Below are positions 1-64,000 of a stretch of 64,000 nucleotides of DNA, piece by piece (the first letter of the stretch is position 1; each line of letters opens with the position of its first letter). The stretch comes from Limibacillus halophilus (GTDB taxonomy: Bacteria > Pseudomonadota > Alphaproteobacteria > Kiloniellales > CECT-8803). Under the pieces are notes generated by a model. The model had not been told where the DNA came from. It did no database searches and worked only from the letters and a program-made list of their open reading frames with translations. The position numbers were made by a program, and so were the translations under genes. The DNA lies in assembly GCF_014191775.1 (NCBI RefSeq), contig NZ_JACHXA010000002.1, positions 124,001-188,000 on the forward strand. The letters run 5' to 3'.

Positions 1-669
1 ACCGGATAGACCCATACACTGGCAAATGAGGTGTGCCGGCGGGCCTGCGAATCAAACGGTGAGATGCGAACCAGCCGATGCACCCCGGTTTCGGTTTTCA
101 GCCATCCGTAGGCATTGTGTCCCTTGATTAACAGCGTTGCCGATTTCAGCCCCGCCTCTTCACCGGGGCTTTCCTCAAGCCATTCGCTTTTGTAGCCATG
201 CGCGTCGGCCCAACGGCTGTACATGCGCACCAGGATTTCCGCCCAATCCTGAGCTTCGGTTCCTCCTGCGCCTGCATGGACTTCCAAATAGCAATCATTG
301 GCGTCCGCTTCGCCCGATAACAGGCTTTCAAGTTGGCGCTTCTGAGCCACCGACAGAAGGCGCGAAAGTTCCTTTTCCGCCTCTTCTATGACGCCCTTGT
401 CTTCTTCCAGCTCGCCTAGCTCAATCAGCGTGACCGAGTCCTCCAAGCCCTGCTCGAGTTCGCGGTATCCGCCAATGGACTGTTCCAAACGGGTGCGTTC
501 GCGCATCATTGCTTGAGCGCGGGCAGCGTCGTTCCAAAGGCTGGGATCCTCAGCGGCAGCGTTTAGTTCATCAAGCCTGGCCAGCGAGACATCCCAGTCA
601 AAGATGCCTCCTCAGCAGAGCCAACGACTGCTTAAGCTCGTCGACCACCGCTTGGGTTTCTGCGCGCAT
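1..669 (-). CDS. prfB: Peptide chain release factor 2 (RF2), 5' part, with programmed +1 frameshift
   Basis: RF2 terminates translation at UGA and UAA by triggering peptidyl-tRNA hydrolysis in the ribosome. The gene runs off the left edge, so only the N-terminal part is present. After the frameshift the protein reads through the helical domain (DVSLARLDELNAAAEDPSLW) to the catalytic GGQ-loop region, where this protein has EVHAGAGGTEAQDW, and on to RISPFDSQARRHTSF. The start is the ATG at 669-667, with a GAGGGA ribosome site about 7 nt upstream. Frame 0 stops after 23 codons at an in-frame TGA (600-598), and the long reading frame continues in +1. hspQ lies just upstream on the same strand. 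Confidence 0.95.
598..612 (-). promoter_or_regulatory. prfB: RF2 autoregulatory programmed +1 frameshift site
   Basis: On the minus strand the sequence reads AGG AGG CAT CTT TGA C. A Shine-Dalgarno-like AGGAGG lies 3 nt before the slippery CTT, and the TGA is codon 24. This is the classical RF2 arrangement (E. coli: AGG GGG TAT CTT TGA C at codon 26). When RF2 is scarce the ribosome slips +1 at CTT-TGA and reads GAC. The frame change is seen directly, because the RF2 reading frame continues only in +1. Confidence 0.95.
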
Positions 670-741
670 GGATAAATCCCTCTTCTTCGGCGTCGGCTTC
701 CGCAAGTCGCAACAGCGCCGGGCACAATACGATTCAAACCG

Positions 742-1071
742 TTAGTTGACCTGCTGAACTCTGGGCACGTAGCGCCCGTTTTCCAGATCTTCAAAGAAAT
801 CGCCGACATCCGGATGCGACACCGGCAAGCCGCTATCGTCCGGAAGCAGATTCTGCTCCGAAACATAGGCTATATAAGTCGTCTCCTCGTTTTCCGCGAG
901 GAGATGATAGAACGGCTGATCCTTGCTGGGCCTCACTTCTTCGGGAATGGCATCCCACCACTCATCGGTGTTCGAGAAGATGGCATCAACGTCGAAAATC
1001 ACGCCGCGAAAATCGTAGTGGCGATGCCGCACCACGTCGCCGATCATGAATTTGGCCGTTTTGACCGTCAT
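742..1071 (-). CDS. hspQ: Heat shock protein HspQ (hemimethylated-DNA-binding YccV-like family)
   Basis: A 109-residue protein with the family signature near its N-terminus (FMIGDVVRHRHYDFRGVIFD), followed by DEWWDAIPEEVRPSKDQPFYHLL and TTYIAYVSEQNLLPD. In enterobacteria HspQ is a small heat-shock-induced protein that binds hemimethylated oriC DNA and modulates Lon protease; that role is inferred here from family membership. The ATG at 1071 has an AGGAG ribosome site about 10 nt upstream. It sits between the penicillin-binding-protein gene and prfB on the same strand, probably cotranscribed with one of them. Confidence 0.93.
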   Translation of the reverse strand: MTVKTAKFMIGDVVRHRHYDFRGVIFDVDAIFSNTDEWWDAIPEEVRPSKDQPFYHLLAENEETTYIAYVSEQNLLPDDSGLPVSHPDVGDFFEDLENGRYVPRVQQVN

Positions 1072-1166
1072 GCGTAAACGCTCCTTTTTAATGCCGACAA
1101 TCTAGGTGCAGGCATTGCATTGGGCAAGAGGTGCAACCCCTCGGCCTTGCATAAAATGTCATCATC

Positions 1167-3656
1167 TCAATAGATACCGCTGCCAATGGTACCGGTAGTG
1201 CTGGGACTTGGCGGCAACGGCTTGTCGCCGGCAGCGGGCGCCGTTCCCGCGGCGCTTGGGGCAACCGCCGATCCAACGTCTGGCAAGACCCGCGGCGCCT
1301 CCCCGAAGGCCGGTTCAGTGCCTGGCTGGAAGGCTTCCAAAATTGCGTCCTCGGCACCTGGGTTGCTGCGCTCACCCGTGAAGCGATCGACCCACACCAA
1401 ACGTATACCCGGCGGAATACGGAAAGGGACAGCCGGTCGTTGTTGCATCGCTTGCGCCATGAAACCCTTGAAGACAGGAAGGGCAACACTGGAACCGGTC
1501 TCTTTCGCCCCCATCGGAACGGGGGTGTCGAAGCCGACGAAAACACCGACGGCCAGATCGGGAGTCAATCCCATAAACCAGGTGTCGCGGCTGTCATTAG
1601 TGGTGCCGGTCTTGCCCGCGAGCGGAATACCCAACTCCCGAAGACGAACACCCGTGCCGCGCTGCACCGCCCCTTCTAGCAGAGAGACGATCTGATAGAC
1701 GACGGCGGGATCGGCAAGCTGTGCGCGTGTATCCGGCGGCACCGGCACGTCCTGACCTTGCCACACATCCGCCAAACAGCCTTCACAACGCCTCTGGTCA
1801 TGTCGGAATATCGTCTGCCCCTGACGATTCTGCACACGATCAATGAAAGTCGGCTCAATCGCCTTACCGCCATTCACCAATTCGGAATAGGCTCTCGTTA
1901 AACGCAGGACAGTGGTTTCTCCGGATCCTAGCGCCATAGCCAGAACCGGTTCCAGATTGTCCACAATGCCGAAGCGTTCGGCGACCTCTTTGACCTTGCG
2001 CATCCCTACCTGTTGAGCCAACCGCACGGTCATGAGGTTACGCGATTTCTCGACCCCGAGGCGCAATGGTGACGGCCCGTAGAATTCCTCGCTGTAGTTC
2101 GCCGGTTTCCATTTCCCCAGCTCCTCACCCTGATCAATCGTGATGGGAGCGTCCAAAACGATGGTCGCGGGCGTGAAGCCTTCCTCAAAAGCTCCCAGAT
2201 AGACGAAAGGCTTGAAGGCCGATCCGGGTTGCCGGGTCGCCTGCGTCGCGCGATTAAACTCGCTGGCCCCAAAGGAAAAACCGCCTGACATAGCCAGCAC
2301 GCGGCCGGTGTGCGGATCCATTGCGACAATACCGCCATTGACCGCAGGAATTTGGCGTAGCCCATAGCTGTTTTCCGGATAGGCCTTTCCCTCGGCATCC
2401 TCGACAACTGCCTCGACTAAGATAAAATCGCCCGCAGTCAAAACATCTGCAGTGCGTTTCGGCCGCGCACCCACTTTCTGTTCCTCTAGCCACGGCCGCG
2501 CCCAGGTTAATTCCGAAAACGGCAAATGCCCCTGACGGCCATCCGCGAAACCCAGAACCGCACCTGTATCCTGCACCGCGAGCACGAGTGCGGTTTCCCA
2601 TTCGGGCAGGGCCGCAGCCGGTCGCTCAAAGGCCTCCACGGCTGCATGCCACGCCTCAGGCACGGAGTCCAACTGGGCAAGTGGGCCGCGCCAGCCATGC
2701 CGCCGGTCATAGTCTATCAAGCCATCCTGCAATGCCTTGTCCGCAAAACCCTGAAGCTGCGGGTCGAGGGTGGTGCGCACCGATAACCCACCCTTATAGA
2801 GGACATCGTCGCCGTAAAGACCCGCTAACTCGCGCCGAACTTCTTCTACAAAGTAATCGGCTTGTGCACGGGCCGCGCCGCCGCGCTCACGCACGACAAG
2901 ATCCTCGGCCTTGGCCGCCGCTGCCTGCTCTGCGTCGATGTAGCCATTATCCCGCATTTGATCGAGAACCCAATTCCGACGCGCCAACGCCGCGGGCTTT
3001 TTGGTAATTGGATTGTAGTTGTTTGGGGCCTTGGGAAGGGCCGCCAGATAGGCCGCCTCGGCAACCGTTAACTCATCAAGCGACTTATCGAAATAATTGA
3101 GCGCTGCGACCGCCACGCCGTACGCGCTGCGCCCAAGGTAGATTTCATTCAGATAAAGTTCGAGAATTCGGTCCTTGCTGTAGGCCTGCTCCAGGCGGAG
3201 CGCGATGATCGCTTCCTTGATTTTCCGCTCGATGGACACCTCGTTGGTGAGCAGGAAGTTTTTCGCTACCTGTTGTGTGATGGTCGAAGCACCGACCGGT
3301 CTACGGCCTTGAACGACCAGAAGAACATTCTTGATAACGGCAGCACCGATCGAGGGAAGATCGATTCCTGGATGCTGGTAGAACGACTTATCTTCGGCCG
3401 ACAGGAATGCGGCCACAACGCGCTTGGGAATTGCTGAAATAGGGACGGCGAAGCGTTCCTCCACGGCAAACTGCGCCAGCAGGCGTCCGTCGCCGGCATG
3501 AACGCGCGTCACCGTGGCCGGCTGATATCCGGCAAGCTGGCTATGGTCGGGAACGCTTTGGCCGAAATACCAGAAAGCCCCCAGCACCGCGGCCACGGCC
3601 AGCACTAAACCGGTGAATCCCAGACCAACCAACCAAAGAAAGAATTTTCTAATCAT
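1167..3656 (-). CDS. mrcA: Penicillin-binding protein 1A, bifunctional transglycosylase/transpeptidase
   Basis: Class A PBP of 829 residues that polymerises and cross-links peptidoglycan at the outer face of the inner membrane. It has one N-terminal membrane anchor (about residues 5-31). The glycosyltransferase motif is AEDKSFYQHPGID with catalytic Glu at about 88, followed by GASTITQQVAKN and EIYLG. An OB-like insert follows, then the transpeptidase domain with SAFK (Ser about 479), KSRN and KTGTT. The reading frame extends 20 codons upstream to a TTG, but the ATG at 3656, directly before the anchor, is preferred. It lies downstream of the amidase gene in the same direction, a common alphaproteobacterial pairing. 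The C-terminus is Pro/Ala/Ser-rich and probably disordered. Confidence 0.95.
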   Translation of the reverse strand: MIRKFFLWLVGLGFTGLVLAVAAVLGAFWYFGQSVPDHSQLAGYQPATVTRVHAGDGRLLAQFAVEERFAVPISAIPKRVVAAFLSAEDKSFYQHPGIDLPSIGAAVIKNVLLVVQGRRPVGASTITQQVAKNFLLTNEVSIERKIKEAIIALRLEQAYSKDRILELYLNEIYLGRSAYGVAVAALNYFDKSLDELTVAEAAYLAALPKAPNNYNPITKKPAALARRNWVLDQMRDNGYIDAEQAAAAKAEDLVVRERGGAARAQADYFVEEVRRELAGLYGDDVLYKGGLSVRTTLDPQLQGFADKALQDGLIDYDRRHGWRGPLAQLDSVPEAWHAAVEAFERPAAALPEWETALVLAVQDTGAVLGFADGRQGHLPFSELTWARPWLEEQKVGARPKRTADVLTAGDFILVEAVVEDAEGKAYPENSYGLRQIPAVNGGIVAMDPHTGRVLAMSGGFSFGASEFNRATQATRQPGSAFKPFVYLGAFEEGFTPATIVLDAPITIDQGEELGKWKPANYSEEFYGPSPLRLGVEKSRNLMTVRLAQQVGMRKVKEVAERFGIVDNLEPVLAMALGSGETTVLRLTRAYSELVNGGKAIEPTFIDRVQNRQGQTIFRHDQRRCEGCLADVWQGQDVPVPPDTRAQLADPAVVYQIVSLLEGAVQRGTGVRLRELGIPLAGKTGTTNDSRDTWFMGLTPDLAVGVFVGFDTPVPMGAKETGSSVALPVFKGFMAQAMQQRPAVPFRIPPGIRLVWVDRFTGERSNPGAEDAILEAFQPGTEPAFGEAPRVLPDVGSAVAPSAAGTAPAAGDKPLPPSPSTTGTIGSGIY

Positions 3657-3798
3657 TCCAAAGCCACGTCTTTGCTCGCTCGCAACCCCCGCCAGATGGT
3701 CCGGAGGAAACGGCAAAAAGATTGTCTCTCATGCATTTTGGCGCGGCAAGATGACAGGAATGGGGCAGAGAGGCAAAGCCTGAAGAAAACCAGGCGCC

Positions 3799-4989
3799 TC
3801 AGCGCATGGATTGCTGCCAGAAAAAGTACCGGTCCACGGCACTTGCAATACTGGTAACCAGCTTCTTGCGCTCGGCCTGGGAACGCAGTCGTTGCTCATC
3901 ATCGCTATTCGACAGGAAACCAAGCTCAATAAGGAGTGACGGCACATCGTGTGCCTTAAGGACGACAAATCCGGCGAAACGGTGTGTATTACCCAGCAAA
4001 CGGGTCTTACCTTTCAGCTCCTCCACCAGCATGGTCGCAAACTGGGCGGAGAGGTTCATGGTTTCCCGCTGCGTCAGGTCCAACAGGATGCTCGATACCT
4101 CGTCGGGTTGCCCCTCCAGTTCGACGCCTGCGATCAAATCGGCTTTGTTTTCCGTCGCTGCCAATTGAGCGGCCACCTCGTCAGAAGAAGTCTCTGATAG
4201 GGTATAAACCGAGCTTCCCCGAAGACTGCGGTCACTGTGAGCGTCCGCATGGATGGATATAAAGAGATCGGCACCCGCCTGGCGCGCGGTTTCTCGACGG
4301 TCGGCTAGTTTGACAAAAATGTCCCGGTCGCGCGTCAGCAAGACATTGTAGCGGCCCGTCGCATCCAATGCTTCCTTTAAGTCCCTGGTAAAGGTCAGGA
4401 CCACTTCCTTCTCGTAAATGCCAGAGACACCTATCGTTCCAGGATCAACGCCGCCATGGCCCGGATCGAGGACGATCGTGACACGACTGTCCTTGACGCC
4501 ATCGTTGGAACGCACGACCACGGCTTTGGGTTTTGGCAGCGGTTTGCTTGAGGTGTAAGGCTGTTGCGTGGCGGCAAACGCATTCGCCGCAACGGGCTTC
4601 ATATCGATTACCAACCGGTGTTTGCTGGTTTCGTTTGGCGGTAACAAGAACACGCTGATGATTTCAAGCGGCCCCTGTGAGTCCAGAACCACACGTGATG
4701 TTCCAGGTGCGAACAAGCCATAACGCAGGGTCTTTATCAGGCCCCCCTGCTGTTGCGCCATCTCCTGAGGCAGGTTCCATTCAAGCTCAGGCAAATCCAC
4801 GACAACCCGGTAAGGTCTGGGCAGTGTGAACACCCGGTAGGCCGGTTCTTCGCTCAGTTCCAGGACAAAACGGGTCTTGTCAGGATGGACGCCGATTCGA
4901 ATGTCGCTTACCGACGGCTTCGCATTCGCCAGCGGTATGGCGAACAAAAAGACCAAAAGAAGCAGTAGAATTCGAACCACGGCGCCCAC
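3799..4989 (-). CDS. amiC: N-acetylmuramoyl-L-alanine amidase with AMIN domain (AmiC type)
   Basis: A 396-residue periplasmic zinc amidase that cleaves the MurNAc-L-Ala bond to split septal peptidoglycan. A signal peptide (VRILLLLLVFLFAIPLANA) is followed by an AMIN domain (about residues 25-130) that targets septal wall. The Amidase_3 domain has zinc ligands in VLDPGHGGVDPG, the Glu of YEKEVVL, and SIHADAH, plus the catalytic Glu in LLIELGFLSN. The start is GTG at 4989 behind a GGGGAAAAAA stretch. A likely promoter lies about 45 nt upstream. It is divergent from RNase E and upstream of the PBP1A gene. Confidence 0.94.
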   Translation of the reverse strand: MGAVVRILLLLLVFLFAIPLANAKPSVSDIRIGVHPDKTRFVLELSEEPAYRVFTLPRPYRVVVDLPELEWNLPQEMAQQQGGLIKTLRYGLFAPGTSRVVLDSQGPLEIISVFLLPPNETSKHRLVIDMKPVAANAFAATQQPYTSSKPLPKPKAVVVRSNDGVKDSRVTIVLDPGHGGVDPGTIGVSGIYEKEVVLTFTRDLKEALDATGRYNVLLTRDRDIFVKLADRRETARQAGADLFISIHADAHSDRSLRGSSVYTLSETSSDEVAAQLAATENKADLIAGVELEGQPDEVSSILLDLTQRETMNLSAQFATMLVEELKGKTRLLGNTHRFAGFVVLKAHDVPSLLIELGFLSNSDDEQRLRSQAERKKLVTSIASAVDRYFFWQQSMR

Positions 4990-5532
4990 TTTTTTCCCCG
5001 CGCATAGAAGCCGTTCTTACATGTTTCGGCGAACTATACCGCGTATCATCATGATTCGACAACACAAAGCTTGAAAATGCTTGGAAAGGGGCGCGCACGT
5101 TTTTCCATTGAGCCTGAACCCCGTATCAGCGTAAGGTACGCCCGTCTTCCGAAGTGTGTCGTCAGGACCGCCGCCGGACTTTCAGCCGAAAAGCGAAAAG
5201 GTCACGGGCGGCGCGCTAGAGACCGTCACAGTTCCAGGTGCGGCAGTCTGCAGTGCTATTGCTGCAATGCAAGAACGCCCTCTGGGTTCGGTAAGCCAAC
5301 AAGCGGGTTTGACGTTCTGCGGCAGCGCAGGCGTCGCGGAACGAAGGACGATTGTGGCATATTGCCAGGTCGGTCATGTTGGACCGAGGTAGAGCGCGAG
5401 GAGCGGAAAAGATGGCTCATTTCTTCCAGGCACAGTGGTCGCGCGCCTCAGTCCTTTCCCTTATGGAATGGCGCGCGCCGCGTCCCCTCTCGCGAGGGGT
5501 CGACGCTCGGCGCGTTGAGGAGATGCATTTTA
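4990..5532 (+). other. Long divergent intergenic region and probable RNase E 5' leader
   Basis: About 540 bp separate the amidase start from the RNase E start. A reading frame in phase with RNase E is open from 5071, but it has no family-like protein sequence and the true start at 5533 has a good ribosome site. I therefore read most of this stretch as untranslated leader. In other bacteria a long rne 5' UTR mediates feedback control by RNase E cleavage; that role here is inference. I see no clear + strand promoter or Rfam-type motif by eye. Confidence 0.5.
5033..5062 (-). promoter_or_regulatory. Probable sigma-70-type promoter of the amidase-PBP1A unit
   Basis: On the minus strand a TTGTCG hexamer (5062-5057) is followed after 18 nt by TATAGT (5038-5033). 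The -10 box is about 43 nt before the GTG start of the amidase. Both boxes are near consensus, but the promoter is inferred from sequence alone. Confidence 0.5.
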
Positions 5533-8253
5533 ATGGTCAAGCGTATGTTGATCGATGCCACCCACCCGGAGGAAACACGGGTGGTGGTGCTGGACGGAAA
5601 TCGTCTAGACGAGTTTGATGTCGAAGCGGCAGGTAAGAAGCCGCTAAAAGGAAATATTTACCTGGCCAAGGTGACGCGGGTCGAACCCTCGCTACAAGCG
5701 GCATTTGTAGATTACGGCGGAAACCGCCACGGTTTCCTTCCCTTTAGCGAGATACACCCTGACTACTACCGGATTCCTGTTGCTGATCGCGAAGCGCTGA
5801 TCGCCGAAGAAGCCAGAACACGCAACTCCGGCAATGGCGACAGCGAAATTGCGGAAGCCGCAGCAGAGCAACCGACAAAAACTGAAAAGCCCAAATCAGG
5901 CCGTCGGCGCAGCAAAGCCGACAGCGATGAAAACGGCAATTCAGGCCGGGTCGAAGAAGTTGAAACGGAATCAAGCGTCGATACGCTGGAAGGCGACGAA
6001 GCCGATGACGCCGCGCGCCGTCGCGCCCATTTCCTGCGCAAGTATAAAATTCAGGAAGTCATCAAGCGCGGTCAGGTGCTGCTCATCCAGGTAACCAAGG
6101 AAGAGCGCGGCAACAAGGGCGCGGCATTGACGACCTACCTTTCGCTGGCGGGACGCTACTGCGTCTTGATGCCGAATACGCCCCGCGGCGGCGGCATCAG
6201 CCGCAAGATTTCAAACGCTCCTGACAGAAAGCGTCTAAAGACGGTTGTCAACGAGCTTGAGATACCTGAGGGCATGGCGGTCATCGTCCGCACCGCCGGT
6301 AGCGAACGCACCAAGGCAGAAATCCGGCGCGACTACGAGTACCTGATTCGCTTGTGGAGCGAAATTCGCGAGCAAACGCTCCAGTCGAATGCACCGGCAC
6401 TGATCCATGAAGAAGGCGATCTCATCAAGCGCTCGCTGCGTGATCTCTATAGCCGCGATACTGAAGAGATCTTGGTCGAGGGCGATGATGCCTACAAAGC
6501 GGCCAAGAATTTCATGAAGCAGCTTGCACCGAGCCATGCTCGCAAGATCAAGCAGTACAAGGACGAGCGGATTCCGCTGCTGCACCGCTTTCAGGTGGAA
6601 TACCAACTCGACGCGATTCACACGCCGGTGGTGCAGTTGAAATCCGGCGGCTATCTGGTGATCAACCAGACAGAGGCGCTGGTGGCCATCGATGTGAACT
6701 CCGGTCGCTCAACCAAGGAACGGCATATCGAGGAAACTGCCCTCAAAACCAATCTGGAGGCTTCCGACGAGGTTGCGCGCCAGTTGCGCCTGCGCGACCT
6801 CGCAGGACTGGTCGTTGTCGATTACATCGATATGGACGAGTCACGGCACAACCGGGAAGTCGAGCGCCGTCTGAAGGAGGCAATGAAGTCCGATAGGGCT
6901 CGTATCCAGCTCGGTCGCATCTCACCATTCGGACTGTTAGAGCTTTCCCGGCAGCGGTTACGACCGTCCCTGGTGGAAACCTCGACGGAGGCTTGCTCAC
7001 ATTGCGGTGGAACCGGGCGTCTACGCTCGGTCGAATCAACAGCGCTGATGATGCTCCGTATGCTTGAGGAAGAAGGCATCAAACGCGGGCAAGGTGAAAT
7101 AAGTTTGGCCGTACCGACCGCTGTCGCCCTCTTTATTCTAAATCAAAAGCGCGACCATCTCGGCATGATCGAAAGCCGCTATCAGTTTCGCGCCATTATC
7201 GAGGCGGACGATCGCCTTACCGCGCCCGATTACCGCTTGCGTCGCGACGGCACACAGGAAGCCCAGGAAAGCGGCCAGAGCCGTCGCGGTCGTTCAACCC
7301 AGGACGCCACTTCTGAAGCTGAGCGTGACGCCGGGCCTGACACTCAAGGGACTTCAAGCGCCGATACGCCCAGAGACGGAGCCCGGGACGCCCGTCGAGA
7401 CGATTCGGACGGTGAGCGCCAAGGCCGCCGCCGGCGCGGTCGTCGCGGCGGCCGTGGTCGTTCGGAGGAGCGCGAGACGGAGACCATCGCCGCACCGGCC
7501 CCCGACGACATCAGCGAGTCCGATAACGCCGGCCAGGAAGCCCATCGGGATGGCCCGGCGCACGACGAGGAGTCGGAAGATAGGGAGCGCACCCGGAAGA
7601 AGCGTCGTCGCGGCAAGCGTGGTGGTCGGCGCCGCAACAAGCGTCAGGACGATCAGGACATCCAGATGGAGTCCGCCGACGCGCAGCCAGTGGAGCGTGC
7701 TCCCGACGCCGGCGAGACGGATGATCGCGCTGCAGTGATCGAACAGGTGGCCTCGGAGACTGTCACGGCTTCTGAACCTTCGGAAGCAGAAGCCCAGTCG
7801 GAGGACGGAAAAGAAACGACCAAGCCAAAGCGCCCCCGCCGCAGCCGTAGCCGCCGAAAGGCGCAACCTACGGATGCTGCTGAGACACCGGTCGCTGAAG
7901 CCGAGAGCGGACAGCAGGAAGTAGAGACCGCAGCGTCCGACGAAACGAACGTCGTGGAAGCCGAACCTGCCGCTGAGTCGGAGAAAGCGCCGACCGAGAA
8001 GCCGAAACGCCGAAGCCGTGCCCGCAAGAAGCCCCAAACGGCAGCTGAGCCGGTAACCAATGGAGAGGCACCGGCTGAAACGAGCAAGCCTGTGGCCGCC
8101 GAGCCCCAACCTACTCCGGAACCAGCCCCTACGCCGGCTCCGGAACCGAAAGCGGCACCTGATGAGCCTGCTTTCCCCGGTGTCGTCATCGACGTCGATA
8201 AGGTTGAAGACAAACCCCGTAAAAAGGGGTGGTGGAGCAAGGTCGGAATCTAA
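5533..8253 (+). CDS. rne: Ribonuclease E (Rne/Rng family), alphaproteobacterial type
   Basis: A 906-residue endoribonuclease that starts mRNA decay and processes rRNA, and scaffolds the degradosome. The S1 domain begins at GNIYLAKVTRVEPSLQAAFV and carries a charged insertion (about residues 95-170) typical of alphaproteobacteria. The catalytic Asp residues are D387 (AIDVNSGRST) and D430 (VVDYIDMDE), 43 residues apart as in E. coli. The Zn-link CSHCGGTG starts at about C488, 58 residues after D430, also as in E. coli. The C-terminal third is a disordered Arg-rich and acidic scaffold ending KKGWWSKVGI. The ATG at 5533 is chosen for its GAGGAG ribosome site and because homologous sequence starts there (MVKRMLIDATHPEE). 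Confidence 0.96.
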   Translation: MVKRMLIDATHPEETRVVVLDGNRLDEFDVEAAGKKPLKGNIYLAKVTRVEPSLQAAFVDYGGNRHGFLPFSEIHPDYYRIPVADREALIAEEARTRNSGNGDSEIAEAAAEQPTKTEKPKSGRRRSKADSDENGNSGRVEEVETESSVDTLEGDEADDAARRRAHFLRKYKIQEVIKRGQVLLIQVTKEERGNKGAALTTYLSLAGRYCVLMPNTPRGGGISRKISNAPDRKRLKTVVNELEIPEGMAVIVRTAGSERTKAEIRRDYEYLIRLWSEIREQTLQSNAPALIHEEGDLIKRSLRDLYSRDTEEILVEGDDAYKAAKNFMKQLAPSHARKIKQYKDERIPLLHRFQVEYQLDAIHTPVVQLKSGGYLVINQTEALVAIDVNSGRSTKERHIEETALKTNLEASDEVARQLRLRDLAGLVVVDYIDMDESRHNREVERRLKEAMKSDRARIQLGRISPFGLLELSRQRLRPSLVETSTEACSHCGGTGRLRSVESTALMMLRMLEEEGIKRGQGEISLAVPTAVALFILNQKRDHLGMIESRYQFRAIIEADDRLTAPDYRLRRDGTQEAQESGQSRRGRSTQDATSEAERDAGPDTQGTSSADTPRDGARDARRDDSDGERQGRRRRGRRGGRGRSEERETETIAAPAPDDISESDNAGQEAHRDGPAHDEESEDRERTRKKRRRGKRGGRRRNKRQDDQDIQMESADAQPVERAPDAGETDDRAAVIEQVASETVTASEPSEAEAQSEDGKETTKPKRPRRSRSRRKAQPTDAAETPVAEAESGQQEVETAASDETNVVEAEPAAESEKAPTEKPKRRSRARKKPQTAAEPVTNGEAPAETSKPVAAEPQPTPEPAPTPAPEPKAAPDEPAFPGVVIDVDKVEDKPRKKGWWSKVGI

Positions 8254-8291
8254 GCGACCGTGCTGTTTTACGACAGCGGAACTTTCTAGTC

Positions 8292-8319
8292 GGAGGCGCA
8301 GTGCTAGCGCTGCGCCTCC
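8292..8319. terminator. Convergent hairpin between rne and thiE
   Basis: A perfect 10-bp stem, GGAGGCGCAG (8292-8301) and CTGCGCCTCC (8310-8319), closes an 8-nt loop. It lies 39 nt after the rne stop and overlaps the last codons of thiE on the other strand. There is no strong T-run on either side, so it could be a bidirectional terminator or an mRNA 3'-end stabiliser. Confidence 0.6.
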
Positions 8320-8987
8320 CAAGCTTCCAGAAACTCCCGGAAAACCAGGTCTGGGTCGGGACTGCGCATGATCGCCCCCATCACGGCAATCCCGCTTGCG
8401 CCATAGTCTCGGCATTGCGCGGCCCTGGCCGCCGTTTCAACACCCCCAAGCGCCAACAAGGGCAGGTCCATGTGCTCCGCCACATCCTGGAATTCCGAAA
8501 GCCTTGCTTCCAGACCGTAACCGGGCTTACTGGCGCTCGGGAAAATCGGGCTAAGCGTGGCATAATCAAGAGCTGCCTGCTGCGCAGGTAGAAGGCGGTC
8601 TCCGATATGAAGAGATAAGCCAATCAGTGCACCCTGCCCCATCAACCTTCGCGCTTCCAAGACATCAGAACCACTCGGCAAATGCAGCGCATCCATTTCC
8701 AACGATCGCGCAAGCTGCGCCGAGCCATGAAGGGACAGTCGCGCGCGCGCCGCGACAGCCATCGGCTTCAACGCCTGAACCTCACGTTCCAGCGTCTCTG
8801 TCGGCAAATCCTTTTCTCTGATCGAGAACCAGCGACAACCGGCGGAAAAAAGGGCGGAAGCAACTTCAGCCAGTGATACTGCCGCCTGTTTCCGGTCGCT
8901 GATCACAAGAATAGGCGGCAAAGGCAAATTGCGGCGCACGCCGGCAACCGTGCCGGTTTCAGTTGGACCGAAAGCCTCGCCTGGCAT
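8304..8987 (-). CDS. thiE: Thiamine phosphate synthase family protein (ThiE/TenI)
   Basis: A 227-residue TIM-barrel protein. ThiE couples the thiazole phosphate carboxylate with HMP-PP to give thiamine phosphate; the close relative TenI aromatises the thiazole tautomer. Motifs seen are LVISDRKQA, WFSIREKDL (phosphate and pyrimidine binding), LSLHGSAQLA, DALHLPSG, YATLSPIFPSASKPGYG and LLALGGVETA. The start ATG lies 4 nt after thiG. It is the last gene of a thiO-thiS-thiG-thiE operon headed by a TPP riboswitch. ThiE and TenI are hard to separate by eye. Confidence 0.88.
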   Translation of the reverse strand: MPGEAFGPTETGTVAGVRRNLPLPPILVISDRKQAAVSLAEVASALFSAGCRWFSIREKDLPTETLEREVQALKPMAVAARARLSLHGSAQLARSLEMDALHLPSGSDVLEARRLMGQGALIGLSLHIGDRLLPAQQAALDYATLSPIFPSASKPGYGLEARLSEFQDVAEHMDLPLLALGGVETAARAAQCRDYGASGIAVMGAIMRSPDPDLVFREFLEAWEAQR

Positions 8988-8991
8988 GCGC

Positions 8992-9991
<1,000 letters not shown>

Positions 9992-9995
<4 letters not shown>

Positions 9996-11227
9996 ATCCC
10001 ACTCCTCGATCCGATCGGCGCCAGCGTGCCCTGTATCGACCCTGTAGTCTTGTCTCGCTCGTGTGGTGATTTAGCGAATCTATCAAGGCTGAATTCGGCA
10101 GCCCAGTCAGGTAGGCTTCCTTCTATTACGCTGTGTGTCATTGCCTCTGCCGTGACAGGTGTTAGCAGTATGCCGTTCCTGTGGTGCCCGGTCGCCATGT
10201 GCAACCCGGCAACTTCCCGGACCGGCCCAAAGATTGGCGCATCGTCTCTACTGGTCGGACGATGCCCTACCCAGGTTTCCGCTATCGGTAGCTCCTCGAT
10301 ACCCGGAACCGCGCGCCAAGCCCCCTCCAGCAGAGCCAACATTCCACCTGCCGTCAGGGTGTCATCAAAACCCTTCTCCTCCACCGTGGCGCCAATAATC
10401 AGCCGTCCGTCGTCGCGTGGCACCAGGTACAACTTGGGTGCCCAGACCACATGACGAAGGAGCGGCTGTTCAGGATCCATTTGCAGCGCCAACATCTGCC
10501 CCTTTACCGGCCGCACCGGTGGGCGGGCGGTCTCCGGCAAGCCCGGCAGGTCACGCACCCAAGCGCCGGTCGCAATGACGATCCGGTCAAAGCTCTGCAC
10601 CGTACTGTCCACCATCAGGCCGCAAGCCTTGCCCGCTTCGATCACCAAGCGCTCCACCCGACAGTTCTCGTGCAATCGCACGCCCGCCTTCAACGCCGCC
10701 TGCTTCAAGGCTGCCGCAAGTTTCCTGTTATCCACCTGATGATCGTTCGGGCTGAAGACCGCACCTGCGATTCCCGGACGCAGATAGGGCTCCATCCGCC
10801 GCGCATCCAGACCATTCAACCAGGTCACCTGCACACCCAAGCGCCGTTGAAACTCGTAGGAAAAGCGGAGCTGCTCAAGATCGTCGCGGTTGGTCGCCAC
10901 CACCAGCGTGCCCTGATCCCGGTAGCCGATATCATGGCCGCTGGCTTGTTCGAGCTCTCTACGGAACGCAGGCCATAGCTCCTGGGCACGACGATTGAGG
11001 GCCCATAGCGATTCCTCACCTGGCTCTACCTCAACGCCGGCAGCCAACATTCCGGCCGCCGCCCAGGTGGCGCCTCGACCTGCTTCTCCGCTATCGAACA
11101 CCGTGACCTTGCAGCCCTTGTTCGCCAGTCCCCAGGCCAGCGAAAGGCCGCTCACGCCCGCACCGACGACCCCAACCGAAAGCGGAGCGCGTTGCGCGAT
11201 ATTCGAAGATTTTTCATTTGTAGACAT
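9992..11227 (-). CDS. thiO: Glycine oxidase ThiO
   Basis: A 411-residue FAD-dependent amine oxidase of the DAO family that converts glycine to the imine used by ThiG in aerobes. The N-terminal Rossmann motif is VGVVGAGVSGLSLAWGLA, followed by VFDSGEAGRGATWAAAGMLAAG. The C-terminal domain has the family pattern GATVEEKGFDD, WVGHRPTSRDDAPIFG and ATGHHRNGILLTP. It is the first gene after the TPP riboswitch. The C-terminus (after FAKSPHERDK) is variable and overlaps thiS by 4 nt. Confidence 0.95.
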
Positions 11228-11240
11228 CGACGGCAGATGG

Positions 11241-11332
11241 CTCCCTTCGCTGGCATGACCCAGAGCAGGTTCGGTGGGTTTGATCTCAGCCGCTCGGATC
11301 TCAACATGGGCCGATCCGTCGGCACCCCAGCC
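11241..11332 (-). promoter_or_regulatory. TPP riboswitch (THI element) of the thiOSGE operon
   Basis: Read on the minus strand the element has every conserved block in order: GGGGTGCC (near 11328), GGCTGAGATC (near 11290), ACCCACCGAACCTG, and GGGTCATGCCAGCGAAGG, ending in AGGGAG at 11241. It lies 14 nt before the thiO start. That is close enough for the usual Gram-negative mode, in which TPP binding hides the ribosome site. Confidence 0.96.
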
Positions 11333-11459
11333 TTATCCCCCAGATGTGATGCTTTTCCGAGGCCAAAGCAAGGGTAAAGCACATTTTCGTGCAGCTTCTG
11401 GACCAACTGCCTATGCACACCTACATTGACAGGCATAATCTCAGTTGGAGGATTACAAT

Positions 11460-11930
11460 ATGGAAAAGGCAACCTTTGCGGCTGGCTGTTTTTGGGGCGT
11501 GGAGGAGTTCTTCCGGGCCGTCAAGGGCGTGAAGTCGACGCGCGTCGGCTACACTGGTGGACAAACCGAAAACCCTGACTACAAGCTAGTGTGCAGCGGC
11601 CGGACGGGCCACGCCGAGGCGATAGAAATCACCTTCGACGCAGCCTTGGTCAGCTACGAGGATCTGCTGCACGATTTTTTTGCCCTACACGACCCGACAC
11701 AGGTCGATCGTCAAGGCCCCGACGTGGGTACGCAGTATCGTTCCGCGATCTTCTATCATTCGCCGGAACAGGAAGCTGCGGCACGGGCCTTCAAGCAAAA
11801 GCTTGAGAACGACAAAGTTTTCCGTAGACCCATTGCCACTCAGATCGTTCCCGCGGCCACATTCTACGCAGCCGAGGAGTATCATCAGCAGTACCTGGCA
11901 AAACGTGGCTTAGCGGGCTGCCATATCTGA
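11460..11930 (+). CDS. msrA: Peptide methionine sulfoxide reductase MsrA
   Basis: A 156-residue thioredoxin-dependent reductase that repairs methionine S-sulfoxide in proteins. The catalytic cysteine is in the hallmark [14 protein letters not shown] at about residues 5-18. Other conserved blocks are [47 protein letters not shown] and AEEYHQQYL. The ATG at 11460 follows GGAGG by 7 nt; a TTG five codons upstream is also open but overlaps that ribosome site. It is divergent from the thiamine operon. Confidence 0.96.
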
Positions 11931-12003
11931 CAGTCAGCCCCCCTATCGATTGATGAAAATTCCACGCATTAGCCGCACAGATTCGGCGGCCTGAAAGGAG
12001 CTC

Positions 12004-12624
12004 ATGTCCATTACACTATACACCTGGGGCACGCCCAATGGCCGTAAGGCCTCGATCATGCTTGAAGAGCTCGGCCTCTCCTATGACACGGTGCCCATCA
12101 ACATCGCCAAAGACGAACAGTTCGCACCTGATTTTCTGAAGATCAGCCCGAACAACAAGATTCCGGCGCTCGTCGACAGCGATGGCCCCGACGCCAAACC
12201 GATTTCTGTTTTCGAGACCGGCGCCATCCTGATTTATCTGGCTGAAAAGCACGGGCAGCTGATGCCAACGGACCCCGCAGGACGCAGCCTATGCCTGCAG
12301 TGGTTGATGTGGCAGATGGGCGGTTTCGGCCCGATGCTTGGGCAGGCGCACCATTTCCGGCGCTTCGCCAAGGAGAAAATTCCCTACGCCATTGATCGCT
12401 ATACCAACGAGTCCCGGCGGCTTTATGGCGTTTTGGATAAACGCCTCGGTGAGGCAGAGTATTTGGCGGGAGCCTACTCCATCGCCGATATCGCGACCTA
12501 TCCCTGGGCGGCGCGTCATGAGTGGCAAGGGATCGACTTAAGCGATTTTCCGAACGTCTTGCGCTGGTACAATGCCATCGGCAGCCGCCCGGCAGTGCAA
12601 CGAGGCATGGCGGTTCCCGCCTGA
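12004..12624 (+). CDS. Glutathione S-transferase family protein (YfcG/YghU-like)
   Basis: A 206-residue GST-fold protein. The thioredoxin-like domain (residues 1-80) opens with [19 protein letters not shown] and contains NKIPALVD and [13 protein letters not shown], the glutathione-binding cis-Pro and Glu/Thr motifs. The helical domain contains [21 protein letters not shown], a normal N-capping box. The TPNG stretch near the N-terminus resembles Nu-class disulfide-bond reductases such as YfcG; the substrate is unknown. An AGGAG ribosome site precedes the ATG. msrA is 73 bp upstream in the same direction, so both may serve redox defence. Confidence 0.88.
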
Positions 12625-12637
12625 CCGAGTACCCGCT

Positions 12638-13090
12638 TCAAGTGCCCGCCTTGCGATCCACCAGCCTTCGTAGCACCGCTGCGAGGCTGGTGATTTCCGT
12701 TGAACTCAACCGATCTCCCATACGTCGTTGAATGGCCACTCCATAAGCGGGCCACATTCGTTTGAGTAACGCCCGCCCGTCTTCCGTCATGCGCAAAAGG
12801 TTCGCTCTACCGTCGTCGGGCGACGCTTCGCGCAGCAGGTAACCGGCCTTCTCCAGCCGATCAAGCAGCCGCGAGATGTTGTACTGCGGCAGCAGTACCT
12901 CCTTCTCCAGCTCCCGCGCAGTCAACAAACGGGGACTGGCACGCTTCAACTCCAGCAGAATGTCGTACCACGACAGCGGCGGAAACCCGGCGGCCTTCAG
13001 GTCATGTTCTACCGCGGCCAGGACGGATTGCTGGCTGCGCAGTAACAACGCCCAGGCGTCTATGGTTTCTTGGTTCGGCAGTTTGGTCAT
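12638..13090 (-). CDS. MarR-family transcriptional regulator
   Basis: A 150-residue winged-helix dimeric regulator. The recognition-helix region is LEKEVLLPQYNISRLLDRLEKAGYL, followed by the wing LLREASPDDGRANLLRMTEDGRALL. It is divergent from a glutathione transferase gene. Two ATGC-N4-GCAT palindromes sit on the two divergent promoters, so it probably represses itself and the neighbour until a ligand or oxidant releases it. The inducer is unknown. Confidence 0.9.
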   Translation of the reverse strand: MTKLPNQETIDAWALLLRSQQSVLAAVEHDLKAAGFPPLSWYDILLELKRASPRLLTARELEKEVLLPQYNISRLLDRLEKAGYLLREASPDDGRANLLRMTEDGRALLKRMWPAYGVAIQRRMGDRLSSTEITSLAAVLRRLVDRKAGT

Positions 13091-13097
13091 CCTTGTA

Positions 13098-13168
13098 TCT
13101 TAGCAAAATATGCAAACGCATGGAACTTGACAAAATAGAACACGTCGTCAATATATATGCAATTGCAT
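13098..13168. promoter_or_regulatory. Divergent promoters with paired ATGC-N4-GCAT operators (MarR / GST)
   Basis: Rightward promoter: TTGACA (13127-13132), 17 nt, AATATA (13150-13155). Leftward promoter: TTGTCA, 17 nt, TATTTT on the minus strand. A perfect 12-bp palindrome ATGCAATTGCAT (13157-13168) follows the rightward -10 box. A second, imperfect one, ATGCAAACGCAT (13110-13121), lies in the leftward spacer next to its -10. Equivalent placement on both promoters points to one dimeric regulator, most simply the adjacent MarR. Confidence 0.7.
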
Positions 13169-13188
13169 CTTTATTGACGGAGTGAATC

Positions 13189-13893
13189 ATGCAACCTTTC
13201 AAGACAGACCGGCTTACGCTGGTCAGCCACCATCTTTGTCCTTTTGTGCAGCGAGCGGCGATCCTGCTGGACGAAAAGAACGTCGACTATGAACGCGTCC
13301 AGATCGATCTGACGAACAAGCCGGACTGGTTCACTAAGATTTCGCCGTTGGGGCGCGTGCCGTTGCTTATCGTCGGCGACTCGGTCCTCTTTGAATCAGC
13401 AGTCATCTGCGAGTACCTGGACGAGGTAACGGCGGGGTCGCTGCATCCGGTTGACCCGCTGGAGAAAGCGAGGGCCCGCAGCTTTATCGAGTACGGATCG
13501 GCAATTCTCAACGACATCGGCGGATTCTATAATGCCGCCGATGCGGAGCGATTGAAGGAGATGCGGCAGAAGCTTGCCGAAAAGTTCGCCCGTCTGGAGG
13601 CGGAATTGGGCAACGGCCCCTACTTCGCCGGCGCGAAATTCAGCCTCGTGGATGCGGTTTTCGGGCCAATCTTCCGTTATTTTGACAGCTTCGATAAGAT
13701 CGCTGAGTTCGGCATTTTCGATGGGCTACCAAAAGTTATTGCCTATCGACAGGCCTTGGCTGAAAGACCTTCGATCAAGGGTGCTGTGACTGCCGATTAC
13801 CCTGCGCGCCTGGAAGCCTTTATTGCCCGTCGGGGTAGCCAATTATCGAGGCTCTTGGAGAATAGGGACTCACAGGGTGCTCTGGCCCCCTAG
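13189..13893 (+). CDS. Glutathione S-transferase family protein
   Basis: A 234-residue GST. The N-terminal domain starts LTLVSHHLCPFVQRAAILLDEK, an omega/zeta-like CPF active-site region, with RVPLLIVGD (cis-Pro) and LFESAVICEYLDE (glutathione gamma-glutamyl binding). The helical domain contains FAGAKFSLVDAVFGPIF. The Cys in the CPF motif suggests thiol-transferase or dehalogenase-like chemistry, but the substrate is unknown. The ATG has a GGAG ribosome site 6 nt upstream. It is divergent from the MarR gene and probably controlled by it. Confidence 0.88.
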   Translation: MQPFKTDRLTLVSHHLCPFVQRAAILLDEKNVDYERVQIDLTNKPDWFTKISPLGRVPLLIVGDSVLFESAVICEYLDEVTAGSLHPVDPLEKARARSFIEYGSAILNDIGGFYNAADAERLKEMRQKLAEKFARLEAELGNGPYFAGAKFSLVDAVFGPIFRYFDSFDKIAEFGIFDGLPKVIAYRQALAERPSIKGAVTADYPARLEAFIARRGSQLSRLLENRDSQGALAP

Positions 13894-13978
13894 TTCACCC
13901 ATGAGAGCAATTGACAAGCCCCTGGTCGGTGTCTAGAACCCAAACCGCAAACGCCGTGTCGAATGCACCTCGCTTTGC

Positions 13979-14070
13979 GGAGGGGTGGCCGAGAGGCTGA
14001 AGGCGGCGGTTTGCTAAACCGTTATACGGGGAAACTCGTATCGTGGGTTCGAATCCCATCCCCTCCGCCA
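13979..14070 (+). tRNA. tRNA-Ser (anticodon GCT)
   Basis: The acceptor stem GGAGGGG (13979-13985) pairs with CCCCTCC (14060-14066), followed by discriminator G and an encoded CCA (14068-14070). The anticodon loop TTTGCTAAA gives GCT, decoding AGC/AGU. A long variable arm (ATACGGGGAAACTCGTAT) and the T-loop GGTTCGAATCC are typical of tRNA-Ser. The gene is intact and marks the left edge of the mobile region. Confidence 0.97.
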
Positions 14071-14084
14071 CTCACCCCCGTCTC
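14065..14084 (+). repeat. Candidate left attachment repeat at the tRNA-Ser 3' end
   Basis: CCGCCACTCACCCCCGTCTC spans the last tRNA bases with CCA and the next 14 nt. The same 20-mer with a single C/T mismatch occurs at 62477-62496, directly after the last IS6 copy. Direct repeats that begin in a tRNA 3' end are typical of island attachment sites. The assignment to integration is inference. Confidence 0.55.
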
Positions 14085-14248
14085 TCTCGAAGGCTTCGGA
14101 ATTGCTCTGAATTACCGCGTGTTTTCCGCGGGTTACCTTGGGGTTGGCCTATCAGAGACGCACCGCAGCCCCCAGATCAGCCGAAAATATAGCCCGAGTC
14201 TCAGTAGGCTCTTTGAGGCGGTTCGGTTTTCAGGAGCTTCCCTGCTTT

Positions 14249-14446
14249 ACAGGGAATTAACAGGGAATTTTCGTTTTTTGAGGGCCTTTTGGCCGGATTC
14301 TGCGAATTTTGGCCATGAATATGGACCTGATTCCAGCGGGTTATAGGGCATTTCCCTGTTCCAGGCAGAACAGGGAATTTAAATTAGGGGAACAGGGAAA
14401 GGTTTTTGACGAACAGGGAAACCGTTCAGGAAAAACAGGGAACGGG
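14249..14446 (+). repeat. Cluster of ACAGGGAA repeats between tRNA-Ser and the recombinase
   Basis: Six direct copies of ACAGGGAA start at about 14249, 14260, 14370, 14392, 14413 and 14435. Two inverted copies (TTCCCTG) lie near 14238 and 14352. Several copies are followed by TT or A. The whole stretch 14071-14640 has no convincing gene. The repeats could be recombinase-binding or attachment sites, or part of the element end. Confidence 0.6.
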
Positions 14447-14640
14447 ATTTGCGCCTGCCCCTAGCGAAATCCTGGCAGGTCGCGTTTGCGATGATTGGGG
14501 GATCTTCCTCATCCGAATCGTTGATCAAAGCGCTCAAGGGTGTTTCACACCAGCCCGTGGTACCAGTCTTGCCATTGAGGTGCATGCGATAGGCCGCTGT
14601 CGCCTGCGACATCTTTTACCCCCCATTGCTATAGCTTTGC

Positions 14641-16320
14641 TCAAGGGACCTCGAAGCCCAGCAGGCGCTCCTGCGCAGGCCAGGCCAGCGGGAGCCGCAG
14701 GCGCACCAGACGCTCCAGTGTCAGATCCACCGGCTGGCGGCCTTCCAGAATGGCGCTCTGGATGCTGGGCGACAGGAAGGCGAGCTTGATCCGTGGCCTG
14801 ATGTAGGCTTCCGTCACACGCTCCTGCCGGGCGATCTCGCAGAGGGATGCACCAGCTTTAAGGGCCGCGGCCCATCTGTGTCCCTTTGCCAGGCCGCGCA
14901 GCAAGGCCGGGTCCGCGGCCGGATGCATCTTACCGGCCACAATCCGGGCTTCCACGCCGCGCCGCCGGTTCTCGAAAGTGGCCGTGACCTGAGAAAGCGC
15001 TGGCGCCAGCAGGCTGGCCTCCAGGCCCAGGGCCTCTGCCAGGTACTTAACCTCGAGCCGGATCGTGATCGAATCCGTCCCCAGTTGCCCCTCGGCCACG
15101 AGGGCTGCCAGAAGTTCTGCCTCCCCTGCGCGCAAGCGGGTGGCTAAGGCCCTCGCCTGTGCTCCGGGCTCTGCCCCAGTGCCTGCATCCGGTATCGTCA
15201 AGAGCGCATGGCGCCCGGCCGCCTGTTCGAGGTGATCGGCGATAACGTCTGCCACGGCACCCTCAAAGCGCCCCGCCGGCAGGCGCCAGCCGCTGGGATC
15301 GCTGCCCGCGAGAAGGCGGTTCGAGACATAATAGCGAAAGCGGCGAGCGCTCTTCCTGGCATGCGAGGGCGTCAGGCGGTCACCCGTCGGATCACGGAAC
15401 TTTCCGGTGAGGGGCGCCAGGGTGCCTCTGCCTGGCTTGTCCTCAGTTCTCCCCCCACACGATCGCGGCCGGACGCTGGCCGCCTGCAGCCTGGCCTGCA
15501 CGCGCTCCCAGAGACCTTCATCGATCAAGCCCGCATGCTGGCCGTCAAAGACCTCACCCTTGTGCCGGATCTGGCCAAGGTAGACCGGGTTGCGCAGGAT
15601 ATGATGGATCTGCCCCCGCGAGAGCGGTCCACCGCCTTGCTCTCGCCCCGTGGAGAAAACATGCCGCTTGGAGCGCAGGCCCCGGCGGGCGGCCTCCTGC
15701 TCCACCGCCCGCAGGCTGCCAAGCTCGGCATAGAGGGTAAAGAGCGTCTCGATCGTTTGGCGCTCTCCCTCATTGATCACCAGGCTGCGCACCTTGGGAT
15801 CGGGATGGGCGTCATAGCCCAGCGGCGCCAGGCCGCCCATCCAGAGGCCGCGCTTCTTGGAGGCGGCGATCTTGTCGCGGATGCGCTCGGCCGTGACCTC
15901 GCGTTCGAACTGGGCAAAGCTCAACAACACATTAAGCGTCAGACGTCCCATCGAGCTCGAGGTGTTGAAGGCCTGCGTCACCGAAACAAAGGAGCAGCCC
16001 GCCGCCTCCAGGCGCTCCACCAGCTTGGCGAAGTCCGCCAGCGAGCGCGTCAGCCGGTCGATCTTGTAGACGACGATCATGTCGATCCGCCCGGCCTCCA
16101 CCTCCGCCAGCAGGCGCTGCAACGCCGGGCGCTCCAGCGTCCCGCCCGACAGGCCGCCATCGTCATAGCGCGTGGGCAGCAAGTGCCAGCCCTCGCCCCG
16201 CTGGCTGGCGATGTAGGCCGCACAGGCCTGATGCTGGGCGTCGAGCGAGTTGAACTCCTGATCGAGCCCATCGTCGGATGATTTGCGGGTATAGATGGCG
16301 CAGCGGATCTTGCGGCTCAT
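14641..16320 (-). CDS. Large serine recombinase (site-specific resolvase/integrase family)
   Basis: A 559-residue recombinase. The resolvase catalytic domain (about 1-155) has the nucleophile Ser in IYTRKSSDDG (about Ser14), GGLSGGTLERPALQRLL, VVYKIDRLTRS and LNVLLSFAQFEREVTAERIRDK. A recombinase DNA-binding domain follows (HHILRNPVYLGQIRHKG), then a long C-terminal part. Cys residues of the usual zinc ribbon are not obvious. The ATG at 16320 overlaps the DUF2924 gene by 4 nt; an upstream open stretch is only the shadow of that gene. It probably mobilises the surrounding element by cutting and rejoining DNA at attachment sites. Confidence 0.92.
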   Translation of the reverse strand: MSRKIRCAIYTRKSSDDGLDQEFNSLDAQHQACAAYIASQRGEGWHLLPTRYDDGGLSGGTLERPALQRLLAEVEAGRIDMIVVYKIDRLTRSLADFAKLVERLEAAGCSFVSVTQAFNTSSSMGRLTLNVLLSFAQFEREVTAERIRDKIAASKKRGLWMGGLAPLGYDAHPDPKVRSLVINEGERQTIETLFTLYAELGSLRAVEQEAARRGLRSKRHVFSTGREQGGGPLSRGQIHHILRNPVYLGQIRHKGEVFDGQHAGLIDEGLWERVQARLQAASVRPRSCGGRTEDKPGRGTLAPLTGKFRDPTGDRLTPSHARKSARRFRYYVSNRLLAGSDPSGWRLPAGRFEGAVADVIADHLEQAAGRHALLTIPDAGTGAEPGAQARALATRLRAGEAELLAALVAEGQLGTDSITIRLEVKYLAEALGLEASLLAPALSQVTATFENRRRGVEARIVAGKMHPAADPALLRGLAKGHRWAAALKAGASLCEIARQERVTEAYIRPRIKLAFLSPSIQSAILEGRQPVDLTLERLVRLRLPLAWPAQERLLGFEVP

Positions 16321-16724
16321 GCCCCTGCCCTCCCACCTAGCCCAAAGAAGCGCGGGCCCGACCAGTGGGCGCCGGTGATCTCGCGCGCGATGGCCGAAAG
16401 CGAGCGCCAGCTCCGGCCGCGCCAGGAAAAGCCCTGCGCGGTCACCTCGACGACCTGCGTCACCCCGTTCCATTCACGCAGCAGCCGCCCACCCGCTTGC
16501 AGCGCCGGGCTGCGGGCCGGCGCATCGACAGCCACCGCCCGCTCGAGCTTGGCCGTAAAGCCCTTGGGCAAGCCGCCCTCTGCGCGCACCTGCACCTCGA
16601 AAGCCAGCACCCGTTGCAGCCCCGCCCGGCTGAGGCTCTTGGGCGGTGGCTCCCCGAAGAGTTCCTGCCAGAGCGCCCGCAGCCCGGCCCGCTCCATTGT
16701 CTCGATCTCGGTAACGCTGGTCAT
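16317..16724 (-). CDS. DUF2924 domain protein
   Basis: A 135-residue protein with the DUF2924 pattern: WQELFGEPPPKSLSR, LLREWNGVTQVVEVTAQGF, and WRGRSWRSLSAIAREITGAHWSGPRFFG. The last block looks like a DNA- or chromatin-associated fold, but no function is known to me. It overlaps the recombinase start (ATGA) and is overlapped by the DUF3489 gene, so the three are one translational unit. This trio recurs in alphaproteobacterial mobile elements. Confidence 0.9.
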   Translation of the reverse strand: MTSVTEIETMERAGLRALWQELFGEPPPKSLSRAGLQRVLAFEVQVRAEGGLPKGFTAKLERAVAVDAPARSPALQAGGRLLREWNGVTQVVEVTAQGFSWRGRSWRSLSAIAREITGAHWSGPRFFGLGGRAGA

Positions 16725-17029
16725 TGCTCCCCCTCCCCAGCGCCCGCACCCGCGATGCGATAGGTCGAGGGGCCGCTCTCCTCCGTAATGTGCTCGACGG
16801 CGTGCCCCGCCTTGCGCAGGCGGCTGAGCGCCGCGCGCAGCGTATGACGCTGCCAGTCAGTAGCCTCGCGGAGAGCATCGAAACTGGCTCCCTCAGGGTG
16901 CCCTAGCATGTCGAGCAGCAGCGCCGTTTTGGTCTGACGCGGTGCTTTGGGGTTCGCCTTTGAGGTTGCCTGGTCGCGCCTCTTGGACGCGGTGGCGGTT
17001 GCGGGGGATTTAGGTTTAGCCTTGATCAT
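16721..17029 (-). CDS. DUF3489 domain protein (winged-helix-like)
   Basis: A 102-residue basic protein. A Lys/Ala-rich N-terminus (about 1-35) precedes a small helix-turn-helix-like domain (KTALLLDMLGHPEGASFDA, then WQRHTLRAALSRLRKAGHAVEH), which matches DUF3489. It is the first gene of the DUF3489-DUF2924-recombinase unit, so it could be a regulator or accessory DNA-binding protein for the recombinase; this is inference. The stop overlaps the DUF2924 start. Confidence 0.88.
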   Translation of the reverse strand: MIKAKPKSPATATASKRRDQATSKANPKAPRQTKTALLLDMLGHPEGASFDALREATDWQRHTLRAALSRLRKAGHAVEHITEESGPSTYRIAGAGAGEGEQ

Positions 17030-17630
17030 CTCGGTCTCCCGGGTGACGAGGCCGGCCCCATGCCGGCCCTGCTACCGGGAGAAGCCCAGCGCAGCCGCCG
17101 GGCCTAACCACAGCAACGCTCGCCTCGCTGCGGAAGTCCAGTCGGAATTGGGGGTGCGGGTGGGCTGTGCAAGGACCCATCAGAGGAGCTTGAGTCGAGG
17201 TGACTTTTGTATAAGCCTACCCTTCCAGCATGACAAAACGAGATCCGTTCTGCTGCTTAAGAACTAGTCCAAACGCAACCGCCTCGCAGTGACGCTTGCC
17301 GCCCCATTGCTGTTTTCTCTACGCAACTTTTGGGATCTGCTTCAAGAGCGCGGCACTGAAGTCGCTAACAAAACCGTCCGTTTCTAGTGGAATGGCTATG
17401 GGCTACTGTTTAAATCTGAGATTTGGAAAGGGCGTATCGGGCAGACAACGGAGTAGCGTCACTGTCAATCTAGTGCCTATTTTGCATTAGTCTGACGTAC
17501 CCAATTCGGCTTGATCAACTCAACCACACAGGGCAAATTCTGTTACTGGACTCTCTATTTAGCCGGGAGGAACTATCTAGAGGGAACTCGAAACTCGCAT
17601 CAAAGATGCAAATCATAATTGAGATAAAGA
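17030..17630. other. Gene-poor stretch upstream of the recombinase unit
   Basis: About 600 bp. Near 17050-17068 a hairpin GGCCGGC-cccat-GCCGGCC sits about 20 nt before the DUF3489 start, in its probable leader. The rest contains only short unconvincing reading frames (for example 64 codons from 17296 on the + strand, with no recognisable motif). I see no RNA gene here. Confidence 0.5.
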
Positions 17631-17873
17631 ATGAAAGTTAAAGAGCTTCAAGAATGCCTCGCGGCACTCGACCCTAACTCGGAAGTATTGTGCTATTGTG
17701 AGGATGGAAAATTTTTGGCAAAGGATCGGAAGTTTGTGGTGTTTGAGGTCTCGTCGGTCAGCCCGAGAAAAGCGAGCCGCATTCGCTTGGAAGATAGAAC
17801 CCCCTACCTCAAGATTGGAGAGGGGCCAGAGGCAGAAAACCTTGTCTTATTGGACGTCACTTCGGACATTTAG
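17631..17873 (+). CDS. Small hypothetical protein
   Basis: An 80-residue acidic protein starting MKVKELQECLAALDPNSEVLCY. The opening resembles small proteins of phages and mobile elements in which a short helix is followed by a beta-rich part (LDP-S-EVL). No function is known to me. A weak GAGATAAAG stretch precedes the ATG. It stands alone between the recombinase unit and the first IS copy, so it is probably cargo of the integrated element. Confidence 0.5.
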   Translation: MKVKELQECLAALDPNSEVLCYCEDGKFLAKDRKFVVFEVSSVSPRKASRIRLEDRTPYLKIGEGPEAENLVLLDVTSDI

Positions 17874-17883
17874 GTCGCCTTCC

Positions 17884-18696
17884 GGCATTGTCAGAGCAAA
17901 ATGTGTTGAAGCAGGTAAGGCGGTCATCTAGCGTCCGGCTATGACCAACCGCACCCCTTTCGTTATTTCAAGACGTCGCCCGAGATCATCCGCCTTGCGG
18001 TCATGATGTACATTCGCTTCCCACTCTCACTGCGGAACGTGGAGGATTTGCTCCACGAGCGCGGGAACGATATCAGCCATGAAATGGTGCGCTTTTGATG
18101 GCAGCGCTTCGGGCCAATGTTCGCCGCCTAGATCCGCAAGCGACGGATCCAATGCATGCGATCAGGCCCCTGGCGATGGCACCTGGACGAGGTCTTCGTG
18201 AAGATCAACGGCGAGACACACTACCTGTGGCGCGCCGTCGATCGCGAGGGCGAGGTCCTGGAATCCTTCGTGACGAAGAGACCGGTAAGAAGGCTGCTTT
18301 GAGATTCCTAAGGAAAGCAATGCATAAGCATGGGCGACCCGAGGTTATCGTGACCGATCGGCTGCGCTCGTACGGCGCTGCACTCAGGGACATTGGGACC
18401 GCAGCTCGACAAGAATGTGGCCGTTGGATTAACAATCGTGCTGAGAATTCACATCTACACTTCCGGCGACAGGAGCGAGCGAAGCTAAGGTTCCGCCGAA
18501 TGCGAAGTTTGCAGCTATTCGCCGCCGTCCACGCCTCCGCCTACAACCTCTTCAATACAGAACGCAGCCTTTCCTCTCGAACCATCTTCAAGCTGAACCG
18601 CGCCGCCGCTCTCTCCGAATGGCGCGGCTTTCTCACTGTCTGACGCTCGCCATTGCTAAGGCTTACTGAGACTAATTCAAACTCGCCTGGCAGCAC
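17884..18696 (+). mobile_element. IS6-family insertion sequence, degenerate copy (copy 1)
   Basis: The left end GGCATTGTCAGAGCAAA and the right end CTTACTGAGACTAATTC...CTGGCAGCA match those of the intact copies at 35.5, 53.8 and 61.7 kb. Length is about 813 bp against 815-818 for intact copies. The transposase inside is broken. The right end provides the C-terminal codons and stop of the neighbouring HD-domain gene on the other strand. Confidence 0.88.
17941..18643 (+). pseudogene. IS6-family transposase, inactivated
   Basis: Compared with the intact 234-codon copies, this copy has lost one base in the Ser codon near the start (ACCCCT for AGCCCC). A Trp codon has become TGA near 18096 (CTTTTGATGG for TTTCTGGTGG), and GAG has become TAG near 18130. 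A small deletion lies near 18280. Parts of the DDE core are still readable, including VTDRLRSYG and NRAENSHLHF. It is the most diverged copy, probably the oldest. Confidence 0.9.
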
Positions 18697-19364
18697 TCAC
18701 CCGTCAGTAACCGCCAGTTGCCCGCCAAGGCACGGCGCTCGGCCAAGTCCATTCTAAAGCTGCCGGGGTTATCCAGAACCGCCGTGATTTCTGTATAAAG
18801 CGGTAGCGCCAGCCGTAGTGCAGATTCAGGGCGAATCCTTGTCATGGTCCAATCGAGTTTCTCTCTGGCACCAGCGTTTGTGTAACTGCCTCGACGAATC
18901 CAATCTACTACCAACCAATCGAATGTGCTTAGAAACGCCAGGGAATCGGCTGCCTGGAGGATGTCCTCTTCAGTATTGCCACCAAACTCATGACGTAAAA
19001 CCAAGGCTCGCACCCGACGCTTGAAGACATCGTCAGGCTCAGGGTTTTGCGTTTGCAGCCACTCTTCGACGAACTCCGCTGAACGGATGGAATGCTTGAT
19101 CAGGTAGTCGGGATCATCAAACCCGTTCTGAGGAGTGCCGGTTGGTCCGCCGGGAAAGAAACGCTCCGAATCATGAACTAACGCGGCGAACTTCAGAGCA
19201 TCGGTCGCATTTGAGCCAGCCAGCTTTATCGCCCATTGCCTAGTCGCCAGCAAATGCTCTAGTTGATAAAATCCATCAAGCCATTCCATCGCCTTGAATT
19301 CCAAGGGCGTGAATGTCGGGTCGGCATATTTTCCAATCAAACTCGGGACGTGGTTGGAGAGCAT
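18672..19364 (-). CDS. HD-domain-like hydrolase, C-terminus replaced by an IS end
   Basis: A 230-residue protein with an HD-type metal-binding pattern: LEHLLATRQWA, FAALVHDSERFFPGG (HD dyad), LVLRHEFGGN and AADSLAFLSTFD. Such domains usually hydrolyse phosphoesters of nucleotides; the substrate is unknown. It begins 21 nt after the molybdenum subunit gene and is the last gene of the hydroxypyridine operon. The final residues (CCQASLN and stop) are encoded by the right end of IS copy 1, so the native C-terminus is lost or altered. Whether it works in pyridine catabolism is unknown. Confidence 0.7.
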   Translation of the reverse strand: MLSNHVPSLIGKYADPTFTPLEFKAMEWLDGFYQLEHLLATRQWAIKLAGSNATDALKFAALVHDSERFFPGGPTGTPQNGFDDPDYLIKHSIRSAEFVEEWLQTQNPEPDDVFKRRVRALVLRHEFGGNTEEDILQAADSLAFLSTFDWLVVDWIRRGSYTNAGAREKLDWTMTRIRPESALRLALPLYTEITAVLDNPGSFRMDLAERRALAGNWRLLTGECCQASLN

Positions 19365-19385
19365 TTTACTTCCTTTCGGACGGTG

Positions 19386-21794
19386 CTAACGCGCTTGCTT
19401 GGCGGTGCAAATTGCGCGCCAAACCTTCTCAGGGGTAATCGGCAATTCCGAAATCTCAATCTGATAGTCCCTCAAGGCATCACAAACCGCGTTGGCTATT
19501 GCCGCTGCGGGGGGAATAGTCCCAACCTCACCGACGCCCCGGACACCGAAGGTTGTAACATCCGATGGCACCTCCGTATGAAGCAATTGGATTGGTGGAA
19601 CATCAACAGACATCGGGGCAAAATAATCCATCATCGAGCCGTTGATCAGCTGCCCGGTTTCAGCGTCATAGCGCAGTTCCTCATTCATCGCCGCGCCTAT
19701 CCCCTGCACAAGCGCGCCGCGAACCTGCCCCTCAACTAGCATTGGGTTAACTTCGATGCCGCAATCATGTGCCATCACGAAGCGCTCCACCTTGTATTCC
19801 CCGGTCTGCGGATCAACAGCGACAACTGCCGCAGCTGTGCCGAATGAAAAGGATGCCTCGCGCGGCTCGAAATGAGCCGTCGCCTCAAGCCCAGGCTCGA
19901 TACCATTCGGGATTCCCTGGCCAGTAATTGCTCGTTTAAAGACATCCGCCAAAGGCACTGAGAGAGTAGGATTATTCTTCACGCAAACCGCCATTTGCCG
20001 AATCGTCAAATTGGCAGGTGATTGCTCCAAAGCCATGCCGCCAATGAGAAGTATCTTTTGCCGCATCACTTCGGCCGCTTGCTTTATTGCCCCGGAGGCT
20101 GCGATCAAGGTCCGTGAGGCAAAAGCACCGGTATTGAGCGGCGAAGAAGCGGTATCCCCCGCGTGGACCCGCACGGCATCGTAATCGATCCCCAATACCT
20201 GCGCACAAATCTGAGCAAAGGCTGTTTCACTGCCTTGCCCAAAAGTCGACACACCACTGTAGAGATCGACCCCTCCCGACCGGTTTGCCCGCAAAGTAAC
20301 ACTTTCATGCGCGCCGAATTGTGACCCTCGATTCGCTAGAAAGCGCGCTGACGCATAGCCGGTTCGTTCAACAAAAGACGAAAGGCCAATCCCTTTTATT
20401 CGCCCGTCGCCGCGCACCACGCGCGGGGCCGCAAAGTGAGCTTCGTAGTCCACTGCCGCGGCCGCCATTTCAAGCGTTCGGGGGTAGTCTCCTATGTCAT
20501 AGACCGCGCCACTCGCAGTTCGCCATGGCAGGTCTCCCGGTTGCAGCATGTTTAATCGACGGAGAGCCAGAGGGCTTTTGCCAAGCTTGCCAGCCATTCG
20601 GTCGAGCAAAACCTCCAGAGCAAAATTCACTTCTGGTTGGCCGTATCCACGATAAGCGCCAATCGGCGTTTTGTTGCTTAGAACTACCATCCGTGTTGCG
20701 CGTGCATCTGATACTTTATAGGGGCCCGCGAAAGTTACCGACGAAAGTTGCGCTGATCCGAAAGGTGAGTTCCAGCCCCCGATATCGGTGACGTAATCGT
20801 CGATGATCGCCTTGATCCGGCCGTCTCGGTCAGCAGCAATTGCCATGTTGTGGATTGATTCTCGCCCGTGAGTGGAGGCACGAAAATACTCCATCCGATC
20901 TTCGATCCATTTGACGGGGCGACCAAGCGAAATAGCGTGCAGCGATGCTAAAATATCTTCTGGGAAAGCCCCAAGTTTCATGCCGTAGGCACCACCCACG
21001 TCGGATGCAACAACACGAATGCCGCTTTCTTCTAGGCGGAGGGATTCTGCAAGTTGCTTGCGCACCAAGTGCGGCACCTGTGTCGAGAGGCGAACGTCGA
21101 GCATACGTGCTCCAGCGCGCCAATAGACAGCAACGCCACGGGTTTCCAACGACAGGGGCGCAACACGGCTGTTATAAAACCGGCCACGCGCAACAACCTC
21201 AGCTGTGCCGCACTTCTGATCCGGCTCACCGATCTGATCTGTGTTTTCCGCCATCAGGTTGTTCGCGAGTAATTCCGGATGCAGTACAGGCGCGTCGTTG
21301 TCGAGGCACTTGGCCGTGTCGGTCACATGAGGAAGCGGCTCATAGTCGATCTCGAGCAAATCTAACGCATCCTCGGCAATTGCCCTCGTCTCGGCGGCAA
21401 TCGATACAACAGCCTGGCCTTCATGCAATGCGACATCGCGCGCCAGAGCAAAGTATGGCAGTGCCGGTGCGCCCGGCACGGGCCGTAACACGGTAAGCGG
21501 ATTACTACGCTCAGCGACTTCTTTGCCGGTAAAAATCTCCAGTACACCAGGCACCTGCCAGGCTGCCGCAGTATTTATCCGGAGAATTCTTGCATGCGGA
21601 AAGGGGCACCGGGCGATTGCCATTTCAATCTGATGGGCAAACTGCGCATCGTCTACGAACAGCCCACCTCCCTGAAGCAGCCTGTCGTCTTCCTTTCTCG
21701 GTAGCGATTGCCCGATGATCCTGTTCGTCGAAGCTTTGGAGGTCGAGCGTTGGTCCTTTGTATTGGGAGCTTGCGGCTTTGTTTCGGCGTTCAT
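19386..21794 (-). CDS. Molybdenum hydroxylase large subunit (xanthine dehydrogenase family), likely 3-hydroxypyridine dehydrogenase
   Basis: An 802-residue molybdopterin-binding subunit. It starts with the aldehyde-oxidase a/b hammerhead (GQSLPRKEDDRLLQGGGLFVDD) and contains GGAYGMKLGAFPEDI, GAYRGYGQPEVNFALE and the active-site Glu motif GVRGVGEVGTIPPAAAI. The enzyme would insert water-derived oxygen beside the ring nitrogen of a pyridine. Its start overlaps the stop of the 2Fe-2S subunit (ATGA). FAD and SRPBCC subunits are encoded upstream in the same operon. The substrate is inferred from gene content: 2,5-dihydroxypyridine enzymes are present and no 6-hydroxynicotinate monooxygenase is seen. 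Confidence 0.88.
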   Translation of the reverse strand: MNAETKPQAPNTKDQRSTSKASTNRIIGQSLPRKEDDRLLQGGGLFVDDAQFAHQIEMAIARCPFPHARILRINTAAAWQVPGVLEIFTGKEVAERSNPLTVLRPVPGAPALPYFALARDVALHEGQAVVSIAAETRAIAEDALDLLEIDYEPLPHVTDTAKCLDNDAPVLHPELLANNLMAENTDQIGEPDQKCGTAEVVARGRFYNSRVAPLSLETRGVAVYWRAGARMLDVRLSTQVPHLVRKQLAESLRLEESGIRVVASDVGGAYGMKLGAFPEDILASLHAISLGRPVKWIEDRMEYFRASTHGRESIHNMAIAADRDGRIKAIIDDYVTDIGGWNSPFGSAQLSSVTFAGPYKVSDARATRMVVLSNKTPIGAYRGYGQPEVNFALEVLLDRMAGKLGKSPLALRRLNMLQPGDLPWRTASGAVYDIGDYPRTLEMAAAAVDYEAHFAAPRVVRGDGRIKGIGLSSFVERTGYASARFLANRGSQFGAHESVTLRANRSGGVDLYSGVSTFGQGSETAFAQICAQVLGIDYDAVRVHAGDTASSPLNTGAFASRTLIAASGAIKQAAEVMRQKILLIGGMALEQSPANLTIRQMAVCVKNNPTLSVPLADVFKRAITGQGIPNGIEPGLEATAHFEPREASFSFGTAAAVVAVDPQTGEYKVERFVMAHDCGIEVNPMLVEGQVRGALVQGIGAAMNEELRYDAETGQLINGSMMDYFAPMSVDVPPIQLLHTEVPSDVTTFGVRGVGEVGTIPPAAAIANAVCDALRDYQIEISELPITPEKVWRAICTAKQAR

Positions 21795-22306
21795 GCCTCA
21801 GCTTCCTTTTGATTGGCGCCCGCATCCAAGGCAGCAGTAAGGTATTCCTCAATGGCGTTTACTATGCCCTCGTACCCAGTACAGCGGCACAGTACACCGG
21901 CGATTTCTTCTCTAATCTCCTCTTTGGAAAGAACGCGGCCGTGGCTCTCCAGCGATTTGGCCACGCACAGGAAAGCCGGCGTGCAAAACCCACATTGCAG
22001 CGCGTGGTGGCGCTTGAACGATTCTTGCAGCAAACTCAATCGGTTGCCTTCGGATAGCGCCTCAACAGTGCAAACGTTCCTGCCATCCAACTGCACTGCA
22101 AGCATCAGGCACGACTTTACGACCTGACCGTCGACAGTAATCGTACACATACCGCAAACACCTTGCTCGCATCCGATATGGGTGCCGGTAAGGCCAAGTT
22201 TTTGCCGCAGAAAATCCGCAGCATGCATTCGCACAGGGGCTGATTCGGCAATAAGTTCGCCATTTACAGTGAAGGATACTTCGGTTTGATTTGTTCTCGA
22301 GATCAT
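21791..22306 (-). CDS. Molybdenum hydroxylase 2Fe-2S subunit
   Basis: A 171-residue protein carrying two [2Fe-2S] clusters. The plant-ferredoxin-like cluster is in GCEQGVCGMCTITVDGQVVKSC and the second in LQCGFCTPAF and LCRCTGYEGI. It passes electrons from the molybdenum site to FAD. It starts 60 nt after nicX and overlaps the large-subunit start by 4 nt. Length and motif order are normal for CoxS/NdhS-type subunits. The C-terminal tail (DAGANQKEAEA) is short and charged. Confidence 0.94.
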   Translation of the reverse strand: MISRTNQTEVSFTVNGELIAESAPVRMHAADFLRQKLGLTGTHIGCEQGVCGMCTITVDGQVVKSCLMLAVQLDGRNVCTVEALSEGNRLSLLQESFKRHHALQCGFCTPAFLCVAKSLESHGRVLSKEEIREEIAGVLCRCTGYEGIVNAIEEYLTAALDAGANQKEAEA

Positions 22307-22366
22307 GAATGTCCCTTATGCCTCCCGCGGATTGTCATCGCCATTTTAATGCGTCCCGAAACAGCT

Positions 22367-23395
22367 TTAGGCTGGCAGGTGCCGCATTTCCTCTACCGCA
22401 ATGTCGCCATCAATAACGATCGGTTCGTCGTCGAGGTAGAGAGAGCAATGCCGCATCGGAATATCCAGATGGCAGGCTGTATCGTTTGGCCCTCCAAGTT
22501 CGTTATTAGGGCCCGTAGAGAACATCACATTGCCGTAGAAGCTACGCAGTTCCATCCCCATGCCGCCGGGGAAATTTGTTAGCCCATGCCACTGCGCGCG
22601 ATGATCAAGTCCCCATCCGACATGGCTCATCCCATAGCCCCGAGGGTCCTTGAAACTTTCCATATAGGATTTGACAAGATCTGCATCGAGGCCGCCCCGG
22701 ATATCGGTTATGAGCCCTTTCTCAATCGTGTAAGTGATTGGATCGCGTGCATACGCGTTAAACGGCAACAGTACATCGCCCGGCGCCACGACGATCTGGC
22801 CGTCCACACCATCATCCGACGCGCCAGTGAAGACGAAAGCGGCAGGCCAGTGATCCCAGCGACCCGGTTCATCGGTGCAACCATATTCGCTGATCGTTGG
22901 GTAAACGCCTAACTGATAGGTCACGTCGGTGCCGTGCGGGCTAGTGATCCGCATCACCTTTGCCTTCGACAATATCTCTGCACCTATTTCAACCCGCTCG
23001 CGAAGCTCTTTGGTAGGCAGAAGACGGGCCAGCAACGATGCCGGCTCAACTGCCGTCAACACACGGGTTCCCGCCGCCTGGATTGCCATCTGCTCCTTTG
23101 AAAACAGGAGAAACATAAGGTCAATCAACATATCTGCCTGCTTGAGCGCTTCTACGGCTTCGGGATTACTGGAAAGACCGTTTACACCGACTTCCCAGTT
23201 GCCAGACCCAGCGACCGGCATCGGCAGGCGCATGTTATACATCTTCGCGCCAAGCCGTTGGCCCGCCGCCATAAACGCATCCGCATAGTCCAGGCGCTCG
23301 CTGCCCTGGGACAGCACGACTACCTTTTCGCCCTCATGAACTCCGCTCATGGTCAACTGATGAAGGCATATCTCAGTCAGTGACATCAGATCCAT
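22367..23395 (-). CDS. nicX: 2,5-dihydroxypyridine 5,6-dioxygenase (NicX-like, M29-peptidase fold)
   Basis: A 342-residue protein of the NicX family. NicX uses Fe(II) to open 2,5-dihydroxypyridine to N-formylmaleamate. Probable metal ligands lie in CTDEPGRWDHWP (Glu), GMSHVGWGLDHRAQW (His) and ACHLDIPMRH (His and Asp); the His-x-Asp pair matches the known NicX site as I recall it. The ATG at 23395 has GGGAG about 7 nt upstream; the open frame upstream overlaps nicD and is not family-like. Its neighbours encode the next two enzymes of the maleamate branch. Confidence 0.9.
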   Translation of the reverse strand: MDLMSLTEICLHQLTMSGVHEGEKVVVLSQGSERLDYADAFMAAGQRLGAKMYNMRLPMPVAGSGNWEVGVNGLSSNPEAVEALKQADMLIDLMFLLFSKEQMAIQAAGTRVLTAVEPASLLARLLPTKELRERVEIGAEILSKAKVMRITSPHGTDVTYQLGVYPTISEYGCTDEPGRWDHWPAAFVFTGASDDGVDGQIVVAPGDVLLPFNAYARDPITYTIEKGLITDIRGGLDADLVKSYMESFKDPRGYGMSHVGWGLDHRAQWHGLTNFPGGMGMELRSFYGNVMFSTGPNNELGGPNDTACHLDIPMRHCSLYLDDEPIVIDGDIAVEEMRHLPA

Positions 23396-23423
23396 AACTT
23401 GCTCCCTACCACTTGGCCAGATA

Positions 23424-24245
23424 TTACGACTTTGCGTCCGCCAAGATTGGTTCGAGTGTTTGAAAGAAGCCCGCCTCATTGTCCCAGGGGATCATGTGGC
23501 CGGCCTCTCGCACGCAATAGAGACGAATTGTTGGATTGGCTCGCGCCAAATCGGCAGCCCCCTCGCGGGTAACTACCGGACTGTTGCCGCCGTAAATCAA
23601 CACGGCAGGTTGTGTGATTCTTTCCCAGTACGGGAAAAAATTTTCCGTCTCAAAGCCCGCGTGGGATTCACGAACCGCCGTTTCATCACATTGCGGCAGC
23701 ACCTCGATACGAAGCTGCAGTTCGCGCTCCGGCCATTTCGGATAGAAACGGCGGACCTCATCGAGCGTAGTGCCAGCTTTCGCCTCTTTCAGTTGTGTCA
23801 TGAAGCTTTCGAGACTGGTCGGATACCCGCCTCGTCCGGGACCACAAACGGGGGGATCCACGAGAACGAGCAAACCGTGATCTTCCATTGCATAGGTCGT
23901 CGCATAGGCTGCTGCGATCCGCGCGCCCATCGAATGGCCTATAATCACCGGTTTGTGCAATCCGAGCGCTCTGATTAGCCCATGAACATCTGCAGCGTAA
24001 TCCGACAAGCGATAACCCCCTGGGGGTGCTATTTCGGTTTGCCCTCGACCGCGGATGTCAGGCACATATACCGTGAACCCGAGCGCCGCAATTCTGATGG
24101 CAAGGAAATCAGCTGTCGCCGCAGGGCTGGTTATACCCGGCAGCATGAAGACCGCGGGCGCTCCAGCATTACCATAGGTTAGCAAATGGTGCCTTAAGCC
24201 ATTGGCTTCGACATACTGCGACTTCCCGGCGATCTGAACTTTCAT
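23424..24245 (-). CDS. nicD: N-formylmaleamate deformylase (NicD-like alpha/beta hydrolase)
   Basis: A 273-residue alpha/beta hydrolase. The nucleophile is in IGHSMGARIAAAYA, the catalytic His in EAGHMIPWD, and an acid in LLVLVDPP; the oxyanion region is MLPGITSPA. NicD removes formate from N-formylmaleamate to give maleamate. The family alone would not fix the substrate. The position between nicX and the maleate isomerase gene, with a 4-nt overlap with the latter, makes the assignment good. Confidence 0.85.
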   Translation of the reverse strand: MKVQIAGKSQYVEANGLRHHLLTYGNAGAPAVFMLPGITSPAATADFLAIRIAALGFTVYVPDIRGRGQTEIAPPGGYRLSDYAADVHGLIRALGLHKPVIIGHSMGARIAAAYATTYAMEDHGLLVLVDPPVCGPGRGGYPTSLESFMTQLKEAKAGTTLDEVRRFYPKWPERELQLRIEVLPQCDETAVRESHAGFETENFFPYWERITQPAVLIYGGNSPVVTREGAADLARANPTIRLYCVREAGHMIPWDNEAGFFQTLEPILADAKS

Positions 24246-25021
24246 GCCGATACCTTTGCCTTGCTAATGACTCCGGTTGACTGGGTGCCAAGCGCTGCCC
24301 CTGCGTTGGGCACGATCGGGTCCAACCCCAAGGCCAATAGGATTTCACGGGTCGTACAGGTCGCGGCTGTAATAACCGGCAGGCCGATTTTGTCCTGGAC
24401 CATCTGTACGGCGGGCAAGGATGGCATCTGTACACAGGCGGAGAGGATCAAGCCATCCACGCCGGAAAGATCAAGCTTTGCCACGTGCTCGGGCAAATTC
24501 AGTGGATCAAGTCGACCAACCGCCAAATTGTTTGATATTGAGAGGCTTACACTATTGGTGACCGTTACGCCCGCCGCCTCAATGTAGGCGATTACCATCT
24601 TGGTGAGCTCCGGCATATAAGGGGCCACCAAAGCGACCTTCCGGAGCCCAAGCGCATCAAGCGTGCGCACCAACGCACCGGCGCTGGACACGATCGGGAC
24701 ACCCTTTCCCCGATCTCCGAGGACGACCTCGCCAAGTTTTGCCTCAATCCTCTTGTGAGCACCTGCTCCGCGCGACATCAAGGCAACAAGACAAGCGTAA
24801 GCAATCACATCCACGTCGGCGTCACCCAGTTCCGCCGCGCATCGATCGCCGTCATCGACCATGCGTGACAAGGATTGGACATCTACCGTGTGGAGCCGCG
24901 CGCGGCTGGAGTGGAAAGTAAAACCCGGAAAATCCCACGAAGCACTCTGGCGCAAGAGTGCTGGAATTTCCGTTTCCATTGTCGTGTTCGAACTCGGTAC
25001 TATCAGGCCAACTCGTTTCAT
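24242..25021 (-). CDS. nicE: Maleate isomerase (NicE-like, Asp/Glu racemase superfamily)
   Basis: A 259-residue protein that would convert maleate to fumarate, the entry point to the TCA cycle. It starts MKRVGLIVPSSNTTMETEIP, characteristic of maleate isomerases. The two catalytic cysteines are in AYACLVALMSRG (about 85) and LILSACVQMPSLPAV (about 195). The ATG at 25021 follows GGGAGG; a 50-codon upstream extension is rejected because it overlaps the SRPBCC gene. The stop overlaps the nicD start. Confidence 0.9.
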   Translation of the reverse strand: MKRVGLIVPSSNTTMETEIPALLRQSASWDFPGFTFHSSRARLHTVDVQSLSRMVDDGDRCAAELGDADVDVIAYACLVALMSRGAGAHKRIEAKLGEVVLGDRGKGVPIVSSAGALVRTLDALGLRKVALVAPYMPELTKMVIAYIEAAGVTVTNSVSLSISNNLAVGRLDPLNLPEHVAKLDLSGVDGLILSACVQMPSLPAVQMVQDKIGLPVITAATCTTREILLALGLDPIVPNAGAALGTQSTGVISKAKVSA

Positions 25022-25095
25022 TTGGGATACCCTCCCTTGGGTGTTTACTATCCAATGTCCGGCCTTGCACCGGCACCTCAATTTTCTTTCCGAAC

Positions 25096-25725
25096 TCACA
25101 AGAGAACAGAAATGATCACCAAGCTGAGCGCGACGTTTGCGGCTGCCAGTGCTGCAGCGACTTTGCTCCAACCGTTGGAGACGACTGGTCCGTAAGACGG
25201 TGCCGCGACCGTAGAAGCCACTCGTGCTCCAGTTCCAATCTTGCGCGGTGCTGCCGCGGTAGGTTGGTAGTTCTCGCCACCACCCATAAGGCGCTGTTGG
25301 AGGTTGTGGGCGAACTCTCCAGCAAGCTTCTCGGCCTGTTTGGCAATGACCTTTTGCCCGATACTGCCTAGAATTCCCGCCAATGCGGCTTCACAGTCAA
25401 CACTGATACGCGTGTCTGCACCCTCCGGATGGAGACGAACGATACTTTCGGAGCGAAAGTTCCCTACCGCGCCGCGAACTGCCCTGCCCGTCGCCGTGAA
25501 TCCAATGCTGCAGCCCTCGATTTTTTCGATAATGCGAACCTTTGATTCGAAGGTCGCCGAGATAGGTCCAACGCGCTGCGTCACGAGCACTTTGAAGGTG
25601 TCCTGATCAATCACTTCAATCTGTTCGACACCTGGCATGCATTGGGCAACTTGGTCAGGCCGCTCAAAAAAAGCCCAAAGCGTTTCCGCATTCTCTGCAA
25701 CGACAAATTCCTGAACGAATTTCAT
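25096..25725 (-). CDS. SRPBCC/CoxG-family subunit of the molybdenum hydroxylase
   Basis: A 209-residue protein. The SRPBCC domain (about 1-145) opens FVQEFVVAENAETLWAFFERPDQVAQCMPG and contains RVGPISATFESKVRI, the CoxG/CODH subunit G pattern. A linker follows, then a C-terminal hydrophobic segment (VAAALAAANVALSLVIISVLL) that probably anchors it to the membrane. In most N-heterocycle hydroxylases this domain is fused to another subunit or absent. A free subunit is the feature I recall for 3-hydroxypyridine dehydrogenase. It could bind substrate or assist cofactor maturation. Confidence 0.88.
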   Translation of the reverse strand: MKFVQEFVVAENAETLWAFFERPDQVAQCMPGVEQIEVIDQDTFKVLVTQRVGPISATFESKVRIIEKIEGCSIGFTATGRAVRGAVGNFRSESIVRLHPEGADTRISVDCEAALAGILGSIGQKVIAKQAEKLAGEFAHNLQQRLMGGGENYQPTAAAPRKIGTGARVASTVAAPSYGPVVSNGWSKVAAALAAANVALSLVIISVLL

Positions 25726-25735
25726 TTTGAAGGGC

Positions 25736-26602
25736 TCACTTTACGGCTGTCTCATCGCGGAGATCGCGCATCGCACGCGCGACGTAAATTTCGGTCAAAT
25801 GCCTTCGGTAAGCTTCCGAAGCACGGATATCTGTCGCGGGATTGATGAATTCAGAGGCAACTCGAGCGGCTTCGGCGATCACGGTATCAGATAGGTCGGA
25901 CCCCTCGGCAGTGCTCATAGCTTCACGCGCGAGAACGGGTGTTTCATCAACGCCGCCAAGGCCGATACGCACGCCCTGCCATGCGCCGTTGGAACCGCGG
26001 TCGGCGACAACGGCAACGGAAACGATGGCAAAATCGTTATGCCGGCGATTCACCTCATAAAACGCGAAGTGCTCGGGGTGGCGCGGATAGCGGACTTTTA
26101 ACAGAACTTCATCAGGTTCTGCCGCCGTCGCATAGGAGCCTACGAAAAAGTCCTCCAGCGCCATAGTTCGCGTGCCGGTCACCGAATACAGCGTCACCTC
26201 GGCACCGAGAGTAAGCGCTGCCAGTGGCATCTCACCGGTCGGATCCGCCTGCATGAGGCTGCCGCCGAGCGTGCCGCGATTGCGCACCTGCCGGTCGCCA
26301 ACGAAATGGATCATTCGCACCAACAATGGCAACCGCTCCGCGACGAGCGAGTGAGTCTCGATCGTCCGATACCGCACCATCGCACCAAGGATCGTGTCGT
26401 CACCCCTTGGCTCTATCCCATCCAGTTCCGCCAACCGTTCAATGTCAATCAGCGCGGAAGGCCTCCAGAGGCGCAGGTTCATCATCGGAATGATGCTTTG
26501 GCCTCCAGCCAAGATTCGAGCATTACCTGCATAGTCATCTAACAAGCCGACGGTCTCATCGATGGAATCAGGACGATGATATATGAAGTCGGCAGCTTTC
26601 AT
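25736..26602 (-). CDS. Molybdenum hydroxylase FAD-binding subunit (CoxM type)
   Basis: A 288-residue protein of the xanthine dehydrogenase medium-subunit family. FAD pyrophosphate contacts are in ARILAGGQSIIPMMNLR and VGDRQVRNRGTLGGSLMQADPTGEM, both well conserved. It accepts electrons from the FeS subunit. The ATG at 26602 overlaps the stop of the dikinase-like gene (ATGA). It lies 10 nt before the SRPBCC gene, separated from the other two enzyme subunits by nicE, nicD and nicX. Confidence 0.93.
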   Translation of the reverse strand: MKAADFIYHRPDSIDETVGLLDDYAGNARILAGGQSIIPMMNLRLWRPSALIDIERLAELDGIEPRGDDTILGAMVRYRTIETHSLVAERLPLLVRMIHFVGDRQVRNRGTLGGSLMQADPTGEMPLAALTLGAEVTLYSVTGTRTMALEDFFVGSYATAAEPDEVLLKVRYPRHPEHFAFYEVNRRHNDFAIVSVAVVADRGSNGAWQGVRIGLGGVDETPVLAREAMSTAEGSDLSDTVIAEAARVASEFINPATDIRASEAYRRHLTEIYVARAMRDLRDETAVK

Positions 26603-27669
26603 GACCAGGCCTTCCCACCCGACATCCGCATGAGAACATGATTGATCGGCGAGGCAACTTTCATGGTCGGCTTCGCGGCTTTGTTGCTCCAGACAGTCTC
26701 CGGACGAACCTGTAAGACCGCGATCTGACCGTCCTGGTCGATCGCCCACTCGATGTCCTGCGGCGCCCCCCGATCCTTCTCGATTTGCTTTGCCAGCGTA
26801 GCAAGTCCAACGGACTCTGCATCACTTAGGCAGGGCACCGCCTGACGGGCTTGCTCAATTGGGAAAAGACCGACCACACCACTTTCCGAATCAAACCTGT
26901 ACTCTTCCGGTTGGATGGAAATAGACTTCTTTAACAACGTGAGTTGCACTTTATCTGCAATGAATTGCGAAGGCGTTATGTCGCCTTTGACCACGCCCTC
27001 TCCCAAACCCCAGCAGGCCTCAATCGCGACTTTGGAGCGATCGCCAGTAATTGGATCAAGTGTGAACATCACGCCGGCTGCCCGGGCTTGCACCATCTGT
27101 TGCACACCAACACAGATAGCAAAATCACCTTGGTCCATGATCGTTTTTCCATCGTGCTGGTATGACAAAACGGCGTCACTAAACATCCCGGCCCAGCACC
27201 GACGCATATGCCCAATCACAGATTCAATGCCTGATATCCAAAGATATGTTTCGTACTGGCCGGCGAAGCTAGCGCCCGCTAGATCTTCAGACTCACCACT
27301 GGATCGCACCGCAACAGGAACATCCTTGATCCCTGTCCGCTCGGATAACCGTGCATAAGATTCTTGGACCACCTTCTCCAATCTCTCCGGGAGTGGAGTC
27401 CTGATGATCTGCTCAATCAAACCTGCAGTTTCGGCGCTGATTTTCTCAGGCGGCAAACCTGCACAAACCTTTTGCACCTTCCGGGCCTCCGCTGTTAGTC
27501 CGGCAGCCTCCATGAAGTCGCGGTACGCATGCGTGGTGATTCCAAATCCTAGTGGCACCGCCAAGCCATCCGCTGTCGACTTAGCCAAGCTGGAGAACTT
27601 CCCGCCAAGAATCGGATTCTCTATTGACGCTGGGTCATCCAGCCACAGCACATAAGGACGCGCACTCAT
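26599..27669 (-). CDS. PEP-synthase/PPDK N-terminal ATP-grasp protein (stand-alone)
   Basis: A 356-residue protein containing only the nucleotide-binding part of PEP synthase. Motifs are NPILGGKFSSLAKS, VPVAVRSSGESEDLAGASFAGQYETYL, ACWGLGEGVVKGDITPSQF and the C-terminal IAVLQVRPETVW. It would phosphorylate the His of a partner protein with ATP. The partner is the gene just upstream, with which it overlaps by 4 nt. Its size and split arrangement resemble PpsB of phenylphosphate synthase. I recall that this pair is needed for 3-hydroxypyridine dehydrogenase activity; the chemistry is unresolved. Confidence 0.85.
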   Translation of the reverse strand: MSARPYVLWLDDPASIENPILGGKFSSLAKSTADGLAVPLGFGITTHAYRDFMEAAGLTAEARKVQKVCAGLPPEKISAETAGLIEQIIRTPLPERLEKVVQESYARLSERTGIKDVPVAVRSSGESEDLAGASFAGQYETYLWISGIESVIGHMRRCWAGMFSDAVLSYQHDGKTIMDQGDFAICVGVQQMVQARAAGVMFTLDPITGDRSKVAIEACWGLGEGVVKGDITPSQFIADKVQLTLLKKSISIQPEEYRFDSESGVVGLFPIEQARQAVPCLSDAESVGLATLAKQIEKDRGAPQDIEWAIDQDGQIAVLQVRPETVWSNKAAKPTMKVASPINHVLMRMSGGKAWS

Positions 27670-29501
27670 CCAGCCTGTTCCTCCAGAATTCGCACCAAGC
27701 CAATGTTGCCGTCGACCTCGATCATATCGCCGGTTTTGATTCGAGCGGTGGCAAAACCTGTGCCGACAACGGCTGGCAATCCGTATTCGCGTGACACGAT
27801 CGCGGTATGCGCCATCATGCCACCGACATCCGAGACAGCTGCGCGGATGCGCGGAAAGATTGGTGCCCAGCTTGGAGCCGTAACGCGGCAAACCAAAATT
27901 TCGCCGTCAACGATATTGTACAGGTGTGACGGATCGGTGATCACTCGCGCTTTGCCGGATACCTTACCGGCAGAGGCTGCAACGCCACGCAGCTCGGAAG
28001 CGCTGTTCGGATCTACGCCAAGCCATTCCTCAATGGTTTCCTGCGTGATACCCCACAGCATAATCGTGAGCGGCTCGGTAATTGTTTCGGGCGGCGTACC
28101 CAACGCTGGCGGCGGCGTCCATTTTGCCAGGTTGTCACGAATTTGGCGTCTCTCGGCGATTATTGGTTTCCAGTAAAACTCGCCCCTCGGCTGTGTTCCG
28201 ACAGCCCAACCGATCATTAAATCGTAAAGCGCATCGTAAATTTCATGGCGATGAAGGTAGAAAATGTCTTCCTTCGAATCGAAGAACTTGTGGGCGACAA
28301 AAACATTCCCCAACTCGCGCACCTTCGACCAGAAAATGGAATGATGCAGGTGCTCGACATAAAAATTGTGATCCTCTACGAACGGGAACACCTTGCGAGC
28401 CAGCTCAAGCAAGCTATCAAAAGCCTCGCGATCTTCATCTGTAGGTAGGTGCCCGCGATACTCTTCTGTGACCCGCGCTCGTTTCTCCAGTATCTGGTCC
28501 AGTGGGCGCCGCACATCTTCACCACTGCGGATTGCGTTGATATAGCCGCGCATTGCGGTGAAGGGCAGCCTGAGATCGGTCATCCAAACCGGATCGGCGT
28601 GACAATAGCCTGAACCCGTCGAGAACCAGAACCACGGATCTTTTGCCTCCTCCAGGGAAGCCAACCACTGCTTACCGGCGTTACTGTTCGCCAAATCGGC
28701 AATAACTTCGTCAGGTTGACGGTTCGGAAGGATGGTATCGCCTACTCCCAAGTCGACAGCGAGCTGCGCGAGTTTGCGTAGCTCGTCATCCGGCCTAAAT
28801 AACAGGATATCGATGCCAGAAACCATGTCGGTTATGGTCTGGTCGGCGATACCCGGAAATACGCTCTGGCAGAACTCCCGATAGGTTAGATAGGCACCAT
28901 AACCGAGGTTCAGCATCTCGAAATGATACGAGCCCATTTCGAGCATATTCTCGATTAAGCGACTGTAGTCGCGGAGCATTTCAAGCGACGAATAAGTACC
29001 TTTGTGGGAGGTAACGCTTTCCTCGGGTTCGTATTCCGGGAGTGGCTTGAACTCCATCTCTCGCAGGCGATCGATACAGTCCATCGCCTTGACCTTCCAA
29101 TTCTCGAAAATTTCGTCCCAGTTCTCGAAATAATGGCCGGCACGCTTGGTAAAATACTCTTGCCGTTCGGCGATCTTCGCTGGGTCAGTGACCGCGTTCG
29201 GGCTGACATAGAGATAACCGTTGATGATTCGGTGATCGATACCCAAAGCAGGAGGAAGTGCCCATACCCGGCTGGACATTTGACTGACCGCCACCCACCA
29301 ATTCTCGGTCATGATTGTATCAAATGGATACAACGGGTCGGGATTATGCATTCCATCGAAGAACCAGAACTTAGACTCCTCAAACTCCCGACGATCTTCG
29401 CTTATCAGGGCATAATACCGGTAGAGGCTCTCCCACCCCTCGGCCCCACTTGGCGTCTCGACCTCGAATGGGCTTTTGAAGGAATTCACTGGTTTAGGCA
29501 T
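27666..29501 (-). CDS. PEP-utilising phosphohistidine-domain protein (PpsA-like)
   Basis: A 611-residue protein. The long N-terminal part (about 1-500) has no catalytic motif I recognise; it is rich in Trp, Tyr and acidic residues (SKFWFFDGMHNPDPLYPFD). The C-terminal swivelling domain has the phosphohistidine motif GGMMAHTAIVSREYGLPAVVGTG. The usual PEP/pyruvate TIM barrel is not evident. With the ATP-grasp protein encoded next it could carry a phosphoryl group to an acceptor. Its length is close to PpsA of phenylphosphate synthase, which phosphorylates a phenolic hydroxyl. The start has GGGGAG upstream. Confidence 0.82.
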   Translation of the reverse strand: MPKPVNSFKSPFEVETPSGAEGWESLYRYYALISEDRREFEESKFWFFDGMHNPDPLYPFDTIMTENWWVAVSQMSSRVWALPPALGIDHRIINGYLYVSPNAVTDPAKIAERQEYFTKRAGHYFENWDEIFENWKVKAMDCIDRLREMEFKPLPEYEPEESVTSHKGTYSSLEMLRDYSRLIENMLEMGSYHFEMLNLGYGAYLTYREFCQSVFPGIADQTITDMVSGIDILLFRPDDELRKLAQLAVDLGVGDTILPNRQPDEVIADLANSNAGKQWLASLEEAKDPWFWFSTGSGYCHADPVWMTDLRLPFTAMRGYINAIRSGEDVRRPLDQILEKRARVTEEYRGHLPTDEDREAFDSLLELARKVFPFVEDHNFYVEHLHHSIFWSKVRELGNVFVAHKFFDSKEDIFYLHRHEIYDALYDLMIGWAVGTQPRGEFYWKPIIAERRQIRDNLAKWTPPPALGTPPETITEPLTIMLWGITQETIEEWLGVDPNSASELRGVAASAGKVSGKARVITDPSHLYNIVDGEILVCRVTAPSWAPIFPRIRAAVSDVGGMMAHTAIVSREYGLPAVVGTGFATARIKTGDMIEVDGNIGLVRILEEQAG

Positions 29502-29542
29502 TCTGCACTCCCCTTTTGCTTCTTGCTCGCACTATTTGCCCA

Positions 29543-30196
29543 TCATCGGGTGCTTGTTCTTTGGTTGCCGCACGACCGAAGGTAATTCATTGCCTCCGAT
29601 ACTTGCACCACATCAGCGTATTTTTGCTGTATATCGAATAGGTTGGCATCGTGTGGCGGCTTCGAGCGATCCGCAACGCAACCTTCGGGTACCAGTACGT
29701 TGAACCCGTATTGCACGGCATCGACCACGCTGGCGCGCACACATCCGCTCGTTGTCGCGCCGGTAACGATTACCGTGTCCACCCCCGCACCGTTTAGCAT
29801 TGCGGCGAGATTGGTTCCGTGGAAGGCCGATGCCCCGTGCTTGATGATTATCGGTTCGGTCGCGCGTGGCTCCAGCCGCTGGTCAATTTCTACCAATCGC
29901 GACCCAGCAACTAGAGACGCCATGCCAGTTGCCTTGCGAAGCCAGGGGAGCATTTCAAGCTCTCCAGGCGTGTAGGAAATCGTTGTGAAAACTATAGGGA
30001 ACCGCATCGCCCTTCCGATATTGATCAGCTCCTTCGTCGCCTCGATTTCAGCGCTCATATCCGCAGCTGTCGGGTAAATCGGATCGGTGAATCCGTATGA
30101 GAAATCGACGACGAGGATTGCAGGGAAGCAACCTCGTTGGCCAGCGACTCCAAAGCCAGCCGTTCGATAGATATCTTCTTGCCTCGCACTAGACAT
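29543..30196 (-). CDS. nicF: Maleamate amidohydrolase (NicF-like, isochorismatase family)
   Basis: A 217-residue cysteine hydrolase. The triad is Asp in AILVVDFSYGFTD, Lys in IIIKHGASAF and Cys in TGATTSGCVRASVVDA; the last block matches maleamate and N-carbamoylsarcosine amidases. It would release ammonia from maleamate to give maleate for the isomerase. It is the first gene of the catabolic operon, with the large palindromic operator centred about 83 bp upstream. The family alone allows other amides; context decides the call. Confidence 0.85.
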   Translation of the reverse strand: MSSARQEDIYRTAGFGVAGQRGCFPAILVVDFSYGFTDPIYPTAADMSAEIEATKELINIGRAMRFPIVFTTISYTPGELEMLPWLRKATGMASLVAGSRLVEIDQRLEPRATEPIIIKHGASAFHGTNLAAMLNGAGVDTVIVTGATTSGCVRASVVDAVQYGFNVLVPEGCVADRSKPPHDANLFDIQQKYADVVQVSEAMNYLRSCGNQRTSTR

Positions 30197-30254
30197 AGAA
30201 TGACGGACCTTCCGCTCCCTGCCGTCGCCCCGAACCTCGTGGCGTTCCGGGCGA

Positions 30255-30304
30255 TATCTCTAATCTCATCTGGTATTTAGGTATACCAGATGAGATTAGA
30301 GATA
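30255..30304. promoter_or_regulatory. 22-bp perfect inverted repeat, GntR-type operator
   Basis: A 22-bp arm (30255-30276, beginning TATCTCTAATC) is repeated perfectly in inverse at 30283-30304 around the 6-nt loop TTAGGT. The core TGGTATTTAGGTATACCA (30271-30288) matches 17 of 18 bases of a site upstream of the importer gene at 35103. It lies between nicF and the divergent GntR gene and probably binds that regulator. Transcribed, it would also form a strong hairpin. The remaining intergenic sequence (30305-30525) shows nothing else clear. Confidence 0.75.
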
Positions 30305-30525
30305 CAAGTGTTATCTGTGAGCATTCCGGCTTAATGTCTGTATCCCTGAGCGAAGCGCAGCACCTTCCCCCGAATGACTTCCTATGCCGACGGAACATCT
30401 TGCCGGGCCGCAATACTCATGGTACTGAAGCTATATAATCGTGTTCTTTCGAACAACTTTCAGATGTGTTAGCACGCCCCAATAAGAAGCCGGAGTGAGC
30501 AGCATAAGCCAGCGATATTGGAACA

Positions 30526-31230
30526 ATGATCAGGTACTTTGAGGATAGAGTTAATCCTATCACCGTAAGAACCAGTGAGGGTATTGCGAACCTCATCCGC
30601 CGAGAAATTCTCACGGGAAAGTTTAAGCCGGACCAGCCATTGATGGAGCGCAGTATAGCGCAAGAGCTAGGCGTCAGCCGGACCCCTGTGCGCGAAGCGC
30701 TATTCACATTGCAGGGTGAGGGACTGGTCGAACTGGTCCCGCGACGTTATGCCCGGGTCCGACGTATAACAAGGCAGGATATCGCCCAGATATATTCAAT
30801 GCGGCTGGTACTGGAGACTCATGCCGCCCGAAGCGCGGCTCTTTATGCCGACCGGGATGCCATTCTCAACATCGAGGTCGCATTGTTACGTCAGGAAAGC
30901 CTGGACACTTCCTGCAGCGCGTTGGAACAGGCCAACGCCGATCTGGCATTTCATGCGGCTGTCACAGCGGCGGCGGGAAGCCAGGTTCAATTGACGATCA
31001 TTAATCACGTGCTCGCTATGACCGCTACGCTTCGATCGCGCATTAAATACGAGGGTAAGCGAGCCAAAATGGCTGTCAAACAGCATCGCGAGGTTCTCAA
31101 GGCTATCAAAGCGAGCGATGCCGACAAAGCTGGCGAATTGATGAAAGCACATATCGAATGGTCCACCGCGAACGCCCGTGAAATGGGCCTTCTGACCGAC
31201 CCGGATTCAAAACCGACTACCTCCAGGTAA
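30526..31230 (+). CDS. GntR-family regulator with FCD ligand domain
   Basis: A 234-residue regulator. The winged helix (about 10-85) contains ILTGKFKPDQPLMERSIAQELGVSRTPVREALFTLQGEGLVELVPRR, in GntR consensus order. The FCD domain (about 95-225) has the metal-ligand pattern with LAFHAAVTAAAGS and KQHREVLKAIKASDADKA. It is divergent from the catabolic operon and upstream of the importer genes on the other strand. It most likely represses both through the two TGGTAT...ATACCA sites and senses 3-hydroxypyridine or a downstream acid. Confidence 0.92.
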   Translation: MIRYFEDRVNPITVRTSEGIANLIRREILTGKFKPDQPLMERSIAQELGVSRTPVREALFTLQGEGLVELVPRRYARVRRITRQDIAQIYSMRLVLETHAARSAALYADRDAILNIEVALLRQESLDTSCSALEQANADLAFHAAVTAAAGSQVQLTIINHVLAMTATLRSRIKYEGKRAKMAVKQHREVLKAIKASDADKAGELMKAHIEWSTANAREMGLLTDPDSKPTTSR

Positions 31231-31295
31231 GCACGGATTCCCTTCAAGCCGGAATAGCAGAGCAATTCCTGAGCAGAAGCGGCGCACCAAATCGA

Positions 31296-32291
31296 TCAAG
31301 CAGATTTGCGACCGGTATAGTGCTCACGGATCTGATCGATTGCGATCGCCAATACGAGCACCGCGCCCATTATAAAGGTCTGTAGATAGCTGTTAACTCG
31401 CAGCAGGTTCATTCCGTTCGACAACAAAGTGATAAAGAAAGCGCCCAGTACGACATTGCGCACGAGGCCCTTGCCACCTGTCAGCGCTACCCCGCCGATG
31501 ATGCAGCCTGCTATTGCTTTGAGCACGAGATCTGCCCCACCCAGGTTGGCTTCGCCACTTTCCGTCCGTGCGGTCATCAGGACTGCGGCGAACCCAACGA
31601 TGAGGCCGGACACAACATAGGCGAGCAATGTATAGCGACGGGTTGGAATACCGGACAGCCTCGCCGCCTGCAGGTTGCTTCCGATGGAATAGAGATATCG
31701 GCCTGCGCGTGTCCAACTCAGCAGGACCCAAACCAACAGCATGATGACAATCGTATAGAGGATCGCCACAGGCACACCGAAAAGGTCCGCATAGGAGAAC
31801 AAATCGCCAAATGCAGTTGGCAGCCCCGCGATGCTGTAGCCGCCGGAAACGAAGAGCGCTAACCCGAGCGCCATTGATAGGCTACCCAGAGTCATGACGA
31901 AAGGTGTCACCTTGAAGTAGGCAACACCGACTCCGTTCACTAGACCAACCAATCCGCCAGTTCCAACGCCGACCACCAACCCTACGCTAACGGCAAGCCC
32001 TTCCGCCTCCGGATAGGCCGCAGTCATAGCCTTGATCGCCGTTGCGCAAACGACTGAGGCCAATGAAACCGCGGAGCCAACCGATAGATCGATACCCCCT
32101 GTCAGCAGAACTATGAGCTGCGCAAGACAGACCAGGATCAGGTAGCTCGACTGGCGCGATAGATTGAAAAGATTGTCGCCTGACACAAACCGCGGCTCCA
32201 TCACCCCGAAGAAGACGATGAAGAACAGCACAATAAACGGTATGACACCGATCACCTCAAAAATGCTGCTGACGTTTGCTCTACTGTGCAT
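31296..32291 (-). CDS. ABC transporter permease, sugar type (RbsC-like)
   Basis: A 331-residue inner-membrane permease of the carbohydrate-uptake-2 group, with about 8-10 hydrophobic segments. The signature region is LIVLLTGGIDLSVGSAVSLASVV, and GTGGLVGLVNGVGVAYFKVTPFVMTLGSLS follows. The ATG at 32291 is chosen because an upstream 39-codon extension is polar and overlaps the ATPase gene. It lies 28 nt after the ATPase. Despite its sugar-type family, its operator-sharing with the hydroxypyridine operon suggests import of a pyridine compound. Confidence 0.9.
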   Translation of the reverse strand: MHSRANVSSIFEVIGVIPFIVLFFIVFFGVMEPRFVSGDNLFNLSRQSSYLILVCLAQLIVLLTGGIDLSVGSAVSLASVVCATAIKAMTAAYPEAEGLAVSVGLVVGVGTGGLVGLVNGVGVAYFKVTPFVMTLGSLSMALGLALFVSGGYSIAGLPTAFGDLFSYADLFGVPVAILYTIVIMLLVWVLLSWTRAGRYLYSIGSNLQAARLSGIPTRRYTLLAYVVSGLIVGFAAVLMTARTESGEANLGGADLVLKAIAGCIIGGVALTGGKGLVRNVVLGAFFITLLSNGMNLLRVNSYLQTFIMGAVLVLAIAIDQIREHYTGRKSA

Positions 32292-32319
32292 ATCTGGCAC
32301 CCTGTTCCATCCCGTATGG

Positions 32320-33864
32320 TTAATTGCCGAAGAAGTTTTGCAACGCTTCGTCCTCAGTTTTTCGCGCACCGCTGAGTTCGCCGGCGAGATGCCCCTGCCG
32401 AACGACATAGACGCGGTTCGACATACTCAAGACTTCCGGTAGATCCGAACTGATCATCAGGATCGCCATGCCTTCTTTCACAAGCGCGGCAAGCAGCGCA
32501 TAAACCTCCGTCTTGGCGCTCACATCGATTCCGATTGTGGGCTCATCAAGGATCAGAAGCCGGAGCGGCGAAGCGATTGCACGACCAAGCATGACTTTCT
32601 GTTTGTTGCCACCGGAGTAGTCTGAAACAGCGCCTTCCACGCGCAACGGCCGGATGCCGATCCGCGTCCCCATATCCTGCGCAAATCTCTTTTCTTCACC
32701 CAGACGCAAAAAACCCCGCCGCGTAAATGCCTCCGTGTTCAAGGCGGAAAGCGAAAGGTTTTCCCGTGTTGACCGGCTCAACATCAAACCGTCTCGCATT
32801 CGGTCGCTTGGTACGAAGTTCATCCCGCTGGCAATCATTTCTCTCGGCTGCGGGGCTTTCACGTGTTTTCCAGCAAAGTGAATGGTTCCCGATGCGAGTG
32901 GCTCCAGGCCGAAACATGCCCGGCCGATCTCTGACTTGCCGCAACCCACGAGCCCCGCCAGCCCGACAATCTCCCCTGCGCGAACCATTAGCGAAATATT
33001 CGCTACATGCCCGTCGCGGGTAGCCAGTTGATCGATCGCCAGAACCGTATCACCAGGTGTAAAATCGAGATTCGGATAGAAGCTCCCGAAGCTCCGCCCA
33101 GTCATTGATTCCACAAGTTCAGTTTTGGTCGCAATACGAGCATCAAGTGTTTCGATGAACTGCCCATCTCGCATTACCGTCACGCGATCGCCAATTTTCT
33201 GGATCTCTTCAATCCGGTGTGTGATGTAGACGATCCCGACACCCTCACCTCTAAGACGATTGATCAGGGCAAAAAGTATATCTGTCTCTGTTTTGGTTAA
33301 TGATGCCGTGGGCTCGTCGAGTATCAATACGCGCGGCTTGGTCATTGTTGCTTTAGCGATCTCCACCATCTGGCACTCTGCGCGCGACAAGTCCGAAATA
33401 ATCGCCTTGGTGTCGAGAGCGAAGCCCAGGCTCTCGATAATTTCTCGCGCCTGACGCCGCATCAGAGATTTCTTGAGTGTTCCGTATCGTGTCAGTTCCG
33501 AGCCGAGAAAAAGATTGTCTTCGACAGTTAAATCCGGCGCGAGGCTGAACTCCTGAAAGACTGATGCAATTCCCTTATCGTGAGCATCCCTTACTGAGTG
33601 CATCGTCACCGGCAATCCATCGAGCAGAATTTCTCCTCTAGTCGGTTGGTTTGCCCCACAAAGGATATTCACAAGAGTGGTTTTCCCAGCCCCATTCTCT
33701 CCAAATAAAACATGAACTTCGCCAGCACGTAGACTGAAGTTCATCGAGTCTAGAGCCATGAACCCTGAGTAAGATTTTGAAAGATTCCGGGCTTCCAGCA
33801 AAGGGGGGCTCGAACCGTTCGCATCGGCGAACGCGTCCGGTTCAGTTTTTTGTTTGCTCAACAT
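32320..33864 (-). CDS. ABC transporter ATP-binding protein, two-domain sugar type (RbsA-like)
   Basis: A 514-residue protein with two tandem ABC domains. The first has Walker A GENGAGKTTLVNIL, signature LSRAECQMVEIAKA and Walker B VLILDEPTASLT. The second has a variant Walker A GLVGCGKSEIGRA, signature YSGGNKQKVMLGRA and LLILDEPTIGID. It energises the permease encoded downstream. Start ATG at 33864; the gene follows the binding-protein gene after 114 bp that contain a hairpin. Confidence 0.95.
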   Translation of the reverse strand: MLSKQKTEPDAFADANGSSPPLLEARNLSKSYSGFMALDSMNFSLRAGEVHVLFGENGAGKTTLVNILCGANQPTRGEILLDGLPVTMHSVRDAHDKGIASVFQEFSLAPDLTVEDNLFLGSELTRYGTLKKSLMRRQAREIIESLGFALDTKAIISDLSRAECQMVEIAKATMTKPRVLILDEPTASLTKTETDILFALINRLRGEGVGIVYITHRIEEIQKIGDRVTVMRDGQFIETLDARIATKTELVESMTGRSFGSFYPNLDFTPGDTVLAIDQLATRDGHVANISLMVRAGEIVGLAGLVGCGKSEIGRACFGLEPLASGTIHFAGKHVKAPQPREMIASGMNFVPSDRMRDGLMLSRSTRENLSLSALNTEAFTRRGFLRLGEEKRFAQDMGTRIGIRPLRVEGAVSDYSGGNKQKVMLGRAIASPLRLLILDEPTIGIDVSAKTEVYALLAALVKEGMAILMISSDLPEVLSMSNRVYVVRQGHLAGELSGARKTEDEALQNFFGN

Positions 33865-33936
33865 GAAGCGCCCGCCGCCTTGCCATGATTGTGAGGTGCA
33901 CTGGTTCGATCTGTCGCATCTGGCCCAAAGGAACTG

Positions 33937-33963
33937 GGGGCGTCGCCCAATTTGCCACGCCCC
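33937..33963 (-). terminator. Intercistronic hairpin after the binding-protein gene
   Basis: GGGGCGT (33937-33943) pairs with ACGCCCC (33957-33963) around a 13-nt loop, between the binding-protein stop and the ATPase start. There is no T-run. It may be a partial terminator or 3' stabiliser that keeps binding-protein mRNA more abundant than transporter mRNA. Confidence 0.5.
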
Positions 33964-33978
33964 CTATTCCTCCGACAA

Positions 33979-35052
33979 TCAGTCGACGCGGAAGTATGGA
34001 TCCCAGCCAACTGGTGCCAGTGAAAGCGAGCGGTCGTAGGTATCCACGTTACTCGCATCGATCATGGCAAAGCCGGTGTCGACGTCGGCATCAACTTCCT
34101 TGCCCTCAAGGATGCGAACCAGCTGATCAATCGCAATCCGTGCCTGCGCGGCTGTATAGTCGGTGACCACGCCTAGCACTGTCCCCTCACGCAATGCTGC
34201 CTCGGTTTCCGGCGTCATATAGGATGCTATGAGTTGGATGTCTTGACGCCCTTTCTCCTTCAGCACCTGAACACCTCCCTCAATCGCTGGCGCAATGCCG
34301 CCGATATACTTGATGTCCGGGTAGGTCAGCAGCGCGTCTTCTATCAGCGGGATCTGGCTGGCTTTACCTGGCTCACCCCAGATCACCTTGACGACCTCTA
34401 TCGCATTGTTGCCCTCGACGGTCTTAACGAAACCTTCGGCGGAATCAACGGACCAATTCGGCCCCTCCGGACCTGCCATCCAAAGCACTTTCACAGGTTC
34501 CGAGCCCACTGGATGGAGTTTGTTCAGGTATTCGCCGGCAATCCTGCCTGAATCGAACCAATTGCCAAGTGCGCGTGCGGCCACGTCATCGGAATCAACC
34601 TCACCACCGGTGATTGCAAGCGGCACACCCTTCTTGGCGCCTACTGAAATGGTGCGGTTTAAGCCAGTCGCGGATATCGCGACAATCATTATCGCATCCG
34701 CTCCTCGCGTGATGCAGTCCTCCATCTGAGATATCTGCGTCGGAAGTTCCGTATATCCACCGGCGGCATAGACCGACATGGATAGCCCCTTATCCTCGGC
34801 TTCCGTCACCGAACCATACGTCATCGCGATGTAATAAGGGTCCTTAGTGTGTGGAAAGAGAACGCAGATGTCCCACTTCTTCGTTACCTCGGAAGCAGGA
34901 AGCGGCTTGTACTCTTTGTTTATCCATTCTGCGCCCGGATCAAATGCTGGATTGCGAGCCCGGATCTGCATCGACCAATCGTCCCCCGCATATGCTGGCA
35001 AGCCGATGGAAAGCAACGCTGTCACGGCTAAGGCTCTTTGAAACATCCTCAA
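33979..35052 (-). CDS. Periplasmic substrate-binding protein (TorT/sugar-binding-like)
   Basis: A 357-residue exported protein with a signal peptide (FQRALAVTALLSIGLPAYAG). The mature part has the periplasmic-binding-protein type 1 fold: WDICVLFPHTKDPYYIAMTYGSVTEA, CITRGADAIMIVAIS and KYIGGIAPAIEGGVQVLKEKG. The overall pattern resembles TorT-type ligand binders. Two starts are possible: TTG at 35052, 6 nt after GGGAGG, or ATG at 35046. A GntR-type operator lies about 50 bp upstream. It delivers ligand to the permease and ATPase encoded downstream. Confidence 0.88.
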   Translation of the reverse strand: MRMFQRALAVTALLSIGLPAYAGDDWSMQIRARNPAFDPGAEWINKEYKPLPASEVTKKWDICVLFPHTKDPYYIAMTYGSVTEAEDKGLSMSVYAAGGYTELPTQISQMEDCITRGADAIMIVAISATGLNRTISVGAKKGVPLAITGGEVDSDDVAARALGNWFDSGRIAGEYLNKLHPVGSEPVKVLWMAGPEGPNWSVDSAEGFVKTVEGNNAIEVVKVIWGEPGKASQIPLIEDALLTYPDIKYIGGIAPAIEGGVQVLKEKGRQDIQLIASYMTPETEAALREGTVLGVVTDYTAAQARIAIDQLVRILEGKEVDADVDTGFAMIDASNVDTYDRSLSLAPVGWDPYFRVD

Positions 35053-35102
35053 TTTCGTCCCTCCCTATTCATTAATGGCCCAAACTTCGGTGATTCTCAT
35101 CT

Positions 35103-35120
35103 TGGTATTTTGGTATACCA
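35103..35120. promoter_or_regulatory. GntR-type operator of the importer operon
   Basis: TGGTATTTTGGTATACCA differs at a single position from the core of the 30255-30304 operator. It contains the palindrome TTTGGTATACCAAA. It is about 50 bp upstream of the binding-protein start, a suitable place for repression. IS copy 2 begins about 55 bp further upstream. Confidence 0.7.
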
Positions 35121-35173
35121 AATTACCTGAAGATACTGCCTTGCTGTTACGCTGCGCGCAATAGCTTATTTTA

Positions 35174-35505
35174 GGGCAGTGTCAGAAGAACTTGGGTTGA
35201 GAGGACTCGTGCCGTTCCCTACCCTGCGCACATGACCAAACGCAGCCCCTTTCGCTATTTCAAGACGTCGCCCGAGATCATCCGCCTGGCGGTCATGATG
35301 TATGTTCGCTTCCCGCTTTCATTACGGAATGTAGAGGATCTTCTCCACGAACGTGGCATCGATATCAGCCACGAGACAGTGCGTTTCTGGTGGCAGCGCT
35401 TCGGCCCAATGTTCGCCTCTGAGATCCGTAAGCGACGGATCCAAAGCATGCGGTCAAGCCTCTGGCGGTGGCATCTGGACGAGGTCTTCGTGAAGATCAA
35501 TGGCG
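35174..35505 (+). mobile_element. IS6-family element, truncated left part (copy 2)
   Basis: The left end GGGCAGTGTCAGAAGAACTT starts a 31-bp terminal repeat matched 29/31 in inverse at 36545-36575. It is followed by the first about 94 codons of a transposase (35232 to about 35513). Homology stops abruptly after FVKING, where a further IS end begins. This copy and the 3' fragment at 36365 are probably the two parts of one element split by copy 3, with the middle deleted. Confidence 0.8.
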
Positions 35506-35531
35506 GGTATTGTCAGAAGAAACTGCTCTGA
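35232..35531 (+). pseudogene. IS6-family transposase, N-terminal fragment
   Basis: Codons 1-94 match the intact copies (MTKRSPFRYFKTSPEI to WHLDEVFVKING). The frame then reads six unrelated codons into an IS end. Only the first catalytic Asp (LDEVF) is left, so the product is inactive. Confidence 0.9.
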
Positions 35532-35548
35532 TAGACTGAACATAGCTC
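35506..35548 (+). repeat. IS end remnant
   Basis: ATTGTCAGAAGAAACTGCTC resembles the GTCAGAAGAACTTGGG type of left end, followed by 20 nt of unassigned sequence before copy 3. It marks a third insertion or recombination event within this patch. Confidence 0.5.
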
Positions 35549-36364
35549 GGCATTGTCAGAGCAAATCGCCTTGAGCAAGGTCGGGCGATCTCGTAGCGTC
35601 CGGCCATGACCAAACGCAGCCCATTCCGCTATTTCAAGACGTCGCCCGAAATCATCCGCCTGGCGGTCATGATGTATATTCGATTCCCACTCTCACTACG
35701 GAACGTGGAGGATCTTCTTCACGAGCGCGGGATCAATATCAGCCACGAGACAGTGCGTTTCTGGTGGCAGCGCTTCGGACCGATGTTCGCTGCCGAGATC
35801 CGCAAACGACGGATCCAAAGCATGCGGTCAAGCCTCTGGCGATGGCATCTGGATGAGGTGTTCGTGAAGATCAACGGGGAAACGCACTATCTGTGGCGCG
35901 CCGTCGATCACGAGGGCGAGGTTCTGGAATCCTTCGTGACGAAGAAACGAGACAAGAAAGCTGCGTTGAAATTCCTAAGGAAAGCAATGCGCAAGCACGG
36001 ACGACCCGAGGTTATCGTAACCGATCGGCTTCGGTCCTATGGGGCCGCGATGAAAGAGATCGGCAATATCGATCGTCAGCATATAGGCCGTTGGATGAAC
36101 AATCGTGCTGAGAGTTCACATCTGCCCTTCCGACGACGGGAACGGGCCATGCTTCGCTTCCGACGTATGCGAAATCTTCAGAAATTTACTGCCGTCCATG
36201 CCGCCCTCTACAACCTCTTCAACTCAGAACGCAGCCTTTCCTCTCGAACTATATTCAAGTTAAACCGCGCCGCCGCTCTCACCGAATGGCGCGGTCTTTT
36301 TGCTGCCTGACGCTCGCCATTGCTGAGGCTTACTGAGACTAGTTCGAATTAGTCTGACAGCTCC
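35549..36364 (+). mobile_element. IS6-family insertion sequence, complete (copy 3)
   Basis: An 816-bp element from GGCATTGTCAGAGCAAATCG to ATTAGTCTGACAGCTCC. The two ends form imperfect inverted repeats sharing TGTCAGA. It contains one complete transposase. The flanks are IS debris, so no 8-bp target duplication can be recognised. Confidence 0.9.
35606..36310 (+). CDS. IS6-family transposase (intact)
   Basis: A 234-residue DDE transposase. An N-terminal helix-turn-helix-like region (IRLAVMMYIRFPLSLRNVEDLLHERG) is followed by the catalytic Asp in WHLDEVFVKING, the second Asp in VTDRLRSYG and the Glu in NNRAESSHLPF. Length matches IS26-like transposases. IS6 elements move by replicative cointegration or targeted conservative joining next to an existing copy, which fits the several copies here. 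Confidence 0.95.
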   Translation: MTKRSPFRYFKTSPEIIRLAVMMYIRFPLSLRNVEDLLHERGINISHETVRFWWQRFGPMFAAEIRKRRIQSMRSSLWRWHLDEVFVKINGETHYLWRAVDHEGEVLESFVTKKRDKKAALKFLRKAMRKHGRPEVIVTDRLRSYGAAMKEIGNIDRQHIGRWMNNRAESSHLPFRRRERAMLRFRRMRNLQKFTAVHAALYNLFNSERSLSSRTIFKLNRAAALTEWRGLFAA

Positions 36365-36575
36365 ATTCACCGCCATCCATGCCTCCGTCTACAACCACTT
36401 CAACACAGAACGCAGCCTTTCCTCTCGTACCATATTCAAGCTGAACCGCGCCGCCGCTCTCTCCGAGTGGCGCGGCCTTCTCGCTGCCTGAAGCTCAGCA
36501 TGTTTGGGGCATACTGAGACTAGTTCGATTTTGTCTGACAGCTCCCTCTCAACCCAAGTTCTTCTGACAAGGCCC
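36365..36575 (+). mobile_element. IS6-family element, 3' fragment with outer inverted repeat (rest of copy 2)
   Basis: It encodes the last about 43 transposase codons (FTAIHASVYNHFNTERSLSS onward, stop near 36492). Then comes the usual right end, and then 36545-36575, the inverse of the 31-bp left repeat at 35174 (29/31 identical). Together with copy 2 it encloses copy 3. Confidence 0.8.
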
Positions 36576-36592
36576 AGGCAACTGCTCCCGCG

Positions 36593-36979
36593 TCAGAGCC
36601 TTGCCTGCTGTTCTTCCTCGAGGATCTGCTTAGCTATACGGAAGCATTCAACACCCGCAGGGATGCCGCAGTAGACGGCGATCTGGATCAGTACGGCCTG
36701 CAGTTCTTTCTCGCTCAGGCCGTTCCGTCGAGCGCCGCGAAAATGCAGTGCAAACTCCTCCATGCGGCCCAATGCGGCAATCATGCCCAGATTGATCAGG
36801 CTTCGCTCCCGCCGCGAAAGCGTATCGTCACTCCAGGCCACGCCCCAACAATATTCGCTGACTAATTCCTGGAAGGGGCGTGTGAAGTCGGTCGCTCCAT
36901 CCACCGCCTTTTCGACGTAGTCCTTTCCCAGAACCTCGGTCCTGACGCTCAATCCCGCCTCGTAGCGCTTGCGGTCCAT
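36593..36979 (-). CDS. Carboxymuconolactone decarboxylase-like protein
   Basis: A 128-residue all-helical protein with the CMD pattern: ELVSEYCWGVAWSDDTLSRRERSLINLGMIAAL, then EFALHFRGARRNGLSEKELQAVLIQIAVYCGIPAG. The family includes PcaC (protocatechuate pathway) and many relatives of other function, so the reaction is unknown. It is the last gene of the module 2 operon, 3 nt after a hydrolase gene, and ends 17 nt before the IS copy 2/3 patch. Confidence 0.85.
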   Translation of the reverse strand: MDRKRYEAGLSVRTEVLGKDYVEKAVDGATDFTRPFQELVSEYCWGVAWSDDTLSRRERSLINLGMIAALGRMEEFALHFRGARRNGLSEKELQAVLIQIAVYCGIPAGVECFRIAKQILEEEQQARL

Positions 36980-36982
36980 TTT

Positions 36983-37804
36983 TCATGCCTCCTCAATGCT
37001 TCGGCTGCCAAGTTGCTCCATGAGGGCAAAAACACGACCAACAATTTCCTCGGCCGCGGTGAGGGGCGATAGCGTGCCCATCCTGGTCAGGGTCCTGGCA
37101 TTGGCGCCCTCCAGCATGCGCACAAGGTCTTGCCCCATAGGGCCTTCGTAGGCCTGGGACTGCGGGTCGCTGGCCCCATTGATGACTTCCACCGGAAAGG
37201 CCGGTTTCATTACATTTTTGGACAGATCCTGCCAGAAGACCTGAAAGATCGTCGTGCTGCATTGGAGAATGACCGAGTCGCAGCGCCTGCGCATTGCCCG
37301 AACCACGCATGGAAGTTCCGGCATTCCGGTCGCGCCCTCGTCCAGCGGCGGCCGCGCGAAGGGGTGCAGCAGCAGGGCCGAGGAAACACTGTGCTGATGA
37401 ATTAGCCCGCGCCGAAGGCACAATAGGGCGCCTGCGGCATGTCCGACCAGATGTGCGGACCGCAAATCGACCTGCCTGTCGAGCAGGTCAAACTGGCGCA
37501 GGAAACTATCCAGCGTATAGGGACCAGGCGGCTTGGCACTCCGGCCGTGACCGAGCAGGTCAAAACGGACAACCCGGAAACGAGGGGCGAGAGAAGCGGC
37601 GACGCGGTCCCAAAGTGTCAGGTCATGGCCGAGACCATGCGCCAGCAAAACGGTCGGCCCCTGCCCCACCACCCGGTAATAGGTACCACCCTGCAGGCCG
37701 CTTTCTTCACCCTCAAGGAGAGTTGGCGCCGAGACGCTTTCCGCGATGGAACAACTCTCCAGCCGGGGCGCAGAACCTGCTTGCGGCATGTATCTTGCGG
37801 ACAT
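36983..37804 (-). CDS. Alpha/beta hydrolase-fold protein lacking Ser and His of the triad
   Basis: A 273-residue protein with the fold's normal start (GPTVLLAHGLGHDLTLWDRVA, VVRFDLLGHGRSAKPPGPY). The nucleophile elbow reads LVGHAAGALL, with Ala in place of Ser. The region of the catalytic His reads MGTLSPLTAAEE, where relatives have GHLSPLEAPE. An Asp remains in INGASDP. The protein is therefore probably not a classical serine hydrolase; RutD-like proteins also lack the Ser. The ATG at 37804 follows the DUF1185 stop by 1 nt. Confidence 0.82.
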   Translation of the reverse strand: MSARYMPQAGSAPRLESCSIAESVSAPTLLEGEESGLQGGTYYRVVGQGPTVLLAHGLGHDLTLWDRVAASLAPRFRVVRFDLLGHGRSAKPPGPYTLDSFLRQFDLLDRQVDLRSAHLVGHAAGALLCLRRGLIHQHSVSSALLLHPFARPPLDEGATGMPELPCVVRAMRRRCDSVILQCSTTIFQVFWQDLSKNVMKPAFPVEVINGASDPQSQAYEGPMGQDLVRMLEGANARTLTRMGTLSPLTAAEEIVGRVFALMEQLGSRSIEEA

Positions 37805-37805
37805 C

Positions 37806-38432
37806 TCAAACCTGCTCCAAACGGGCACCCGTCTGATCGACCCCGAGGTCCCGCATGTCCTGGTAGCGGTCACCGATCCGGTGGTGTGGGCGACCGCCCG
37901 TCGCGACCGCAACTGCGACCAGAATTTCGTCGGGCGCCGGCGCATCTGGAATGGAGACGGTTGCCGTCAGGAAATGAGCCCGCGACCCCTCCTGTTCCTT
38001 CATTTTGTGCTTCATGGGAATGCTGAGAGCAAAACCCGGACCCGCGCGCAGGTTTGTGAAGGGCAAGAAGGAACTGCCCTCGGCGCCATCGCGCAGGATG
38101 TTGCCGAAACGCAGGGTATGGATGAGTGCGGAAGCGTGCTCTACCTCGCCGTCGACACCAACGACCGCCGCCTTGCCGTAAGTCACGACCGCGTCCCGGC
38201 CTCCCGCGGCAGCAATTACTGGGGGAACGATCAGGTCGCCCAGTATTGGGGCCAGGGCGTGGATTTCCGGTCGGAGGTCATCGACGAACCCCTGCCCAGC
38301 CCAGGGATTGTGAACCACGGCTGCGCCCACGACCATACGCAGGGGCACGGAGGCTGCGCGTCCACCCTCGATGAAGGTATCCTCGATGCTTACGATGGAT
38401 TTGCGCACGAGGCGCTTTGCATTCTCAGTCAT
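37806..38432 (-). CDS. DUF1185 (amino-acid-synthesis-family) protein
   Basis: A 208-residue protein matching the PF06684 'AA_synth' pattern: IVSIEDTFIEGGRAASVPLRMVVGAAVVHNPWAGQG, GGRDAVVTYGKAAVVGVDGEVEHASALIH and FSIPMKHK-like ALSIPMKHKM. No reaction is established to my knowledge. It overlaps the upstream hydrolase by 4 nt and is followed by another hydrolase after 1 nt, so it is translationally coupled within the module 2 operon. Relatives are often encoded beside luciferase-like monooxygenases, as here. Confidence 0.85.
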   Translation of the reverse strand: MTENAKRLVRKSIVSIEDTFIEGGRAASVPLRMVVGAAVVHNPWAGQGFVDDLRPEIHALAPILGDLIVPPVIAAAGGRDAVVTYGKAAVVGVDGEVEHASALIHTLRFGNILRDGAEGSSFLPFTNLRAGPGFALSIPMKHKMKEQEGSRAHFLTATVSIPDAPAPDEILVAVAVATGGRPHHRIGDRYQDMRDLGVDQTGARLEQV

Positions 38433-39241
38433 TCTACTCTCGCTCTCTCGGCCGCATTCGACCGGTTCAGGAATCTCAACAAGTGATCGGCAATCAGATC
38501 GGGCGCCTCGACGAGCACGCTGTGCTTGAGCTCTGGCAACACCCTGAGCTCCGAGTTCCTGATCTGCTGATGCATGAAACGAGCCATCCGCGTGTTGGAG
38601 CCGATGTCGTTCTCTCCGGTCATGACCAGGGTGCGATGGGGAATCCGGTGCAAATCCGATGCTAATTCGCTCTCTCCGAACACCCTGTATGCTTCGATGT
38701 AGGACTCGAGATCGTTGGCCAGCATCTCCTGGATGCGCGCGTCGATCTTCTCCGGATGCTTGCGTGCGAAGGCCTCTGTGAACCAGCGTTCGCGCGCAGC
38801 TCCAGTGATCGCAGTAATTCCGCCCTCGCGCAGCATTGCCAGACGGCCGACAACCTTTTCCCGCTCCTCTGGCGTGCGACCTGCAACAGTAGACAGTAGA
38901 ATGAGTCGGTCGAACCGGCCTGGCCAGTGCAAGGCGAGATGCTGGGCGATCAAGCCACCAAGTGAGAAGCCGACGAGGTCGGCTCCGTCAACTGACTCCC
39001 GGTCCAGGACGGATATCACGTCCTCTGCAAACCGCCCGAGCGCCCAGCGCTCTCTGATCGGGCTGGAGGAGCCATGCCCTCGCAAATCCATCCGCAGGAC
39101 CCTGAATTTTGGGACTAATCGCTCTGCCACGGCGTCCCACGAAGCGAGATTGGCTCCCACACCATGCACGAGCACCATTGACGGTGCGTTCTCAGGTCCT
39201 TCCACAATATAATTGAGATGCTCTGTTGCCGCTGCGCTCAT
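38429..39241 (-). CDS. Alpha/beta hydrolase (3-oxoadipate enol-lactonase-like)
   Basis: A 270-residue hydrolase with a complete triad: Ser in VGFSLGGLIAQHLAL, Asp in VMTGENDIGS and His in LKHSVLVEAPD. The layout resembles PcaD and ester or lactone hydrolases. It would hydrolyse a ring-opening product of the monooxygenase pathway; the substrate is unknown. It starts 168 nt after the monooxygenase gene, a gap that may hold an internal promoter, and its stop overlaps the DUF1185 start. Confidence 0.85.
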   Translation of the reverse strand: MSAAATEHLNYIVEGPENAPSMVLVHGVGANLASWDAVAERLVPKFRVLRMDLRGHGSSSPIRERWALGRFAEDVISVLDRESVDGADLVGFSLGGLIAQHLALHWPGRFDRLILLSTVAGRTPEEREKVVGRLAMLREGGITAITGAARERWFTEAFARKHPEKIDARIQEMLANDLESYIEAYRVFGESELASDLHRIPHRTLVMTGENDIGSNTRMARFMHQQIRNSELRVLPELKHSVLVEAPDLIADHLLRFLNRSNAAERARVE

Positions 39242-39380
39242 GCTAGTTTTCCGTTAAGAAAATTGAGACCTATGTTTTGATGTTATTAACAATTGGCGCC
39301 GAAGCCGCACACGACGACGATGAACAGACCATCACAAGTATCGACAATGGGTAAATCTGCTCCCCGCGTGGAGTTCGTAC

Positions 39381-39393
39381 TGACACAGTGTCA
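39381..39393. promoter_or_regulatory. Short palindrome between monooxygenase and hydrolase genes
   Basis: TGACAC-A-GTGTCA is a perfect 6+1+6 inverted repeat in the only sizeable gap of the operon (39242-39409). It could be a regulator site or part of an intercistronic signal. I see no clear promoter boxes. Confidence 0.35.
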
Positions 39394-39409
39394 ACTTGGC
39401 GCACGGTTT

Positions 39410-40480
39410 CTAGACAGCCCTTTCACGTTTGACGCTTTCGTTACTTTGGAAGTGCGGGATTACGTCGCGACAAAACAGTTCCAGCGACTTCTTCGATTCC
39501 GGGTGTGGAAGGCCGAAGCGACCGGCATACAGGAAATGATCGACGCCCGCCTCCTCGTACTTCTCAAGTTTGGCGATAACTTCGTCAGCAGTGCCAAACA
39601 GCATGTTCTCGTGCAACGCTTCTGGAGAATAATCCGTCTTGTTGGCGATGACGTTCACATCGACAGGCTCGGGGAAGCCATTTCGCACTGTGCCGAGGTT
39701 GCGGAAAAGATTTTCGAAATGGCGGCCAAAATCGATTGTCGCATCCACCGGCTTGCGCCATTCGTCGGGGTTCTCATAGACGCAGGCGCGCCGAAGCATC
39801 ATGTGTTCGGGCCGCGGAACTTGCGGGTTGGCAGCGACGACCATTTCAAACTTTTTGCACAGGTCGATCACTTCCTCATGCGGGCGCTGCAGTGGCGTCG
39901 ACATAATATGGCAGCCGTTCTTGACCGCGAAATCGAAAGTGTTGGGATCGCGCGCGGCAACCCACATGCGCGGACCCGGATTCTGGAGCGGCTTCGGCAC
40001 GGACGTTGCGGCCGGAAACTGGAACAACTCGCCCTTATGCTCGACGTCTCCAGCCCACAGCTTGTTCAGAAGCGGCACGATTTCGCGCAAGTATTTGCCG
40101 CCATCACCTTGCGGCATTCCGCCGGCCATACGATCGAATTCGTACTGATAGGAACCTCGGCCCAGGCCAAGTTCAAGCCGACCTTCCAGGATGATATCAG
40201 TGAGTGCAGCCTCTCCAGCGAGTCGAATCGGATGCCAGTATGGTGCCGAGACAACGGCTGTCCCGAGGCGGATGTTTTTAGTGTGCTGTCCCCAGTAGGT
40301 TAGCAATGTGAAGGGGTTCGGTGCGACAGTCACCTCTATCGTGTGGTGCTCTGCCGTAAAGGCTATCTCAAACCCACCTTCATCGGCGATCTGAACCAGT
40401 TCGAGGCACTCGCGCACGACATCCCGCATGTCTTGGTTCGGATCGGTTCGGTCCATGTTTACAACGATCGAAAATTTCAC
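39410..40480 (-). CDS. Luciferase-like FMN-dependent monooxygenase
   Basis: A 356-residue TIM-barrel flavin enzyme of the bacterial luciferase family. It has a typical start (KFSIVVNMDRTDPNQD), FEIAFTAEHHTIEVTVAPNPFTLL, IRLGTAVVSAPYWHPIRLAGEAALTDIILEGRLELGLGRG, and the C-terminal MLFGTADEVIAKLEKYEEAGVDHFL. Such enzymes use FMNH2 from a partner reductase, and a reductase gene lies two genes upstream. The start is GTG at 40480 behind a strong AGGAGGAG. Relatives (RutA, PyrA) open N-heterocycles, so ring cleavage is a reasonable guess. Confidence 0.9.
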   Translation of the reverse strand: MKFSIVVNMDRTDPNQDMRDVVRECLELVQIADEGGFEIAFTAEHHTIEVTVAPNPFTLLTYWGQHTKNIRLGTAVVSAPYWHPIRLAGEAALTDIILEGRLELGLGRGSYQYEFDRMAGGMPQGDGGKYLREIVPLLNKLWAGDVEHKGELFQFPAATSVPKPLQNPGPRMWVAARDPNTFDFAVKNGCHIMSTPLQRPHEEVIDLCKKFEMVVAANPQVPRPEHMMLRRACVYENPDEWRKPVDATIDFGRHFENLFRNLGTVRNGFPEPVDVNVIANKTDYSPEALHENMLFGTADEVIAKLEKYEEAGVDHFLYAGRFGLPHPESKKSLELFCRDVIPHFQSNESVKRERAV

Positions 40481-40508
40481 GCGCTCCTCCTCTTGATACG
40501 CAGGCTGG

Positions 40509-42008
40509 TTACTTGACCCGTATAACAAACGGGTCTTGAGTCTTTCCCGAATAGTCGACGACGATGTTCTTGAGACGGGCGTAATCGTGTATTGCCGCGA
40601 ACCCGTTATGCTTGCCGTAGCCGCTATCCTTGAAGCCACCCATCGGCGACATCATCGCGCCCGTCCGGTAGGTGTTGATCCAGATCGTTCCGGCATCGAT
40701 TCCGCCCGCGAAACGCAGTGCACGGTCGATATCCGTGGTCCAAATGCCTGCTGCAAGGCCGTAAACGGTATCATTCGCAAGTGGGTAAAGGTCATCCTCG
40801 CCGTCAAACGGAATAACGCCGACAACAGGCCCAAAGATTTCGTCGCGGGCGATACGCATGTCATTGGTTACGTCAGCAAAGACGGTAGGCTCGAAATACC
40901 AGCCACTACCGTTTGGACGACCGCCGCCCGCTACCAACCTGGCACCGTCCTCTACGCCGTAGCTCACGTATCGCAATACTTTTTCAAGCTGTTGTGACAG
41001 CGCCAATGGCCCCAGCTCGGTATCGTCCTCGAGCGGGTGTCCAATTCTGACGCTCTTGGCACGCGCGGAAAGCTGTTCGACAACCTCTTCGTAGATTGGC
41101 CGCTGAACGAATGCTCGAGCGCCGGCCACGCAAGTTTGACCTCCGGCGGCGAACACGCCTGCAACCAGTCCGTTGGTGGCGCGCTCCAGGTCAGCGTCAG
41201 CAAATACTACATGAGGTGATTTGCCACCGAGCTCCAAATTACACGGAGCTAAATGGGTTGCTGCATTTGTAGCAACCTTGCGCCCTGTCGCGGTGCCACC
41301 GGTGAACGAGATCTTGTCGATGCCGGGGTGCGTCGTTAGCGCGTTACCGGTCGTAGCGCCTGGCCCAGTCACGACATTGAATACACCATCCGGAAAACCG
41401 GCCTCTACGATCAACTCGGCGAAGGCAAGCGCCGTTGCGGAGGTGTGTTCGGACGGCTTCACGACCATGCTGTTGCCGACCGCCAAACAAGGCGCGACGG
41501 CGACGCTCATTGTATTCAGCGGCGAATTCCATGGGCCGATAACGCCGACGACGCCTATTGGTTCGTACGTTGTGTAGTTGAGCATCTGCGACTTGTTAAC
41601 CGGTATGGTGTCCCCTTGAATCTTGTCTGCCATACCGGCGAAGTAGCGGTAGTAGTCCCGGAGGTAGGAGATCTGCGCGTGGGTTTCCTTGATAACCTTG
41701 CCGTTGTCGCGGGTTTCAATGCGCGCCAACTCAAAGGCGTTTTCACCGATCAGATCCGCCAGCTTGAAGATAAGGTCGCCACGGGCCGTCTGCGTGATAT
41801 TGCGCCAAGCCGGATTCCCCAGCGCCCGTCGCGCGGCGCTGACTGCGGCATTTACATCCTCGACACCGGCCTCCGCCGCATCGTACCAGGGCGCTCCGGT
41901 CGCCGGGTCGTAGCTCGGAAAATACCTGCCGGACACCGGCGCCCGACACTCGCCGCCGATATGCAGGTTCAATCTGGCGTTTTCGATCTGACTCAAGTTC
42001 AATTTCAT
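40509..42008 (-). CDS. NAD(P)-dependent aldehyde dehydrogenase
   Basis: A 499-residue ALDH-superfamily enzyme. Cofactor motif VVGVIGPWNSPLNT and KPSEHTSATA, catalytic Glu in NLELGGKSPHVVF, and catalytic Cys in GGQTCVAGARAFV are all intact; the C-terminal SPMGGFKDSGYGKHNG is normal. It oxidises an aldehyde to the acid, probably the semialdehyde formed after ring cleavage. The ATG at 42008 has GGAG upstream. It lies 28 nt before the monooxygenase gene. Confidence 0.93.
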   Translation of the reverse strand: MKLNLSQIENARLNLHIGGECRAPVSGRYFPSYDPATGAPWYDAAEAGVEDVNAAVSAARRALGNPAWRNITQTARGDLIFKLADLIGENAFELARIETRDNGKVIKETHAQISYLRDYYRYFAGMADKIQGDTIPVNKSQMLNYTTYEPIGVVGVIGPWNSPLNTMSVAVAPCLAVGNSMVVKPSEHTSATALAFAELIVEAGFPDGVFNVVTGPGATTGNALTTHPGIDKISFTGGTATGRKVATNAATHLAPCNLELGGKSPHVVFADADLERATNGLVAGVFAAGGQTCVAGARAFVQRPIYEEVVEQLSARAKSVRIGHPLEDDTELGPLALSQQLEKVLRYVSYGVEDGARLVAGGGRPNGSGWYFEPTVFADVTNDMRIARDEIFGPVVGVIPFDGEDDLYPLANDTVYGLAAGIWTTDIDRALRFAGGIDAGTIWINTYRTGAMMSPMGGFKDSGYGKHNGFAAIHDYARLKNIVVDYSGKTQDPFVIRVK

Positions 42009-42030
42009 TAAGGAAGCGCTCCTGCAATCA

Positions 42031-42570
42031 CTAGTGCCGACACGAAGTGCCGGCGACTTTGGGCGAGTTTGGGAAATTGGGGCTATCGAGGGCGACATAC
42101 TTGCCACGAAAGAACCCGAGTGGTGCACCGTCGAGAGTCCGATAACCGCGAACCGCACCCACGAGAATCATGTGGTCGGCATAGAAGCGGCGGTCATGTA
42201 CGTCGCATTCCAGCGACACCAAAGCGTCGTCTAGCAGCGGCGCGCCATTGTTTCTCGTATGCCAGTCGATGACATCGAACTTGTCCGCGCGATTAGATGC
42301 GAACAGCGCCGACGTTTCCTGCTGCGCGGCGGAAAGAACGTTGACCGCGAAATGAGAGCCCGCGCAAAAGGAATCGTAGCTAGAGGCGTGATCGCCGATG
42401 CACACGAGAACCAATGCCGGGTCCAGAGAAATCGAGGTGAAGGAGTTTGCAGTCAAGCCGCGCGGCCTACCTTCGGCGTCATAGGTCGTAACGACCGTAA
42501 CACCGGTCAGAAAGCCGCCGAGAACGCGGCGAAGCTCATTTTTGTCGATTCCCGATTTGCTTCCGGCCAT
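42031..42570 (-). CDS. Flavin reductase (RutF/HpaC-like)
   Basis: A 179-residue split-barrel flavin:NAD(P)H reductase. Motifs are LGGFLTGVTVVTTYD, RGLTANSFTSISLDPALVLVCIGDHASSYD and FAVNVLSAAQQETSALFAS. It would supply FMNH2 to the luciferase-like monooxygenase encoded in the same operon. The ATG has GGAGGA about 9 nt upstream. It is the first gene after the regulator; the 172-nt gap contains an imperfect TTCCACGA-a-TCGTGAA repeat (42683-42698) that could be an operator. Confidence 0.92.
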   Translation of the reverse strand: MAGSKSGIDKNELRRVLGGFLTGVTVVTTYDAEGRPRGLTANSFTSISLDPALVLVCIGDHASSYDSFCAGSHFAVNVLSAAQQETSALFASNRADKFDVIDWHTRNNGAPLLDDALVSLECDVHDRRFYADHMILVGAVRGYRTLDGAPLGFFRGKYVALDSPNFPNSPKVAGTSCRH

Positions 42571-42742
42571 GCGTTGCTTCCTCCATCGATACGCTTTCAG
42601 TGAAAAGCGCTACGTTGTGGAGGATGCTACAGGCTGCTCACTTGCGATCATTCGACAGGGATGACGAACAATCAGGAAAAAGTTCCACGAATCGTGAAAC
42701 GGTTGCCGCTTCGACTTCACGAAAGTCGTTACGCAGGCCACT

Positions 42743-44542
42743 TTAGTTGCGCAGCTGCCGGATTCTCAGCGCAAGCGAAAGAGCGAAGCGGTCGTCTTCA
42801 TTGTTTTCTAGATCGAGGAGGAACAGTTCATTCAGCCGTTTCAAGCGATAACGCAGCGTCGAGACGTGAATTCCAAGTGCATCCGCAGCAGCCTGGTAGC
42901 GACAGGCGTTATCGAGGAATGCTTTCGCACACTCGAGCAGTGAACCGTTCTTTTTCCTGTCGTGCTCTATGATTGGCGAAAGCACGTCGTTGAGGAAGTT
43001 CGTCATTGCCGTATCACCCAGTGCCGAAACCAGAATAGCGAGGCTGCCAAAATCGCTCATGGTAACGTAGCCGGTCTTCTGGAACATTCGCGACAGACGA
43101 AACACCTGCATGCAGTGGCTGCGAACCTGCTTGAAATCAAACTGCGATTGACAAGGCGTGGAACAGGTCACTGTCACGGCGACCTCGGTGCGCCATTTGA
43201 CCTGTGACCTAATTTCTTCAACCAGACGAGATATGGTCTTAGCGCCACTGCGTTTCGGCTCCGGGAAATAGACGAACAGTATCTGGTTCTCGTAGAACGC
43301 GGCGCAATTGGGAATGATTTGCCTCGCCGCCGCTTCGATTGAATGACAAAGCGCCATACTTTCCGCAATCACCGGCAGTAGGTCGACAGCCACGAAATGG
43401 GCCGGAAACGAAAGGTCGATACCAACGCGTTGAGCCATGCCCTCAATTTGGTCGAAGCTGACCCAGTCGCCGTCGAAAAGGTAGCTGAAGAATGATGTAA
43501 TGGCTGTGGTCTTTTGGGTCCAAGGCGCATACATGCGCATTAGATAGGCAGAGAACGCCTGCTGCGCCCCTTGCGCCAGCAACAGATCAAGTTCACCACT
43601 ACGGTGTTTGTCAGGAAACAAGGCGAGGCCACCGACGGTCTGGTCGCTGACCAGGAGAGGCAGAATAATGACGTCGAACTCTGCCTTGAGGCATGGCAAT
43701 TCCATCTTGATGGTCGTAGGCGAGTTGTGCATTTCCTGGCGCAAGATCAAGTCGCGCAGCTTGCGACTCATTTGGTCGACAGCGTCACGGCGCATTTGTT
43801 TATCGAGATCCTCGATGTTTGCCGGATGTGTCGACCATATGAATGAATCGGACAATTCGTCGCTGACGGCGAAGGGCAAACGCAGCTGTCGGCGGACGGC
43901 CTCCACTAGTTCCGCGAAAGTACAGCCGCCTACGACCAGGTCCATCAAACCTGTGTTGCTTTCGAACAAAGCGCGCAGACCGTTATTCACTGCCTGTTCG
44001 GCCTGGAAAAGCTTGTACTTGTCGACTGCGATTGAAATCAGGTGCGAGATCGTCAGAAGAAAGTCGAGGGCGTCCTCACCCATTTCGACAGATTGGGTCG
44101 ACGCCACCGAGAAAACCATCTCGTGACCGTCCTGGTCGGTGGATGACAACGGCAGCAAAACGATTGTGTCCAGGTCATGCCGGAGGGCAAATTCACGGTA
44201 CCCAGGAAAGCGTTCGTCGTTCTGTGCGTTGGTGAGGATCAGAGGAACGCCGGATTCCGCGACCTTCAGGGTCGGGCTGCTTACGAGGTCCCAGCTCACA
44301 GTTTGAGGGTCGAAAACGTTGTCTTTATCGCAGAAGGCAACCAGGCGCGACAAGCTCTCTGCGCGGTCGAGGATCATGATGGCACTGCGCGACCAGGTCA
44401 GGCGTTCGCAGATTGTGCTTACTAACCGGTTGAGCAAACCGTAATAGTCGTTGTTCGCATTCAAAAGGCTGGCGATGTCACGGATGGCTCGAAGCGTCTC
44501 GTCGCGTTGCAAGGGCGGTTCGCTCAGCAATTGGCTCTCCAT
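42743..44542 (-). CDS. PucR/CdaR-type transcriptional regulator with GAF-like domain
   Basis: A 599-residue regulator. An N-terminal GAF-like segment (about 20-175) is followed by a second sensory stretch. The C-terminal PucR-type helix-turn-helix is in ECAKAFLDNACRYQAAADALGIHVSTLRYRLKRLNEL (about residues 540-580). It would sense a pathway metabolite and control the adjacent operon and the divergent importer. The ATG at 44542 follows GGAG by 6 nt, preferred over a TTG four codons earlier. Confidence 0.88.
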   Translation of the reverse strand: MESQLLSEPPLQRDETLRAIRDIASLLNANNDYYGLLNRLVSTICERLTWSRSAIMILDRAESLSRLVAFCDKDNVFDPQTVSWDLVSSPTLKVAESGVPLILTNAQNDERFPGYREFALRHDLDTIVLLPLSSTDQDGHEMVFSVASTQSVEMGEDALDFLLTISHLISIAVDKYKLFQAEQAVNNGLRALFESNTGLMDLVVGGCTFAELVEAVRRQLRLPFAVSDELSDSFIWSTHPANIEDLDKQMRRDAVDQMSRKLRDLILRQEMHNSPTTIKMELPCLKAEFDVIILPLLVSDQTVGGLALFPDKHRSGELDLLLAQGAQQAFSAYLMRMYAPWTQKTTAITSFFSYLFDGDWVSFDQIEGMAQRVGIDLSFPAHFVAVDLLPVIAESMALCHSIEAAARQIIPNCAAFYENQILFVYFPEPKRSGAKTISRLVEEIRSQVKWRTEVAVTVTCSTPCQSQFDFKQVRSHCMQVFRLSRMFQKTGYVTMSDFGSLAILVSALGDTAMTNFLNDVLSPIIEHDRKKNGSLLECAKAFLDNACRYQAAADALGIHVSTLRYRLKRLNELFLLDLENNEDDRFALSLALRIRQLRN

Positions 44543-44849
44543 ACACAACTCCAATGGCTCCCGGACAGCGGCAGATATAAATACCTACTCGCTTTGATGT
44601 TGTCCGAGATCAGTCGCTTTTCGCGTCGGTTGATCCGTGACTTTAATAAGTGTGCCTCCATTAGGCTCCAGTCCGATGCGATAAAACACTCACCGAATCG
44701 GCAATAAAGAATCTACTTTTCCGACGATTCGATCAAAGAATACGCCAGGTCAAGGCCGTTAACCTGCCCGTCGCAAACAGGGAGATGGGCTGCTTTTGTA
44801 CAAAGAGCTAATCCATCCAGGAAACCCAAGGAGCCATAAGGAGATGAAG
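44543..44849. other. Divergent control region between regulator and importer
   Basis: About 307 bp without a gene. It must hold the promoters for the regulator (leftward) and importer (rightward). I see no convincing palindrome or paired promoter boxes. The importer ribosome site AAGGAG is at 44838-44843. Confidence 0.5.
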
Positions 44850-46388
44850 ATGTTCACTCGTAGGCAGTTCGTCAAGGCAGGCGTCGCTGGTGTTGCCGGG
44901 GGCATGTTGTTGCCGGGTTTTGCTAGGCCGGCCATCGCCGCGTCCAGAGGTGGCACGTTACGGGTCGCTCTGACTGCTGATCCCCTTTCGTTCGACCCGC
45001 ACCTGACAGGGAACCTGCAGGGTCGAGGCGCTACTCAGGCCATTCACGACACGCTCTTCGGGATCAGCGAAACCGGTGAACTGGCGCCAATGTTGGTGGA
45101 ATCGTGGGAGCAGCCGGATAACAGGACCTACTTGCTTCACTTGCGTTCCGGCGTGAGGTTCCATGACGGCACACCATTCAATGCCGAAGCGGTCATCTAC
45201 AACATCGAGCGCATTCGCAACCCCGACACCAAGTCAATCCGAGCCGGCGAGATCAAGGCGCTGGACACCATCGAAGCGATCGACGACCTGACCATCAAGA
45301 TGGTCCTGCAATACCCCTTCGCGGCATTCCTGTTCCCCTTCACCGATGTTGCTGGCTGTATCGGCTCGCCGACGGCTTTCGAGAAATACGGAGTCGGCAA
45401 GTCTGGGCTCAATCCGGTCGGCACTGGGCCGTTCAAGCTCGTCAGCTATTCCCAGGATACGGAAACGGTCATGGAGCGAAACGGCGACTATTGGGACGAC
45501 GGGAAGCCCTACATCGACCGCTTGATACTGCGGCCAATCCCAACTGATAGCACCCGACTAACCGAGCTTGAGACCGGCGGGGTCGATATCGCCGAAGGCT
45601 TGCCTTTGCAAAATATTGCACCGCTACGCGAGAAGGCCGACATCATCGTTTCCGAACGAGTCGGCTTCCAGTGGGAATACTTTGGATTCAACGCTAAGGA
45701 AGGTTTCCCCTTCAGCAATCACAAGTTGCGCCAAGCGTTCCAATGGTTGATAGACCGCGAGGCGCTGCACCAAGCGGCATACTTCGGTACTGGTTCGATA
45801 GGCTTTAGCGGGATACTGCCGGGCCACCCATTCCACGACCCCACCTACAGACCGTATAGTTTTAATATGGACATGGCGAAGAAGCTGCTCGATGAGTCCG
45901 GTGTCGGCTCGGCGGAGATTACAGCATACCTGCGCCCTGAGCCGATCAAGCAGAGGGCGGCACAGATCGTGCAGGCGATGGCTGCCGACGTCGGCATCAA
46001 GATTAACCTTGAGCAGGTCGACTACGCCAACCACCGCGCCAAGCTGCGCAGCGGCGATCTGCCAATGGATATGCACGGATGGTGGGGATACCGGCCGGAT
46101 CCTGACCAATACCTCAACATACTATTATCTTCCGATGGTTCCTACGCCGAGTTCCACGGCTACAACAATCCGGCCATGGATGAACTGTTCCGCTCGCAGC
46201 GCGCCGAAACGGATCAGGCAAAACGACGCGCCTACTTCCGCAAGATTGTGGAAATGATGAACGAGGATGCGATCTATGTGCCCTGGCACTACAGCTCGGA
46301 CTTCAAGGGATTGAGCCCGAAAGTGAAGGGGTTCCGCCACGCCGCAGATTCAATCATCCAGTACAAATACCTTTCCTTGGAAGATTGA
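44850..46388 (+). CDS. ABC transporter substrate-binding protein, peptide/nickel type (Tat-exported)
   Basis: A 512-residue DppA/OppA-family binding protein. The N-terminus MFTRRQFVKAGVAG with a following hydrophobic stretch to AIAA is a twin-arginine signal. The mature part has GGTLRVALTADPLSFDPHLT, LLHLRSGVRFHDGTPFNAEAVIYNIERI and NPVGTGPFKL. The ATG at 44850 is preferred because AGGAG then sits 6 nt upstream; ATG at 44844 would leave no spacer. It heads the dppBCDF-like operon. Confidence 0.92.
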   Translation: MFTRRQFVKAGVAGVAGGMLLPGFARPAIAASRGGTLRVALTADPLSFDPHLTGNLQGRGATQAIHDTLFGISETGELAPMLVESWEQPDNRTYLLHLRSGVRFHDGTPFNAEAVIYNIERIRNPDTKSIRAGEIKALDTIEAIDDLTIKMVLQYPFAAFLFPFTDVAGCIGSPTAFEKYGVGKSGLNPVGTGPFKLVSYSQDTETVMERNGDYWDDGKPYIDRLILRPIPTDSTRLTELETGGVDIAEGLPLQNIAPLREKADIIVSERVGFQWEYFGFNAKEGFPFSNHKLRQAFQWLIDREALHQAAYFGTGSIGFSGILPGHPFHDPTYRPYSFNMDMAKKLLDESGVGSAEITAYLRPEPIKQRAAQIVQAMAADVGIKINLEQVDYANHRAKLRSGDLPMDMHGWWGYRPDPDQYLNILLSSDGSYAEFHGYNNPAMDELFRSQRAETDQAKRRAYFRKIVEMMNEDAIYVPWHYSSDFKGLSPKVKGFRHAADSIIQYKYLSLED

Positions 46389-46405
46389 CCTTGAGCGACG
46401 CTGTG

Positions 46406-46448
46406 GCTACCGCTAATGCAGTCCTTAATGGCGCTTTGGCGGTAGCCG
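46406..46448 (+). terminator. Intercistronic stem-loop after the peptide-type binding protein
   Basis: GGCTACCGC (46406-46414) pairs perfectly with GCGGTAGCC (46440-46448) over a 25-nt loop, 18 nt after the stop. There is no T-run. It probably protects the 3' end of binding-protein mRNA or partly terminates before the permease genes. Confidence 0.5.
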
Positions 46449-46512
46449 ACTCAGCATGAGACAGCTAGTAATTTTGGCGCTTTAGTCCCGATCCCCGCTC
46501 TTAGGATAAAAA

Positions 46513-47466
46513 ATGTTTGCCTTCATCCTCCGTCGCACGTTGGCGGCCATTCCGGTCGTTGTTCTGGTCTCCGTCATGGTGTTTTCCCTCATGCGGATGT
46601 TGCCGGGTGATGTCATCGACTTGATCATTGGCCAAGCTCAAGCGGACGTCAGCGAGGAGACTATCGCGGCGTTGCGTAAACAGTACGGGCTCGATGAGCC
46701 CATCTACCTTCAGTACATAACCTGGATCAGCAAGGTGATGGTCGGCGATTTCGGCTACTCCCTGCGCAGTTATCAGCCCGTCATCGACATTATCCTGCCC
46801 CGCTTGGTGCCGACACTGCAGATCGGGCTCCTAGCGCTGGTCTTTTCGACCCTCATCGCGGTGCCGCTTGGCGCATTGAGCGCAGTCCGGCCCAACTCAA
46901 TATGGGATCGGCTCGGCACTGCGGGGACGTTCATCGGCGCGTCGACGCCGTATTTTTTGGCTGGCGGCCTGCTAATCTACTTAGTGTCGCTAAAGGCCGG
47001 CTGGCTCCCGCCATCGGGCTTCGTGCCACTGACTGAAGACTTCAGCGAAAGCCTGAAACGCAGCATCATGCCAGCGCTCACGATCGCTCTCAGCTTGACA
47101 GCGATCCTGCTGCGGCAAACGCGCGCCAGCTTCAAGGATGTCATCGAGTTGCCATATATTCGCACTGCCTATGCCAAGGGGTTGTCTCCAACCATGGTTA
47201 TGATTCAGCACGCAATGAAGAATGCGATGCTGCCCATCGTTACGATCTTGGGCCTACAACTTGGCATGGTCTTTAGCGGCGCAGTTATCACAGAGACAGT
47301 CTTCGCAATCCCCGGTGTCGGCCGCCTCCTGGTGGATTCTATCCTCGGCCGCGACTATCCCATCGTGCAGGCATTAGTGCTGTTGATTGCCGTCGCGGTC
47401 GTCCTTGCCACGTTGTTTGTGGACATCGTCTACGGCCTCCTTGACCCCAGGTCATCCCGGGCATGA
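46513..47466 (+). CDS. ABC transporter permease, DppB-like
   Basis: A 317-residue inner-membrane permease with about six hydrophobic segments. It opens FAFILRRTLAAIPVVVLVSVMVFSLMRMLPGD and has the EAA-type loop SFKDVIELPYIRTAYAKGLSP and ETVFAIPGVGRLLVDSI. Forms the translocation pore with the DppC-like partner, whose start overlaps its stop by 4 nt. Length and motif order are normal. Confidence 0.94.
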   Translation: MFAFILRRTLAAIPVVVLVSVMVFSLMRMLPGDVIDLIIGQAQADVSEETIAALRKQYGLDEPIYLQYITWISKVMVGDFGYSLRSYQPVIDIILPRLVPTLQIGLLALVFSTLIAVPLGALSAVRPNSIWDRLGTAGTFIGASTPYFLAGGLLIYLVSLKAGWLPPSGFVPLTEDFSESLKRSIMPALTIALSLTAILLRQTRASFKDVIELPYIRTAYAKGLSPTMVMIQHAMKNAMLPIVTILGLQLGMVFSGAVITETVFAIPGVGRLLVDSILGRDYPIVQALVLLIAVAVVLATLFVDIVYGLLDPRSSRA

Positions 47467-48368
47467 GCAGAATGCAAACAACTGATTTGGTGATACGAAA
47501 ACGCTGGGGTGTCGCTCGCGCCAGTAATGTGTTTCGTCTACTGAAGGGATTATGTTTATCGATCCCGGCTCTCCTCGGCATGATCATCGCCGTCGTCATG
47601 GTGATGGGCGCGGTATTTGCACCGCTAATCGCACCCTATGCGCCAGACGCGATCCACTACCAAGCCTTGCTCAGCGCGCCTAACGCCACACATTGGCTGG
47701 GTACGGACGATCTTGGTCGCGACATTTTCAGCCGCCTTTTGTTTGGGGCCCGTCTGTCCCTTTCGGTCGGCTGTTCGGCGGTGCTCCTCGCAGTCGTCGT
47801 CGGAGTGCCTGTGGGATTGATCAGCGGTTATCTCGGGGGAATCGCCGACGAGTTTATGATGCGGGTCTTGGATAGTGTCATCGCCTTGCCGCCGTTGGTC
47901 CTCGCACTGACGATTTCGGCGGTGCTCGGACCGGGGTTGTTTAATGCGACCATCGCCATCGCGATCGTCGCTGTGCCGACGTATGCTCGCCTGATCCGCG
48001 GCCAAGTACTGTCCGTGAAGAATAATGACTATGTACTGGCCGCGCGTTCGGTTGGGGTTCCGGCGATAGCCATCCTTTTCCGGCACCTCCTACCCAACGT
48101 GATGTCGCCGATTATCGTACAGGCATCGCTGGGTGTCGGCTTCGCGATCATCCTGGAATCGAGCCTCAGCTTCATCGGCCTCGGCGCGCAACCGCCGACG
48201 GCGACATGGGGATCAATGGTGCAAATCGGATTTCAGTACCTGGAACTGGCGCCGTGGTTCGTTCTCGCACCGTCAATAGCCATTTTCCTAACGGTGCTGA
48301 GCGCAAACCTACTGGCGGAAGGGTTGCGCGACCAGGTGCGCGCACAGGAAACGAAAGGTCAGGATTGA
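47463..48368 (+). CDS. ABC transporter permease, DppC-like
   Basis: A 301-residue permease. Family motifs are HWLGTDDLGRDIFSRLLFGARLSL, the coupling loop RLIRGQVLSVKNNDYVLAARSVGVP and LESSLSFIGLGAQPPTATWGSMVQ. It pairs with the DppB-like protein. An N-terminal cytoplasmic segment of about 35 residues precedes the first membrane helix. The stop lies 1 nt before the GTG of the next gene. Confidence 0.94.
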   Translation: MSRMQTTDLVIRKRWGVARASNVFRLLKGLCLSIPALLGMIIAVVMVMGAVFAPLIAPYAPDAIHYQALLSAPNATHWLGTDDLGRDIFSRLLFGARLSLSVGCSAVLLAVVVGVPVGLISGYLGGIADEFMMRVLDSVIALPPLVLALTISAVLGPGLFNATIAIAIVAVPTYARLIRGQVLSVKNNDYVLAARSVGVPAIAILFRHLLPNVMSPIIVQASLGVGFAIILESSLSFIGLGAQPPTATWGSMVQIGFQYLELAPWFVLAPSIAIFLTVLSANLLAEGLRDQVRAQETKGQD

Positions 48369-48369
48369 C

Positions 48370-49359
48370 GTGTCTAATCCAGTTCTTCGCGTAGAAGATC
48401 TTCACATTCGTATCGGCAAGGGTGTCAATGTCGTGCGCGGACTTTCATTCGATGTTAGCGAAGGCGAGACGGTCTGCATTGTCGGCGAAAGTGGCTGCGG
48501 AAAGAGTGTTTCTGCATTGTCAATCCTAAGGCTGCTGCCGCCAATCATCAACGTCAACCAGGGACGCATTCTCCTCGACGGACGTGACTTGTTGGAAATG
48601 AGTGAGGCCGACATGCGGCGCGTCCGCGGAAACGAGATCGCAATGATATTCCAAGAGCCAATGAGCTCCTTGAATCCGCTGCGTACCATTGGGTTTCAAA
48701 TCGCTGAAGTTTTGATGTTGCACAAGGGTATGTCCCGCGCCGCAGCCCGCGATAGGGTCATCGAGCTTCTGGAAACCGTGCAGATACCCGACGCGGCTAG
48801 CCGCTTCGACGAGTACCCGCATCAGCTTTCCGGCGGCATGCGCCAACGTGTCATGATTTCGATGGCGCTCGCGTGCCAACCGCGCGTCATTCTTGCCGAT
48901 GAGCCGACGACGGCGCTTGACGTGACGATCCAAGCGCAAATCACTTCGCTCCTCCGTGATTTGCGTGAGAAATTCGGCACCGCCATCGTGCTGATCACCC
49001 ACGACATGGGCTTGGTCGCAGAGAATGCAGACCGGGTTGTCGTGATGTACGCCGGCCACAAGGTCGAAGAAGCGTCGGTGCAAGAATTCTTCGAAAGGCC
49101 CACCCATCCATACTCACGCGGACTTCTGGGGTCATTGCCACGACTCGGCCAGTCGCTAGGCGAGGATAAAAATAAGCTTCGAGAGATCCCTGGCACAGTG
49201 CCGCCATTCGACGAATTGCCCGCCGGCTGTCCGTTCGTAGGGCGATGTGCCTACGCCGACCAACTCTGCGCAGTTCAAATGCCTCCCTTCGAGCGGCAAG
49301 CCGCCGATCATGTGTGTGCCTGTTGGCACCCGCAGGGCGCCAAAGGAGTTGTACGATGA
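48370..49359 (+). CDS. ABC transporter ATP-binding protein, DppD-like
   Basis: A 329-residue ATPase. Walker [16 protein letters not shown], signature LSGGMRQRVMISMALA, Walker B VILADEPTTALD and the oligopeptide-transporter C-terminal domain (GCPFVGRCAYADQLC) are all present. The start is GTG at 48370, directly after the DppC-like stop. The stop overlaps the start of the DppF-like gene (ATGA). Confidence 0.95.
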   Translation: MSNPVLRVEDLHIRIGKGVNVVRGLSFDVSEGETVCIVGESGCGKSVSALSILRLLPPIINVNQGRILLDGRDLLEMSEADMRRVRGNEIAMIFQEPMSSLNPLRTIGFQIAEVLMLHKGMSRAAARDRVIELLETVQIPDAASRFDEYPHQLSGGMRQRVMISMALACQPRVILADEPTTALDVTIQAQITSLLRDLREKFGTAIVLITHDMGLVAENADRVVVMYAGHKVEEASVQEFFERPTHPYSRGLLGSLPRLGQSLGEDKNKLREIPGTVPPFDELPAGCPFVGRCAYADQLCAVQMPPFERQAADHVCACWHPQGAKGVVR

Positions 49360-50366
49360 CAGGTGACATGGCCACCTTAGTAAAGAACGAGAGCATTACG
49401 GCGCTCTCCGTTCGCGACCTTAGGACATACTTCCCGATCCGCCGCGGCGTATTCAACCGCGTTGTCGGTCACGTGCGAGCCGTCGATGGGGTTTCTTTTG
49501 ATCTGGCGCAGGGCGAGACTCTAGGAGTCGTCGGTGAAAGCGGCTGTGGCAAATCTACAGTTGGCAAGACGATTCTACGCCTACTCAATCCGACTAGCGG
49601 CCAGGTTATTGTTCACGGAAACGACGTGACAAGTATTTCCGAGGGAGCTCTCAGACCTCTGCGCCGCGAGATGCAGATGGTGTTCCAGGACCCATATGCA
49701 TCGCTGAATCCGCGCATGACCATGGGACAGATCGTAGCCGAGCCGTTGTCGACGCACCATCTTGCGTCAGGCAACGATCTCGTGGATCGGGTCGCGGAGT
49801 TGTTTCTCAAAGTCGGCCTCCGGCCCGAACAAATGAACAAGTTTCCACATCAATTTTCCGGGGGGCAGCGTCAGCGCGTCGCAATCGCGCGGGCGCTCGC
49901 CGTATCGCCAAGGCTGATCATCTGCGACGAGCCGGTTTCGGCGCTCGACATTTCGATCCAAGCGCAGATCATCAACCTTATGATGGATATCCAGGCCGAA
50001 GGTGGTCTGTCGTACCTGTTCATCTCACATGATCTGGCGGTGGTCGAAACTATCTCCGACCGGATAGCAGTTATGTATCTCGGCAAAATCGTCGAGATCG
50101 GCCGCACCCGCGAAATCTACCAGAATTGCAAGCACCCCTACACAGAAGCGCTTATGTCTGCAGTACCAATTCCTGATCCCGTCAAGAAGGGACGCCAACG
50201 GATCATTCTTACAGGCGATGTGCCAAGCCCATCCAATCCACCGCCTGGCTGCGCGTTCCATACTCGCTGTCCGATCGCAAAGGAAAGATGTCGCGAAGAG
50301 ACACCGGCCTTGCGTCAGGGAGTGGGCGGTCATGCCGTCGCCTGCCATTTCCGTGATCCACCCTGA
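49356..50366 (+). CDS. ABC transporter ATP-binding protein, DppF-like
   Basis: A 336-residue ATPase. Walker [16 protein letters not shown], signature [16 protein letters not shown], Walker [13 protein letters not shown] and the C-terminal cysteine motif [15 protein letters not shown] are intact. The ATG at 49356 has GGAG 8 nt upstream; a longer open frame is the shadow of the previous gene. With the DppD-like ATPase it energises the importer. Confidence 0.95.
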
Positions 50367-50385
50367 TTACTGCAGGACAGAAAAG

Positions 50386-50544
50386 ATGCCAGAGTTGACC
50401 GATTCTGACGACTATGCACATCTCTATCAGTCAATTCGTGGATATTCACCGACATCCGTCATCGTAAAATTACGCTCTCGTCCGCACAACGGTACTGAGC
50501 ACAAAATACATTACGTCCATCAACGAGGTCCTAGAAATGATTGA
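50386..50544 (+). CDS. Possible 52-residue protein
   Basis: A short open frame starting MPELTDSDDYAHLYQSIRGY. A GGACAG stretch lies upstream. It overlaps the next start by 8 nt and shares its direction, as in a coupled operon. I recognise no motif. It may be a leader or simply chance coding. Confidence 0.3.
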   Translation: MPELTDSDDYAHLYQSIRGYSPTSVIVKLRSRPHNGTEHKIHYVHQRGPRND

Positions 50545-51379
50545 AAAGAATCGCCGCCCTGCCTTCCGGTTTATCAACAACGTCGGCCTGCAGTATCACT
50601 TCTTCGCAGCAGGACGAATGTTCTCGGTCAGATTGGCATGTCGCGCGCCAAAACTTAGCGTGATGGCGGGGTGGATCTATGACGGCGGCGTCCGCGAGAT
50701 CTGCAAGAGTGATAAGCCCTGGACACAATCGGATTCGCCCTACCTCGATATCAATGGCGACGTAATTGATATCCGCGACGAAAATGGCGAAATTGTCGTT
50801 GAAGCACGTGCCGCAAACGGTGAGGACGGTTTCATCGCCCGTGGTAAGCCGATCCATTCCCTCTCCTGGATGGACACCTTTTCCGAAAACAATGACGAGG
50901 TTCTGCACTTACCCGACATCACTGGAACGGTTGAATTCCGAGGCACAACCTACCCAGCAAAGGGGTACTGCAAGCACGTCGAATGGACCTACGCACCGCG
51001 CTATACCGGCTACCGGTTCCTGCACGGCTTAATTGACAACGGTGAGATCGCCGTGTGGTCGGCCGATGCAGTCTTCGCTTACAAAAAGTACGACTACTTC
51101 AAAATGGTCGAAAAAGACGGCTCCATCACCGTCGCTGACGAAGAGCGCTCGTCACATAAACAAAACACCGTTTATGCCAAGATTGGCGAACGTGATGTGC
51201 GGGTCGAGTTTGAAGAATTGGGAATGTGGGAGCTGCCACTGATCGGCGATGGGAGTGACATGGTTATCATGCAGCGGTATGGAAACATTACATTCATCGA
51301 AAACGGTGTTAAGAAAACTGGCGTGGCCATGACCGAATACGGTTTCGGTAGATACACGGATGGCCCAATTTCGGCCTAA
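50537..51379 (+). CDS. Unrecognised 280-residue protein at the end of the importer operon
   Basis: A beta-rich, aromatic-rich sequence without signal peptide or membrane segment. Notable stretches are GWIYDGGVREICKSDKPWTQSDSPYLD, GKPIHSLSWMDTFSE, CKHVEWTYAPRYTGYRFLHGLIDNGEIAVWSADAVFAYKKYDYFK and VAMTEYGFGRYTDGPI. A lipocalin-like or AttH/CrtC-like beta barrel is conceivable but unproven. GAGG sits 8 nt before the ATG. As the last gene of the importer operon facing the monooxygenase operon, it may bind or convert the pathway substrate. Confidence 0.75.
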   Translation: MIEKNRRPAFRFINNVGLQYHFFAAGRMFSVRLACRAPKLSVMAGWIYDGGVREICKSDKPWTQSDSPYLDINGDVIDIRDENGEIVVEARAANGEDGFIARGKPIHSLSWMDTFSENNDEVLHLPDITGTVEFRGTTYPAKGYCKHVEWTYAPRYTGYRFLHGLIDNGEIAVWSADAVFAYKKYDYFKMVEKDGSITVADEERSSHKQNTVYAKIGERDVRVEFEELGMWELPLIGDGSDMVIMQRYGNITFIENGVKKTGVAMTEYGFGRYTDGPISA

Positions 51380-51512
51380 GTGCTGGTCGAACCAATTGGT
51401 GCACTTCTGCTTTCTGACTTGTGGCTTAAATAATATGGCGAATTCTTGATTCCGCAGTTAATTCTTGGACAGCAGAATTGCACCGATAGAGATCGATATT
51501 GAGAAGCGGATA

Positions 51513-52330
51513 GGGCTTTGTCAGAGCAAATCGCCTTGAGTACGGTCGGGCGGTCTTCTAGCGTCTGGTCATAACCAAACGAAGCCCATTCCGCTATTTC
51601 AAGACGTCGCCCGAGATCATCCGCCTGGCGGTCATGATGTATATTCGCTTCCCACTTTCATTATGGGATGTAGAGGATCTTCTTCACGAGCGTGGGATCG
51701 ATATCAGTCACGAAACGGTGCGCTTCTGGTGGAGCCGCTTCGGACCGATGTTCGCCTTTGAGATTCGCAAGCGACGGATCCAACGCCTGCGGTCAAGCCG
51801 CTGGCGATGGCATCTGGATGAGGTCTTCGTGAAGATCAATGGCGAGATACATTATCTATGGCGCGCCGTGGATCACGAGGGCGAGGTTCTGGAAAGCTTC
51901 GTAACGAAGAGGCGGGATAAGAAAGCTGCGTTGAAATTCCTGAGGAAAGCACTGCGCAAACACGGGCGGCCCGAAGTTATCGTGACAGATCGGCTGAGAT
52001 CGTACGGTGCGGCACTCAGGGATATTGGGACCGCAGCTCGCCAGGTATGTAGCCGCTGGCTGAACAACCGAGCTGAGAATTCGCATCTGCCCTTCCGACG
52101 ACGGGAGCGCGCGATGCTTCGCTTCAGACAGATGCGAAGTTTGCAGCGATTCGCCACCGTTCATGCCTCCGTCTACAACCTCTTCAACACGGGAACGCGC
52201 CCTTTCTTCTCGAACCATTTTCAAGTTGAACCGTGCCTCTGCACTTGCAGAATGGCGCGGTCTTCTCGCTGCCTGACGTTCAGCTCGGCTGGAGCATACT
52301 GAGACTAGTTCGAATTAGTCTGACACCTCC
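51513..52330 (+). mobile_element. IS6-family insertion sequence with defective transposase (copy 4)
   Basis: Runs from GGCTTTGTCAGAGCAAATCG to ATTAGTCTGACACCTCC, about 818 bp. The ends are of the common type. No matching target duplication is seen beside the two ends (gaagcggata left, cagaattcgt right). Confidence 0.88.
51571..52276 (+). pseudogene. IS6-family transposase, start codon lost and frameshifted
   Basis: The start ATG of the other copies is ATA here (51571), so translation could begin only at an internal ATG (51634). An extra G near 52190 (AACACGGGAACGCG) shifts the frame, so the last about 30 residues differ. The catalytic residues upstream of the shift are kept. This copy is probably inactive. 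Confidence 0.85.
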
Positions 52331-52378
52331 CAGAATTCGTGGTCCAGCCGCAACCCATCGCTGCTATGGCCGCGTCTG

Positions 52379-52416
52379 CTAGTGAGATTAGCAGTTCAGA
52401 TTTCGTATGACAGCAC
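52379..52416 (+). repeat. Degenerate IS6-family right-end remnant
   Basis: AGTGAGATTAGCAGTTC followed by GTATGACAGCACC matches the right-end pattern ACTGAGACTAGTTCG...GTCTGACAGCTCC with substitutions. It shows that an older copy once ended here. Confidence 0.5.
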
Positions 52417-52442
52417 CTTCCTCTGGCTTGCCTGGAAAGGGG

Positions 52443-52467
52443 GTCCGCCACACTAGGTGCGGCGGAC
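52443..52467 (-). terminator. Terminator-like hairpin downstream of the truncated binding-protein gene
   Basis: GTCCGCC (52443-52449) pairs with GGCGGAC (52461-52467) and the stem can extend inward through CAC/GTG. It lies about 44 nt past the stop of the minus-strand fragment. No long T-run is present. Confidence 0.45.
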
Positions 52468-52510
52468 GAGTGTCACAGGGAGGCAGTTATCGAGAAACTT
52501 GGGAGGCCGA

Positions 52511-52990
52511 TCAGGCAATGGTCTCCAGGATCGAGTCGATCATTGATCCATAATTCGCCGCATACCATTCCTCGTCACGCCAATACAGCTGACTGAAATG
52601 GGCAAACGGGTCGTCCTGGCGATACTCGGCAGCGACATGCTCCATAGCAGCTGGGTTGGATGGGCTATAGGCGATAGTCTCAAAAAGTTTCGACTGCAAT
52701 ACTGGATCTTGCCCGAATGCTATATATTTTAATGCGTTCTGTTTTCCTCCCGGACCTCCCTTGATGATTGGCCAGGACACTGGGCAGAGTTGTCCTTGGC
52801 TCCAGTTTATCTTAACCCGACCATCAGTATCCCGAGAGACTAAAGTGGCGCGAGAACTTGTCAGCACGGCCATTGTTATTTCACCATCAAGGAACAATTG
52901 TTGACCTTGGGCGAGACTATCATAGAAGATCGTATCTTCCTGGATCTCTTTGACCTTTTTCGCTGCGCGGGCCATGTCCAGTGGATATAG
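52511..52990 (-). pseudogene. Polyamine-type ABC binding protein, C-terminal fragment cut by an IS
   Basis: The frame is open into the IS end at 52990 without a natural start. It reads LYPLDMARAAKKVKEIQ, then FLDGEITMAVLTSSRATLV, CPVSWPIIKGGPGGKQNALKYIAFG and PFAHFSQLYWRDEEWYAANY. This matches the C-terminal half of PotD-like binding proteins (about 155 of roughly 350 residues). IS copy 5 removed the N-terminal half and signal peptide. An internal ATG at 52975 could be used but the product would not be exported. Confidence 0.8.
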
Positions 52991-53807
52991 GGGGATTGTC
53001 AGAAGAACTTGGGTTGAGAGAACTTGTGCTGCCCCCTACCCTGCGCTCATGACAAAACGCAGCCCATTCCGATACTTCAAAACCAGCCCCGATATCATCC
53101 GCCTGGCTGTTATGATGTATATTCGGTTTCCACTCTCACTTCGGAATGTAGAGGACCTCCTTCACGAGCGCGGGATCGATATCAGCCATGAAACGGTGCG
53201 CTTCTGGTGGAGCCGCTTTGGCCCAATGTTCGCTAACGAAATCCGCAAGCGCCGGATCCAACGCCTGCGGTCAAGCCTCTGGCGATGGCACTTGGACGAG
53301 GTGTTTGTGAAGATCAACGGCGAGATACATTACCTATGGCGCGCCGTGGATCACGAGGGCGAGGTTCTTGAAAGCTTTGTGACAAAGAGACGAGATAAGA
53401 AAGCTGCGTTGAAATTCCTAAGGAAAGCAATGCGTAAGCATGGCCAGCCTAAGATCATTGTGACCGACCGGCTGAGATCCTACGGGGCCGCTATGAAAGA
53501 GGTCGGCAACATCAATCGCCAGGTATGTGGCCGCTGGCTGAACAACCGAGCAGAGAACTCACATCTGCCCTTCCGACGACGAGAGCGCGCGATGCTTCGC
53601 TTCAGGCAGATGCGAAGTTTGCAGCAATTCACCGCCATCCATGCCTCCGTCTACAACCACTTCAACACAGAACGCAGCCTTTCCTCTCGTACCATATTCA
53701 AGCTGAACCGCGCCGCCGCTCTCTCCGAGTGGCGCGGCCTTCTCGCTGCCTGAAGCTCAGCATGTTTGGGGCATACTGAGACTAGTTCGAATTAGTCTGA
53801 CAGCTCC
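52991..53807 (+). mobile_element. IS6-family insertion sequence with the second type of left end (copy 5)
   Basis: The left end GGGGATTGTCAGAAGAACTT belongs to the GTCAGAAGAACTTGGG type, like copy 2. The right end TAGTCTGACAGCTCC is the common type and is followed at once by the left end of copy 6. The element is therefore mosaic. It interrupts the binding-protein gene on its left. Confidence 0.88.
53049..53753 (+). CDS. IS6-family transposase (intact)
   Basis: 234 residues with DDE residues in WHLDEVFVKING, VTDRLRSYG and NNRAENSHLPF. It starts MTKRSPFRYFKTSPDII at 53049; the longer open frame begins within the IS end and the interrupted gene. It carries small differences from the other copies (MRKHGQPKIIV, EVGNINRQVC) that it shares in part with copy 6. 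Confidence 0.95.
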   Translation: MTKRSPFRYFKTSPDIIRLAVMMYIRFPLSLRNVEDLLHERGIDISHETVRFWWSRFGPMFANEIRKRRIQRLRSSLWRWHLDEVFVKINGEIHYLWRAVDHEGEVLESFVTKRRDKKAALKFLRKAMRKHGQPKIIVTDRLRSYGAAMKEVGNINRQVCGRWLNNRAENSHLPFRRRERAMLRFRQMRSLQQFTAIHASVYNHFNTERSLSSRTIFKLNRAAALSEWRGLLAA

Positions 53808-54620
53808 ATTGTCAGAGCAAATCGCCTTGAGCAAGGTCGGGCGATCTCGTAGCGTCCGACCATGACCAAACGCAGCCCCTTTCGTTATTTCAAGACGTCG
53901 CCCGAGATCATCCGCCTGGCGGTCATGATGTACATTCGCTTTCCACTCTCGTTACGGAACGTCGAGGATCTTCTCCACGAGCGCGGGATCGATATCAGCC
54001 ACGAGACGGTGCGCTTCTGGTGGCAGCGGTTCGGCCCAGTGTTCGCCTCAGAGATCCGTAAGCGACGGATCCAGAGCATGCGATCAAGCCTCTGGCGATG
54101 GCATCTGGACGAGGTGTTCGTGAAGATCAATGGCGAAATACATTACCTATGGCGCGCCGTGGATCACGAGGGCGGGGTCCTCGAAAGCTTCGTGACGAAG
54201 AGGCGGAATAAGAAAGCTGCGTTGAAATTCTTAAGAAAAGCAATGCGCAAGCACGGCCAGCCTAGGATCATTGTGACCGACCGGCTGAGATCCTACGGGG
54301 CCGCCATGAAAGAGGTCGGCAACATCAATCGCCAGGTATGTGGCCGCTGGCTGAACAACCGAGCAGAGAACTCGCATCTGCCCTTCCGACGACGGGAGCG
54401 TGCGATGCTTCGCTTCAGGCAGATGCGAAGTTTGCAGCAATTCGCCGCCGTTCATGCCTCCGTCTACAACCTCTTCAACTCAGAACGCGCCCTTTCTTCT
54501 CGAACCATCTTCAAGTTGAACCGTGCCTCTGCACTTGCAGAATGGCGCGGTCTTCTCGCTGTCTGACGCTCGCCACTTCCGAGGCTTACTGAGACTAGTT
54601 CGAATTAGCCTGACAACTCC
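53806..54620 (+). mobile_element. IS6-family insertion sequence, complete (copy 6, tandem with copy 5)
   Basis: Begins CCATTGTCAGAGCAAATCG directly at the end of copy 5 and ends GAATTAGCCTGACAACTCC. Same orientation as copy 5, with no spacer. Its right end supplies the last codons and stop of the LysR gene on the other strand. Confidence 0.9.
53862..54566 (+). CDS. IS6-family transposase (intact)
   Basis: A 234-residue DDE transposase. The catalytic Asp in WHLDEVFVKING, the second Asp in VTDRLRSYG and the Glu in NNRAENSHLPF are present. Like copy 5 it has the EVGNINRQVC stretch, while its 3' end (SERALSSRTIFKLNRASALAEWRG) is closer to the defective copy 4. This patchwork suggests recombination among copies. 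Confidence 0.95.
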   Translation: MTKRSPFRYFKTSPEIIRLAVMMYIRFPLSLRNVEDLLHERGIDISHETVRFWWQRFGPVFASEIRKRRIQSMRSSLWRWHLDEVFVKINGEIHYLWRAVDHEGGVLESFVTKRRNKKAALKFLRKAMRKHGQPRIIVTDRLRSYGAAMKEVGNINRQVCGRWLNNRAENSHLPFRRRERAMLRFRQMRSLQQFAAVHASVYNLFNSERALSSRTIFKLNRASALAEWRGLLAV

Positions 54621-55560
54621 CGTCAGGGTAGTCGATCCAACGGACCCCATTAGGAATTTTGAACTTTGATCTTGGGCCTCGCCGGAGCAAGTCCATCAGG
54701 AAGGTCGATGCGGGCGGCATCGGGGTTTCCGGATCGTAAATAAGATAGATATTCCGTTCGACCACAGGATTGCTCAACGGCATCCCGCGGTATTCGCAGA
54801 ACTGCATCATTGGCAGAACAAGGCTCGGCACCACAGAGATTCCGAGGTCTGATGATACCAGACCGGCAACCGTCCCGATGTCTCGTGCCTTTGTGATATT
54901 GCCAAGGCTGACGTCCGCGGAACGAAGGCCTTGTTCGACCACTTCGAAGATGCTGCTGGACAACGCGAAAGAGACAAAATCTTCGCCCTCAATATCTCGC
55001 CATTCGATTGAGCGCTTCGATGCGAATCGATGCCTGGAGGAGCAAATGCACGTCAGGGTATCGGCTGCAATCTTCTCGCAAATCAGGCGCCCTTTTTTCC
55101 TTGGAAGGGACGTGATGCCAAAATCCACACGTCCCTGCATCACGCTGTCAACAACTTCACCGGCAAAGCCATCTTCCAGAGAGACTCGGACATTCGGCCT
55201 GAGCGACTGGAATTCGAAAATGACAGGGGGGAGCAGTATTGATGCCACAGAGGACAAAGCCGCGAGGCTGACCGTACCGCTCAGGCCCTCACGATAGTGC
55301 TGGAAACGCAAGAACGCGCCATCGAAGGAAGCGATAGCCTCTCGCGCGTTAAGCAAGAGCTGCTCGCCCGCTGCGGTCAGTGACACCCGTCGTGTCGTGC
55401 GGTCGAACAAACTGACAGCGAGCTCGTCCTCAATTTCCTTGATCGTCCGGCTCAAAGCTGACTGAGCGAGGTTCACTTGCCGTGAAGCGGCCGAATAGCC
55501 CCCGCAGTCAGCAACCGCGACGAATGCCCGCAGATGTCGTAGAGAAAGATTTATGTCCAT
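54595..55560 (-). CDS. LysR-family regulator, C-terminus completed by an IS end
   Basis: A 321-residue LysR regulator. The N-terminal helix-turn-helix is in LSLRHLRAFVAVADCGGYSAASRQVNLAQSALSRTIKEIEDEL. The effector domain follows (SGTVSLAALSSVASILLPPVI). The final residues GSCQANSN and the TAG stop come from the right end of IS copy 6. The native C-terminus is thus slightly altered, but the effector domain seems complete. The ATG at 55560 faces the crotonase gene, which it probably controls. Confidence 0.88.
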   Translation of the reverse strand: MDINLSLRHLRAFVAVADCGGYSAASRQVNLAQSALSRTIKEIEDELAVSLFDRTTRRVSLTAAGEQLLLNAREAIASFDGAFLRFQHYREGLSGTVSLAALSSVASILLPPVIFEFQSLRPNVRVSLEDGFAGEVVDSVMQGRVDFGITSLPRKKGRLICEKIAADTLTCICSSRHRFASKRSIEWRDIEGEDFVSFALSSSIFEVVEQGLRSADVSLGNITKARDIGTVAGLVSSDLGISVVPSLVLPMMQFCEYRGMPLSNPVVERNIYLIYDPETPMPPASTFLMDLLRRGPRSKFKIPNGVRWIDYPDGSCQANSN

Positions 55561-55595
55561 TTGCGATTGATTGTTATCGAAATAATGTTGGACGG

Positions 55596-55622
55596 GCAAC
55601 AAAATCTTCGCAAAATTGTTGC
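55596..55622. promoter_or_regulatory. Possible LysR binding site
   Basis: GCAACAA (55596-55602) and TTGTTGC (55616-55622) form a 7-bp dyad over 13 nt in the 84-bp gap between the LysR and crotonase starts. A second dyad, TTAT-CGAA-ATAA, lies at 55573-55584. Dyads of this kind in the divergent gap fit LysR autoregulation and activation, but no box is proven. Confidence 0.4.
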
Positions 55623-55644
55623 AAATTCCAAACGAGAGTCACTC

Positions 55645-56418
55645 ATGTCCGAAGTTCTCACGACCCTTGATGGGCAAGTTCTGCGCATCGTCTTTAACCG
55701 CCCCGAGCGCATGAACGCCGTAAACGAGGCGCTCTACCAGCAAACTCTGGATGCCCTGACCCTGGCTGACGAAAATCCCGACGTGCGCTGCGTAGTGCTG
55801 TCCGGCAACGGTCGCGCCTTCTGTGCCGGTGCGGATCTGAAAGCCCATAAGTCGGGGGAACGGACCCGCGAACAGCGCGAAGCCTATATCATGCTTGGCC
55901 AGGGTGTTTGCGAGAAAATCCAGCGCCTGAAAAGGCCTGTGATTGCCGAGGTTCATGGCTACGCCATCGGCGGCGGGGCCGAGATCGCGACGTCTGCCGA
56001 CTTCCTGGTCATGGCCGAAGACGCGCAAATGTCCTTCCCTGAGGTGTCGATTGGCACCTATATCGGCGGGGGCGTCAGTGAACGGCTGCCCCGCCTCGTC
56101 GGTTTGCGGAACGCGACGCGACTTCTTCTGCAGGGCAACCGGTTCACCGGCAAGGAATGCCTGGACATGGGGTTGGTCAACTTCGCTCCCGCGCTTGACG
56201 ATCTGAAAGCCACGACCCAGAAACTGGTCGACATCCTGGTAAAGAACGCGCCCCTGCCAATGGCCAGGCTGAAAGGTGCCATCAACTTCCCCGATGCACC
56301 GGAACGGCTTTTCCGACAGGAAGCGGATGATCTTCTCCAGATCATGGAAAGCCGTGACTGGGCGGAAGGCGTGACAGCGTTCGCTGAACGGCGGGCCCCG
56401 GTTTTCGAGGGCAAATAA
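55645..56418 (+). CDS. Enoyl-CoA hydratase/isomerase family protein (crotonase)
   Basis: A 257-residue crotonase-fold enzyme acting on a CoA thioester. The oxyanion-hole segments are GNGRAFCAGADLKAHKSG and VHGYAIGGGAEIATSADFLV. At the usual first catalytic Glu the sequence reads MSFPEVSIGTYIGGGVSERLPRLVG. The ATG at 55645 replaces a 28-codon longer frame that covers the divergent promoter region. It lies 2 nt before the acyl-CoA synthetase gene, so it probably acts on the CoA ester made by it. Confidence 0.9.
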   Translation: MSEVLTTLDGQVLRIVFNRPERMNAVNEALYQQTLDALTLADENPDVRCVVLSGNGRAFCAGADLKAHKSGERTREQREAYIMLGQGVCEKIQRLKRPVIAEVHGYAIGGGAEIATSADFLVMAEDAQMSFPEVSIGTYIGGGVSERLPRLVGLRNATRLLLQGNRFTGKECLDMGLVNFAPALDDLKATTQKLVDILVKNAPLPMARLKGAINFPDAPERLFRQEADDLLQIMESRDWAEGVTAFAERRAPVFEGK

Positions 56419-56420
56419 CC

Positions 56421-58613
56421 ATGGCTCTGGGAACACTCGAGGACGACGCCACGGCGGCGGTGCCGGGCATCGATAAAGCCGACGGGCGACCCGCCCCGAC
56501 TGCGGGCGGCCGAACCGCGCTCGACCGACTAGTCGAACCGCATTCGGTGGCGATTGTTGGCGCTTCGGCCAATCCAGACAAGCGCGGGTATCAAATCATC
56601 AAGGCGCTGAAGAAGGCCGGGTATGCCCATGCGATCTATCCAGTCAATCCGCGTGGTGGGTCGATTCTCGACGTTCCTGTCGTCACCTCCATTGCCGAGC
56701 TTCCCGATCAGGTGGATGTAGCTGTCATCGTGCGTCCGGCAGAAGAAGTGGCTGACATTCTGATCGAATGTGGGCAGCGCGGTGTCGCCGGTGCAGTCGT
56801 GCTAGCCCACGGTTTCCGTGAGCGCGGAGACCAAGGGGCGGAGGCCGAGCGGCAATTGCAGGCCGCGCTCGTGGAAAGCGGTGTCCGCATCATCGGGCCG
56901 AATACCTCGGGCATGCTGAACTGCACCGTCCTTGCGGACCTGATCGGATTGCCGGAGTTGCCGCCGGCCGGGCCGGTCAGCGTTCTGACCCAGAGCGGCA
57001 ACATGATCCTGTCGGTGGTCGAGGACAACCGGTCGATCAACGGTCCGGGCTTCGACCTGATCGCCGGGCTCGGCAACCAGTCCGACGCGGGCTATGCCGA
57101 ACTGATCGGGACGCTCTCTGCCCGCGATGCGACGCGCGCCATTGCAATCTACAGCGAAGGGTTTCCCGATGGCCGAGGGTTCCTCGATGCGGCCGATCGC
57201 GTTGCCCGGACTTGTCCGATCGTCATGCTGCGCGGTGGCCGGTCGGCCGAAGGACAGAAAGCTGCGCTGTCGCATACCGGCTCGATTGCCGGAGCGGACG
57301 CGGTGGCGACAAGCGTTCTTCGGCAAAAGGGTGTGACCCTTGTTGACCGGTCGGACGAACTTCTGCCGGTTGCAGCGCTTCTGGCAACGGCCAAGCTGCC
57401 GGATGTCGGCAAGGGCGTGGTAGTCCTGGCCGACGGCGGCGGGCACGCCACACTGGCCGTCGATGCGCTGTCGCGCGCAGGTTTGCCCCTGTCCGACCTG
57501 TCAGACGCCACGCAGGCCAGGCTGCGCGCGGTACTGGGGCTAGGGGCCAGCGTCGGCAACCCGATCGACGTGGCGAGCGCGGCGGATGCCTATGCGGACG
57601 TCTTCGCCGATTGCATCGAGATCCTTGCCGAAGATCCCTCCGTCGGGCTTGTCCTCGTGAACGGGCTGTTCGGTGCGTACCATATCCGGTTCGACGATTC
57701 GTTCCTGCCCGCCGAGGACAAGGCCGCCGAACGACTGGTGGCGGTTCAGAAGGCCATCAACGTGCCGCTGGTGTTCCACAGCTGCTACGCGGACCGCAAG
57801 CCGGACAATCATGACACGCTGCGCCGCGGCGACATCCAGGTTTTTCCGTCGATCGACGTGGCTGTCGCAGGGGCAAGTGCGCTCTATAAGCGAGCGCAAT
57901 GGCTTGCTCAGACTTTCGGGGACGCGCCGGAACGCGCCGGCGGGACCAACCGAGTTCAGGTTCCCGGCGGCCTTTTGCCGGAAAGTGTCGCGCGCCGGGT
58001 CCTGCAGGGGCTCGGGGTGTCGACAGGCACTTGGTCGGCCGCGACGGATGCCGCGTCGGTCAGGGCTGCAATCGCAGATATCGGGACGGCTTGCGCAGTC
58101 AAGGTCGACAGTAGCAAGGTCGTTCACAAGTCGGACGTCGGCGGCGTGCACCTTGGTGTCACGGTCGAGACGGCGGCAGATGTCGCAAACCAGATCAGCG
58201 AGTCCATGGCCGGCCAAACCCCGCCCGTCATCGACTTCGGCTATCTGGTCGCCCCAATGGTCAAGAGCGGTGTCGAACTGTTCGTCGGCGCGATCAACGA
58301 CCCGGTGTTCGGGCCTGTCGTTCTGTTTGGCACGGGCGGCGTTCTGGTCGAGGCGGCCGATGACGTGGCCTTCCGAGCGGCACCGATCACACCGGCCGAG
58401 GCCATGTGCATGATTGCGGAGACGCGGGTGTCGAAGTTGCTCGACGGATTCCGCAGTTTCGAAAAGGTGGATACCGCCGAACTAGCGGCCTTCATCGCGT
58501 CAGTGTCCGAGGCTGTTTCCAGATTGGACGGCCTTTCCGAACTCGACATCAATCCGGTCATTGCGAGCCGCGACGCCATCCATCCAGTCGACGTCCGGCT
58601 GGTCGGTAAATAG
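56421..58613 (+). CDS. NDP-forming acyl-CoA synthetase
   Basis: A 730-residue fused-domain enzyme of the ADP-forming acetyl-CoA synthetase family. A CoA-binding Rossmann domain (SVAIVGASANPDKRGYQIIKAL) is followed by succinyl-CoA-ligase-like domains with the phosphohistidine motif AALSHTGSIAGADAV (His about 281). The ATP-grasp domain is C-terminal (CAVKVDSSKVVHKSDVGGVHLGV). It would convert an imported carboxylate, CoA and ATP to acyl-CoA. The first 35 residues are variable. The TRAP importer genes follow. Confidence 0.92.
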   Translation: MALGTLEDDATAAVPGIDKADGRPAPTAGGRTALDRLVEPHSVAIVGASANPDKRGYQIIKALKKAGYAHAIYPVNPRGGSILDVPVVTSIAELPDQVDVAVIVRPAEEVADILIECGQRGVAGAVVLAHGFRERGDQGAEAERQLQAALVESGVRIIGPNTSGMLNCTVLADLIGLPELPPAGPVSVLTQSGNMILSVVEDNRSINGPGFDLIAGLGNQSDAGYAELIGTLSARDATRAIAIYSEGFPDGRGFLDAADRVARTCPIVMLRGGRSAEGQKAALSHTGSIAGADAVATSVLRQKGVTLVDRSDELLPVAALLATAKLPDVGKGVVVLADGGGHATLAVDALSRAGLPLSDLSDATQARLRAVLGLGASVGNPIDVASAADAYADVFADCIEILAEDPSVGLVLVNGLFGAYHIRFDDSFLPAEDKAAERLVAVQKAINVPLVFHSCYADRKPDNHDTLRRGDIQVFPSIDVAVAGASALYKRAQWLAQTFGDAPERAGGTNRVQVPGGLLPESVARRVLQGLGVSTGTWSAATDAASVRAAIADIGTACAVKVDSSKVVHKSDVGGVHLGVTVETAADVANQISESMAGQTPPVIDFGYLVAPMVKSGVELFVGAINDPVFGPVVLFGTGGVLVEAADDVAFRAAPITPAEAMCMIAETRVSKLLDGFRSFEKVDTAELAAFIASVSEAVSRLDGLSELDINPVIASRDAIHPVDVRLVGK

Positions 58614-58640
58614 CAACCAATCCTAACAGGGAGTACTGAA

Positions 58641-59606
58641 ATGACGAAACAACTTGGCCTCGGCGCAGCACTTCTAAGCGCAACCATTGCGGTCGCGGCA
58701 CCCGCGAGCGCCCAGTCGGATTATCGGACTGACCTTCAACTGGGCACCGCCCAGCCTGGCGGTAGCTATTTCGCCCTTGGCGCCGAATACGCCTCGATCT
58801 TCGAGGCCGACATTCCGGGCACCAAGGTGGCCTCGGTCGAGACGGGCGGTTCGGTCGACAACCTCATCCGTATCGGCAAGGGCGAAATCCAGCTTGGCCT
58901 GGCGCAGGCGACCACGGCCTACGCTGTCTTCGAGGGCAAAGGTAAATTCGAGGGCGCCAAGGTTGACAATGTCCGCCTTCTGGGCTGCCTCGAACCCTAT
59001 GCTCTGCATATCATCACGCGCGAAGGGTCCGGCATCACCAGCCTGAAGGATGCAACCGGCCGTCGGGTAGCGATTGGCTCTCCTGGATCGGCGAACCAGC
59101 TCGCATCGCTGGCGGTCCTGGCGGCCAATGGCCTGGCCGAAGGGTCCTACACCGCGCTTGCCGAAGGGTCGAATGACGCGCGCGACAAGCTCCAGGATGG
59201 CAACGTAGACGTCGTGATCGACATGCAGACGATTCCCTACGCCGGTCTTCTGCAGGTCCAGGCTTCCATCGGTGATGCCAAACTGCTGCCGATCGAGCCC
59301 GACGCGATGTCCAAGCTCCTGTCCGAAACCAAGTTTGCTGAATTTGCCATTCCGGGCGCGGCCTACGACTTCACCTCGGAAGACGTCCCGACCATTTCCG
59401 ACTGGTCCTGCCTGTTTGCGTCAGAAACCCAGGTCAGCCCGGAGCTGGCTTACGACATCACCAAGTCGGTCTACGAAAGCAACGGGAAGCTGACGCTGAA
59501 GTCCAAGGACAATATCTCGATCAACAACGCGCTGCTGGCGAAAGGGCCGCTGCCGCTGCATTCCGGCGCGCAGAAATACTACGACGAAAAGGGCGTTTCG
59601 AAGTAA
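58641..59606 (+). CDS. TRAP transporter substrate-binding protein, TAXI family
   Basis: A 321-residue periplasmic protein. The signal peptide is GLGAALLSATIAVAAPASAQ. The TAXI pattern is LQLGTAQPGGSYFALGAEYASIFE, then VETGGSVDNLIRIGKGEIQLGLAQ and GRRVAIGSPGSANQLASLAVL. It captures a carboxylate for the fused permease encoded downstream. It has a GGGAG ribosome site. A 13-bp hairpin follows the gene. Confidence 0.94.
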   Translation: MTKQLGLGAALLSATIAVAAPASAQSDYRTDLQLGTAQPGGSYFALGAEYASIFEADIPGTKVASVETGGSVDNLIRIGKGEIQLGLAQATTAYAVFEGKGKFEGAKVDNVRLLGCLEPYALHIITREGSGITSLKDATGRRVAIGSPGSANQLASLAVLAANGLAEGSYTALAEGSNDARDKLQDGNVDVVIDMQTIPYAGLLQVQASIGDAKLLPIEPDAMSKLLSETKFAEFAIPGAAYDFTSEDVPTISDWSCLFASETQVSPELAYDITKSVYESNGKLTLKSKDNISINNALLAKGPLPLHSGAQKYYDEKGVSK

Positions 59607-59614
59607 AAGCCCGC

Positions 59615-59647
59615 GCGACGGACGGCCTGCACACGGCCGTCCGTCGC
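59615..59647 (+). terminator. Strong stem-loop between the TAXI binding protein and the TRAP permease
   Basis: A 13-bp perfect stem (59615-59627 with 59635-59647, core GACGGACGGCC) around a 7-nt loop TGCACAC, 9 nt after the binding-protein stop. No T-run follows. It probably stabilises binding-protein mRNA or reduces read-through into the permease gene. Confidence 0.6.
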
Positions 59648-59738
59648 CATCGCCCTGGCGCCGGCGTCACGAGGTCCGGCTTTAAAGACCCGGTTCGCCG
59701 TATGGAAAGCGCCGGATAAATCCACCAGGGAAGCAGCC

Positions 59739-61637
59739 ATGCAAACTTCACGACCCGAGCGTCCGGGATTCAAGGCCAAAGTGTTACAATGGTCGGTGAT
59801 CCTGTTGGGCAGCGGATTGACGCTTTTTCAGCTCTATACCGGCCTCTACGGGACCTATGTTTCGCAGATCCAGGGTGCAATTCACGTCGGTTTGGCAGTC
59901 TCCCTCGTCTTCATGCTATTTCCGTTCTCGCCCGGCGCCGATGCACGGCGGAGGCCGTCCTGGTTAGACTTCATGCTGGCGTTGGTCGCCTTGGCGGTGA
60001 ACACGTATATCATCTTCAACTATGACCGGCTCGTCACGCGTGCGCTGATCATCGGATACTCCGAAACAGATTTCCTCGTAGCGCTGACCGGGATAGTTCT
60101 TGTCCTCGAGGCGACACGGCGCTGCGTCGGATTGCCGATCGTCCTGATTGCGATCGTGGCCATTCTCTACTCCGTCTATGGCAACTTCGCGCCGGTCTTC
60201 GCGCATCCCGGCATCTCGTGGGAAAGGATGGTTACCGACGCCTATCTGACGACCAGTGGTGTGTTCGGAACCCCGATCCAGGTGTCCTCAACCTACATCT
60301 ATCTCTTCCTGCTGTTCGGCGTGATTCTCGTCAAAACCAACATCGGAGAGTTCTTCGGTGATCTCGCCTTCCTTGCCACGGGGCGTTTCACGGGCGGGAC
60401 CGCGAAGGCAGCCGTCTTCGCCAGCGCTTTGCAGGGCATGGTGTCGGGCAGCTCGATTTCCAACACGGTTGCCTCCGGATCCTTCACGATCCCGATGATG
60501 AAGCGCGCAGGTTTCAAGCCCGAATTCGCCGGCGCGACCGAAGCCTCCGCCTCGACAGGCGGCCAGATCATGCCGCCGGTCATGGGGGCTGCGGCCTTCA
60601 TCATGGCCGCCTACACGGGTGTGGCCTATAATGACATCATGGTCATGGCGGCCGTTCCAGCGCTCCTTTATTTCATCGGCGTCTTTGCGGCTGTTCACTT
60701 CTTCGCTGCCAAGATGAAGATCGGCGGCCTGTCGCGGCAGGAGCTGCCGGACAGCCGCGAAATCCGGAAGAACCTACATCTCATCATCCCTCTCGTCGCA
60801 ATCGTAGGGTGCCTGCTAATCGGTCGCACGGCGACGTTCGCGGCCTTCACCGGGATCATTGCGGCGCTTCTCGTTAGCATAGTTCGGAAAAAAACCCGGC
60901 TCAGTCTGAAGGAACTCCTAAGTCTCGGCGAAGAAGGAGCGCGTACCGCACTTCCCGTCATCGCAGCCTGCGCCACAGCTGGGATTATCGCGGGAACAGT
61001 TACGAAGACCGGTCTGGGTGCCGGTATTTCCAAGGATGTCCTTGCCTTATCGGGTGGAGCTTTCCTTCCGGTGCTGCTGCTAACGATGCTGGCCTCCTTC
61101 GTGCTCGGGATGGGACTGCCGACAACGGCGAACTACATCGTGACCGCATCGATCGCTGCACCGATCCTAGTGAACAACTTCGACATACCGGTTATCTCTG
61201 CACATCTCTTCGTATTTTATTTCGGCGTGTTGGCCGACATCACGCCGCCCGTCTGCCTTGCGGCCTACGCAGCGGCCGGCATCGCAAAGGCCAATCCCAT
61301 GAAGACGGGCCTCTATGCCTTTGTCATCGCGATCAGCGGCTTCATCGTTCCTTTCGTCATAGTTACTCAACCGGCCATGATTTTGGTGGATGCGACCGTC
61401 ACAAGCTTCCTGACGGCCTTGCTGACGACGATCGCCGGGCTGATTTTCGTGAGCGCCGGGTTGATGGGATACTTCCTCCGCCCACTTGGTCTTATCGGAC
61501 GCGCGGTATTCATTTTTTCCGGTATTCTTGCGATTGTACCCGACCTCTGGTTGAGTGCGATCGGTATCGGAATTGTGGCTGTTCACGAAATCGCCGGACA
61601 CCTGCGCGCGTCCCACAGCGCTACAGGTTCAACTTGA
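59739..61637 (+). CDS. TRAP transporter fused permease (4TM/12TM, TAXI associated)
   Basis: A 632-residue inner-membrane protein in which the small (DctQ-like, about 4 helices, residues 15-165) and large (DctM-like) subunits are fused. Family motifs are GEFFGDLAFLATGRFTGGTAKAAVFASALQGMVSGSSISNTVASGSFTIPMMKRAGF, EASASTGGQIMPPVMGAAAFIMA, and MLASFVLGMGLPTTANYIVTA. It imports a carboxylate with an ion gradient. The gene ends 25 nt before IS copy 7. Confidence 0.95.
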   Translation: MQTSRPERPGFKAKVLQWSVILLGSGLTLFQLYTGLYGTYVSQIQGAIHVGLAVSLVFMLFPFSPGADARRRPSWLDFMLALVALAVNTYIIFNYDRLVTRALIIGYSETDFLVALTGIVLVLEATRRCVGLPIVLIAIVAILYSVYGNFAPVFAHPGISWERMVTDAYLTTSGVFGTPIQVSSTYIYLFLLFGVILVKTNIGEFFGDLAFLATGRFTGGTAKAAVFASALQGMVSGSSISNTVASGSFTIPMMKRAGFKPEFAGATEASASTGGQIMPPVMGAAAFIMAAYTGVAYNDIMVMAAVPALLYFIGVFAAVHFFAAKMKIGGLSRQELPDSREIRKNLHLIIPLVAIVGCLLIGRTATFAAFTGIIAALLVSIVRKKTRLSLKELLSLGEEGARTALPVIAACATAGIIAGTVTKTGLGAGISKDVLALSGGAFLPVLLLTMLASFVLGMGLPTTANYIVTASIAAPILVNNFDIPVISAHLFVFYFGVLADITPPVCLAAYAAAGIAKANPMKTGLYAFVIAISGFIVPFVIVTQPAMILVDATVTSFLTALLTTIAGLIFVSAGLMGYFLRPLGLIGRAVFIFSGILAIVPDLWLSAIGIGIVAVHEIAGHLRASHSATGST

Positions 61638-61661
61638 AATTTACCCTGTTCGCAATCCTGA

Positions 61662-62478
61662 GGGCTCTGTCAGAGCAAATCGCCTTGAGCTAGGTCGGGC
61701 TATCTCGTAGCGTCTCGCCATGACCAAACGCAGCCCCTTTCGCTACTTCAAGACGTCGCCCGAGATCATCCGCCTAGCGATCATGATGTATATTCGCTTC
61801 CCACTTTCATTACGGAATGTGGAGGATCTTCTTCACGAGCGTGGGATTGATATCAGCCACGAAACGGTGCGTTTCTGGTGGCGGCGCTTCGGTCCAATGT
61901 TCGCCGCGGAGATCCGCAAGCGACGGATCCAGAGCATGCGGTCAAGCCTCTGGCAATGGCACCTGGACGAGGTCTTCGTGAAGATCAACGGTGAGCAGCA
62001 CTATTTGTGGCGAGCCGTCGACCACGAGGGCGAGGTTCTGGAAAGCTTCGTGACAAAGAAACGAGACAAGAAAGCTGCGTTGAAATTCCTAAGAAAAGCA
62101 CTGCGCAAACACGGTCGGCCCGAAGTTATCGTGACAGATCGGCTGAGATCGTACGGTGCGGCACTCAGGGATATTGGGACCGCAGCTCGCCAGGTATGTG
62201 GCCGCTGGCTGAACAACCGAGCAGAGAACTCACATCTGCCCTTCCGACGACGAGAGCGCGCGATACTTCGCTTCAGGCAGATGCGAAGTTTGCAGCAATT
62301 CACCGCCATCCATGCCTCCGTCTACAACCACTTCAACACAGAACGCAGCCTTTCCTCTCGTACTATATTCAAGCTGAACCGCGCCGCCGCTCTCTCCGAG
62401 TGGCGCGGCCTTCTCGCTGCCTGAAGCTCGGCATGTTTGGGGCATATTGAGACTAGTTCGAATTAGTCTGACGGCACC
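61662..62478 (+). mobile_element. IS6-family insertion sequence, complete (copy 7)
   Basis: From GGGCTCTGTCAGAGCAAATCG to ATTAGTCTGACGGCACC, about 817 bp, same orientation as all other copies. The right end abuts the 20-bp tRNA-flank repeat at 62477, so it may have removed the rest of a right attachment site. Confidence 0.9.
61720..62424 (+). CDS. IS6-family transposase (intact)
   Basis: 234 residues with DDE residues in WHLDEVFVKING, VTDRLRSYG and NNRAENSHLPF. One visible difference from the other copies is SSLWQWHLDE instead of SSLWRWHLDE, just before the first catalytic Asp. Its middle (KALRKHGRPEVIV, ALRDIGTAARQVC) matches copy 4 and its 3' end matches copy 5. Confidence 0.95.
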   Translation: MTKRSPFRYFKTSPEIIRLAIMMYIRFPLSLRNVEDLLHERGIDISHETVRFWWRRFGPMFAAEIRKRRIQSMRSSLWQWHLDEVFVKINGEQHYLWRAVDHEGEVLESFVTKKRDKKAALKFLRKALRKHGRPEVIVTDRLRSYGAALRDIGTAARQVCGRWLNNRAENSHLPFRRRERAILRFRQMRSLQQFTAIHASVYNHFNTERSLSSRTIFKLNRAAALSEWRGLLAA

Positions 62479-62496
62479 GCCACTTACCCCCGTCTC
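62477..62496 (+). repeat. Candidate right attachment repeat
   Basis: CCGCCACTTACCCCCGTCTC matches 14065-14084 (tRNA-Ser 3' end and flank) at 19 of 20 positions. It stands directly at the right end of IS copy 7. Similarity beyond the 20 bp is weak. I read it as the remains of the right island boundary. Confidence 0.5.
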
Positions 62497-62537
62497 CTTT
62501 ATAGACTTCCATTTTGCGCCAGTTTCGCGAGCTACCT

Positions 62538-62645
62538 TCAAGCGAAACCCTGTCGCTGCTCTCGCCGAACGGCGCGGTCTTCTCTCTGTTTGACGCTCGC
62601 CATTGCTGAGGCATTCTGAGACGAGTTTGAATTCCTCTGGCGGCC
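62538..62645 (+). mobile_element. Degenerate IS6-family 3' remnant (copy 8)
   Basis: The sequence AGCGAAACCC...CTCTCGCCGAACGGCGCGGTC, then TTTGACGCTCGCCATTGCTGAGGC and TCTGAGACGAGTTTGAATT...CTGGCGGC, aligns with the last transposase codons and right end of the intact copies, with many changes. Only about 108 bp remain. Confidence 0.7.
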
Positions 62646-62700
62646 CCAGAGTATCCATTTCCAGATAGACACAGCACAAATCAGGCGGCTAACGTCCAGC

Positions 62701-63453
62701 ATGATATGGAATGCGGCTGCATATCGAGGACTTGTTCTTGCTGGTGTCGGCATCAACTTGGTGTCGCTTATTGCGTTCGTGGTTCTCACTGTGCTCCAGT
62801 TCGACCAGATCCGATCCCGCCTGGAACAGGAGCGACTGGTGGTCGTTGTCGAGCGCGCTTCAGAGCCTCTGGCCTCCGCCGCCGCCATCGGGTTACGGCT
62901 TTCAAGCGTCAGGGGCCTCGACGCCCTGCTCGAGCGTGCACGACAGACCGACCCGGCGATCCTGGAACTGCACCTCTTCGACGTCGAGGGGAATATCGTA
63001 GTCAGCACGCAGCCGCGCGATCCCGAATTCTCCAGGGCCGTCATCGCCCGAATCCAAAGCGCCGACGAGACCGAGGTAGCCCTCCGCGAAGGGCAAGATT
63101 TTCTTAGTGTCGTCAGGTTTTGGGATAGCAGCGGCAATGTTGCCGGGAGCCTGCTTCTGGAATATTCCGGCATCGATGCCCGCACTGCAGTGTGGGCGAT
63201 GGCAGGCCGCCTTGCGACGGCCGCCCTGTTCTTCTCCATCGTTGCCAGCGTGCTGACCGCATGGGCGATCCGGTGGGTTCTCGGCCCCGAGATTTCGATC
63301 AACAATTTATATGTCGACGCCGCCACCAAGGCCGACCAATGGCTTTGGCGAGGCCGCCCTACCATACCCGACTCAGAAGAGCCAACGCCGATCGAACATG
63401 CGATTCGCGAGGCCGACCAGCGCTATCGCGCAGTGCGGGACACCCAGACATGA
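62701..63453 (+). CDS. Membrane sensor-like protein with one extracytoplasmic domain
   Basis: A 250-residue protein. Two hydrophobic helices (about 9-34 and 166-192) flank an extracytoplasmic region of about 130 residues containing LELHLFDVEGNIVVSTQP, a PAS/Cache-like pattern. A short cytoplasmic tail follows without a kinase domain. I cannot assign a function. It overlaps the next gene by 4 nt (ATGA), so the two probably form one system. The ribosome site is weak, so the start may lie elsewhere. Confidence 0.65.
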   Translation: MIWNAAAYRGLVLAGVGINLVSLIAFVVLTVLQFDQIRSRLEQERLVVVVERASEPLASAAAIGLRLSSVRGLDALLERARQTDPAILELHLFDVEGNIVVSTQPRDPEFSRAVIARIQSADETEVALREGQDFLSVVRFWDSSGNVAGSLLLEYSGIDARTAVWAMAGRLATAALFFSIVASVLTAWAIRWVLGPEISINNLYVDAATKADQWLWRGRPTIPDSEEPTPIEHAIREADQRYRAVRDTQT

Positions 63454-64000
63454 ACGGCCCGGTTCCCACCACGCATCGTAATGTGAGAATACGCCTTACA
63501 CTGGCTCTGATTGTCATTGTCACCATGACGATTGGCATGTTCTCCACCGTGACATTTCGGGCCTTCGATCAGGCCGTCGCACCAGAGTTGGAGCAACGCA
63601 TGCAGCTGCTCGGCATGCTTTTGCGCGCTGATCTTCAGCGCCCACTCGAGTTAGGCATTCCCCTGGACGCTGTCGCGGGCTTTGACGAAAGAGTTGCCGA
63701 TATCGTCAAAAAATTTCCCGAGGTCCAGAGCGTTCAAATCCTCACGCGCGACGGAACGAGCGCGCTCGACATCTCGGATGCCGCCGCGAGCGCGGCACCG
63801 TCGAACCGGCCCGGAACGGATGCCCGAACGTACCGCTTTGCGGTTCTGGTCGGTAGCGTTGTAGCCGCCGAGATTGTCCTGACCGAAAATCCCAGGTTGC
63901 TCGAGACCCAGTTACTGCATGTTCTGTTCGACATCGCCATCGTGGCGCTAGCAATCGTCGTGATCGGGGTGGAAGTCATTCTCCTCCTCGCCGCACGCAG
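63450..64000 (+). CDS. Second membrane sensor-like protein, 5' part
   Basis: Translation from the ATG at 63450 is open to the window end (183 complete codons). It has a basic N-terminus, a membrane helix (about 16-36, LTLALIVIVTMTIGMFSTV), an extracytoplasmic region with VQSVQILTRDGTSALDIS, and a second helix (IAIVALAIVVIGVEVILLL, about 162-181). The layout repeats that of the preceding gene. A histidine kinase, cyclase or SpoIIE-type output domain may follow beyond the window. Confidence 0.65.
   Translation, partial: MNGPVPTTHRNVRIRLTLALIVIVTMTIGMFSTVTFRAFDQAVAPELEQRMQLLGMLLRADLQRPLELGIPLDAVAGFDERVADIVKKFPEVQSVQILTRDGTSALDISDAAASAAPSNRPGTDARTYRFAVLVGSVVAAEIVLTENPRLLETQLLHVLFDIAIVALAIVVIGVEVILLLAAR

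Follow-up and report, generated by a model that had tools for sequence, protein, structure and literature searches.

A molybdenum hydroxylase operon of Limibacillus halophilus encodes a two-component aryl dikinase that may phosphorylate 3-hydroxypyridine

An operon within the 64,000-nucleotide stretch of Limibacillus halophilus DNA analysed here (hereafter the window) encodes a two-component dikinase together with a four-component molybdenum (Mo) hydroxylase, an HD-domain hydrolase and further catabolic enzymes (Table 1). By their genes, domains and fold, the dikinase subunits KinA and KinB are members of the aryl-dikinase family that includes PpsAB, CreHI and HpeHI, in which both parts are required, AMP is the main product and mutation of the catalytic His abolishes activity (PMC12167813). 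We propose that the operon serves to phosphorylate, hydroxylate and dephosphorylate 3-hydroxypyridine, a model to which we give a probability of roughly two in three.

In this model, KinA and KinB would form a small-molecule dikinase in which KinB holds ATP. His565, on the swivel domain of KinA, would accept the beta-phosphate and transfer it to the hydroxyl group of 3-hydroxypyridine bound in the N-terminal domain of KinA, with 3-pyridyl phosphate, AMP and Pi as the products. The Mo hydroxylase (CoxL/S/M and CoxG) would then oxidise C6, beside the nitrogen and para to the ester, after which the HD hydrolase would dephosphorylate the product to 2,5-dihydroxypyridine and homologues of NicX, NicD, NicF and NicE would convert it to fumarate. 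With its electron-donating oxygen masked, the ring would be easier for the Mo-bound hydroxide to attack, and phosphorylation would also trap the substrate inside the cell. Co-location of the genes leaves the order of these steps unfixed.

Table 1. Features of the operon and its flanks in the window
Feature	Position	Strand	Basis
Sugar-type ABC importer (permease, ATPase, periplasmic binding protein)	31296..35052	-	sequence
GntR-family regulator, divergent from operon	30526..31230	+	sequence
Maleamate amidohydrolase (NicF type), first gene of the operon	29543..30196	-	PDB 4l07, 261 bits; 3uao family
KinA, substrate-binding and swivel (phosphohistidine) subunit of two-component aryl dikinase	27666..29501	-	PF00391, NF006153, RPH fold, own clade
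KinB, ATP-grasp subunit	26599..27669	-	PF01326, 9goj match, conserved motifs
FAD subunit of Mo hydroxylase (CoxM type), ATG at 26602	25736..26602	-	PF00941, PF03450
SRPBCC/CoxG protein, hydrophobic C-terminal segment	25096..25725	-	PF06240, C-terminal sequence
Maleate cis-trans isomerase (NicE type)	24242..25021	-	PDB 4fq7 (maleate isomerase), 220 bits
N-formylmaleamate deformylase (NicD type)	23424..24245	-	PDB 4l0c (deformylase), 172 bits
2,5-dihydroxypyridine 5,6-dioxygenase (NicX type), ATG at 23395	22367..23395	-	PDB 7cn3, E 4e-95
[2Fe-2S] subunit of Mo hydroxylase (CoxS type)	21791..22306	-	PF01799, PF00111
Mo-cofactor subunit (CoxL type)	19386..21794	-	PF02738/PF20256, 1t3q
HD-domain metal hydrolase, putative phosphatase for phosphorylated ring	18672..19364	-	invariant ligands, fold, gene association

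The kinase genes and the fold of their products

The first-pass annotation had described an overlapping pair of genes for an ATP-grasp protein and a phosphohistidine protein, and this description holds: kinB (356 codons) and kinA (611 codons) are intact open reading frames, each running from ATG to TGA, that overlap by 4 bp, and kinB in turn overlaps the gene of the FAD subunit by 4 bp. KinB carries a PPDK_N domain (288 bits, residues 20-338) with conserved ATP-grasp motifs (VAVRSS, DIEWA and VRPET), and its best match in the PDB is HpeI (9goj, E 1.9e-67 over 338 residues). The Pfam content of KinA is limited to the PEP-utilizers domain (residues 532-601, E 9e-22). His565 lies within GGMMAHTA (in full SDVGGMMAHTA), which fits the pattern T/SxxGGxxxH, and is invariant in 42 sequences. 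Chance similarity is excluded for KinA by its full-length score of 821 bits against family NF006153 and by its full-length identity of 37-87% to 41 homologues. The N-terminal 500 residues are rich in aromatic residues, as previously noted (13.6% F/W/Y). At positions 190 and 191 KinA has G and S, where nearly all of the other clades have W-Q; these two residues and W292 are candidates for lining the ring pocket.

The AF2 model of KinA (mean pLDDT 90.5) matches rifampin phosphotransferase (RPH; 5fbt/5fbu) over its whole length in Foldseek, whereas its match to PEP synthase and pyruvate-phosphate dikinase (PPDK) is mostly limited to the swivel domain of about 120 residues, which shows that KinA does lack the PEP-binding barrel; likewise, no C-terminal TIM-barrel domain was found by Pfam. 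Pfam and the RPH-like model thus agree with the earlier remark that the larger protein has no evident barrel of this kind. The combination of PPDK_N and PEP-utilizers domains, together with annotation keywords, would suit a split PEP synthase or PPDK, but the missing PEP/pyruvate-binding barrel and the full-length RPH fold rule out this identity, and a single-chain dikinase is encoded elsewhere in the genome, by an 898-codon frame on contig C11; such a reading is almost certainly wrong.

A clade of kinases linked to molybdenum hydroxylases

In our phylogenetic tree, the Mo-linked kinases form one clade (support 100/99) that is distinct from the Pps, Cre and Hpe clades, and every member of this clade, to which the window kinase belongs, adjoins a CoxLMSG-type Mo hydroxylase. 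The nearest solved relative of the CoxL-type subunit is quinoline 2-oxidoreductase (1t3q, 474 bits). Five basic residues that are specific to this CoxL clade at the sequence level (R104, K246, R305, R477 and R505) provide no more than a lead for a putative phosphate site. The SRPBCC/CoxG protein is probably a membrane anchor or quinone contact for the hydroxylase; anchoring has been proposed for HpdA, the 3-hydroxypyridine dehydrogenase of Ensifer adhaerens HP1 (PMC11962113).

Two other roles of the kinase have to be weighed against this gene arrangement. For many Mo hydroxylases, oxidation of pyridines involves no kinase, and those acting on other pyridines need no phosphate. Phosphorylation could serve only to hold 3-hydroxypyridine in the cell, with the HD protein freeing it and the Mo enzyme acting on the free compound; indeed, a scavenging or trapping role is one that was suggested for HpeHI (PMC12167813). 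We consider such trapping alone unlikely. The kinase genes and the FAD subunit gene show translational coupling, and the pairing of kinase and Mo enzyme turns up again with other genes downstream, suggesting that the ester is required for the Mo step; moreover, in the Hpe pathway, the enzyme that follows the kinase, HpeCBA, takes the phosphorylated substrate only (PMC9618137). By analogy, the Mo hydroxylase of the window may also prefer the ester.

The tight coupling of the genes, together with the reported need of HpdA for kinase-like proteins, would also fit a kinase acting on the Mo enzyme system itself (a subunit, the CoxG-bound quinone or the cofactor) in activation or maturation. In other systems, however, Mo hydroxylases reach maturity with no kinase of this kind, and KinA retains a complete small-molecule-binding domain. 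The characterised close relatives of KinA and KinB, furthermore, all phosphorylate small phenols (PMC12167813), making a role in enzyme activation improbable compared with phosphorylation of the ring.

The HD-domain protein

Downstream of coxL, and starting 21 bp past it, lies the HD-domain gene, which the first-pass annotation had overlooked; the role proposed for it is new here. The putative metal ligands of its product (H37, H64-D65, H91, H125 and D140) are invariant among relatives. Matches to PF01966/DUF4202 are weak and under the cut-off, and the best matches of the all-helical fold are HD phosphohydrolases, with a probability of 1.00 but an E value of 0.005. The same ligand pattern is also known from HD-fold oxygenases such as PhnZ.

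Relatives of this gene adjoin Mo-enzyme genes in seven of the seven readable loci, window included, and it is present in all six Mo-linked loci against none of the 81 other kinase loci (P 2e-9 by count, the loci not being independent). It was likewise found in all five other genomes whose kinase belongs to the window-type clade but was absent from five genomes carrying other kinases, and a sample of 398 genomes across phyla yielded only two weak, partial relatives, in small genomes (30-32% identity to the window protein). This gene association is the best genomic support for a phosphate ester that is made and then removed, and the HD hydrolase would probably be the protein that removes the phosphate again.

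The route to fumarate and the flanking genes

The operon encodes homologues of all four enzymes that lead from 2,5-dihydroxypyridine to fumarate (NicX, NicD, NicF and NicE), and this complete route points to 3-hydroxypyridine as the likely substrate of the kinase. The nearness of the CoxL-type subunit to quinoline 2-oxidoreductase supports the same substrate. Gene content alone cannot separate step orders, and the kinase might instead phosphorylate 2,5-dihydroxypyridine or another intermediate after the Mo step, for protection or pull, with the HD protein reversing this before ring cleavage. We regard this as very improbable, the ring-cleaving enzyme being an ordinary NicX relative that acts on free 2,5-dihydroxypyridine, while nicotinate degraders bearing NicX use no kinase. 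Phosphorylation ahead of hydroxylation is the preferred order.

A gene similar to that of the divergent GntR-family regulator occupies the matching position in another locus (L026), and genes similar to those of the sugar-type ABC importer, which possibly carries the substrate, adjoin the kinase in a further one (L027).

Recurrence in other genomes

A second full operon, that of Pseudonocardia kunmingensis, retains all 11 genes. In Thermomicrobium roseum, the case counted is locus L106, with kinB, the HD gene and coxM contiguous and both kinA and coxL in the vicinity; the product of this kinA is very divergent (28% identity only) and its downstream genes are other than those of the window. Locus L021 of the same species, with a kinase of 47% identity and xanthine-dehydrogenase genes at a distance of 3 kb, was discounted as a further case because the tree places its kinase among those of the Hpe clade, next to biotin-carboxylase loci. 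Two loci with Mo-enzyme genes near the kinase (L030 and L054) were not counted either; they carry UbiD-type genes, and the HD gene was not found anywhere in their genomes.

Kinase, Mo hydroxylase and HD phosphatase could tentatively be viewed, at slightly less than even odds, as a general module of Pseudomonadota, Actinomycetota and Thermomicrobiota that hydroxylates hydroxy-heteroaromatic rings via transient phosphate esters and feeds varied downstream pathways. Under this module reading, phosphate-assisted molybdenum hydroxylation might be a previously undescribed reaction, a point on which we are equally tentative.

Comparison with known systems

The HpeHI dikinase of Rhodococcus rhodochrous GD02 has the same domain split and is followed by a phosphatase (PMC12167813, PMC9618137). 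KinA and KinB match HpeH and HpeI in size (71.1 and 40.6 kDa) and, as noted earlier, PpsA and PpsB. The probable HpeH of Rhodococcus sp. JS3073 shares 48% identity with KinA, and its KinB-type partner closely resembles 9goj. The Hpe system differs in its biotin-dependent carboxylation as the next step, in its phosphatase HpeD of the HAD/NagD type, which prefers the carboxylated product, and in its clade. CreHI, CreJEF and CreD, in the 4-cresol catabolism of Corynebacterium glutamicum, likewise phosphorylate, oxidise and dephosphorylate, and Cre loci have HD-domain genes at the creD position; here, however, a P450 oxidises a methyl group instead of a Mo enzyme oxidising a ring carbon, the kinase clade is different, and tblastn gave no alignable orthologues between the Cre HD proteins and that of the window.

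The analogy with phenylphosphate synthase drawn by the first-pass annotation stands for sequence, domain order and fold. PpsABC of Thauera, Aromatoleum and Azoarcus shares the subunit split and catalytic His, and KinA is about 46% identical to the PpsA-like protein encoded beside ppc genes in Azoarcus KH32C. Direct PpsAB membership is ruled out by the separate clade and by the absence from the window operon of the PpsC (CBS) subunit and phenylphosphate carboxylase (Ppc) genes, both present in locus L022; the window pathway is also of aerobic type. RPH has the same three-domain fold and swivel-His mechanism but is a single chain with an antibiotic substrate (16-18% identity over the KinA part).

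The reason for which bacteria phosphorylate aromatic compounds prior to attack is considered unresolved by the authors of the HpeHI study (PMC12167813). Our model, if true, would bear on this question: it would add hydroxy-N-heterocycles as a fourth substrate class of aryl dikinases, imply that a Mo hydroxylase acts on a phosphorylated ring, and give a function to one group of HD/DUF4202-like proteins.

The cluster type itself is already known from the 3hpd cluster of E. adhaerens HP1, which encodes HpdA (Wang et al. 2020, AEM 86:e01313-20, cited in PMC11962113). Likened by description, that cluster shares with the window a four-component Mo dehydrogenase with a separate SRPBCC protein and the product 2,5-dihydroxypyridine; the window has the Mo subunits L, S and M, the SRPBCC protein and the enzymes from 2,5-dihydroxypyridine to fumarate. 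The 3hpd work is not known to propose either a pyridyl phosphate or the removal of phosphate by an HD protein, and a pyridyl phosphate proposal was not found in our literature search. In the work by Wang et al., kinase-like genes (for a PEP-utilizing protein and a PPDK) were reportedly necessary for HpdA activity. The kinase reading would account for the presence of such genes in a known hydroxypyridine-degradation cluster and, if true, would explain why 3-hydroxypyridine dehydrogenase requires their products. The kinase clade, the HD step and the general module appear to be new.

Operon organization and genomic context

The pair of overlapping kinase genes proposed in the first-pass annotation was borne out by the open reading frames, which encode KinA, the substrate-binding and swivel phosphohistidine subunit, and KinB, the ATP-grasp subunit. 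They belong to an 11-gene operon (nicF-like, kinA, kinB, coxM, coxG, nicE-like, nicD-like, nicX-like, coxS, coxL and a HD-domain gene). Many IS6-like transposase ORFs or fragments are present in the window, and their location on both sides of the operon and its ABC transporter suggests a mobile catabolic segment. A second block encodes carboxymuconolactone decarboxylase-like, luciferase-like flavin monooxygenase, aldehyde dehydrogenase and flavin reductase-like proteins and alpha/beta hydrolases, possibly corresponding to another ring-degradation route; a gene for a PucR-like regulator with a C-terminal helix-turn-helix adjoins it.

Coordinates of the features discussed (window or named locus)
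Feature	Coordinates	Strand	Remarks
KinA	29501-27666	-	611 aa; overlaps KinB by 4 bp
KinB	27669-26599	-	356 aa; 4-bp overlap with the FAD-subunit gene (ATG at 26602)
HD gene	18672-19364	-	230 aa; 21 bp past coxL
Operon	30196 to 18672		11 genes
Putative mobile segment	18.6-35.1 kb		operon and ABC transporter
IS6-like ORFs/fragments	18095-18643, 35232-36310, 51634-54566, 61720-62424		
Second catabolic-looking block	36593-42570	-	
PucR-like regulator	42743-44554		
L029, KinA genes	13070-14761 (second gene, next to kinB); 9956-11803		Solirubrobacterales MAG
L030	3663-13461		Chloroflexi MAG
L031	3802-14919		Pseudonocardia kunmingensis
L106	6119-16287		Thermomicrobium roseum

Pathway and substrate

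The operon dioxygenase matches the solved 2,5-dihydroxypyridine dioxygenase 7cn3 (E 4e-95), and other enzymes match solved maleate isomerase (4fq7), maleamate amidase-type hydrolase (4l07) and deformylase (4l0c). The nearest relative of the CoxL-type subunit is quinoline 2-oxidoreductase. With these matches, established pathway knowledge points to the conversion of 3-hydroxypyridine to 2,5-dihydroxypyridine as the Mo step. Ensifer adhaerens HP1 has this gene set as its cluster for the 3-hydroxypyridine dehydrogenase HpdA; a 2020 study reportedly implicated a PEP-utilizing protein and a PPDK in HpdA activity. PMC11962113 cites this study.

Domains and phylogeny of the kinase

KinB contains a whole ATP-grasp domain (PF01326). 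Among solved structures, 9goj is its closest relative (E 1.9e-67); we take 9goj as the HpeI of PMC12167813, since the KinB-type partner encoded at the probable hpe locus of Rhodococcus sp. JS3073 has almost the same sequence. The mobile phosphohistidine domain forms the C-terminus of KinA, whose AlphaFold2 model (mean pLDDT 90.5, 42 sequences) matches rifampin phosphotransferase over its whole length (5fbu, TM 0.63 by query, E 2e-18); matches to PPDK and pyruvate kinase are mainly confined to the swivel of about 110-120 residues. The same arrangement was reported for HpeH (Dexter et al., 2025, PMC12167813). KinA has Ala immediately before the catalytic His. This position is Ser or Cys in most relatives, and the C580A variant of HpeH was more active (PMC12167813).

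Scanning species genomes yielded 80 kinase loci, which were labelled by their neighbour genes using tblastn. In a maximum likelihood tree of 49 KinA sequences, the kinases encoded beside CoxLMSG-type Mo hydroxylases (Mo-linked) form one clade (support 100/99), comprising those of the window, Actibacterium naphthalenivorans, Pusillimonas caeni, Pseudonocardia acidicola, a Solirubrobacterales MAG (two copies) and P. kunmingensis; loci with Ppc/UbiD genes, Cre-type P450s or Hpe-type biotin carboxylases branch outside it. The nearly invariant W-Q preceding H193 is replaced by G-S in KinA of the hpd-like core, and position 292 is W throughout the clade and mostly N or Y in others; both are candidate specificity changes. 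In the Solirubrobacterales MAG, the second KinA gene lies directly upstream of kinB. In the Chloroflexi MAG, the kinase pair has a UbiD-type carboxylase gene on one side and CoxS/M/G/L-like genes on the other, and there is no HD gene; this may be a case of phosphorylation-linked carboxylation and hydroxylation within one locus.

A constant HD-domain partner

The HD protein, overlooked in the first-pass annotation, has a divergent domain scoring below the Pfam cut-off. H37, H64-D65, H91, H125 and D140 are invariant in 6/6 aligned relatives, and the top fold matches of its model (pLDDT 86.8) are HD phosphohydrolases (YpgQ and relatives; probability 1.00, E 0.005-0.01). Relatives occur in Mo-linked loci L027, L028, L029 and L031, next to coxL in A. 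naphthalenivorans, and in L118 of P. kunmingensis, which, like the window, has the full 11-gene operon. None was found among the other 81 kinase loci examined, nor anywhere in five genomes that encode other members of the kinase family. The association (6/6 versus 0/81; Fisher 2e-9) is only descriptive, because flank lengths are unequal and the loci are related. Weak relatives (30-32% over about 110 residues) occur at L115 and L116, in two genomes of 1.7-1.9 Mb from one family.

In the plasmid collection, the HD search matched only T. roseum, where an uninterrupted run of kinB, HD and coxM-like genes has kinA, coxL and coxS nearby. The T. roseum KinA shares only 28% identity with that of the window and is about equally far from every clade. 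The persistence of co-location at such divergence is the best argument that kinase, Mo hydroxylase and HD protein act together. Besides an antibiotic-biosynthesis-monooxygenase-like gene, the locus carries FAA hydrolase, cyclase and ABC transporter genes, which indicate a different compound. The P. kunmingensis genome that carries L118 has a second, divergent module copy with rearranged gene order (L031), whose NicX-like protein is only 34% identical; it may act on a different hydroxypyridine.

Proposed mechanism and comparison with known systems

Beyond the observed genes, domains, fold, motifs, clade and linkage, we infer phosphotransfer, Mo hydroxylation at C6 and HD dephosphorylation. KinB would present ATP, His565 would receive the beta-phosphate and hand it on to the 3-hydroxyl, the Mo enzyme would put OH at C6, and the HD protein would then take off the phosphate. 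The free 3-hydroxyl, para to the attacked carbon, is an electron donor and should slow nucleophilic hydroxylation, an effect that a phosphate ester would relieve. Compared with ten other Mo enzymes, CoxL of the clade has five specific basic residues (R104, K246, R305, R/K477, R505), candidates for phosphate binding.

The kind of kinase and the gene cluster were already known. What appears to be new, relative to the literature compared, which excludes the 2020 HpdA paper, is the kinases' clade of their own, the HD gene that constantly accompanies them, the explanation of the kinase by an ester, and the module's recurrence. The proposed sequence parallels the logic of CreHI/CreJ/CreD, which phosphorylate, oxidise and dephosphorylate. 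CreD has been employed as a component of that system (PMC9549646). The logic of HpeHI/HpeCBA/HpeD, whose carboxylase is active only on the phosphorylated compound (PMC9618137), is likewise parallel.
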